From a virus: a stretch of DNA of 36,855 bases. Both the position numbers and the translations under genes were made by a program. The notes below the pieces were generated by a model. It made no database searches. It had not been told where the DNA came from and saw only the letters and a program-made list of their open reading frames with translations. Where the stretch lies: the IMG/VR virus record IMGVR_UViG_3300044630_000883, positions 1-36,855 of that record. One strand, written 5' to 3'. How positions within the stretch are numbered: position 1 is the stretch's first letter; each line of letters opens with the position of its first letter. Below are positions 1 through 36,855 of the stretch, piece by piece.

Positions 1-590
1 GTTAACCGCAGTTGTTCTTTAAGTGCTTCTGCCTTTTCAGAGAGTAAGGTAATACCTAACAGTTGTTCAATGATAGATCGTTGATCGTTAGGCTTTAATG
101 CCAAGAATGGTTCGGTATATGTGTTTAATGCCACGAGATGTTTAAACATTTCGTGACTCATACCAATCATCTCTTCGATCGCTTTTTGTGTTTCTCGACT
201 ATCACCTTGTGACTCGTCAAGATCTTCAAGGTCTTGTTCTTGACCATTAATACTAAATTTCAGTAGATTAGGTTTACGTCCACGCTCGATATGATATTCT
301 TGTCCATCCTTATCAAAGGTCACAGTGACCAACATACCCTTGCCGTTGATCTTGTTTACAAGATTGTCTTTTTTAATATTTGTTAATGCTGTACCGTAGA
401 TGGCATAGCTGAGACCGTTGATAATAGTTGTTTTACCAGTACCATTACGAGCACCGCTGTCATCCCCACCCAAGTCTAAGTTCTCGCCTAGTACCAAAGT
501 AAGTTGTCCGCGATCAAAATCTATGGCCTGAGTCTGATTACCCACGCTCATAAAGTTTTTAACGGTTAAATTTTTTATCTTGATTGTCAT
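1..590 (-). CDS. gp46: Recombination endonuclease large subunit gp46 (SbcC/Rad50-like ATPase), N-terminal part, cut by window edge
   Basis: Reading down from the ATG at 590 gives an open frame with no stop to base 1, about 196 codons. It starts MTIKIKNLTVKNFMSVGN, the usual opening of SMC/Rad50-type ATPases, followed by a Walker A loop NGTGKTT near residue 50. Further on it reads MVTVTFDKDGQEYHIERGRK and MFKHLVALNTYTEPFLALKP, then QRSIIEQLLGI, as in the gp46/SbcC N-terminal lobe just before the coiled coil. In the T4 system gp46 pairs with gp47 as an ATP-driven nuclease that resects DNA ends for recombination-dependent replication. Its ATG overlaps the TGA of gp47 by 4 bases (ATGA), so the two are probably translationally coupled. 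The coiled coil, Walker B and signature motif lie outside the window. Identification is firm; the C-terminus is unseen. Confidence 0.93.
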   Translation of the reverse strand, partial: MTIKIKNLTVKNFMSVGNQTQAIDFDRGQLTLVLGENLDLGGDDSGARNGTGKTTIINGLSYAIYGTALTNIKKDNLVNKINGKGMLVTVTFDKDGQEYHIERGRKPNLLKFSINGQEQDLEDLDESQGDSRETQKAIEEMIGMSHEMFKHLVALNTYTEPFLALKPNDQRSIIEQLLGITLLSEKAEALKEQLRL

Positions 591-1597
591 AGATTATTAT
601 AGATATCCAATAGTAATGCTTTGTCGTAAGTATCACTTTCGATTGCTTGTATTTGATTCATAACAATAGTATCAACACTTTCAAAAGTAATATCGATAGG
701 AGTTGCCTGACTGTCAACCTGTACTTTTTCTGGTATTAACATTAATTCGCGCAAGTCATACTGCGGCATGAATGTTTCTTTAATAAAGTTTGCTTCTTCA
801 AAACTAATTGGCAAGTCAATAGTAACTCTGGCGTGCATTTTAGTCTTTAACAATCCTTCTGGATTATCAATGATCTGACTTAACTTGAATGTACGATACA
901 CGGGTTGATCTGGCCATGTGTGATATTCTGGTTTACCACCCCACTCTAGAATCATCATACCGCGGTCGTCATCGCCTGCGTCTGCATAGTTGTGTGGGAA
1001 AGCATTACCGATATAGGTAATATTACCTTTAGTCTGACGCTTATGGAAGTGACCACTGAACACATACTCTTGATTTACAAAGTGATCACCTTGTAACTGT
1101 CCGTGATCTGGCATCTGTATCATAGCATTCATATAGAATAGCGGTAACTCTAAATGTCCAAACACATATCGACTTTGGATTTTAGGAACCTGTTTCCACT
1201 CGTCACCTATTAACCACGGCATAATAGTTACATCGCCTTCTGTGAGTGTTTCTCTAATAGGAACAATGTTTGGAAACAATCTCATGAACTCAATACTATT
1301 GATTTCGCGTTTGTCTTTGTAAAACAAGTCGTGATTACCTAAGATGAAATATACTTTTTCAAATGATTGACTCAACTTCTCTAGATTAGAAACTGTATAG
1401 TTCATAGTACTCACGTCTGTAGTACTACGATTATGATGCCAATCACCTAGGAAGATTGCTGTTTCACATCCTTGTGCTTTTGCAGTTTCACAAAACCAAT
1501 TGACAAATTCTTCGCAATCATGATTATGCACTCTGCTGCCAGTCTTCAATCCAAAATGGATGTCAGTAAAACAGGCTACTTTTTTGAATAGACTCAT
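587..1597 (-). CDS. gp47: Recombination endonuclease subunit gp47 (Mre11/SbcD-like metallophosphoesterase)
   Basis: A 336-residue protein with the calcineurin-type phosphoesterase motifs in order: DIH (12-14), GDWHHNR (about 51-57), GNHD (about 87-90), GHLE (about 147-150) and GHFHKR (about 182-187). These residues bind the two metal ions of the nuclease site. Length matches T4 gp47 (339 residues). It is the nuclease partner of gp46, and the gene order 47 then 46 with a 4-base overlap is as expected for the pair. In T4 the complex processes double-strand ends for recombination-dependent replication. A modest Shine-Dalgarno, AAGAGAT, lies about 15 bases before the ATG on the minus strand. The gap to the upstream gp55 gene is 31 bases, so the three genes likely share a transcript. 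Confidence 0.95.
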   Translation of the reverse strand: MSLFKKVACFTDIHFGLKTGSRVHNHDCEEFVNWFCETAKAQGCETAIFLGDWHHNRSTTDVSTMNYTVSNLEKLSQSFEKVYFILGNHDLFYKDKREINSIEFMRLFPNIVPIRETLTEGDVTIMPWLIGDEWKQVPKIQSRYVFGHLELPLFYMNAMIQMPDHGQLQGDHFVNQEYVFSGHFHKRQTKGNITYIGNAFPHNYADAGDDDRGMMILEWGGKPEYHTWPDQPVYRTFKLSQIIDNPEGLLKTKMHARVTIDLPISFEEANFIKETFMPQYDLRELMLIPEKVQVDSQATPIDITFESVDTIVMNQIQAIESDTYDKALLLDIYNNL

Positions 1598-1628
1598 AGT
1601 TTTATTTTAATATCTCTTAAGTTAAAGA

Positions 1629-2486
1629 TCAATCGAAGTCACTACCTTCGCCAGTTTTTGGTAAACCAACAGTAGGTCCTGTGCCTGTGCTTGTACCTGA
1701 ATTTTGTCGAGTCCAACTAGGAGTCATGCCATTCATTTCGAGGATGTCGTCTCTAATATTTTGGTTACGTTTTTCAATGTTGATGATACGTACAAAACTA
1801 TTGGTAACAGCAGCAGTATAGTAAGCAAAAGGATTATCAGATTTACTTTCATCAAATTGTAGTCCTATTTGTGTTAATTGTAAAATAGCCTGACCCTTCA
1901 TCTCGTCATTGTATGTATATCCACGGACATTACCCCGAGTCGCATATCGCTCACATAATTTTAAAAACATACGAGCTAGGTTATCGGTCATCTGCCCGTG
2001 TTCTTTATTGAACTCCCCAGTGTCTAGCGGGCCTTTCCAGTGGCTTTTGCCTACACATATTAAGTTGCCTTTTTCATCAAACTTCCAATGTTGGAATGGA
2101 GGAAAGTTGACTTTTTCGTGGCTGTCAGCAACATTTTTTAAAGTCTTTTTACGACCAGGTGCTAGAGGAACATGCTCGAATGACATGATACGGAATACTA
2201 AGTCCTCTTTTTGCATTTTTTTGTAATCAATTTCAAATTCTTTTGCAGGAATTTTCTTCCCACCAGCTATCATAGCAGCCTCGTGTGCTTCTTTAGATAG
2301 CCTAGAGGCACGGTTTCTTTTGGCTTCTGCTATAGTTCTTACATTAAGTTTTTCAAGGCTACTTACGATTAAATCGTAGTTTGAATATGATTTGTCCAAA
2401 AAAGAACAGTAAGTATTTTTGCTTCTGTGGATCTCTTTTAACAGATCTTTGTTGGTTAGGTATTTTATTTTAGGTACTAGTGACAT
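1629..2486 (-). CDS. gp55: Late-transcription sigma factor gp55, enlarged form
   Basis: The 285-residue protein aligns by eye with T4 gp55 (185 residues) in two blocks. The N-terminal IKYLTNKDLLKEIHRSK corresponds to T4 YNYVNNKELLQAI. A core at about 190-245 (GYTYNDEMKGQAIL, then FDESKSDNPFAYYT and NSFVRIINIEKR) corresponds to the sigma region 2-like part of T4 gp55 (FDETKYKNPHAYIT, NAFVQRIKKERK). gp55 directs host RNA polymerase to late promoters of TATAAATA type, and such boxes precede the structural genes here. Between the blocks lie about 135 residues absent from T4, ending in GKSHWKGPLDTGEF. The C-terminal tail is Gly/Thr/Ser-rich and ends EGSDFD; T4 gp55 ends with a sliding-clamp-binding motif, and whether this acidic end does the same is a guess. 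The start is supported by AGGAGA at 2496-2501, nine bases upstream. Confidence 0.88.
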   Translation of the reverse strand: MSLVPKIKYLTNKDLLKEIHRSKNTYCSFLDKSYSNYDLIVSSLEKLNVRTIAEAKRNRASRLSKEAHEAAMIAGGKKIPAKEFEIDYKKMQKEDLVFRIMSFEHVPLAPGRKKTLKNVADSHEKVNFPPFQHWKFDEKGNLICVGKSHWKGPLDTGEFNKEHGQMTDNLARMFLKLCERYATRGNVRGYTYNDEMKGQAILQLTQIGLQFDESKSDNPFAYYTAAVTNSFVRIINIEKRNQNIRDDILEMNGMTPSWTRQNSGTSTGTGPTVGLPKTGEGSDFD

Positions 2487-2511
2487 TGATATGATTCTCC
2501 TATTACTTAAT

Positions 2512-2520
2512 ATAATAGCA
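2512..2520 (-). promoter_or_regulatory. Possible extended -10 promoter for the gp55-gp47-gp46 unit
   Basis: The minus strand reads TGCTATTAT here, an extended -10 element (TGn followed by a 5/6 match to TATAAT). It would start a transcript about 20 bases before the gp55 ATG. No good -35 element is visible, which an extended -10 can tolerate. The site fits early or middle expression by host sigma factor, ahead of the late genes on the other strand. Short AT-rich motifs arise often by chance in this genome, so confidence is modest. Confidence 0.35.
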
Positions 2521-2532
2521 CATTTTTATAGA

Positions 2533-2540
2533 AATAAATA
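2533..2540 (+). promoter_or_regulatory. T4-type late promoter box AATAAATA before the baseplate cassette
   Basis: AATAAATA matches the T4 late box TATAAATA in 7 of 8 positions and the NATAAATA form described for cyanomyoviruses. It lies 27 bases before the ATG at 2568, in the only spacer between the divergent gene blocks, so transcription would begin near 2546 with a short leader containing GGAG at 2550-2553. gp55, the factor that reads such boxes, is encoded directly opposite. Confidence 0.72.
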
Positions 2541-2567
2541 GAGTATAACGGAGAATATTTACTCAAA

Positions 2568-3692
2568 ATGGCATTATCAATTAATCCATTAGCACAGCTA
2601 ATAACACAGTCGTCTGAAGCAATATCCAGAGCTACTAACGAAGCAAATGCCGCATTACCTCAGATTGGAGATGCTATTTCTAAAGCCAATCTTGACGGTA
2701 CAATATCAAGATTAAGCGGAGGCATTGGTAGTACACTGAATGGGTTAACTGGAACATTGCCGTCGATAGGCGGATTAAACATTTCCGGAGCTCAGAGCTT
2801 AGTAGCAGGTGCAGGAACAGCCTTAGGCGGTATTGGTAATGTTGCTTCAACAACAGTAGGAGGCGCGATCAGCAGTTTACAAGGGATAACAGGAGCCACT
2901 AGTAATATCACAGCAGATATTTCTGGAACGCTCAATAAATTAACCGGTGGCAATTTAGCAGGCGGTTTACAAAGTCTAGCTGGCAATATCTCAAAATCTG
3001 CAGGAATACTTAATAACATTTTAAGCCTAAAACGTGGTGCTAATTTACCGGCCGGTGGAGAATTATTTGCACAACGAGGACAGGCAATACAACTTCAACC
3101 AGGAGCCAAAAACGATTGGCGTGTACGAATAACCTGCCAATGGAATATTTTTAACAGCCCGTTGTTTAAATTATTAGAAAATACAGGTGGAGTTGTTTGG
3201 CCATACACACCAAACGTAACAGTATCAACTAAAGCAGAATACAATCCAATTAGTCCTACACACAGCAATTATGCTTATCAAGCATATAAGAGTAGTGTAA
3301 TTGATGACATCACTATCTCGGGTGAATTCACATGTGAAACTGAAACAGACGCAGCGTATTGGATTGCCGCTACTACATTTTTTAAAACAGCAACAAAAAT
3401 GTTCTTTGGACAAGGAGATAATGCTGGTAATCCTCCAATAGTCTGTAACCTAACAGGATACGGATCAAGTATATTTGATAAAGTTCCGGTGATTGTTAAA
3501 ACCTTTTCAGTAGACCTTAAAGAAGATGTTAATTACATAAAATGTAATACATTTGGAACTAATACATGGGTACCGGTAATAAGCACCATATCTGTAACAG
3601 TTACACCAGTATACAATAGATCTAGAATGCGTAAATTTAGCCTCCAAGATTACTCAAGAGGAAAAACATCCGGCGGAGTAGGATACATTTAA
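2568..3692 (+). CDS. gp48: Baseplate tail-tube cap/initiator-like protein (gp48/gp54 type)
   Basis: A 374-residue virion protein. Residues 1-150 are rich in Gly, Ala, Ser, Leu and Thr with irregular repeats (GGIGSTLNGLTGTLPSIGG). Residues from about 180 to 360 form a compact domain: WRVRITCQWNIFNSPLFKLL, SNYAYQAYKSSVIDDITISG, AYWIAATTFFKTATKMFFGQ, and VPVIVKTFSVDL. The YAYQAYKSS..DDITISGEF and MFFG..NAGNPP patterns are the ones I associate with marine T4-like gp48-family proteins. T4 gp48 has 364 residues; with gp54 it caps the hub and starts tail-tube growth. The choice between gp48 and gp54 is uncertain. The stop overlaps the next start (TAATG), indicating coupled translation with gp53. Confidence 0.62.
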   Translation: MALSINPLAQLITQSSEAISRATNEANAALPQIGDAISKANLDGTISRLSGGIGSTLNGLTGTLPSIGGLNISGAQSLVAGAGTALGGIGNVASTTVGGAISSLQGITGATSNITADISGTLNKLTGGNLAGGLQSLAGNISKSAGILNNILSLKRGANLPAGGELFAQRGQAIQLQPGAKNDWRVRITCQWNIFNSPLFKLLENTGGVVWPYTPNVTVSTKAEYNPISPTHSNYAYQAYKSSVIDDITISGEFTCETETDAAYWIAATTFFKTATKMFFGQGDNAGNPPIVCNLTGYGSSIFDKVPVIVKTFSVDLKEDVNYIKCNTFGTNTWVPVISTISVTVTPVYNRSRMRKFSLQDYSRGKTSGGVGYI

Positions 3693-3991
3693 TGGCAACA
3701 TATACTAAATCAAGCCCTTGGGTGAATACACCAACTAATAATCTATATCTAGAACTTTTAGAAATTAGATCTGTGCCTGCTGAGGCAGATGACTTCAGAT
3801 ATACTATTGAAAGTCATTACAAACATAGACCAGATTTACTTGCCTACGACCTATATGGTAATCCAAAATTATGGTGGGTATTTGTTCAAAGAAACATGAG
3901 CGTGATCAAAGATCCTATATATGATTTTGAACCAGGGGTAACGATATATCTTCCTAAGAAGAGTAATCTACAGAAATTCTTAGGAGTCTAA
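3692..3991 (+). CDS. gp53: Baseplate wedge protein gp53 (short form)
   Basis: A 99-residue protein with the gp53 core: YKHRPDLLAYDLYGNPKLWW (residues about 43-62), followed by VFVQRNMSVIKDPIYDFEPG and VTIYLPK. This is the LysM-like fold in which the D-P-IYDFxPG-xxIYLP segment ends the domain. T4 gp53 is nearly twice as long (196 residues), and short forms are usual in marine relatives. In T4 it joins neighbouring wedges to one another around the hub. The ATG shares one base with the stop of the preceding gene, and AGGA lies about 10 bases upstream inside that gene. The following gene begins one base after its stop. Confidence 0.88.
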   Translation: MATYTKSSPWVNTPTNNLYLELLEIRSVPAEADDFRYTIESHYKHRPDLLAYDLYGNPKLWWVFVQRNMSVIKDPIYDFEPGVTIYLPKKSNLQKFLGV

Positions 3992-3992
3992 A

Positions 3993-6305
3993 ATGGCATT
4001 AAGAGATCTTGGTAGAGGAATTACAGATTTAGTAAGACCAGATGGTGGAAGAATTCTCGAAGATACAATTTCTAATATAATTCCAACAGGAATAGCAACT
4101 AGAGCTACAGATCTTACTGTTCCCAGGGCTGCTGACTTTCTTAAAAACGGGGTTAGTAACGTAGAACAAAACCCCAATATTCCTAATCCTCAAAATACTA
4201 ATTTACCTAGCATAGTAAAAAACCCGTTAGAAGAATTTGCTTCTATGACTCCGCTATGGACACTGGCATGTCTAACCCCCGCCCAATTTAATGATCCTAG
4301 ATCATATAGAAACAGCACCGGCGATTTAAAAAATGTGATTTTTTCTTCAGGAGGTAGATTTGACAGTCAGCGCCAAAGTACCTTATTTGGAACACCTGAG
4401 TATTTCGTAAACAATTTCATGATGAAATCGATCATTGCCGCCGGTAGTAAAACCGGCAACTCTAATGCTTTTAAATTTGAATTTGATATCTACGAGCCAT
4501 ACAGCATGGGACTGTTATTACAGAGCATGCAGGCGGCGGCTCTAAATGCCGGATATTTAAATTATATGGAGAATTGCCCATATCTTTTAAGATTGGATTT
4601 TAATGGATATAAAGAAGATGGTACTATTCTAACTTCTATTAAACCTAAATTCTTTACGATGAAATTTACATCAGTTAAATTCCAAGTAACAGAAGCAGGC
4701 AGTCAATACAAAGTAGAAGCTATACCTTACAATCATCAAGGGTTTACTGATACGGTTAATGTAACCTACAATGATTTGAAAATAGTTGCATCAACAGAAG
4801 GAACGGTAGAAGACGTTCTAGTCAATAGTCCCGAAAGCCTTGTTGCTGTGTTGAATAAAATCGAACAGAATATGGTTGACGAGCAAAAGATAGGATATCC
4901 TGATGTATACGATATACAATTTCCTCAAAACTCTAGCGATTTCGTCAGCACTACTAAACCCCCACAGGCAAACGCTGCGGTTGTAGATCCTAATGCTCCT
5001 CCTGATGTAACGATCCAGGGCGACATTGTCCCATCAATATTAAGAACAAAATTAGCACAGGCTAAACTAGGGTTTAAAGGTAATGATATAGGCACAGCCA
5101 GTCTAGGGTTTACACAAAGTAGCGGCGGTAACTTCGTTATGAAAAAAGAAAGTGACCAGCGCGATGAAAAAACAGGTATAATTAACAGAGATGGGATGAC
5201 TATTGATCCTAACAAGAGAGCGTTTCAATTTGGTAAAGGACAATCTCTCACAGCAATGATTAATAGAATAATATTAAGTTCTGACTATGCTAAAAAGGCA
5301 ATGGAAACAGATAATATGGTCGATGGATTTATCAAATGGTTTAGACTAGATGTGCAGATAGAACTACTAAAATACGATCCTGAAGTTGGAGATTATGCTA
5401 GAAAAATAACCTATAGAGTTGTACCTTTCCTAGTCCATCATTCAGTGTTCACAAATCCTAATGCTGCTGTTATCGGACATCAAGGCATTAAGAAAGAAAT
5501 AGCTAAAGCATATGAATATATCTATTCAGGACAAAACTTAGATGTTCTTAAGTTTGATATTAATATTAATAATCTATTCTACACAGGAAGTTCACCAAGT
5601 GCAGAAAATAAAAGTGCTCAAGTATCTAATCAAGATCAAAAAGGGGTAGCGGCCGACCCAGCTATGACAACAAAGAATAATCAAGGTACCGCCCCAGAAG
5701 CGCAAACTGCTACTCTTGGTAGAAGTCGAGTAAAACGAGATCCTAGTTTATTAGACGCTCCGCCTGGCGGGTCCGGTGATAGAACTACAGAACAGATGGT
5801 TGCAGAACAATTCCATAAGGCATTTATTGAAGGATCAAGTGCAGATATGATTACTGTAGATTTAGAAATTTTAGGTGATCCTTATTGGATAGTAGATAGT
5901 GGACTATCAAATTATTTTGCCGCTAGTGCATCCTCAACCAGTCAGATTACAGAAGACGGTACAATGAATTATGAAAGTGGCGAAGTTTATATCTATGTAA
6001 CATTTAAAACACCAACAGATATTAGTGAAACAACAGGCTTGTTTGATTTTCCTAAAGTAAGTCCGTTTAGTGGGATATATAGGGTAGTTAACTGTGAAAG
6101 CCAGTTTAATGATGGCTTATTTAAACAAAAGATTAAATGCTTGAGAATGCAAGGTCAAGCACTTGACTACGCTGATAATCCAGCAGGTCTTAAAAATATC
6201 AAATCTACTAAACAAGGCGCTCTATCTGTTACTATTGCAGAAGAAGAAACAACTAAAACTTCTCCTATTGATGAAACCTTTCCTAGCATATTGAGATCTA
6301 CATAA
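3993..6305 (+). CDS. Baseplate hub candidate, 770-residue structural protein upstream of the spike gene
   Basis: Starts at an ATG with AGGAG (3982-3986) close upstream. Residues 1-75 are Pro/Asn-rich. A folded N-terminal domain follows at about 79-275 (TPLWTLACLTPAQFNDPRSY, FDIYEPYSMGLLLQSMQAAA). A second segment covers about 410-535. A flexible linker at 536-605 is rich in Gln, Asn, Ala and Pro. The C-terminal domain runs from about 605 to 735 with ILGDPYWIVDSGLSNYF, TPTDISETTGLFDFP, FSGIYRVVNCESQFNDG and FKQKIKCLRMQ. The 'GDPYW ... FSGIYRV ... F(K/T)Q' pattern recurs in hub proteins of tailed phages. The place directly before gp5, with a one-base overlap (TAATG), suits a gp27-like partner of the spike, but at twice the length of T4 gp27 (391 residues). 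The structural role is likely; equation with gp27 is inference. Confidence 0.58.
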   Translation: MALRDLGRGITDLVRPDGGRILEDTISNIIPTGIATRATDLTVPRAADFLKNGVSNVEQNPNIPNPQNTNLPSIVKNPLEEFASMTPLWTLACLTPAQFNDPRSYRNSTGDLKNVIFSSGGRFDSQRQSTLFGTPEYFVNNFMMKSIIAAGSKTGNSNAFKFEFDIYEPYSMGLLLQSMQAAALNAGYLNYMENCPYLLRLDFNGYKEDGTILTSIKPKFFTMKFTSVKFQVTEAGSQYKVEAIPYNHQGFTDTVNVTYNDLKIVASTEGTVEDVLVNSPESLVAVLNKIEQNMVDEQKIGYPDVYDIQFPQNSSDFVSTTKPPQANAAVVDPNAPPDVTIQGDIVPSILRTKLAQAKLGFKGNDIGTASLGFTQSSGGNFVMKKESDQRDEKTGIINRDGMTIDPNKRAFQFGKGQSLTAMINRIILSSDYAKKAMETDNMVDGFIKWFRLDVQIELLKYDPEVGDYARKITYRVVPFLVHHSVFTNPNAAVIGHQGIKKEIAKAYEYIYSGQNLDVLKFDININNLFYTGSSPSAENKSAQVSNQDQKGVAADPAMTTKNNQGTAPEAQTATLGRSRVKRDPSLLDAPPGGSGDRTTEQMVAEQFHKAFIEGSSADMITVDLEILGDPYWIVDSGLSNYFAASASSTSQITEDGTMNYESGEVYIYVTFKTPTDISETTGLFDFPKVSPFSGIYRVVNCESQFNDGLFKQKIKCLRMQGQALDYADNPAGLKNIKSTKQGALSVTIAEEETTKTSPIDETFPSILRST

Positions 6306-7963
6306 TGGCAGAATATAAACGCACCCCGTCAAACATATCAGAACAGAGAAACATAGGAAATGGCCCATTTCTTGCTAGAATTGTCAGCCATCTTGATCCA
6401 ACATTTATGGGTAGTCTTGAGGTTACTCTTTTAAGACATCAAGCAAATATCGCCAGTGATGATACACAGACATATATTGTTCGCTGCGCAAGTCCATTCT
6501 TTGGATATACTGGATTTGAATTTATGGGTCAAAATACAGCGACCACCCAGCGTACACAAGGCGAACAGGCACTGAATCAACAAGGGGTTGCTGGTGCTAG
6601 CACAATTGATGCTTTTAATGATACACAAAAAAGTTATGGTATGTGGATGGTTCCGCCAGATGTTGGTGTTAACGTTCTTGTGGTTTTCATAGACGGAGAT
6701 CCAAGCCAAGGCTATTGGATAGCCTGTGTTCCTAGTAGATTTGCTAACCATATGGTTCCTGCTCTTGCAGGATCAACAGAAGTTGATCTAGATAGTGCAG
6801 ATAAACAAAAATTAAATTGGCCAAATAAAGCAACAGGCTTAAAAATGCCATTACCAGTGGCAGAAGTTAATAGACGATTAAATCAGAAAGAACAAAATAG
6901 TGACGTTGACAAAATTAAAAAACCACTACACCCTATTGCTGAAAAATTTTTAGAGCAAGGGCTATTAGAGGATGATGTTCGAGGGGTTACAACATCGAGC
7001 AGTAGACGAGAAGCACCGAGTATGGTATTTGGTATTTCAACGCCAGGACCTCTTGATAGAAGACAGGGTGCTAAAAAAGCTAAGGTAGGAACTTTACAAA
7101 GTCCGTCGCCTTCTCCGGTTCCGGTAAGTCGATTAGGTGGAACAACCTTAGTTATGGACGACGGCGATGATAGATATCGTAGAGAAACATCTGCAGGTGC
7201 AGGGCCAGTAAAATACATAGACGTAATCGCTGAAAAAGATAAACCTTCTCAAGGTGATCCAACGATTCCATATAATGAATATTTCCGTGTAAGAACTAGA
7301 ACCGGACATCAGATATTGATGCACAATTCAGAAGATTTAATTTATATTGGAAATGCTAAAGGAACAACATGGATTGAATTAACGTCAAACGGCAAGATTG
7401 ATATCTATGCTCAAGACAGCATTAGCATTCATACAGAGAATGATTTGAACATCAAAGCCAATAGAGATATCAATTTGGAAGCTGGTCGAAATATCAACAT
7501 AAGATCAGAAATTGGTCGACTTCATATGGATGTTGCCACAGACTGGAAAGTTACTGTAGGACAAAATAATAAAATTACAGTTGGTAAAGATTGTGAACAT
7601 GTAGTTGGCGGTAATACAAAAATCACCACTTCAGAAAATTTTGATTTAGGCAGCGGCGGCTATAATAGATTTACAGCCAGCGGAAATACAGATATACGCA
7701 GCGGCGGTAATCATACTGAATCTGCAGCCAGGATCGATATGAACGGACCGTTAGCACAAGCAGCAGTTCAAGCAGTTGAAATAACTCCGCTAAATCTACA
7801 TGCTAATCCAAGTACCAGCACACAAAATGGTTGGGATGCCAAATATCAGGGTGGAAATATTGCCAGCATTATGAAACGTATTCCAATGCACGAACCTTGG
7901 GTTCTGCATGAAAATCAAACCCCTCAATTTTTAACACCAACAAATACAGATAGAGAAATCTAG
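6305..7963 (+). CDS. gp5: Baseplate hub/central spike protein gp5, without lysozyme domain
   Basis: A 552-residue protein with three parts. Residues about 20-155 are an OB-fold (GPFLARIVSHLDPTFMGSLE, YGMWMVPPDVGVNVLVVFID, PSQGYWIACVP), as in gp5/VgrG. A linker of about 160-330 contains SSSRREAPSMVFGISTPGPL and LGGTTLVMDDGDD, known from marine-phage gp5. Then YFRVRTRTGHQILMHNSEDL leads into a triple-stranded beta-helix needle at about 360-480 with 8-residue-like periodicity (DIYAQDSISIHTENDLNIKA, INLEAGRNINI, KITVGKDCEHVVGG). The end, RIPMHEPWVLHENQTP, is a usual gp5 terminus. T4 gp5 carries a lysozyme between the OB-fold and needle; here no lysozyme-like segment is present. The protein should form the trimeric membrane-piercing spike. 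AGGAG and the gp25 start follow immediately. Confidence 0.9.
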   Translation: MAEYKRTPSNISEQRNIGNGPFLARIVSHLDPTFMGSLEVTLLRHQANIASDDTQTYIVRCASPFFGYTGFEFMGQNTATTQRTQGEQALNQQGVAGASTIDAFNDTQKSYGMWMVPPDVGVNVLVVFIDGDPSQGYWIACVPSRFANHMVPALAGSTEVDLDSADKQKLNWPNKATGLKMPLPVAEVNRRLNQKEQNSDVDKIKKPLHPIAEKFLEQGLLEDDVRGVTTSSSRREAPSMVFGISTPGPLDRRQGAKKAKVGTLQSPSPSPVPVSRLGGTTLVMDDGDDRYRRETSAGAGPVKYIDVIAEKDKPSQGDPTIPYNEYFRVRTRTGHQILMHNSEDLIYIGNAKGTTWIELTSNGKIDIYAQDSISIHTENDLNIKANRDINLEAGRNINIRSEIGRLHMDVATDWKVTVGQNNKITVGKDCEHVVGGNTKITTSENFDLGSGGYNRFTASGNTDIRSGGNHTESAARIDMNGPLAQAAVQAVEITPLNLHANPSTSTQNGWDAKYQGGNIASIMKRIPMHEPWVLHENQTPQFLTPTNTDREI

Positions 7964-7972
7964 GAGTGACAT

Positions 7973-8410
7973 ATGGCCAATAAACTTTACAATCAAAAAG
8001 TCGTAGCAGTAAACAAAGCATCTGTTGGCGATAAAGGCGGAGTTTTTACCTATAAAGGATTTAGTTCTAAAGAAGTTAATCGTAACTATAAACTTTATGA
8101 TATTGATCTAGTGAAACAAGATTTGATCAACCATTTCTATATTCGCAAGGGTGAAAAATTAGAAAACCCGGAGTTTGGCACAGTAATCTGGGACATGATT
8201 TTTGAACAGTTTACAGAAGATGTTAAAAATATTATTGCTAAAGACGTTGAAGAAATTATTAATTATGATCCAAGAATCATAGTAAATGAGGTTCAAGTTG
8301 ATAGCACTGATCAAGGTATAAGGATTGAAGCCAACATTACTTACATACCGTTCAATATTAATGAACGTATGACGTTTGACTTTGATAAAGACAATTCTAT
8401 CATAAACTAA
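7973..8410 (+). CDS. gp25: Baseplate wedge protein gp25
   Basis: A 145-residue protein (T4 gp25 has 132). The family signature is at residues about 56-77: RKGEKLENPEFGTVIWDMIF, equivalent to the 'GxR-x-x-P-x-FG' turn of gp25/TssE proteins. It is followed by an amphipathic helix (TEDVKNIIAKDVEEII) and the sequence DPRI..NEVQV. gp25 ties the wedge to the sheath by mimicking a sheath handshake domain. A strong Shine-Dalgarno (TAGGAG, 7961-7966) overlaps the stop of gp5, and the ATG lies six bases beyond it. The gene closes the first late unit; a 42-base spacer with a new late-promoter box separates it from gp6. Confidence 0.92.
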   Translation: MANKLYNQKVVAVNKASVGDKGGVFTYKGFSSKEVNRNYKLYDIDLVKQDLINHFYIRKGEKLENPEFGTVIWDMIFEQFTEDVKNIIAKDVEEIINYDPRIIVNEVQVDSTDQGIRIEANITYIPFNINERMTFDFDKDNSIIN

Positions 8411-8426
8411 GCACTTTATTTTGCTT

Positions 8427-8434
8427 GATAAATA
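8427..8434 (+). promoter_or_regulatory. T4-type late promoter box GATAAATA before gp6
   Basis: GATAAATA matches the T4 late box in 7 of 8 positions. It sits 19 bases before the gp6 ATG (8453), inside the only sizeable spacer (8411-8452) between gp25 and gp6. AGGA at 8441-8444 provides the ribosome site. Placement ahead of gp6 would let gp6 and the 13.9-kb gene after it be transcribed independently of the first cassette. Confidence 0.7.
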
Positions 8435-8452
8435 TGATATAGGAAATAACAA

Positions 8453-11400
8453 ATGACCACTACAAGTAGACAAAATAACCTAATACTCAACGAAGATTGG
8501 ACACGTATCTATCAGACATTTAAAAATGCTGATTTTAAATCATACGATTTTGAAAATCTACGTCGAGTAATTATATCATATCTAAGAGAAAATTATCCTG
8601 AAGATTTTAACGACTATATTGAATCATCAGAATACATGGCACTCATTGATGCTATTTCTTTCTTGGGTCAAAGTTTAGCCTTCCGTTTAGATCTAGCGTC
8701 AAGAGAAAACTTTTTAGAATTAGCAGAACGTAAAGAATCTGTATTACGTCTAGCTCGTATGTTAAGTTACAATGCTAAACGTAATGTGTCAGCTAGTGGT
8801 CTACTTAAATTTTCTACAATATCAACAACAGAATCTTTAATAGATAGCAACGGAAAAAATTTAGCTAACCAAGTAATCCAATGGAATGACCCAACTAACA
8901 CAAACTGGTTAGAGCAATTTCTTACAGTATTAAATTCTGCAATGGCAGATAATACAGAATTTGGTCGCAGTCAAGGTAATGCTATCATACAAGGAATTCC
9001 CACAGAACAATATAGATTTCGAACAATATCACAAGATGTTCCAATCTATACATTCAGTAAAACTGTTGCCGGTCGAGGAATGGTATTTGAGATAGTTTCA
9101 ACATCATTCAAAAGTAGTGAATCTATATACGAAGAACCACCTGTGCCAGGAAACCAGTTAGGATTTGTTTATAGAAATGATGGCAGCGGTCCAGGATCAC
9201 CAAACACAGGATTTTATTTGATGTTCAAGCAAGGATCGTTAGAACTTGCCGACTTCAGTATTACTGTTCCAACAACTAATGAAAAAGTATCTGTAGACAG
9301 TACAAATATTAATAATGATGACGTGTGGTTATTTAAAGTGGGCTCATCTGGAACACAACAAGACCAATGGACTAAGGTGTCAAATCTTATTGGCAATAAC
9401 ATCGCTTACAACAGTTTATCACAGGATATTAGAAATATTTTTGCTGTACAAACAGAAGAAGATGATCGAATTGATCTAGTATTTGCTGATGGCGTTTATG
9501 GTAATTTACCACAAGGGAGTTTCCGTGTTTATTATAGAGTAAGTAATGGTTTATCATATACTATCGCCCCAAACGAACTACGTGGCATTAATATTTCCGT
9601 TCCATACGTTAATAAATCTGGAACAGAACAAACAATCACTATCGGGTTAGCATTACAAGCAACAGTAGCTTCTAGTGCTGCAACTGAAGATATTGACACA
9701 ATTCGTATAAATGCCCCGGCACAATATTATACACAGAATAGAATGATTACAGGTGAAGATTACAATCTTGCACCGTTGGCAAGCTCACAAAATATTTTAA
9801 AAATAAAAGCAGTTAATAGAACATCAAGCGGCATTAGTCGTAACTTTGAAATTATTGATGCCAGTGGAAAATATTCTAGTGTGAACATTTTTGCCGACGA
9901 CGGCTTTGTCTATAAAGAAGAAATAGAATCGCAGATCAATTTCAAATACAGTAGCAGAGTTGACGTAGTTAATACTATTAGAAATATTATAGAACCGGTA
10001 TTCACTGAAAAGGATGTTTACAATTTTTATCTTACAAAATTTGATAAGGTATTCTTTACAGATGAAAACTCTGTATGGCAACAAAGCACATCAGACGTTA
10101 ATATAACTACCGGTTATTTTAAAAATATTGTTGACAATACTTTATTAAAAGTAGGATCGTATTCTACCAGCCCTTTAAAATATCTCTCATTTGGGGCATT
10201 AATTAAATTTGTCCCCCCAACAGGATATGCGTTTAAGAAAGGAGCATTGGTTGTTGCTAGCCCAACAGACGCCGGTCAAACAGATCGAATCTGGACCAAA
10301 GTTATTAAGGTAGTTGGTGACGGTACTAACGCAGGAAGAGGTGCGTTAACTAGCGGATTAGGTCCTGTAACATTTAATGATACGGTACCAAGCGGTGCTA
10401 TAGCTAAACGAATTATTCCTAAATTTGTAACAGATTTGCCACCAGCACTTGAAACTGAAATTGTTAATCAAATACTACAGAATTTAAATTTTGGATTGCG
10501 CTATGATGTAGTTACAGCATCTTGGAATATTATCACAGCATCTAACCTTAATCTAACAGACTCGTTCAGTCTTGGTAAAGAAGGCGATACTAGTAATGTT
10601 AATCTTGACTCATCATGGACAGTTGCGTTCATTAAAGAAGTTGATCAATATGTTGTAAGAATACGAAAATTAAGTTATAGATTTGGTAGTGTAGAACAAA
10701 ACAGATTTTATTTCGATAGTGCTGAAAAGCAATATAACGATCAATTAGGCAAAGTGGTCAAAGACCATGTCAAGGTATTAGGCATTAACACAGCCGCCGA
10801 CGGTGTAAATCTTTTAAGAAATGAATTTTCATTTGAAATTTACGATACAATTAAATTTGAAGATGGGTACGAAAGTTCTGTTGAGATTGAAGTTGCATTC
10901 TCTGATACAGACGACGACGGTGTGGTTGATAATCCAGAATCTTTTGAACAGATCGTGGGTGAGGATACAGATTTAAATTATCTATTCTTCCAAAGTATTA
11001 CAGATACAACAGGAGAAACAATCACTAGATTAATTGATAGTGATACAGTTAAAATATATCAGTTAGAATCTCAAGTAAACATTAACGATGAAGAAAACGG
11101 ACAATTAATATATTTCTATGATGTTAATGAAGATAGAGTTAAGAGGGTAAACAAAACTACAAATACTTTAGATCTAGAAACAGAGTATAAAGGTGTTATA
11201 GGTAGAGATGCATTAAAATTCCAATACACTCACAACGCTAATGTAGATCGAAGAATAGATCCAAGTGTAAGTAATATCATTGATATATACCTATTAACAA
11301 GAAGTTACGATGAAGCTTACAGAGTATACTTGGCCGGAGGTACTTTGGTTGAACCAACTGCGCCATCCAGTGATAACCTGAGAATCACATTTGGCACTAC

Positions 11401-11848
11401 ACTTGACGCTATTAAAGCAATCAGCGATGAAATCATATATCATCCGGTGAAATATAAAGTATTGTTTGGATCAGTAGCTGAAGAGAAGTTAAGAGCACAA
11501 TTTAAAGTAGTTAAAAATCCAACACAATCTATTAATGATAACGATTTGAAAGTTAGAATTGTTTCAGCCATTAATGAATTTTTTGATATTAATAATTGGG
11601 ACTTTGGTGATAGATTCTATATCAGTGAATTGATCACATATATTTTAAATCAGACAGCACCGGATATTAGTAATCTTATTATTGTTCCTAGGCAATCAAG
11701 TCAGGAGTTTGGTAGTTTATTTGAAATACAAAGTACTCCTGATCAATTATTAATCAGTGGTGCAACGGTAGACGACATAGAAATAGTATCCGCGATAACT
11801 GCATCAGAAGTTAGAGCTTCCGCAACCAGCATAGTAACGACAACATAA
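8453..11848 (+). CDS. gp6: Baseplate wedge protein gp6, long form
   Basis: A 1131-residue member of the gp6/Baseplate_J family. The N-terminus (about 6-150) has DFKSYDFENLRRVIISYLRE, YPEDFNDYIESSEYMALIDA and RENFLELAERKESVLRLARM, typical of gp6. At about 419-450 lies NAPAQYYTQNRMITGEDYNL, the hallmark 'AP..Y.TQNR..T.EDY' segment. The C-terminus (about 1050-1080) has WDFGDRFYISELITYILNQT and DISNLIIVPR. T4 gp6 has 660 residues; the extra length lies between about 470 and 1000 and contains acidic beta-rich sequence (DTDDDGVVDNPESFEQIVGE). gp6 dimers form the continuous ring that clamps the wedges around the hub. A clear AGGA and the late box precede the start. The next gene starts one base after its stop. 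Confidence 0.9.
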   Translation: MTTTSRQNNLILNEDWTRIYQTFKNADFKSYDFENLRRVIISYLRENYPEDFNDYIESSEYMALIDAISFLGQSLAFRLDLASRENFLELAERKESVLRLARMLSYNAKRNVSASGLLKFSTISTTESLIDSNGKNLANQVIQWNDPTNTNWLEQFLTVLNSAMADNTEFGRSQGNAIIQGIPTEQYRFRTISQDVPIYTFSKTVAGRGMVFEIVSTSFKSSESIYEEPPVPGNQLGFVYRNDGSGPGSPNTGFYLMFKQGSLELADFSITVPTTNEKVSVDSTNINNDDVWLFKVGSSGTQQDQWTKVSNLIGNNIAYNSLSQDIRNIFAVQTEEDDRIDLVFADGVYGNLPQGSFRVYYRVSNGLSYTIAPNELRGINISVPYVNKSGTEQTITIGLALQATVASSAATEDIDTIRINAPAQYYTQNRMITGEDYNLAPLASSQNILKIKAVNRTSSGISRNFEIIDASGKYSSVNIFADDGFVYKEEIESQINFKYSSRVDVVNTIRNIIEPVFTEKDVYNFYLTKFDKVFFTDENSVWQQSTSDVNITTGYFKNIVDNTLLKVGSYSTSPLKYLSFGALIKFVPPTGYAFKKGALVVASPTDAGQTDRIWTKVIKVVGDGTNAGRGALTSGLGPVTFNDTVPSGAIAKRIIPKFVTDLPPALETEIVNQILQNLNFGLRYDVVTASWNIITASNLNLTDSFSLGKEGDTSNVNLDSSWTVAFIKEVDQYVVRIRKLSYRFGSVEQNRFYFDSAEKQYNDQLGKVVKDHVKVLGINTAADGVNLLRNEFSFEIYDTIKFEDGYESSVEIEVAFSDTDDDGVVDNPESFEQIVGEDTDLNYLFFQSITDTTGETITRLIDSDTVKIYQLESQVNINDEENGQLIYFYDVNEDRVKRVNKTTNTLDLETEYKGVIGRDALKFQYTHNANVDRRIDPSVSNIIDIYLLTRSYDEAYRVYLAGGTLVEPTAPSSDNLRITFGTTLDAIKAISDEIIYHPVKYKVLFGSVAEEKLRAQFKVVKNPTQSINDNDLKVRIVSAINEFFDINNWDFGDRFYISELITYILNQTAPDISNLIIVPRQSSQEFGSLFEIQSTPDQLLISGATVDDIEIVSAITASEVRASATSIVTTT

Positions 11849-11849
11849 T

Positions 11850-14800
11850 ATGGCAAATGATAAATTCCCTAAGAGTGGGTTACCAATAAGAAAAACGGTT
11901 GACCTATTACCGGCAACTTTTAGATCAGAGTCTAACGACAAGTTTATGTCGGCAGTTGTTGATCCATTAGTTCAACCTGGTGTTCTTGAAAAGATAGTTG
12001 GATATGTAGGTCGTAGATTTGGTAAAACTTATGGCGGTACTGATGTTTATCTAGACTCTGACGAAACACTAAGAAGTAGATATCAGCTCGAACCTGGTGT
12101 AGTTATTAAAGATAACAACGGCAACGTAGAAAAATTTTACGATTATATCGATTTCAAAAATCAATTAAAGTTTTTTGGTAACAATGTAGAACGTGATGAT
12201 CTAACCACAGCACAAGAACACTTTGCATGGAATCCACCAAAACACTGCGACAAATATGTAAACTTTCTAGAATGCTATTGGATACCAGAAGGTCCTCCTC
12301 CTGTTGACGTATTTGGGCAATCTGATAAAATAGTCACCCAATACCAAGTAACATTAGGAGCTACTGGCAATTCTTATATTTTCTCTCCTAATTATACTAA
12401 TGCTAGTTATATTAATAATCCCACATTAACTTTCTATAGAGGAGCAACCTACAAATTTAGAGTTATCTGTCCTCAAGAAGGATTTGTAATTAGATCAAAT
12501 TATGATACAGGATCCCTATTGTTAAACCCAAATAGAGCGTATCAGCCAGGAGAATTGGCGGTATATGACAATAAACTTTGGAAAGCCAAAGTATTTGTTG
12601 CTCCCGGTGATGGAAGTAGTATCGATGCAGATAGCCAAGATTGGGAATTTGTAGAGATTGCTACATCTACTTCAGTTTTAGACTATAATGATGGAGTAAC
12701 CAACAACGGTGTAGAAAATGGATTTATGGATTTTACAGTTCCATATAATGCTCCCGATGTACTCTATTATCAAAGTAAAGTTACTCCTGATAGATTTGGT
12801 CGTATTATTATCGCAGATATTGAAGCCAACACATTTGTAGATGTTGAAAAAGAAATTATTGGCAAGGCAACGTATACTAGTGGTAATGGTGTTAAATTTA
12901 CCACGGGTCTTATTGTTGAATTCAAAGGTAATGTAACTCCTGCAAAATATGCTAAAGGTCGATATGTAATTGAAAACGTTGGTGCTAAAATCAATGTGGT
13001 CAATTGGGACGATCTGGTAATTCCAAGATTATCCAAAGTCGTACCCGAAGTAACATTTGATGATGGTGGATTTGATACCGGACCATTTGATGATGCTACG
13101 GCCTATCCATCAGAAAAAGATTATCTTGTAATCAGTCGTGATAGTATTGATCTCAATCCTTGGACCAGATATAATCGTTGGTTTCATCGAGCTGTATTAG
13201 ATTATGCCTACGGTTTGCGAGGACAAGAATTTACAGCACCAGAAGAGGCAAGAGCGAAACGACCAATTTATGAATTTCTACCAGGTATACAACTATTCAA
13301 TCATGGAAGAATTGCCAAAGAAACTGTTGACTACATCGACACCTATACTGACGATATACTTTCCAAAATTGAAGGTAGTGCAGGCTATAGTGTCGACGGT
13401 GAAGAATTGTTTGAAGGTGCAAGGCTTTTAGTAGTTGCAGACACAGACGATCTAACCAATAACAAAATATATGAAATACAATTTATAGTACACAACGGCA
13501 AGAACCAAATCCATTTAGCTGAAACAGAAGACACTGTTTCTAAAGAAGGTGAATGTGTATTAATACGTCGTGGAACAAATAATCAAGGACTAATGTTCCA
13601 CTTCAATGGAACCGCCTGGGTTAAGAGTCAAGAAAAAACTAAAGTAAATCAACCTCCGTTATTTGATGTATATGATGAAGATGAAGTAAGTTTTTCAGAT
13701 ACTACTAAGTATCCAGATTCTACATTTGCTGGATCTGAGATTGTTGGCTATAAGGTTAACCCCAATGGCATACCGGATCCTGAATTAGGAATTAAATTAA
13801 CATTTCTTAATATTGATAATATTGGTGACGTTGTACAACATTTTAATTGGGACACTGATACATTCACATATAGAGACGGTAATAATGTAATCACTAAACG
13901 TATTGCCACAGGATACTATTATCTAGATCCTACTGGCGGATATGGCGGATGGGGCAATGGGTGGACACCGTTATCATCAAAATACACGATGCCAATATTA
14001 GACAGTGTTAAAATTACATCGACGACAAATACATTTACTATTGATACTGTTGATTGGACTCTTCTTCCGAACGATGATGAGTTTGCAATTAGATTCTATG
14101 TAAACGGAGGTATTTACAAAGGACCCTATGTCAGGACTCGCGGAACATTTACCTTTACTGAAAGAACATTTAAAGAAAATGACATCATAACCATAAAGGT
14201 AGTTGCCAACGTAGAACCAAAATCTGGTTACTATCAGATACCGTTAGGATTAGAAAAGAATCCATTAAATGCACCGGTGGCACAATGGACACTAGGTCAA
14301 GCAGCTGACCATTTAAATTCCGGATTAGATTTTAACACATTGTGGTCAGGGGTTGTTCCCGGTCTTAACGACCTCCGTGATATTCCTTTCGACGAATTTG
14401 GCCAACCGTGGAATACATATAGTACTCGTTATCTACATCATTCTGGAATTACACCATTAGCGATTGCATTGCTATGTGATAAAACAACTAATATTGTTAA
14501 AGCATTACAATATTCTAAAAAATCATACACAGATTTTAAAAATAACTTTGTAGCAAAAGCTATAGAATTACCGTATAACGAAAATATTCCAAACTTTGTT
14601 GATGATATTATTTCTAATTTAAGTAGAACGAAGAATATTAATAGTCCTTTCGCCGACAGCGATATGGTTGGTAGTGGAGCATATACATCTATTAATTATA
14701 CTGTTGAAGATACTGGAATTAAAATATTTGCATTATCAACAAGATTTGTATTAACTGAATTAAGTCGACGTGCAGTATATGTCTATATAAATGGAACACA

Positions 14801-17800
14801 ATTATTACACGGAAAAGATTACGAATTTAATGGAACATTTGGCTTTGTAACTATTCTCAAATCATTAAATGAAAACGATCTAGTAGATATTAGAGAATAT
14901 GTTTCAACAGCATCGTGTAATATTCCATCAACCCCATCAACTTTGGGATTGTATAAAAAGTATACTCCGATGAAATTCGTTGATGATACATATCGCGAAC
15001 CTAAGGAAGTCATCCAAGGACACGATGGTAGCATCACTATTGCCTATGGTGACTTCCGTGATGATCTGTTGTTGGAATTAGAATATAGAATTTACAATAA
15101 TATCAAGACAGAATATAATGCTAAGGTATTTGATATCGACGCAACTATTGGCGGATATTACGGTAATGCTCTATTCAACAGAGAAGAATTAAATGATGTA
15201 ATTAATCCAGAATTTTTAAAATGGGTTCAAAATACAAATATTAATTATACCTTAAATGAATATTTTATAGAGTATGAACCTTTCACATACACCTATACTA
15301 ATATGTCAGACCCAACCGGCACACAAAACTTGCCAGGATGGTGGAGAGGTGTATACAAATGGTTCTATGACACAGATCGCCCACATCGTTGCCCATGGGA
15401 AATGTTAGGCTTCTCAGAACAACCAACATGGTGGGAAGCACAATACGGTGCTGCACCTTATACCAGCAACAATCTAATCTTATGGGAAGATTTGCGTGAT
15501 GGAGTTATCCGTCAAGGAACAAGAGCAGGTCGGTATGACAGATATAAACGTTCATCATTGATGAGTCATTTACCGGTCGACGGTGACGGTAAATTATTAA
15601 GTCCGTTAGATTCTGGACTAGCTAGAGATTTTGTTTTATTGAATAATCGAGGATCATTTACATTGGGTGATGTATCACCGGTTGAATATGCTTGGCGATC
15701 AAGTTCTGAATGGCCTTTTGCTATAGCTATCGCAATGTGTCTGTTAAAACCATTTGATTTTATCGCTAATAGTTTTGACAGATCTACAACTAGAAAAAAT
15801 AAATTAAATCAAACTATCAATAAAACCACAGGAACATTTGTTACTCTTGAAGATCTTATTATTCCTGAAACAGCAGGAACGCAAGCAGCAGGTTTAGTAA
15901 ATTATCTAGTCAGCTATGTTAAATCTAAAAATTTATCATTAGATATTCTGTCTAATAATATTAAAAATCTATCAGTTCAGATGTCTACAAGATTAAGTGG
16001 ATTTGTAGATAAAGAACAACAAAAATATCTATTAGATACTAAGAGTCCTCAATCAGCAACTAGTGGAATTTTTATTCCTCCTGAGAATTACGATATTGTA
16101 TTCAATGTCAGCTCTCCTGTTAAGATTTTAACCTATAGTGGGGTATTGCTAGAAAAAACAGAAGGCGGATGGATACTCAACGGATATGATGATGTATTAC
16201 CATATTTTGGATATTATGAACCATTAGTTAGTCAAGGGGATCCTTTAATATCAGTCGGCGGCGTAAGTGAAAATTTTGTTAATTGGGAATCCGATTATAG
16301 ATATTCAAATGGCCAGATAGTTCTATATAAAAATGATTTTTACAGAGCAAATATAACACACGAAAGCTCAACACAGTTTGTTTTAGCCAACTGGAAGAAA
16401 CTACCTAAGCTACCAGTAACAGGTGCTGTAGAAGCATTGAAAAGAAGAGAATTTAACAAGATACGAATTAAAAAATTAAGTTACGGTTCTAAACTAACAA
16501 CGATACAACAGGTAGTTGATTTTCTTTTAGGATATGAAGAATACCTTAAAGACCAAGGATTTATTTTTGATAATTATGATACAGAAAACCAAGTAAGCCA
16601 AGACTGGACTACAAGTTGTAAAGAATTTATGTATTGGACCAAGCATAATTGGGCTATAGGATCGATTATAGCTCTAAGTCCAGCAGCAGAAAAAATTAAT
16701 GCATCTGTTACAGTTGGTGTGGCAGAAAATATTATTGATGGCTTTTACGATTATCAAGTCCTCAAAGATGATGGCAAACCATTGTCAATTGCAAATATTA
16801 ATGTTAATAGAACCTTTCAAAATATTACTATTCAAACTACAAACACCGAAGAAGGTATCTATTTCATAAAACTTTATTATGTTTTAAAAGAACATATTAC
16901 AGTATTTGATGATATTACAGTGTTCAATGATGTTATCTATGACAAACCAACAGGATACAGACAAGACCGTATCAAATCAGTAGGATTCCGCACTACAGAT
17001 TGGGACGGTGACTACACTAGCCCTGGCTTCTTATTTGACAATGTAAACATACAAGTATGGCAACCGTTTACTGACTATCGCTTAGGTGATATTGTATCTT
17101 ATAGAAGTTACAATTGGACCAGTTTACAAAATCAATTAGGCACACAAGAATTTGATGATACCAAATGGACCAAATTAGATTCAACGCCATCAAAACGATT
17201 AGTTCCTAACTTTGATTACAGGATTAATCTAGTCGAAGATTATTATGATATTACTTCAGATGGAATTGGAGTAACAACAACAGCATTGTCTCGACATGCA
17301 ACAGGATATCAAGCAAGACCGTATCTAGAAAATCTTTCTGAAGATGCAGTAACTCAATATCAATTATATCAAGGATTTGTTCGCGAGAAAGGTACCAACA
17401 ATGCTATTACTAAAGTTTTTAACAAACTCAGTCGTGCAGGTGATGCAGCCATTGTTTTAAAAGAAGAATGGGCATTCCAAGTTGGTAGGCTTGGTGGGGT
17501 TGATCAACTGAGAGAGATTGAATTTACAGTTGAAAAAGATCAATTCCAATTGAATCCCCAACCAGTATTAATTTCTACAACTATCTCAAATGTTGTCAGC
17601 GATCAATATTATAGAATCAATGAAGCAGGGTTTACAATCAAACCTATTCCGTATGATGTTGATATAAATCCAACATCAGTTGATGCAGAACCAAGTAAAA
17701 CAGCAGGATATGTTAAACTTGATCAGGTTGAATTTATTGTAAAAACTAGAGACGATATTTTAAATCTAGATATTTCCAAATTTTACGAAAATGATCACGT

Positions 17801-20800
17801 ATGGATAACATTTGATTCATTTACATGGAATGTTTTGAGATTAAATGAATCACCTGTATTAAGTATTGTAAGTCTTGCAAGATCTGGAACAGAGGTGGTC
17901 ATAACACTTAACAGAAGACACGATCTTGTTGTAGACGATATTATTGGTATTAAGAATGTATTAAATTTAACAGGATTCTTTAAGATAACAGCGGCTGGAT
18001 TAGAAACAGTAACAGTTGAAATTGAATCAACAACGCAAGATCCTCAATTAGACGACAGCACCGTTACAAATATTCATTTGTTTACGGCGACAAGATTCGC
18101 ATCATATGATGCACTCGATCCTCAGGAATCAGCATTATTACCGAACGGATCTAGAATGTATATTGACAATAACGGATCAGATCTTTGGGAAGTAATTAAA
18201 AAGAAAAAACAATATTCCGGAAAAAATATTGTAGAATACGGAACATCGGCACCGTTATATACAGGAACAAAAGTAGTTTACAATGACAAACTCAAACAGG
18301 CATTAGTAGGAATCCCAGGATCCGGGTATGTAATGGCATATCTAGAAGTAACCGCAGGATTATCATTAAGACAAATTATTGCACCCGAGCCTGGTCTTGA
18401 ATCGACTGTTATTGGTTCGTTTGGATCTGCAATCGCAATAAGTCCGGACAGCAGATTTTTAATAGTTGGTGCTCCTGGAGCAAGCGGAGTTAAGAGTGAT
18501 TATCAAGGTGACTACAGCCCAATTCGCAGTTATCTTGTTGGTGATATTGTTTTATATGCTGGCAAATTATGGAAAGCAGTAAAAGATACAGTCGGTGACG
18601 GTAGTACTGTAAATGTCTATACAGAAGACTGGGAACCAGCTGTTTCAATACCTGCTTATTCTTCCGGACGCAGTGTTGGTGAAACAAGCCAAGGTATGAT
18701 TTCTATATACGAATGGTCGAACCAACAATGGGAAATTAAAAATTCATTTGTTAGCCCGAGACCACATAACAATGAACAGTTTGGTTCTGATATAACAATA
18801 GGTGTTAATGGTACAACATACTATATGGCAGTATCCGCAAAAGGATCATTAGAAAATCGCGGTAGGGTGTATCTATATGTTTATGATGGTACAGAATGGA
18901 AACATTTAGAAAATCAAAATTATAGAGGTGTGTATGCGCCGGTTGGAACATATAACCCTGTAACAGGAACATACAGTCCATCTGGAACAACATACTATCC
19001 ACAAGGATCTGTAGTATGGTGGGATTCAGCATTATGGGAAGCACAAGCAGATAATTTTGCCGATGGTAGTACATTAAGCATCGATTCTGTTGATTGGAAG
19101 AAACTAGATCCTATTTCTACACAATGCTCACTACCACAAAATATTTCATTAAATGATGACGGATCAACATTGGCCATGGGACTATTAAGCCCTACCCAAT
19201 TAGCAGAATTAATAAAACAAGGTGACGAGTTTGGACATAGTTTGACCATGAGTCGAGATGGTAGTATTCTTGTTGTTGGTTCTCCTAATAGTGATTCTCA
19301 ATATTTTGCAAAATATAGAGGTATCTGGAGACCAGATATTGAATATGTTGAAGGTGATGTTGTTAGATATGTTGATCCTTCATATGTTACTCCTGGATTT
19401 GATTCTCAAGAAGATAGGATGTATTCTTACTATCGATTAGATCAAAGATTTGGTGAACCTACTGATTCAACAACTAGAAGTTACAACGAGCTTCCAGATG
19501 CAGGAATACCTTGGATTAATATCGGTGATAGTTCATCATTACCATCAGGTAAGATTTATATCTATCAACGCTCAACATACGGAATATACGAGCTTAAACA
19601 AACTATTAATGCTGACTCGTTACCAGAAGTTAATGATCTAGATTCTGGAAATACTGTGATCAATTCTGGAGATCAATTTGGCTGGTCGTTAGATATTGAC
19701 TATTCTGGGGCAACTTTAGTTGTTTCAAGTCCTCGATCAGATATTAATTTACAAAATCAAGGAAGTGCTTATATATTCCGCACTGACGGATTTGCTGACC
19801 CACAATACAGACTAAAACAAAAATTAGAAAGTTTTGAAAGATTCCCCAATGAATATTTTGGTCAAAGTGTAAGTATCAGTGCAAATGCAGAAAAAATTGT
19901 TATTGGTGCTAAAAATAGTCCGTTTGTCTATCTAACAAGATTTGACACAGTGTTAGGCACAACATTTGATCAAGGTAAAACTCGATTCTCAGAGATAAAA
20001 GGATATGCTGGCGGTGTATATGTATTTGAGAATAAAAACGACACATATTTCTTAACAGAAAAATTAGAAACAGAATTATCACCTTACGAGAGTTTTGGTT
20101 ATAGTGTTGATGCTACGACATCTGTAATATTAGTAGGATCGCCCGATTATCAAGAACCAGTTCTAGTAGATGCTGCCTTTTCCTTTACTGGTCCTAAAGT
20201 TGGTATGGCAAGACTATTTAAGAAAGATACAGCTCTTGAATCTTGGGAAGTTCTAGCTAAGAGATTACCGGTAGTTGATATTTCAAAAATTAAAAGTATT
20301 GCAATGTATGATGATGTTAACAATGTTAAAATACAAGATTTAGATTATGTTGATCATGCTAAATTAAAAGTTTTAAATTCAGCAGAACAAGAACTTAAAT
20401 TTAAAACACCATACGACCCTGCGGTATATTCCATAGGTACAGACGAATCAATTGTAGATTCAACACAGGCATGGAAAGAGCCGCATGTTGGCGAATTATG
20501 GTGGGATATTTCTAAGGCTAAATGGTTGTATTATGAGCAAGGCGATGTAAGCTACAGAACAGGAAACTGGAATACTTTGTCAGAAGGTGCCAGCATCGAT
20601 GTTTATGAGTGGGTAGAATCTGTACTATTACCTAGCGAATGGTCAGCAGTGGCAGATACTAATGAAGGAGTGGCTGAAGGTATTTCTGGCCAACCGTTAT
20701 ATCCTAACAATGATGTTTATGCCATTAAAGAATTATATAATGAAAGCACGGGACAATTATCAGGCACATTATATTATTATTGGGTTAAGAACAAAACTAC

Positions 20801-23800
20801 AGTTCCTGAAAATAAAATAGGTCGCAGAATTTCTGCAGCCAATGTAGCATCTTATATCAATAATCCAGGCGGCACAGGAATAGCATTTATATCAATAATT
20901 GATGCAGATAAATTCTTATTCCATAATGTGCATTCGATATTATCAGTGGATGCTGCATCGATTAACATACAATATACCAAGAATGACATCAAACTAAATC
21001 CTATTCATAATGAATATCTATTGTTAACTGAAGGGGTAGCGGATAGCCTTCCTAATGAAAAATTAGAAGCAAAATGGATAGACAGCCTTGTAGGACAAGA
21101 TTTAGCAGGTAACAGAGTGCCTGATCCTAAATTACCAGCTAAACAGAAATATGGTCTAGAGATAAGACCAAGACAAAGTATGTTTATTGATAGATTATCT
21201 ATTCTTGAAACAGTAGTAACAAACATCAATACGGTTCTGTCTAAAGAAGCATTTTCTGATACGATAGATTTTAATAATCTAAATTTAGTAGATGAAATAC
21301 CAAACGAACTTTTAAACTTATACGATGTTACTGTTGACACATACGAAGACCTGGTGGTGATAGGAACCACACGTATTAAACAGGCAGTTCTTTCTGTTAA
21401 TATTATTGATGGAGAAATTGATACCATTGATGTGATATCAGCAGGGTTTGGGTATAAAGTTCCACCACCGGTAGAATTCGAAGGTGACGGTATTGGTGCA
21501 ACGGCTACGTCTGAACTAGACAACCAAGGACGTATAACATCAGTCACAGTTAATACACGTGGAAAAAAATACACCACGGCAATTGCTAAGATTAGAAATT
21601 TCTCAGTGTTGATTAAATCTGATTCTACAGCAAGAGATTTTTGGAGCATTTATGCGTGGGATGATATACGTCAGGTATTTTTCCGCAGTCAATCACAAGC
21701 CTATGACACAAGAAGATATTGGAGTTTGATAGATTGGTGGAAAGAAGGATATAGTCCTATATCGAGAATAACTAAAGAAATTGGCATAGTTTCTGAAGAA
21801 CAAGAACCAACATTAGGAATTGAGGTTGGGGATCTTATCAGAGTTAAAGAATATGCTGGAGGTGGTTGGGCAGTATTTGAAAAACTTGATGCTCCGAGTA
21901 CTAGCGGATTTGCAGAAAACTGGTTACAGGTCGGTAGACAAAATGGCACGGTAGAGATCAGTGAAGACCTATATAAAATTAATAACGTTGGTATTGGGTT
22001 TGATAATACTCTGTCATTTGATACTGCATTATACGATATTGAAAATTCTTTAGAATTAAGAAATATTCTTAAGGCAGTTAAAGAAGATCTCTTTATTGGT
22101 GATTACAGAGTTGAATGGAATAAACTATTCTTTAGTTGTGTGCGTTATTCTTTCGCAGAACAACAATATATTAATTGGGCATTTAAAACAAGTTTCTTAA
22201 ATGCTACTCATAACGTTGGTGCTTTAGAACAAAAATTAAGTTACAAGAATGATAATCTTGAAAGTTTTAAAGACTATATCAATGAAGTTAAACCTTATAG
22301 AACTACGGTTCGCGAATATGTAAGTAGGTATGATACTTTAGAAAACACCCCAACGGTGATGTCGGATTTTGATTCTCCTGCATATTTTTCTGTAAGCGAA
22401 GGAAAGATAGTTCCGGTAACAACATCAAACGAACAGATAAAATCATATCCATGGAAATGGTGGTTAGATTATCAAGGATATTCTATAGTATCCATTGAAG
22501 TAACTAATCAAGGAGCTGGATATACATCTGCACCTACCGTGTATATTGAAGGAAATGGATTTGGAGCAACCGCCAGAGCATATATTTCAAATGGAAAAGT
22601 TTCTGGTGTAGAAATGTTAACTACAGGATCTGGATATACTATACTTCCTACAATATCTCTAGTTGGCGGCAATGCTTCTAATTCAGACAGAGCTAAAGCA
22701 GTCGCAGTATTGGGCGAATCAAAAATAAGAACATTTAATCTATCAATGAAATTTGATAGAGTGGCTAAAACAGGGTTTTATACAGAGTTTACACAGACAG
22801 AAACGATTACAGCTCCTGGGTCACAAGCAGTCTTTAATTTAACTTATCCTCCATCAAGAGATAAGACTAAGATATCAATTCTTAAAAATGGTCTATTATT
22901 ACTAGGTAATGAATATACTGTTAGTTTATACACATCATCGTCAGATGCTTACAGTGTGTTAAGAGGAAAAATTATTTTTACCACACCACCAATCAAGGGC
23001 GATGTAATTAACATTAATTATGAGAAGAATGACGAATTATTAGATAGTGTTAATAGAATTGAAAAATACTATGCACCAACAAGCGGCATGAAAGGCAAGG
23101 ACCTTGGCCAACTAATGACTGGTATCGATTTTGGTGGAGTACAGATACAAGGTACTACATTTGATGTCACTGGCGGTTGGGATGCTCTTCCATGGTTTAC
23201 AGATAATTGGGATAGTGTTGAAAGTTCTGCAGACTATTATCATGTATGTGATGGCAGTACTACGGATGTAACATTGCCATTTACGCCGGCCAATGGTCAA
23301 CAAATCACAATATATCTTAAGAGAGCAGGTACTGCTATATTTTCAAGTATTGACAACTTGCAATATTCTGCGGCAACTCCCGAACCAACAACAGTAAGAA
23401 TTGACGATCCGTTCTATGATGCTATAGACGATTCGTCAACTTCAGTAAACCCAACTGCACAGATGCCAACTTTTATCGGTGACGGAGTTAATAGAGATGT
23501 TGCAATTGGAGAATATATACAAACCAATCCTGGTGATATCTTAATATTCCGCCCCATTGAAAGCGATGGATCTGTAACGATTACAGATAATAATCTTCTT
23601 GATACTAAAATAAGTGGCGGTTCGCTAGCATCAATGAGCGGTGCTTATGCTACAGCCAACGGAACCACAGCAGAAGAAATTGCAATCGATGGCGACAAAT
23701 TTATTAGCCCAGACCAAGTACCTGCTCCCGAAGAAAATATTCCAGGTCAGGTTCTCGATAGTCTAAGTATTCGAGTGTTCAATAATACACGTAGTGGTGC

Positions 23801-25787
23801 AGCACCGTTACAATCTAGATTATTATTTGGTGATGGCACAACTAGATTCTTCGATATCGGATTAGATGTATTAGAAAATAATTCTGTAATAGTTTATGTT
23901 GATAAGATAAAACAAATGCCAGCGACTGATGATTCGGTAATGAATTACGGTATTGATCTTGTAACCAAGCAAATAGAATTTGTAGAACCACCAGCAGATG
24001 GCGCAATGATTGAAATCCTTGCTATAGGCATTGGAGGTATTTCCTTATTAGATTACCAAGAATTTGTTGCAGACGGCACTACAAAATTATTCTTAACCTC
24101 TGCAAACTATTATGATACTACATCAATATTTGTAACAGTTAATGGTGAAATAGTAGATATAGATTTTATCAACAGTACTGGAATAGTTGATGCCACAGAC
24201 AAGGTTTTAGTAAGATTTCCTTCAGATTTGGCCTTTAGAGATATAGTTAAGATTATCTGCCTTGGTTCAAGTTTGGATGTAGATTCTACAGGATTATCGA
24301 TAGTTCGAGTTAATAATCAAACATTTGAATTTGAAGGTAGTACTAGAACATTTACCTTAGACAATTTTGTAAGTTTATCAAGAGGTGCAGATGCTGCATC
24401 TATGATAGTTGATGTTAATGGTCATATATTACGAGGAGTTGATACAACCTATGTAATCTATGATGGTGTAACTAATCAATTTGAATTAGGGATTGACCCT
24501 GCAGAGTCTGCAGGTGCTATTTTAAATACCAACGTTCGAGTATTTGTTAACGATATACAAAAAACTATTATTCAGGATTATAGTTATGATGGTACTACAA
24601 AAATATTAACAATTAAATCGTCAGTATTGACAACAGGTGATAAAGTCAAGATTGAAAATGATTTAAGAGCAGAATATCGTATCATCGGTAATGATCTAGT
24701 TATTGATTCATCAGTAACACTATCTTCAACAAATGAAACTGATAATGAATTAATTAATGTCACATGGTTTAGCGAATACCCATCGATGAATATTGTAACA
24801 GATGAATATGCAGGCGGAAAAATTAATTACAATTTCAGTCAACTGCCCTTAGATGCTAATTATGTATGGATATATAAAAATGGGGTACGTTTAGTTAAAG
24901 ATATTGATTATACAGTTTCTTTACCAAGAGGAGTTTTCTATCTAACTGAACTCACAACAGATGCAGATGTGATTAAAGCTGTGGTATTTGGTACAGGTAT
25001 TTGGAAAGAACCTAGTGCCTATGAAATCCATAAAGATATGTTAAATGTATATCAATTTAAGAGATATGCGTTAGGAGAAGTTAGTTTATCTAAAAATCTT
25101 GCTTATTATGACACCACAATGACGGTAAGTGATGCAACCTTATTAGCAGATCCAATAACAAGTAGAAATGTTCCGGGCATTGTTGAAATCAATGGAGAAA
25201 GAATTGAATACCTAGCTAAAAATGACAATGTGCTTTCTCAACTTAGAAGAGGTACGTATGGTACATCTATTGCAGAATTACATCAATCAGGAAGCTATGT
25301 TGTTGATGTGAGCGTTACACAATCTATACCTTATGCTGAAAATCAAGAACGTGTTGATTTTGTCAGTGACGGAAGTACACTATTAATAGGCCCAATAGGA
25401 TTTGTTCCTGCTAAATCAACTAGAAAATCAGTTTGGTATAGAAGTTCAATCCCTACAACGAATGGTCCTTGTGATCAGATCGAAGTATTTTCCGGTGGTA
25501 CTCGATTACGTAAAGATCCCATAACAGTATATGATGAACAATTAGGGGTTGCTAGTCCAGGCGCCGATAAACAGTTAGAAGCAGAATTTTCAGTAGACGG
25601 TACTACGGCTTATATACGATTAACTTCGGTAATACCTGCCGGAACACGCATTTCTATTATTAAACGAACAGGAAAATCTTGGTATGATCGTGGTGACACA
25701 ACCACTACATCCGGCGTAACACTGTTTGATAATACATCAGCTATTGCTAAATTCATAGCTGCCAGGACAACTAAATTACCCGAATAA
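11850..25787 (+). CDS. Giant modular virion protein (4645 residues) in the gp7 position; putative peripheral baseplate/receptor-contact protein
   Basis: One uninterrupted frame of 13.9 kb. The N-terminus (GLPIRKTVDLLPATFRSESN, VDPLVQPGVLEKIVGYVGRR) is one I associate with giant structural proteins of marine T4-like phages. A Trp-rich core at about 1160-1300 (GWWRGVYKWFYDTDRPHRCP) and a segment near 3430-3490 (SFAEQQYINWAFKTSFLNAT, ESFKDYINEVKPYRTTVREY) look strongly constrained. Between these lie six carbohydrate-binding-like modules (first at 228), FG-GAP propeller repeats (about 2191-2790), two GxGY repeats (about 3198 and 3552), and a train of beta modules from about 3654 to the end. Order after gp6 equals T4 gp7 (1032 residues), a wedge protein, so the N-terminal part may fill the gp7 role. 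No clear Shine-Dalgarno precedes the ATG, which follows the gp6 stop by one base, so coupling to gp6 translation is likely. No transmembrane segment or enzyme motif was seen. Structural role firm, detailed function inferred. Confidence 0.75.
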   Translation: MANDKFPKSGLPIRKTVDLLPATFRSESNDKFMSAVVDPLVQPGVLEKIVGYVGRRFGKTYGGTDVYLDSDETLRSRYQLEPGVVIKDNNGNVEKFYDYIDFKNQLKFFGNNVERDDLTTAQEHFAWNPPKHCDKYVNFLECYWIPEGPPPVDVFGQSDKIVTQYQVTLGATGNSYIFSPNYTNASYINNPTLTFYRGATYKFRVICPQEGFVIRSNYDTGSLLLNPNRAYQPGELAVYDNKLWKAKVFVAPGDGSSIDADSQDWEFVEIATSTSVLDYNDGVTNNGVENGFMDFTVPYNAPDVLYYQSKVTPDRFGRIIIADIEANTFVDVEKEIIGKATYTSGNGVKFTTGLIVEFKGNVTPAKYAKGRYVIENVGAKINVVNWDDLVIPRLSKVVPEVTFDDGGFDTGPFDDATAYPSEKDYLVISRDSIDLNPWTRYNRWFHRAVLDYAYGLRGQEFTAPEEARAKRPIYEFLPGIQLFNHGRIAKETVDYIDTYTDDILSKIEGSAGYSVDGEELFEGARLLVVADTDDLTNNKIYEIQFIVHNGKNQIHLAETEDTVSKEGECVLIRRGTNNQGLMFHFNGTAWVKSQEKTKVNQPPLFDVYDEDEVSFSDTTKYPDSTFAGSEIVGYKVNPNGIPDPELGIKLTFLNIDNIGDVVQHFNWDTDTFTYRDGNNVITKRIATGYYYLDPTGGYGGWGNGWTPLSSKYTMPILDSVKITSTTNTFTIDTVDWTLLPNDDEFAIRFYVNGGIYKGPYVRTRGTFTFTERTFKENDIITIKVVANVEPKSGYYQIPLGLEKNPLNAPVAQWTLGQAADHLNSGLDFNTLWSGVVPGLNDLRDIPFDEFGQPWNTYSTRYLHHSGITPLAIALLCDKTTNIVKALQYSKKSYTDFKNNFVAKAIELPYNENIPNFVDDIISNLSRTKNINSPFADSDMVGSGAYTSINYTVEDTGIKIFALSTRFVLTELSRRAVYVYINGTQLLHGKDYEFNGTFGFVTILKSLNENDLVDIREYVSTASCNIPSTPSTLGLYKKYTPMKFVDDTYREPKEVIQGHDGSITIAYGDFRDDLLLELEYRIYNNIKTEYNAKVFDIDATIGGYYGNALFNREELNDVINPEFLKWVQNTNINYTLNEYFIEYEPFTYTYTNMSDPTGTQNLPGWWRGVYKWFYDTDRPHRCPWEMLGFSEQPTWWEAQYGAAPYTSNNLILWEDLRDGVIRQGTRAGRYDRYKRSSLMSHLPVDGDGKLLSPLDSGLARDFVLLNNRGSFTLGDVSPVEYAWRSSSEWPFAIAIAMCLLKPFDFIANSFDRSTTRKNKLNQTINKTTGTFVTLEDLIIPETAGTQAAGLVNYLVSYVKSKNLSLDILSNNIKNLSVQMSTRLSGFVDKEQQKYLLDTKSPQSATSGIFIPPENYDIVFNVSSPVKILTYSGVLLEKTEGGWILNGYDDVLPYFGYYEPLVSQGDPLISVGGVSENFVNWESDYRYSNGQIVLYKNDFYRANITHESSTQFVLANWKKLPKLPVTGAVEALKRREFNKIRIKKLSYGSKLTTIQQVVDFLLGYEEYLKDQGFIFDNYDTENQVSQDWTTSCKEFMYWTKHNWAIGSIIALSPAAEKINASVTVGVAENIIDGFYDYQVLKDDGKPLSIANINVNRTFQNITIQTTNTEEGIYFIKLYYVLKEHITVFDDITVFNDVIYDKPTGYRQDRIKSVGFRTTDWDGDYTSPGFLFDNVNIQVWQPFTDYRLGDIVSYRSYNWTSLQNQLGTQEFDDTKWTKLDSTPSKRLVPNFDYRINLVEDYYDITSDGIGVTTTALSRHATGYQARPYLENLSEDAVTQYQLYQGFVREKGTNNAITKVFNKLSRAGDAAIVLKEEWAFQVGRLGGVDQLREIEFTVEKDQFQLNPQPVLISTTISNVVSDQYYRINEAGFTIKPIPYDVDINPTSVDAEPSKTAGYVKLDQVEFIVKTRDDILNLDISKFYENDHVWITFDSFTWNVLRLNESPVLSIVSLARSGTEVVITLNRRHDLVVDDIIGIKNVLNLTGFFKITAAGLETVTVEIESTTQDPQLDDSTVTNIHLFTATRFASYDALDPQESALLPNGSRMYIDNNGSDLWEVIKKKKQYSGKNIVEYGTSAPLYTGTKVVYNDKLKQALVGIPGSGYVMAYLEVTAGLSLRQIIAPEPGLESTVIGSFGSAIAISPDSRFLIVGAPGASGVKSDYQGDYSPIRSYLVGDIVLYAGKLWKAVKDTVGDGSTVNVYTEDWEPAVSIPAYSSGRSVGETSQGMISIYEWSNQQWEIKNSFVSPRPHNNEQFGSDITIGVNGTTYYMAVSAKGSLENRGRVYLYVYDGTEWKHLENQNYRGVYAPVGTYNPVTGTYSPSGTTYYPQGSVVWWDSALWEAQADNFADGSTLSIDSVDWKKLDPISTQCSLPQNISLNDDGSTLAMGLLSPTQLAELIKQGDEFGHSLTMSRDGSILVVGSPNSDSQYFAKYRGIWRPDIEYVEGDVVRYVDPSYVTPGFDSQEDRMYSYYRLDQRFGEPTDSTTRSYNELPDAGIPWINIGDSSSLPSGKIYIYQRSTYGIYELKQTINADSLPEVNDLDSGNTVINSGDQFGWSLDIDYSGATLVVSSPRSDINLQNQGSAYIFRTDGFADPQYRLKQKLESFERFPNEYFGQSVSISANAEKIVIGAKNSPFVYLTRFDTVLGTTFDQGKTRFSEIKGYAGGVYVFENKNDTYFLTEKLETELSPYESFGYSVDATTSVILVGSPDYQEPVLVDAAFSFTGPKVGMARLFKKDTALESWEVLAKRLPVVDISKIKSIAMYDDVNNVKIQDLDYVDHAKLKVLNSAEQELKFKTPYDPAVYSIGTDESIVDSTQAWKEPHVGELWWDISKAKWLYYEQGDVSYRTGNWNTLSEGASIDVYEWVESVLLPSEWSAVADTNEGVAEGISGQPLYPNNDVYAIKELYNESTGQLSGTLYYYWVKNKTTVPENKIGRRISAANVASYINNPGGTGIAFISIIDADKFLFHNVHSILSVDAASINIQYTKNDIKLNPIHNEYLLLTEGVADSLPNEKLEAKWIDSLVGQDLAGNRVPDPKLPAKQKYGLEIRPRQSMFIDRLSILETVVTNINTVLSKEAFSDTIDFNNLNLVDEIPNELLNLYDVTVDTYEDLVVIGTTRIKQAVLSVNIIDGEIDTIDVISAGFGYKVPPPVEFEGDGIGATATSELDNQGRITSVTVNTRGKKYTTAIAKIRNFSVLIKSDSTARDFWSIYAWDDIRQVFFRSQSQAYDTRRYWSLIDWWKEGYSPISRITKEIGIVSEEQEPTLGIEVGDLIRVKEYAGGGWAVFEKLDAPSTSGFAENWLQVGRQNGTVEISEDLYKINNVGIGFDNTLSFDTALYDIENSLELRNILKAVKEDLFIGDYRVEWNKLFFSCVRYSFAEQQYINWAFKTSFLNATHNVGALEQKLSYKNDNLESFKDYINEVKPYRTTVREYVSRYDTLENTPTVMSDFDSPAYFSVSEGKIVPVTTSNEQIKSYPWKWWLDYQGYSIVSIEVTNQGAGYTSAPTVYIEGNGFGATARAYISNGKVSGVEMLTTGSGYTILPTISLVGGNASNSDRAKAVAVLGESKIRTFNLSMKFDRVAKTGFYTEFTQTETITAPGSQAVFNLTYPPSRDKTKISILKNGLLLLGNEYTVSLYTSSSDAYSVLRGKIIFTTPPIKGDVININYEKNDELLDSVNRIEKYYAPTSGMKGKDLGQLMTGIDFGGVQIQGTTFDVTGGWDALPWFTDNWDSVESSADYYHVCDGSTTDVTLPFTPANGQQITIYLKRAGTAIFSSIDNLQYSAATPEPTTVRIDDPFYDAIDDSSTSVNPTAQMPTFIGDGVNRDVAIGEYIQTNPGDILIFRPIESDGSVTITDNNLLDTKISGGSLASMSGAYATANGTTAEEIAIDGDKFISPDQVPAPEENIPGQVLDSLSIRVFNNTRSGAAPLQSRLLFGDGTTRFFDIGLDVLENNSVIVYVDKIKQMPATDDSVMNYGIDLVTKQIEFVEPPADGAMIEILAIGIGGISLLDYQEFVADGTTKLFLTSANYYDTTSIFVTVNGEIVDIDFINSTGIVDATDKVLVRFPSDLAFRDIVKIICLGSSLDVDSTGLSIVRVNNQTFEFEGSTRTFTLDNFVSLSRGADAASMIVDVNGHILRGVDTTYVIYDGVTNQFELGIDPAESAGAILNTNVRVFVNDIQKTIIQDYSYDGTTKILTIKSSVLTTGDKVKIENDLRAEYRIIGNDLVIDSSVTLSSTNETDNELINVTWFSEYPSMNIVTDEYAGGKINYNFSQLPLDANYVWIYKNGVRLVKDIDYTVSLPRGVFYLTELTTDADVIKAVVFGTGIWKEPSAYEIHKDMLNVYQFKRYALGEVSLSKNLAYYDTTMTVSDATLLADPITSRNVPGIVEINGERIEYLAKNDNVLSQLRRGTYGTSIAELHQSGSYVVDVSVTQSIPYAENQERVDFVSDGSTLLIGPIGFVPAKSTRKSVWYRSSIPTTNGPCDQIEVFSGGTRLRKDPITVYDEQLGVASPGADKQLEAEFSVDGTTAYIRLTSVIPAGTRISIIKRTGKSWYDRGDTTTTSGVTLFDNTSAIAKFIAARTTKLPE
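12531..12653 (+). other. Carbohydrate-binding-like module 1 in the giant protein
   Basis: Residues 228-268. The pattern is YQPGELAVYDNKLWKAK, then GDGSS and a closing W in QDWEFVEI. It matches the small CBM5/12 layout: aromatic, 'GD/GE-x-V-x-Y', 'LWKA', and a final Trp. It lies near the N-terminus, well away from the propeller copies. Confidence 0.5.
16284..16412 (+). other. Carbohydrate-binding-like modules 2 and 3 in the giant protein (second copy at 17058-17177)
   Basis: Module 2 (residues 1479-1521) reads WESDYRYSNGQIVLYKNDFY with a closing NWKKL. Module 3 (residues 1737-1776, bases 17058-17177) reads WQPFTDYRLGDIVSYRSYNW with a closing KWTKLD. Both keep the first Trp, the Tyr-x-x-Gly-(D/Q)-I-V turn, and the final Trp-Lys. 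The coordinates given are for module 2. Confidence 0.5.
18420..20220 (+). other. FG-GAP-like beta-propeller region with three interleaved carbohydrate-binding-like modules
   Basis: Residues about 2191-2790. Repeats of the form 'FG-x-S-hydrophobic ... G-x-x-hydrophobic-hydrophobic-hydrophobic-G-(A/S)-(P/K)' are seen at 2191 (FGSAIAISPDSRFLIVGAPG), 2311 (FGSDITIG), 2461 (FGHSLTMSRDGSILVVGSPN), 2610 (FGWSLDIDYSGATLVVSSPR), 2670 (FGQSVSISANAEKIVIGAKN) and 2749 (FGYSVDATTSVILVGSP), plus a degenerate copy near 2431 (LNDDGSTLAMGL). Blade ends such as GRVYLYVYDG, GSAYIFRTDG and GGVYVFENKN fit integrin-type propellers. The wider gaps hold CBM-like modules at 2222-2265, 2379-2420 and 2489-2560 (for example YLVGDIVLYAGKLWKAV). 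Six or seven blades are plausible; exact closure is not provable by eye. Confidence 0.66.
21441..22674 (+). repeat. Two copies of a GxGY beta repeat within the giant protein
   Basis: The copy at residues about 3198-3250 reads SAGFGYKVPPPVEFEGDGIG, then ATATSELDNQGRITSVTVNT. The copy at about 3552-3608 reads NQGAGYTSAPTVYIEGNGFG, then ATARAYISNGKVSGVEMLTT and a second half GSGYTILPTISLVGG. The common plan is 'G-x-GY-x-x-x-P-x-(V/I)-x-(F/I)-x-G-x-G-x-GA-x-A ... G-x-(I/V)'. This repeat is frequent in structural proteins of marine phages. The coordinates span both copies and the Trp-rich segment between them. Confidence 0.6.
22812..25700 (+). repeat. C-terminal train of degenerate beta modules in the giant protein
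   Basis: From residue about 3654 onward the protein repeats a plan of 'GDGTT-x-x-(F/L)-x-(L/I) ... (I/V)-x-V-(N/D)-(G/K) ... DY-x-(V/I) ... I-x-F-x-x-PP-x-GD-x-(V/I)-x-I'. Starts are visible near residues 3654, 3799 (CDGSTTDVTLPF), 3991 (FGDGTTRFFDIG), 4071 (VADGTTKLFLT), 4159 (EGSTRTFTLDNF), 4245 (YDGTTKILTIKS), 4337 (VWIYKNGVRLVKDIDYTV), 4503 (VSDGSTLLIGP) and 4580 (SVDGTTAYIRLTS). A related module occurs earlier, near 1000 (VYVYINGTQLLHGKDYEF). This suggests an extended shaft-like arm. Confidence 0.6.
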
Positions 25788-25790
25788 ATA
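25783..25790 (+). promoter_or_regulatory. T4-type late promoter box AATAAATA at the end of the giant gene
   Basis: AATAAATA overlaps the last codons and the stop of the giant gene (TAA at 25785-25787). A late transcript would begin near 25796, after the ATG at 25795 but before the ATG at 25816. It would serve the small structural gene and the first three fibres. Confidence 0.62.
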
Positions 25791-25803
25791 CACTATGGAA
25801 CCA

Positions 25804-25809
25804 AAAGAG
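25804..25809 (+). promoter_or_regulatory. Ribosome site that decides the start of the following gene
   Basis: AAGAGA lies six bases before the ATG at 25816. The earlier in-frame ATG at 25795 is preceded by CCCGAATAAATACACT, which has no Shine-Dalgarno but does contain the late box, and that ATG would fall at or before the expected transcript start. The later start is therefore preferred. Confidence 0.5.
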
Positions 25810-25815
25810 ACTAAT

Positions 25816-26454
25816 ATGCCAGAAAATAAAAATCAACAAGTAGAAGCTCGTCCTAACGAAACTGGAGGATTCCATTTCGAAGGACATATCAAGATTTTTG
25901 ACCCGGAAACTAATGAAGTTTTTGTAAACAAGCGTAACGCTATCCATTACGAAAACATGTCAGTAGCTATGGTAAATTCTATGTCAAATCAAGGACAGGG
26001 AACCATTTATGAAATGGTATTTGGCAATAGCGGCTCCGTCGTAGATCCTACAGGATTAATTACATACCTAACACCAAATACAGTTGGTTCTAATTCTAAT
26101 TTATACAATCAAACATATAAGAAAGTAGTGGACCAAAACAGCACAAATAATACAGATCCTATTAGAAATAAGATGGAGATCCGACATGTTAGTGGAGCCA
26201 CATACAGCGATATTTTAATCAGCTGTTTGATTGACTACGGTGAGCCACTAGAACAACAGGCATTTGATAATAGTGTTGATTTAAGTGGAACTTTTGTATT
26301 TGATGAGCTTGGATTACGTGGATATAACCCAACCGGTGACGGTAAATTACTAACCCATGTTATATTCCATCCGGTACAAAAATCTTTAAACAGACTTTTA
26401 CAGATTGATTATACGATCCGTGTACAAAGTTTAACTGGTTTCACAGAGGTATAA
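25816..26454 (+). CDS. Conserved phage structural protein of unknown role between giant gene and fibres
   Basis: About 212 residues from the preferred ATG at 25816; the frame also has an ATG at 25795, which would add seven residues (MEPKETN). The conserved stretch is GGFHFEGHIKIFDPETNEVF, then NKRNAIHYENMSVAMVNSMS and GTIYEMVFGNSGSVVDPTGL, ITYLTPNTVG and LYNQTYKKVV, and FVFDELGLRG. I associate this pattern with uncharacterised structural proteins of marine T4-like phages, where it also sits next to fibre genes. No transmembrane or signal sequence is present. The position suggests a connector or collar between the giant protein and the fibres, but it could equally be a minor baseplate protein; no match with T4 gp8-gp11 is visible. 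The next gene starts three bases after its stop. Confidence 0.7.
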   Translation: MPENKNQQVEARPNETGGFHFEGHIKIFDPETNEVFVNKRNAIHYENMSVAMVNSMSNQGQGTIYEMVFGNSGSVVDPTGLITYLTPNTVGSNSNLYNQTYKKVVDQNSTNNTDPIRNKMEIRHVSGATYSDILISCLIDYGEPLEQQAFDNSVDLSGTFVFDELGLRGYNPTGDGKLLTHVIFHPVQKSLNRLLQIDYTIRVQSLTGFTEV

Positions 26455-26457
26455 TAA

Positions 26458-28749
26458 ATGCCATATAATGTAGAGTTTACAGATAAGAATAATAAATCGC
26501 CAATAACGGTGTTTGATAATACTTCTAGCACCGATACCTCATTGATATTTCCTGGACGTAATGTAACAGGTTACGGTCAGATCATCGCAGAGAATTTTTT
26601 ACACTTATTAGAAAATTTTGCCAGTTCAACAGAACCAATTAATCCTGTAGAAGGCCAATTATGGTATGATAGTACTAATGGCGTATTGCAGATTTGGGAT
26701 AATGTAAGTTGGAAAGCAGCATCAGGAATTCAAAAAGGTCCCACAGAACCAAGCGTTACCACAGCGAAGGTTGGCGAATTGTGGATTGATACAACTAATC
26801 AACAGTTGCGTATATACACAGGCACACGTTGGATTCTGGTAGGTCCTAGTGAGAGCTCTATAGATGGTTTACGATACGGTCCATCGGTTGAGAAAATTGT
26901 TGACAGTGATAACGTTGATAGATATGTATTAATATTTTATCTCAAAGACGTTCCGGTAATTGTATTCAGCAAAGACAGTTTTGTTCCTAAGATTAGTATT
27001 TCTGGTTTTACATTAATTAAAGCTGGATTAAATATAACCGTACCAATTACATCAGCAGAAATTGCACAGTTTGAAGGTGGATATCTTCCAAAACTGGTTG
27101 GTACTGCTCAATCGTCGGATGCTCTTAATATTTCTGGTGTAGCGGTAGATGCTGGAAAATTCTTAAGAACTGACACAGTTAATACTACAGAATTTCCTAT
27201 TAACATACGTAATAATAGCGGTATTACTCTTGGTAGTGACGGCACATTTATTATATCTTCATCAACGACTGCTGCAAAAATTTACAATTCAGCCAGCGGA
27301 AGTAGTATCGATCTTCAGGTAAACAGAAACGGAGTTCCAAGTACTACCTTGCGTGTAATCAACGACAAAGTTGGTATTAATACAGCCGCCCCGGACTACG
27401 AATTACAGGTCACAGGATCGATAGCAGCATCAGATTCTTTATTTGTATTAGGCACAGCAGAAAGTACAAATCTCAGCAACGGCAGTGTTAGAATTAACGG
27501 TGGTGCATCTATCAAGAAAAATCTTTTGATAGGTACTGGGATAGATGTTACAGGGGTCACACAAACTAACGAAATCCAACCTAAAACTACAGATACGTAC
27601 GATAATGGTACATCAACAAAAAGATGGAAAACTGTACGTGCTAAAACAATCATTGCAGATGAAATCCAAGGTGTTCTTACTGGTAACATTGCCGGTAATT
27701 CTAATACAGCAACTAGTTTAAAAAATGTAACTACATTCCAATTGGCAGGTGATGTTATTAGTCCTGCGGTATCATTCGACGGGCAGGTTGGAAGTTATAC
27801 TAAGATTTTTAATACTACTTTAACTGCAAATATTATTTCAGATAAAGACGAACCGTTTCCAAAAGTTTCAAGGAATACTGATTTTGTTTTAACCTATAGA
27901 CCCAGCGAAGCAGCAACTGCCAGTTTGGGATTATTAAAACAAACTAGAGACACGTTTGTAGGAGATCTAGGTGTTCCTATTGGTGCTATTTTACCTTTCG
28001 CTGGATCAACAGTTCCGGCCGGTTACCTATTATGTGACGGTTCAGAAGTTGAGCGTGTTAAATTTCCAACCTTATGGGACGTGGTAGGATTTACATATAG
28101 TAAAACACGATTCCTAGCCATAGATATGGTTGTAGGCCAAACTTATACTATTGAAAGTCTAGGAACTGTAGATTTTGCATTATACGGACTTGACCCGGTA
28201 ACCAGCGCCCCTGTGATCAACTCTGTAGGTGAAACTTTTGTTTGTATTTTAGTACCAACATCCGGTACAGGATCAGTATTCACTACAAACTTTAACGGAA
28301 TTGGAACTTTCCGTTTACCAGATTTAAGAGGTCGATTCCCTCTTGGTAAAGATAACATGGACAATGCTGGAACAGTGCCTAATTCCTCAGGAGGATATGT
28401 TGATGCAGGCGGCGGAAACGTTGATCGTGTTCCCGATACCAAAGCTGATATTTTAGGTGAAGGTGCAGGATCTAGTGATGTTTCATTAGCATTAGCTAAT
28501 ATTCCAGATCATCAACACTCATTGGGAGTGGGTTCTACACAATATAACACAGTAAAAGTAGGTACTGGACAATACTCACAATTGGGTACTACTCCATCTG
28601 CGGTACAGATCAGTGGTACAAGCGGAACAAATATATCAAATACTACAGGAAGCATAGACACTACATCTTCTTTAGGAACAGCTATCGGTATTATGAATCC
28701 ATATCTAACAATTAATTTTATTATTAGATCAGGTCCACCAGTATTTTAA
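26458..28749 (+). CDS. Tail fibre paralogue A with C-terminal tail-collar domain
   Basis: A 763-residue fibre. Residues 1-190 form the shared N-terminal domain of the four-gene array (RNVTGYGQIIAENFLHLLEN, then two 'G(Q/E)LW(Y/I)D' repeats ending in VGELWIDTTNQQLRIYTGTR). A beta-rich shaft follows at about 200-500 (INTAAPDYELQVTGSIAASD). The C-terminus from about 507 is a phage tail-collar domain: GAILPFAGSTVPAGYLLCDG, FRLPDLRGRFPLGKD, IPDHQHSLG and NPYLTINFIIRSG. Between its two halves, about 551-612, is an inserted module (VVGQTYTIESLGTVDFALYG). Collar domains occur at the tips or joints of short tail fibres such as T4 gp12. AGAGGT at 26445-26450, inside the preceding gene, supplies the ribosome site. 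Likely a receptor-binding fibre. Confidence 0.82.
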   Translation: MPYNVEFTDKNNKSPITVFDNTSSTDTSLIFPGRNVTGYGQIIAENFLHLLENFASSTEPINPVEGQLWYDSTNGVLQIWDNVSWKAASGIQKGPTEPSVTTAKVGELWIDTTNQQLRIYTGTRWILVGPSESSIDGLRYGPSVEKIVDSDNVDRYVLIFYLKDVPVIVFSKDSFVPKISISGFTLIKAGLNITVPITSAEIAQFEGGYLPKLVGTAQSSDALNISGVAVDAGKFLRTDTVNTTEFPINIRNNSGITLGSDGTFIISSSTTAAKIYNSASGSSIDLQVNRNGVPSTTLRVINDKVGINTAAPDYELQVTGSIAASDSLFVLGTAESTNLSNGSVRINGGASIKKNLLIGTGIDVTGVTQTNEIQPKTTDTYDNGTSTKRWKTVRAKTIIADEIQGVLTGNIAGNSNTATSLKNVTTFQLAGDVISPAVSFDGQVGSYTKIFNTTLTANIISDKDEPFPKVSRNTDFVLTYRPSEAATASLGLLKQTRDTFVGDLGVPIGAILPFAGSTVPAGYLLCDGSEVERVKFPTLWDVVGFTYSKTRFLAIDMVVGQTYTIESLGTVDFALYGLDPVTSAPVINSVGETFVCILVPTSGTGSVFTTNFNGIGTFRLPDLRGRFPLGKDNMDNAGTVPNSSGGYVDAGGGNVDRVPDTKADILGEGAGSSDVSLALANIPDHQHSLGVGSTQYNTVKVGTGQYSQLGTTPSAVQISGTSGTNISNTTGSIDTTSSLGTAIGIMNPYLTINFIIRSGPPVF

Positions 28750-28762
28750 TTAGGTAAAAAAC

Positions 28763-30664
28763 ATGTCATATCAAATTAATAAAACAGACGGAACAGTTGT
28801 AGCAACAGTGGCAGACGGACAGGTAGATACACTATCTACCGATTTAACACTGATAGGAAAAAACTACAGTGGATTTGGCGAATCATTAAACGAAAACTTT
28901 GTCAAGCTATTGGAGAACTTTTCTAACACAACACAACCAACTCATCCTATTAAAGGACAAATTTGGTTTGACTCTAGTGAGTTAAAATTAAAAGTTTATA
29001 GTGGCAATCAATTTATTCCAGTAAGCTCAGCAACTATCTCAGGAACACAGCCCACAGCATTGGGTGTTGGGGATCTCTGGTTTAATAGTGTTGACGAACA
29101 ACTATTCTTCTTTGACGGTGATGCGCCAATTTTATTAGGTCCGTCATATTCAACAAGCCAAGGACTTAGTGGACTAAAGATTGTTAGTTTATTAGATACA
29201 TTAAACCAAACACGTGTTATTACATTATTATACAACAATGGAATCTTATTAGGTATATTTGCTAAAGATAGCTTTACACCTAAAGCAGCAATTGAAGGAT
29301 TTACAGGAAATATTATTCCAGGATTTAATGCTGGTAATTTAGCAGGGATAAAATTTAATGTAACCTGCACCAACTCAGAAAAATTAGGTGGGTTAGTTGC
29401 ATCAACTTATGTATTAAACAATAACGCCGATGGTACAGAATCAATTGCTGGAACATTAGCAATACTTTCTAATACTGGCCTTGAAGTTGGATCAGGCGGT
29501 CAAGCTAAGTTTAGAGTAGAAATCGGAGATATCTTATTACAGAATACAGCAACAGGTAAAGACATCAATATTAGTGTACGTAAAGATACTGACCAAGAAC
29601 GTGCGATTGAGATCAAAGCATCGACTCGACAAATTGGATTATATGAAGACTATGCAGCCAGTCAAGTTAATGTTGGAGGTAATTTAGTTGTTGGTGGGGA
29701 TCTAACAGTCAGCGGAACTACTACTACCGTTAATTCTACAGTATTAGAAGTTGTTGATAAAAATATAGTACTGGCTAGTGGAAATAATTCAGATGTTAAC
29801 GCTAGAGAAGGTGGCATTATCTTAGAAGGTGCAACTAAGCATATTTTCATGTATGCCGACACCGATGTACCAGCGGTTCCTGGTAGTGGACTTCCTGATT
29901 TATCCGGAGTCAGTGATGAAGGTGCATGGAATAGTTCAGACCATATTAATCTTGCCACAGGTAAAGCATTTTATATTGACGGAGTTGAAGTCCTCAATGG
30001 GTCATCGTTAGGATTTGGAATTACAAATATTCCTGGAGTAACCTCATTCGGTGTGTTAGCAGAAGTTGAAGTTGGACCAAATTCAACTACCCCAAATATC
30101 AATATAACCGATAATATTATTTCAACAGCACAGACAAACATGAATTTGGTATTAGCACCAAACGGAACCGGAGTAGTTAATGTATCGAGTAAAAAGATTA
30201 CAGGCTTACCTAACGGCGAAGGTGACGCATATATTGCGTATTCGGCGGTAACTGATGCAGCCAGTGTGGGGTATGTTAATTATGCGATCGAATCCAATAC
30301 TATTGTATTCAGTATGGATTTAACAGACGGTAAAAATAACACATACATCCGTACACAGATCCTAAACAATTTAGTACCACCGGCAGAACATAGAGAAGGT
30401 ACCCGTGCTAGAATATTATGCACAGTATTGAATATTGCAACAACATCAATAAATCTTGGACCAACGTTCACTCCAGGCTCCGGATACACATTAGGTGGAC
30501 CGTTTGATGTAACAGGCGGGGGCTCAGCTCCGGCAGTAACAGCGATATCTGTAGGATCTGTAACAGTACCATCTCCGGGTGTTACCACATCAAGAGAGAT
30601 TAGAAGATTTGTAATACTTAGTGGAGTATGGACCGATGACGGTGCAGCCACTCCATTACCATAA
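28763..30664 (+). CDS. Tail fibre paralogue B
   Basis: A 633-residue fibre. Residues 1-185 are the shared N-terminal domain (GKNYSGFGESLNENFVKLLE, GQIWFDSSELKLKVYSG, GDLWFNSVDEQLFFFDG). The middle, about 300-480, is a module frequent in marine-phage fibres: VGGNLVVGGDLTVSGTTTTV, STVLEVVDKNIVLASGNNSD, GGIILEGATKHIFMY and NLVLAPNGTGVVNVSSKKIT. The C-terminus, about 480-633, is distinct from A, C and D (SVTDAAS-like VTDAASVGYVNYAIESNTI, then a Gly/Pro-rich section GPTFTPGSGYTLGGPFDVTG and RRFVILSGVW). It lacks both the collar domain of A and the YADLAE domain of C and D. AGGT at 28752-28755 precedes the ATG by seven bases. Probable fibre component; attachment partner unknown. Confidence 0.78.
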   Translation: MSYQINKTDGTVVATVADGQVDTLSTDLTLIGKNYSGFGESLNENFVKLLENFSNTTQPTHPIKGQIWFDSSELKLKVYSGNQFIPVSSATISGTQPTALGVGDLWFNSVDEQLFFFDGDAPILLGPSYSTSQGLSGLKIVSLLDTLNQTRVITLLYNNGILLGIFAKDSFTPKAAIEGFTGNIIPGFNAGNLAGIKFNVTCTNSEKLGGLVASTYVLNNNADGTESIAGTLAILSNTGLEVGSGGQAKFRVEIGDILLQNTATGKDINISVRKDTDQERAIEIKASTRQIGLYEDYAASQVNVGGNLVVGGDLTVSGTTTTVNSTVLEVVDKNIVLASGNNSDVNAREGGIILEGATKHIFMYADTDVPAVPGSGLPDLSGVSDEGAWNSSDHINLATGKAFYIDGVEVLNGSSLGFGITNIPGVTSFGVLAEVEVGPNSTTPNINITDNIISTAQTNMNLVLAPNGTGVVNVSSKKITGLPNGEGDAYIAYSAVTDAASVGYVNYAIESNTIVFSMDLTDGKNNTYIRTQILNNLVPPAEHREGTRARILCTVLNIATTSINLGPTFTPGSGYTLGGPFDVTGGGSAPAVTAISVGSVTVPSPGVTTSREIRRFVILSGVWTDDGAATPLP

Positions 30665-30684
30665 AAGAACCGGGAGCGTTTTAG

Positions 30685-32715
30685 ATGTCTTACATAATTA
30701 ATAAATTTAATGGAACACAATTAATAGTACTTGATGATGGTACTATTGATACTTCCACCAGTCTTGGATTAGTAGGTAGGAATTATGTAGGATACGGTGA
30801 AACACAGAATGAAAATTTTGTATTCCTACTAGAAAATTTTGCCAACGATGCTCCACCATCAAGGCCAATCAAAGGTCAATCTTGGTTTAATACATCAAAC
30901 GATTTATTACATGTTTATGACGGTACTAATTGGGTAGTTGTTGGATCAGCAACTTTATCTGCAACACCTCCAGATACTCCTGCACAAGGAAGATTATGGT
31001 TACAATCTACAGACAATGTTCTTTATGTATGGGATGGCACCACTTGGAGATTCATCGGACCAGAAACTGCCACGGGGTTTGGTACAACAAGAGCTCGTTC
31101 AACAACATTATTAGACACTGCTAGCACAGCAAGACCGGTAATATTATTCACAATCAACGATGTTGTTATCGCAATTGGATCAGCTACACCTTTTACAATT
31201 AATCCGAGTGATTCAGTTTCGGGATTCCTTGAATTAGGATCTGGTATTACATTAAATTCTTTAATGTCGGTTAGAGGCAATTTACAAGGTATTGCAGACC
31301 GAGCACAACGATTAGAAATTGCAAGAAAAATTAATGGTGTTAACTTCGACGGAACATCAGACATATCAATTAAAGCATCTACAACAAATTCTTTAGTTAG
31401 TGGTGATTATGTATCAGGTAGTAACTTTGATGGGTCAACTTCAGTTACTTGGGATATTGATGCATCGTCGGCTAATCTTTCTGGTAAGGTAGTGGCAAGA
31501 AATACAGCTGGAGGTTTTTCAGCCGGAATGATCACAGCAGACCTAACAGGCGATGTTATTGGTAACGTCACTGCGGCTTCGGGAACAAGTTCGTTTGATA
31601 TTGTAACAGCTAATCAATTTGTTGGACCTGTACTAAGTGGAAATGCTTTCACTGCAACAAGATTTGAAACAGCAAGAACTATTAATGGGATTACTTTTGA
31701 TGGTTCGGCAAACGTTACAGTTCCAGCTTCAGCAGAAACATTGACAGGAACTTATATCAAAAATACCGTCTTAGATTCTAATCTAAGAACTGTTGGTGTA
31801 TTAAACAGTGCAGAAATTGCAGATGCTGGAGTAATAATTGGAGGAGGCGGACAATTAAGACTATTGGTTGAAACAGGTCGCCCTACCATAAGATCTACTA
31901 CCGGATTATTAAATTTTGATATGGGAGCTACAGGACCTGATGTTAGTTTTGTAGATTCAGCAACATCAGTAGCACTAGGCGGTCCATTAGCACCATCAAT
32001 CATTGGCGATAATACGACAAATTTAGGTATCTCCGGATATAAGTTTGATAATGTGTACGCCAATAGATTTAGAGGGTTAGCAGACACTGCAACAGCATCA
32101 GTTACAGCAACAAATATAGCAGGTGGTAGCCCTGGATCTGTTCCTTATCAATCTTCATCAAGTACAACAGCATTATTAGCACCAGGAACACCGGGGCAGG
32201 TTATCAGAGCAACAGGGTCTGGAACATTATCGTGGTTAGATACAGCAATAACACCAACAGCAAATACACTTGCTCTAAGAGATGCTAGTGGTAATCTAAG
32301 TGCAAATTACTTTGTTGGAATAGCTACAGCAGCACAATATGCTGACTTGGCAGAATATTATACCTCCGATCAAGAATACGAAGCAGGTACTGTGCTAATT
32401 TTTGGTGGAGATGCAGAGGTAACGACTACTGCAATGTTTGAAGATCAACGTGTGGCTGGTGTTGTAACAACAAATCCGGCTTATGTCATGAATAGTGAGT
32501 TAGAAGGAACTAGGGCTTGTGTGGCATTACAAGGAAGAGTACCTGTAAAAGTTTTAGGAATGGTAAGAAAAGGCGGATTATTAACTACTTCTAATACACC
32601 AGGATATGCTATTTCAACAGTTAATCCAACAATTGGTACGATTATAGGTAAAGCATTAGAAAGCAAAGACACAGCAGGCGAAGGAATCATTGAAGTAGCT
32701 GTGGGCAGAATGTAA
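30685..32715 (+). CDS. Tail fibre paralogue C with YADLAE C-terminal domain
   Basis: A 676-residue fibre. The shared N-terminal domain is residues 1-180 (GRNYVGYGETQNENFVFLLE, GQSWFNTSNDLLHVYDGTNW, GRLWLQSTDNVLYVWDGTTW). A shaft of 'ARxINGxxFDG(T/S)' repeats follows (IARKINGVNFDGTSDISIKA; TARTINGITFDGSANVTVPA), with 'LTGDVIGNVTAASGTS' between. The C-terminal domain from about 551 reads YADLAEYYTSDQEYEAGTVL, then DQRVAGVVTTNPAYVMNSEL, ALQGRVPVKVLGMVRKGGLL and IIGKALESKD. This domain is common at the ends of phage fibres; it resembles the region next to S74-type chaperone ends, but no S74 catalytic Ser-Lys pair is evident. CGGGAG at 30671-30676 is a good ribosome site. Confidence 0.82.
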   Translation: MSYIINKFNGTQLIVLDDGTIDTSTSLGLVGRNYVGYGETQNENFVFLLENFANDAPPSRPIKGQSWFNTSNDLLHVYDGTNWVVVGSATLSATPPDTPAQGRLWLQSTDNVLYVWDGTTWRFIGPETATGFGTTRARSTTLLDTASTARPVILFTINDVVIAIGSATPFTINPSDSVSGFLELGSGITLNSLMSVRGNLQGIADRAQRLEIARKINGVNFDGTSDISIKASTTNSLVSGDYVSGSNFDGSTSVTWDIDASSANLSGKVVARNTAGGFSAGMITADLTGDVIGNVTAASGTSSFDIVTANQFVGPVLSGNAFTATRFETARTINGITFDGSANVTVPASAETLTGTYIKNTVLDSNLRTVGVLNSAEIADAGVIIGGGGQLRLLVETGRPTIRSTTGLLNFDMGATGPDVSFVDSATSVALGGPLAPSIIGDNTTNLGISGYKFDNVYANRFRGLADTATASVTATNIAGGSPGSVPYQSSSSTTALLAPGTPGQVIRATGSGTLSWLDTAITPTANTLALRDASGNLSANYFVGIATAAQYADLAEYYTSDQEYEAGTVLIFGGDAEVTTTAMFEDQRVAGVVTTNPAYVMNSELEGTRACVALQGRVPVKVLGMVRKGGLLTTSNTPGYAISTVNPTIGTIIGKALESKDTAGEGIIEVAVGRM

Positions 32716-32729
32716 CGAATAAGTTATGC

Positions 32730-32737
32730 GATAAATA
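32730..32737 (+). promoter_or_regulatory. T4-type late promoter box GATAAATA before fibre D
   Basis: GATAAATA lies in the 48-base spacer between fibres C and D, 27 bases before the ATG at 32764, with AGGA at 32750-32753 as ribosome site. It is the only sizeable spacer within the fibre array, consistent with a separate late unit for fibre D and the genes after it. Confidence 0.68.
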
Positions 32738-32763
32738 ACATTATATTTTAGGATCTAGCAGAA

Positions 32764-34530
32764 ATGGCATATCAAGTAGACAAGTTTAACGGAACGATTT
32801 TAACTTCAGTAGAAGACGGAACCATTGATACAACCACCGATCTACGTCTTGTAGGTAAAAACTACGCAGGATACGGTGAAGTACAGAATGAAAATTTTGT
32901 ACATTTAATGGAAAATTTCGCTAATACAAGCGCTCCACCAAAAGTTATTGTTGGTCAAATTTGGTATGATAGTGCTACTAAAAAATTAAAATTTTATGAC
33001 GGATCTAAATTTAGATTAGCAGGCGGCGCAGAGGTTTCAACTTCAGCACCTACTGGATTGCAAACTGGTGAATTTTGGTGGGATAGCTCTGCTAAACAAC
33101 TTTATGCTTATACAGGAACAGACTTTGTTCTAGTTGGTCCAGAAGCAAGTCCAGATCTAGGACAATCTGCTGTACAAACACAAGTGGTTAAAGATACCTT
33201 AAACAATAATCATACTATTGTTAAGATTGTGTCAGGCGGCAAAGTAATGACTATCGTTAGCCAAGACGAATTTACATTAAACAGTTCTGTAAATCCTATC
33301 GCAGATTTTACAATTATTAAACAAGGTGTTACACTAGCTAAAACTAATGCAACAACAGGGATTAGCACTGACAATCATCGCTTCTGGGGTACAGCTAGCG
33401 ATTCAGATAGATTGGGTGGATTTCCTGCAAGTACATATCTAAGATCAACTAGTGGTGTATTTGAAAGCCAAGTTAGATTTTTAGATAATGGATTTGAATT
33501 AGGTGGTACTACAGTTGCAGATGCAGCTGATTTCCGTATCTGGATTGAGAATAGTGATGAACTTATTATTGAAAATAGATTAGGTAATGAGATCACAGTT
33601 AGAATTAATGTCACTGATACTACAGATGAAAGAGATGTTGCGATATTTGGTGCGAATGGAGTTGCTCCGGGTGACGATAACGAATACGATTTAGGTACTT
33701 CACTATCAAGATGGAAGAATATATATTCTGCTATAGTAACGGCAAATTCACTAGTTGGCAATTTAACAGGTAATAGTACTGGTTCACATATTGGTAACCT
33801 AATAGCCACTGATGGTACTACCGTTCTTGTCAATGCTTCTACTAGATTAATTGGTTATTCTGGTGCAACATTACGTGGAACATTAATTGGTGCAGTACAA
33901 GGTTCTTGTATCGGTACAGCAGATAATGCAACTACACTAGCATTCTTAACACCGTCAACAACTGGCCCTTGGACAACAGCAAGTATTCCAATTAGAGATG
34001 CAGCCGGTGAAATCTATGCTACTAAATTTAAAGGTGCAGCAGATCAAGCAGATCAATTACTAGTAGGTGCTTCGTATAGATCAGCATCAGAATCAGATAC
34101 TGGAAATACAATAGCAGCTAGAAATGCTTTAGGTGATATCTATGCTAGATTGTTCCAAGGTACAGCTACTTCGGCACAATATGCTGACTTAGCAGAAAAA
34201 TATCTAGCTGATCAAGAATACGAAGTTGGTACTGTGGTAGTAGTTGGTGGTGAAAAAGAAGTTACCGCCGGATCATGGGGACAACGAGCTATTGGTGTAG
34301 TGAGTGCTAACCCAGCTTATATGATGAACAGCGGTTTAGAAGGCGGTACATATATTGCTCTAAAAGGACGTGTTCCGTGTAAAGTTACTGGTGAAGTTAA
34401 AAAAGGCGACAGATTAATTGCAGGTAATACCGGAGTTGCTATGGTTGGAAATGTAAATTCAAATGATGTTTTTGCTATCGCACTTGAAAGCAATAACGGC
34501 CGCGATGTTATCGAAGTATTGGTTCTATAA
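32764..34530 (+). CDS. Tail fibre paralogue D with YADLAE C-terminal domain
   Basis: A 588-residue fibre, closest to paralogue C. The shared N-terminal domain (1-180) contains GKNYAGYGEVQNENFVHLME, GQIWYDSATKKLKFYDGSKF and GEFWWDSSAKQLYAYTGTDF. The shaft holds YDLGTSLSRWKNIYSAIVTA and repeated 'NLTGNSTGSHIGNL' turns. The C-terminal domain from about 471 (AQYADLAEKYLADQEYEVGT, RAIGVVSANPAYMMNSGLEG, ALKGRVPCKVTGEVKKGDRL) is the same as in C. Base composition is close to that of its neighbours. It is preceded by its own late box. The last stop overlaps a TAAGGA ribosome site for the next gene. A receptor-contact role is inferred from the architecture. Confidence 0.82.
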   Translation: MAYQVDKFNGTILTSVEDGTIDTTTDLRLVGKNYAGYGEVQNENFVHLMENFANTSAPPKVIVGQIWYDSATKKLKFYDGSKFRLAGGAEVSTSAPTGLQTGEFWWDSSAKQLYAYTGTDFVLVGPEASPDLGQSAVQTQVVKDTLNNNHTIVKIVSGGKVMTIVSQDEFTLNSSVNPIADFTIIKQGVTLAKTNATTGISTDNHRFWGTASDSDRLGGFPASTYLRSTSGVFESQVRFLDNGFELGGTTVADAADFRIWIENSDELIIENRLGNEITVRINVTDTTDERDVAIFGANGVAPGDDNEYDLGTSLSRWKNIYSAIVTANSLVGNLTGNSTGSHIGNLIATDGTTVLVNASTRLIGYSGATLRGTLIGAVQGSCIGTADNATTLAFLTPSTTGPWTTASIPIRDAAGEIYATKFKGAADQADQLLVGASYRSASESDTGNTIAARNALGDIYARLFQGTATSAQYADLAEKYLADQEYEVGTVVVVGGEKEVTAGSWGQRAIGVVSANPAYMMNSGLEGGTYIALKGRVPCKVTGEVKKGDRLIAGNTGVAMVGNVNSNDVFAIALESNNGRDVIEVLVL

Positions 34531-34539
34531 GGATAAACC

Positions 34540-36600
34540 ATGGGAAATCCTGTAACCAAATTAGTAAACTATAGCACAAATCTTTATTCAGAAGCAAAGA
34601 ATGACACGCTAATAGCATGGATGGATAGTGTTAACTTTTCATCGGCCACCATTGATCCTATAGAAAAGCAATCAATTAAAGATTCAGTTACTTATACATC
34701 TTTATCTGGGATATTATCTCCAACACAAATAACAAACATAGAGGCTGCAATAGGGGCCACAATAGATACATTTGTTACGAATTGGAATGCTGATAATGCA
34801 ACATATCTTGGATTCAGCACATGGATTAAAAATGGGGCAGTAGAAGTTCTTGGAAATTTTACAACGATTGTATCTGGTGGTAATATCTATACAAGAGGTA
34901 GTGCTAAAGGAACTGCGTTATATAGCCCGGTGTACACAATTGACGAGCGTGCTGCTATTGTAGCAACATATACATCTAATATCGCATATACAAGTTTAAC
35001 CACAGTACAAAAATCGGCGGTAGATCCAAAGATTAACACAGTGGTTGATGCATTAATAACACTAATCACATCATTTAATTTTACAGCTAGTTTGTACGAT
35101 TTTGGAATTTCTCAAATAGCAGCTCCAGTATCAGCACCGGCAAGTGAAGTTGGCATTACTAGCTTTAAAGCTAATTGGGCATCTGTGGCCGGAGCAACCA
35201 GTTACGATGTTTATCTAGCACCAAATTCTAGTTTTTCATCATCGGTAACTATTGTCAATACGAATTTTCTAAATCGTGTGTTTACCGGCTTATCGGCAAT
35301 CACAACATATTACTATAAAGTAGTAGCTAAAAATTCTTTAAACACTAGTTTAGATTCTGAAATTAAATCTGTAACAACATTAGCCTATCCAACATTAATA
35401 GCGCCGGTTGCAACAGCAGCAACAAATGTTAAAGGTGTTGAGATCACAGCAAATTGGGGAGCGGTAACTGGGGCAACATCATACACTGTATCAATTGACA
35501 GTAATCCTGCTTTTACAGCACCAATTACATATTCAACAACTAACCTTTACAAGGTTATTGGCGGTCTAAGCCCTACAACTACATATTATTATAGAGTTGT
35601 AGCAACCAATCCCGCAAACACAAGTCCCGTTTCAAATACTATATCAGCCACTACTACAGTATCTACAGCAGGAGTTGGACAACAGATTAGTTATACTCAC
35701 TATGCTGACATTAGGACTAAGATATTAAGAATATTAGGACCAGGTGCTGGCCAAGAAGGCTATGGACAAACAATAACAGCTCCCGTAGTTGGATCAGGCA
35801 CGATCATAAGAAAAGTAGATTGGGATGCTATTAGAGAGGACATTAGAAACACCAAGACTCACCAAGATGGCCTTTTTAATACAATTAAATTATTAACAGC
35901 TAAACAAGTTATCGAATATGGATCAGACCAACCAGTTAGTGAATATGAAACAATTATGGATCAAGCGATCCTTGATAAATTTTCTATAGATAACGGCGAA
36001 GCTGAAGTTAATCCGGGTGTAACCACAACAAGATCGGGTGGATGGACACTACAATCACAATGTGAAATTGAAGTTGTATTTTCAGGATATACTAAACTTG
36101 ATTTAACTGTAGTTTCTCCATCGGATCATGCTAGATATTTTTTCAATAGTGGCGGTAAGATCAGATTCTTCAGTGAAAGAACTGGTGGTACAGCATCAGG
36201 ACAAAACACATCCTGGACTAGCTTATTGAGCAGCGTTGGTACAGTTGAATTTGGTGCGAATATTCCTGTAATTGAAAATTTTTATACTCTAACTAATGCG
36301 TATCAAACGATTTATCAATTAGGATCAACACCTTATTATTCATCAAACTATTTTAAAATAGAAGCTAAAAATTTAGAAGTCGCTGATAATTCATCAGGCG
36401 GAGCATCAACATTACGTTTCCTTATTACCTGGCAAGACGATTATACCGATGGTGGACCACCGCCACCTGGAGATAATATCGACGGTACGCTTTCTTTAGC
36501 AGTTACAGAGTATAAAGCAGCAGACAATACAGGTACAGGAACATTTAAAATTGAGAGCCCAACAGCATACAATCTCATATCTGCTATCTCTGCGACCTAA
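34540..36600 (+). CDS. Virion protein with two fibronectin-III domains
   Basis: A 686-residue protein. The N-terminal 190 residues contain a duplicated helical unit: about 37-83 (IDPIEKQSIKDSVTYTSLSG ... IEAAIGATIDTFV) and about 133-178 (IDERAAIVATYTSNIAYTSL ... INTVVDALITLI). Two fibronectin-III domains follow at about 194-283 and 285-375, with the typical W, 'GATSY-x-V' and 'L-x-x-x-TTYYY-(K/R)-V-VA-x-N' strands. The rest begins with THYADIRTKILRILGPGAGQ and YGQTI and includes DWDAIREDIRNTKTHQDGLF, the form of a structural-protein family I know from marine phages. The tail has a GGPPPPGDNIDG linker and stops at TAA 36598-36600. AAGGA directly after the preceding stop is the ribosome site. 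Fibronectin-III domains on phage virions are usually thought to give weak carbohydrate or surface binding. Role in baseplate or fibre is not determined. Confidence 0.75.
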   Translation: MGNPVTKLVNYSTNLYSEAKNDTLIAWMDSVNFSSATIDPIEKQSIKDSVTYTSLSGILSPTQITNIEAAIGATIDTFVTNWNADNATYLGFSTWIKNGAVEVLGNFTTIVSGGNIYTRGSAKGTALYSPVYTIDERAAIVATYTSNIAYTSLTTVQKSAVDPKINTVVDALITLITSFNFTASLYDFGISQIAAPVSAPASEVGITSFKANWASVAGATSYDVYLAPNSSFSSSVTIVNTNFLNRVFTGLSAITTYYYKVVAKNSLNTSLDSEIKSVTTLAYPTLIAPVATAATNVKGVEITANWGAVTGATSYTVSIDSNPAFTAPITYSTTNLYKVIGGLSPTTTYYYRVVATNPANTSPVSNTISATTTVSTAGVGQQISYTHYADIRTKILRILGPGAGQEGYGQTITAPVVGSGTIIRKVDWDAIREDIRNTKTHQDGLFNTIKLLTAKQVIEYGSDQPVSEYETIMDQAILDKFSIDNGEAEVNPGVTTTRSGGWTLQSQCEIEVVFSGYTKLDLTVVSPSDHARYFFNSGGKIRFFSERTGGTASGQNTSWTSLLSSVGTVEFGANIPVIENFYTLTNAYQTIYQLGSTPYYSSNYFKIEAKNLEVADNSSGGASTLRFLITWQDDYTDGGPPPPGDNIDGTLSLAVTEYKAADNTGTGTFKIESPTAYNLISAISAT

Positions 36601-36604
36601 AAGT

Positions 36605-36612
36605 TTTAAATA
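36605..36612 (+). promoter_or_regulatory. Weak late-box-like sequence before the last gene
   Basis: TTTAAATA matches the T4 late box in 6 of 7 core positions only if the first base is ignored, and lies in the 39-base spacer before the ATG at 36640. It differs from the other four boxes at ATAAATA, so it may be chance in AT-rich spacer. Confidence 0.2.
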
Positions 36613-36639
36613 TACAACTTAAAAAAGATTTAAAAACCG

Positions 36640-36855
36640 ATGGCAAGAGAAACCCAAACATTCACAGCTAACACGTCTTGGACAGTACCGGAAGGTGCTT
36701 CTCTCCTAACGGTTCTTGTGGTTGGCGCTGGTGGTGGCGGTGGATATAATGGTGGCGGAGGTGGTGGCGGTGGAAACGCTGTATTAAACACTAATTATTC
36801 TGTAACACCAGGTCAAATAATCTCAGTAACAGTTGGTCTAGGTGGCACTGGTGGT
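36640..36855 (+). CDS. Glycine-rich tail fibre or adhesin, N-terminal part, cut by window edge
   Basis: The ATG at 36640 opens 72 codons to the window end with no stop. The protein begins MARETQTFTANTSWTVPEGA, then SLLTVLVVGAGGGGGYNGGG followed by a further poly-glycine run, and VTPGQIISVTVGLGGTGG. The plan '(F/W)T-x-P-x-G-x-x-x-(L/V)-x-V-x-VVGAGGGGG ... PG-x-x-(I/V)-x-V-x-VG-x-GG' is that of glycine-rich domains in phage fibres and adhesins, including the poly-glycine sandwich type used at T4-like fibre tips. The Gly codons are mainly GGT and GGC. No strong Shine-Dalgarno is seen. Its place after the fibre cluster suits a fibre-tip or receptor-binding role, but the C-terminus is missing. Confidence 0.72.
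   Translation, partial: MARETQTFTANTSWTVPEGASLLTVLVVGAGGGGGYNGGGGGGGGNAVLNTNYSVTPGQIISVTVGLGGTGG

Follow-up and report, generated by a model that had tools for sequence, protein, structure and literature searches.

A four-gene tail-fibre array of a jumbo myovirus in which end exchange is found mainly in one slot

The window, the whole 36,855-nucleotide stretch of DNA analysed here (IMG/VR virus record IMGVR_UViG_3300044630_000883), contains four consecutive genes whose products share an N-terminal domain (N-domain) and differ in their ends. We consider it likely that these four (A to D) are anciently duplicated tail fibres with slot-specific attachment domains, in which A, B and D are fixed and C is adaptable, its end being swapped as a cassette. 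Modular fibre systems are already known, and what is new here is an array with exchange mainly in one slot.

The source of the window is a T4-type jumbo myovirus of the RaK2/Atu_ph07/PA5oct group. Its gp6 homologue is 36-37% identical over 97-98% to that of Phosso and Atu_ph07 and matches phrog_10646 with an E-value of 4e-289, and the gene order around the array, with a T4-like gp6 and hub gene neighbourhood, is that of the group. The small conserved gene directly 5' of the array has at least 599 relatives in viral contigs, the best at 81% identity, and was used as the anchor for finding related arrays. The fibre reading frames are contiguous and all on one strand; ORF calls and pairwise alignment confirmed the arrangement described in the first-pass annotation, four consecutive genes with a common N-terminus and different ends.

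25795..26454, + strand: small conserved gene, 219 aa, profile match to phrog_11259 (E 2e-67)
26458..28749, + strand: slot A, 763 aa, N-domain fibre protein with a Collar-domain end; 82 of 84 slot-A ends fall in one class
28763..30664, + strand: slot B, 633 aa, N-domain fibre protein whose end is conserved in ABCD arrays but varies where slot C is absent
30685..32715, + strand: slot C, 676 aa, N-domain fibre protein with an exchangeable end
32764..34530, + strand: slot D, 588 aa, N-domain fibre protein with a YADLAE end

The N-domain, of about 185 aa, is common to A-D at 28-43% pairwise identity (E 1e-28 to 1e-48), in agreement with the alignment of the first 180-190 residues seen earlier. The alignment stops near residue 180-190 between C and B and between C and D, and it extends to about 284-338 for A/B and B/D. 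DNA-level alignment of the four genes gives short matches only (C/D 75% over 113 nt, B/D 67% over 218 nt), a sign of old duplications. The internal duplication of the GxxW(Y/F)D unit also proved real, with a profile E-value of 3.6e-16 between repeats 1 and 2 and 28% identity compared with 7% for control segments.

26458..27042, + strand: N-domain of A, aa 1-195
28763..29347, + strand: N-domain of B, aa 1-195
30685..31269, + strand: N-domain of C, aa 1-195
32764..33348, + strand: N-domain of D, aa 1-195, the modelled part, pLDDT 84.9
32944..33045, + strand: GxxWYD repeat 1 in the N-domain of D
33058..33159, + strand: GxxWYD repeat 2 in the N-domain of D

Searches of the N-domain against the PDB by sequence profile gave no match, and Foldseek gave no significant or confident fold match to known structures. 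VIA-align places the model against trimerisation modules (collagen XVIII, Mtd) with Z below 5 at best and mostly over about 40 residues, which suggests a trimeric beta module as a hint below the level of a claim. We took the label "attachment domain" from the position and conservation of the N-domain. A likeness of its NENF motif to T4 gp10, considered as a lead, found no support in this analysis.

The order of the genes is fixed in 93 distinct arrays from relatives, among which 61 are ABCD (five with an extra D) and 14 are ABD, the types being assigned by position. In the N-domain tree of these related arrays the slots form separate clades, sorted by slot and not by genome, and no N-domain conversion between slots was seen. 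This clustering by gene position, together with the fixed order, indicates that the duplications are ancient. Because the slot clades are separate and unconverted, an attachment site of its own is probable for each slot, at odds with the common socket for all four genes that had been suggested at first. We picture A-D as four anciently duplicated tail-fibre (baseplate-appendage) proteins of a jumbo myovirus, each with a putative attachment domain whose slot specificity shows in order, clades and conservation, and each probably sitting at its own place on the baseplate. In the cultured relative PA5oct all five N-domain proteins are flagged ESI-MS/MS and recorded in virions, which counts against the possibility that only one such fibre is found in virions.

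A different architecture, which we regard as unlikely though worth weighing, would be one branched or hetero-oligomeric complex in the style of CBA120 TSP1-4 or RaK2 gp526-534, with the N-domains binding each other and only the whole array binding the baseplate. Such a complex would be consistent with paralogues in tandem whose N-domains are related yet slot-specific. In CBA120 and RaK2 the branched fibres are assembled through N-terminal domains that are related to one another, and the fibre or spike proteins of these phages are likewise encoded in a cluster and have different bodies (PMC10253068); the GxxW repeat moreover weakly resembles in fold CBA120 TSP3/TSP4 and further trimeric modules of phages. 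Against this, the A-D N-domain does not match the TSP domains significantly in sequence or fold: there is no PDB sequence match, Foldseek finds TSP4 weakly (E 0.45), and the VIA-align matches to CBA120 TSPs are weak (Z 2.7-4.3 over 36-37 residues). Pfam and PHROGs recognised no depolymerase (beta-helix) domain in A-D, a further difference from CBA120 and RaK2. Copy number in cultured relatives also argues against obligate joining of the array. The same N-domain (E 1e-13 to 6e-42) occurs in PA5oct gp358-gp359 (with gp357) and gp316-gp318, Atu_ph07 gp176, Phosso XYS97449 and RaK2 ORF065, and in Atu_ph07, Phosso and PA5oct the gene or genes lie at the same locus, following gp6 and the gene of a giant virion protein. 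Compared with the 3-5-gene array here there is one copy in Atu_ph07, Phosso and RaK2 and 2+3 in PA5oct, two of these at the locus, and from the single-copy phages it follows that one N-domain can suffice.

The last approximately 158 aa of C and D are 47-48% identical, so the YADLAE end noticed in both is indeed common to them.

32317..32712, + strand: Peptidase_G2-like (YADLAE) domain of C, aa 545-676, with possible self-cleavage near D554
34150..34527, + strand: Peptidase_G2-like (YADLAE) domain of D, aa 463-588, with invariant D475 and E478

Profile and fold both identify this end as a predicted intramolecular chaperone of the Peptidase_G2 type. The Pfam family Peptidase_G2 (PF11962) is matched by 46 of 62 relatives (best E 2.5e-8); D of the window falls just below the cut-off of 25 with 23.0 bits (E 6e-5), thus the family link rests on the relatives and the fold. 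The model of the D domain (pLDDT 90.6, pTM 0.84) has as its top Foldseek matches the pre-mature phi29 gp12 3suc (E 9e-5) and 3gqh (E 3e-4), all 62 sequences keep the D and E of the motif, and the domain is C-terminal on the fibre proteins, as in a phi29 gp12-type chaperone. As an intramolecular chaperone, the end is probably cut off and would not be a receptor-binding tip, contrary to its first description as a receptor-binding option; nor need the common end of C and D imply a common receptor. Such a built-in chaperone, carried by some ends including C and D of the window, would probably aid fibre trimerisation and then cut itself near YA|DLAE. That the domain instead stays on the fibre as a receptor-binding or cement-like beta domain seems rather improbable to us. 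Phage_cement (PF22758) is also matched by 16 of the 62 members (best E 4e-7) and several capsid decoration proteins have this fold, but more members match Peptidase_G2, the top fold matches are phi29 gp12 before and after processing, and the motif residues do not vary. A derivation of the C end from the D of the same phage was rejected: C ends and D ends fall into distinct pools (2 changes versus about 18 when shuffled), and their limited identity within the window also counts against it.

The A end is a Phage Tail Collar domain (PF07484, E 8.3e-14, 51.7 bits against a cut-off of 24) matched in two pieces around an insert, much as first read from the sequence, and it is the most conserved end of the array.

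28099..28299, + strand: insert, aa ~548-614, inside the A Collar domain; absent from the 82 other A orthologues

The insert is unique to the source phage among the A orthologues compared, and a search of cultured phages gave no match to it at E<1. The B end had been called unique and Gly/Pro-rich; it is moderately so (23 of the last 100 aa), and its uniqueness holds within the window only, as 61 of 76 slot-B orthologues have it.

Comparison across relatives bore out duplication followed by end replacement, with paralogous N-domains and clean DNA breakpoints in C, but not as a general feature of the array: across ABCD arrays exchange is nearly confined to C, and the other three slots keep stable ends. 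In ABCD pairs the A, B and D ends align over about 100% of their length, whereas in pairs with N-domain identity below 85% C aligns over 0.62-0.79 of its length. For ABCD pairs at 60-99% A identity the end agreement is 100% for B and D and 23-57% for C. On the A+B tree we count at least 18 end-class changes for C, one for B and two for D; over all arrays there are 11 end classes for C (sizes 23, 18, 8, 2, 2, 2 and five of one), 3 for A, 10 for B and 3 for D. C is not the sole place of end recombination, since the D end is in part a mosaic inside its own class (L088/L155, for example, show 49% in the N part, 38% in the middle and 82% at the end). In ABD arrays the slot-B ends fall into 9 classes in 14 arrays and range from 372 to 1984 aa, so the variable slot depends on the array type. 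With more doubt than conviction, we suggest that one slot is adaptable at a time, B in arrays without C (A and D being fixed) and C elsewhere with B frozen, and that the gain of the fourth fibre took over the adaptable role, after which B became fixed.

The position of the breaks in C defines the cassette. DNA identity between L109 and L117 is 79% across A and B and up to nt 1355 of C, is then absent until 4 nt before D, and resumes at 81.5%, a clean break rather than equal divergence along the genes. In L195/L224 identity likewise returns at D after a break in C. The C breakpoints lie at residue ~450-645, which is 260-460 residues past the N-domain rather than at the shared-domain boundary, where replacement had been expected. 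The C of the window itself is a mosaic with a break near residue 540 (~32,300).

32302..32319, + strand: mosaic breakpoint in C of the window, aa ~540-545, with C1/C3-type shafts before it and C2-type (YADLAE) ends after it

The gap between C and D follows the end class: 371-406 nt with one 118-aa gene for C1 (21/21), 969-978 nt with two genes for C3 (8/8) and 27-62 nt with no gene for C2 (18/18). Among the relatives C1 and the gap co-vary in 9 of 9 independent pairs (p 0.004). C of the window has no accessory gene in its 48-nt gap to D and has the built-in Peptidase_G2 domain instead. The 118-aa gene weakly matches phrog_8716 (E 1e-6) and phrog_188, "tail fiber assembly protein" (E 3.8e-4). 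Pfam matches of the accessory genes are limited to weak hits to 2OG-Fe(II) oxygenases (E 1e-3 and 0.011), hence an oxygenase role is tentative. The comparison shows slot C, which we read as the adaptable fibre, keeping its N-domain and proximal shaft while between-phage recombination replaces the distal end, the cassette running from mid-shaft to just before D and including the cognate accessory gene or genes if the end needs them. The variability of the C end suggests that it binds the receptor, and A, B and D would form the fixed part of the apparatus.

One common socket with four interchangeable fibres, each a receptor option and swapped at the end of the shared domain, is very unlikely. 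The N-domain is shared, the ends are different and end exchange does occur, but the N-domains split into slot clades, the A, B and D ends keep their class in most ABCD arrays and the breakpoints are far downstream of the N-domain. It is hardly credible that ordinary fast divergence or chimeric assembly accounts for the differences in C. Contigs from metagenomes can be chimeric and rapid evolution of fibre ends is seen in every slot, but the return of identity at D in both pairs, the co-variation of end class and accessory genes and the recurrence of the same C end classes in distant backbones led us to reject an assembly artefact, and the other three genes of these contigs are without such breaks.

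If the preferred reading of one adaptable fibre among fixed ones is right, a change in host recognition can be limited to a single fibre of several with the rest of the apparatus left intact, and such one-slot change occurs in a very common group of uncultured jumbo phages. Adaptable and fixed fibres could then be distinguished from sequence alone by slot, end class and accessory gene. A likely mis-reading is also corrected, in that the YADLAE ends, which are widespread, probably serve as folding chaperones and not as receptor-binding tips.

A literature search for a paralogous multi-fibre array of this type in jumbo phages found no paper on point, and the closest parallels concern the individual modules. 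The pre-neck appendage autochaperone of phi29 gp12 resembles the C and D ends in its C-terminal position, fold and YADxAE motif region. The domain of C and D is shorter (~113 aa after the motif versus 163 in 3gqh) and, unlike in phi29, is found on myovirus fibres, with cleavage predicted. T4 gp12 is a Collar-domain short fibre; it has the PF07484 end in common with slot A and a different N-domain, and by this analogy slot A may play a similar short-fibre role. In the T4 gp37/gp38 type an exchangeable fibre end goes with a cognate chaperone. The Alteromonas phages V22, A5 and P24 have a module of fibre and chaperone (PMC10579305). As in both of these systems, the fibre end and the downstream helper gene move together here; unlike in them, the exchange is mainly in one slot of a four-fibre array, and certain end classes are accompanied by two or three genes, including one with the weak 2OG-Fe(II) oxygenase match.

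The 36.9-kb virus record derives from a T4-type jumbo myovirus. Encoded at 8453-11848 is a homologue of the gp6 baseplate wedge that shares 36-37% identity along its length with its counterparts in Phosso (a Sinorhizobium phage) and Atu_ph07 (an Agrobacterium phage); the RaK2/GAP32 group comes next in similarity. Next on the 3' side of gp6 is the gene for a 4645-aa protein, then phrog_11259, a gene of 219 aa, and then the four tandem fibre genes A to D:

Fibre gene A: 26458-28749
Fibre gene B: 28763-30664
Fibre gene C: 30685-32715
Fibre gene D: 32764-34530

The 4645-aa protein is a single ORF of 13.9 kb (11850-25787), and a giant virion protein stands at the equivalent place in Atu_ph07, Phosso and PA5oct. 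The gene 3' of D (34540-36600) encodes 686 aa with fibronectin-III-like repeats and is about twice as long as the next large downstream ORF in most relatives (about 300 aa).

The N-terminal ~185 residues (the N-domain) are common to all four proteins (28-43% identity, E 1e-28 to 1e-48), which confirms what the first-pass annotation observed and bears out the duplication that it proposed. The copies are old, because DNA matches among them are confined to short stretches (C/D 75% over 113 nt). In a tree of initially 265 and later 310 N-domains the sequences group by slot, the position in the array, and not by genome, with no sign of copying from one slot to another; the duplications are therefore older than the radiation of the group. 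The internal duplication of the N-domain was likewise confirmed, with a profile match between repeats 1 and 2 (E 3.6e-16; 28% identity versus 7% in controls), and in an AlphaFold model (pLDDT 84.9) the strands fall into two matching sets. What must be given up is the common socket, since slot-wise clustering and the lack of between-slot copying argue against four fibres competing for one site. A-D probably have four distinct attachment sites or partners instead.

Among cultured relatives, PA5oct has two N-domain genes (gp358, gp359) at the equivalent place and three (gp316-gp318) in another cluster, and its record carries an ESI-MS/MS note on all five proteins, marking them as virion constituents. 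Atu_ph07 and Phosso each have a single N-domain gene at the equivalent place. RaK2 has one at a different place, annotated as virion structural; its long fibres are nine other proteins and its secondary receptor binder is a separate baseplate protein (PMC10253068).

Two viral-contig scans anchored on the 219-aa gene yielded 93 distinct arrays. The order is A-B-C-D in 61, five of these with an additional D-like gene, and A-B-D, without C, in 14; the remainder run off contigs or are cultured records. In the five-gene arrays (L134, L137, L139, L143, L226) the extra gene's end resembles C4, one of the slot-C end classes, and is followed by a ~0.97-0.99-kb spacer similar to C4's, placing like ends in two slots.

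Replacement of fibre ends did occur, but it is not general to the four genes as had been supposed. Beyond residue 185, A, B and D align over ~100% of their length in nearly all ABCD pairs, while C, in pairs whose N-domains are less than 85% identical, has a median coverage of only 0.62-0.79. When the terminal 110 residues from all arrays were clustered, A fell into three classes (82 of 84 ends in one), D into three (60/66 in one), B into ten (61/76 in one) and C into eleven, with sizes 23, 18, 8, 2, 2, 2 and five singletons. In pairs with 60-99% A identity the B and D ends agree in 100% of cases and the C ends in 23-57%, and a single A+B tree requires at least 18 end-class changes for C, one for B and two for D. 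In the ABD arrays A and D are constant and B varies (nine end classes among the 14 arrays, lengths 372-1984 aa); given that these arrays are more divergent, this is only suggestive of B being the variable slot where C is absent. Slot B is very long (1976-1984 aa) in the ABD arrays L151 and L161, which share an end class; the L151 end is a Peptidase_S74 endosialidase-type chaperone, another kind of self-cleaving end. The last domain of D is partly mosaic within its own class, so D is not wholly exchange-free. In the distant array pairs L088/L155 and L113/L150 the YADLAE domain that ends D is 79-82% similar versus 30-49% for the rest of D, which suggests that this domain was exchanged by itself.

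The breakpoints do not lie at the end of the shared domain, where they had been placed. The DNA of L109 and L117 is 79% identical from A through B and into C as far as nt 1355 of that gene (aa 452); all similarity is then lost until 4 nt before D, where it returns (81.5%). In L195/L224 the break is at C nt ~1936, and between L091 and L096 a ~170-aa Collar-containing block inside C differs with the terminal domain kept. Residues 461-540 of the window's C resemble C1/C3 shafts (mean identity 0.28-0.67; C2, the window's own YADLAE-type class, 0.10-0.25), with the reverse holding from residue 545 onward (C2 0.36-0.78). By this comparison the window's C is a mosaic, with its junction at residues ~540-545, near 32,300.

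A further module of ~55 aa ('GxxYxIxxxGTTDF...GxxFxATGxGxGTG') occurs at varied positions in various virion proteins and may be a mobile beta domain. In the window's A (28099-28299, aa 548-614) it interrupts the Collar domain, at a place where 82 other A orthologues lack it, and it is also found in slot A of L120/L124/L125 (aa ~594) and in the giant virion protein of L046, L072, L116, L118, L121, L129, L146 and L192.

The YADLAE ends of C and D had been read as receptor-binding tips, a reading that we would now replace. Pfam Peptidase_G2, an intramolecular-chaperone autoproteolytic domain, matches 46 of 62 YADLAE domains (best E 2.5e-8), the window's D falling slightly below the cut-off. In the PDB, the YADLAE profile has its best matches (E ~0.01) in chaperone domains of tailspikes and in the pre-neck appendage of phi29. 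The first structural matches of a predicted model (pLDDT 90.6) are both to phi29 gp12: the pre-mature form (3suc, E 9e-5) and the C-terminal fragment (3gqh, E 3e-4). Given these matches and the invariant D and E of the motif, the shared ends most likely assist folding and are then removed by cleavage, and the mature tips would lie before residue ~553 in C and ~474 in D. Derivation of C's end from the same phage's D is ruled out, because the ends of the two slots fall into separate pools.

The length of the C-to-D spacer tracks the C end class.

C-to-D spacers by C end class (length; genes; arrays)
C1: 371-406 nt; one 118-aa gene; 21/21
C2 (the window's class): 27-62 nt; no gene; 18/18
C3: 969-978 nt; two genes; 8/8
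C4: 992-994 nt
C5: 1473-1476 nt; three genes

C1 end and C1 spacer change together in 9/9 phylogenetically independent pairs (p 0.004), and the 118-aa gene matches a tail fiber assembly protein (phrog_188, E 4e-4). One C3 gene and one C5 gene weakly match 2OG-Fe(II) oxygenase. In the C5 arrays L129 and L195 the gene that Pfam weakly calls an oxygenase is labelled DNA endonuclease by PHROGs (phrog_2297), and another of the three encodes a 154-aa protein with no match in Pfam.

The case is a new variant of an already known modular fibre system. Joint movement of a fibre end and its chaperone has been described, for example in Alteromonas phages (PMC10579305), and the likeness is that the fibre end travels with a downstream helper gene.
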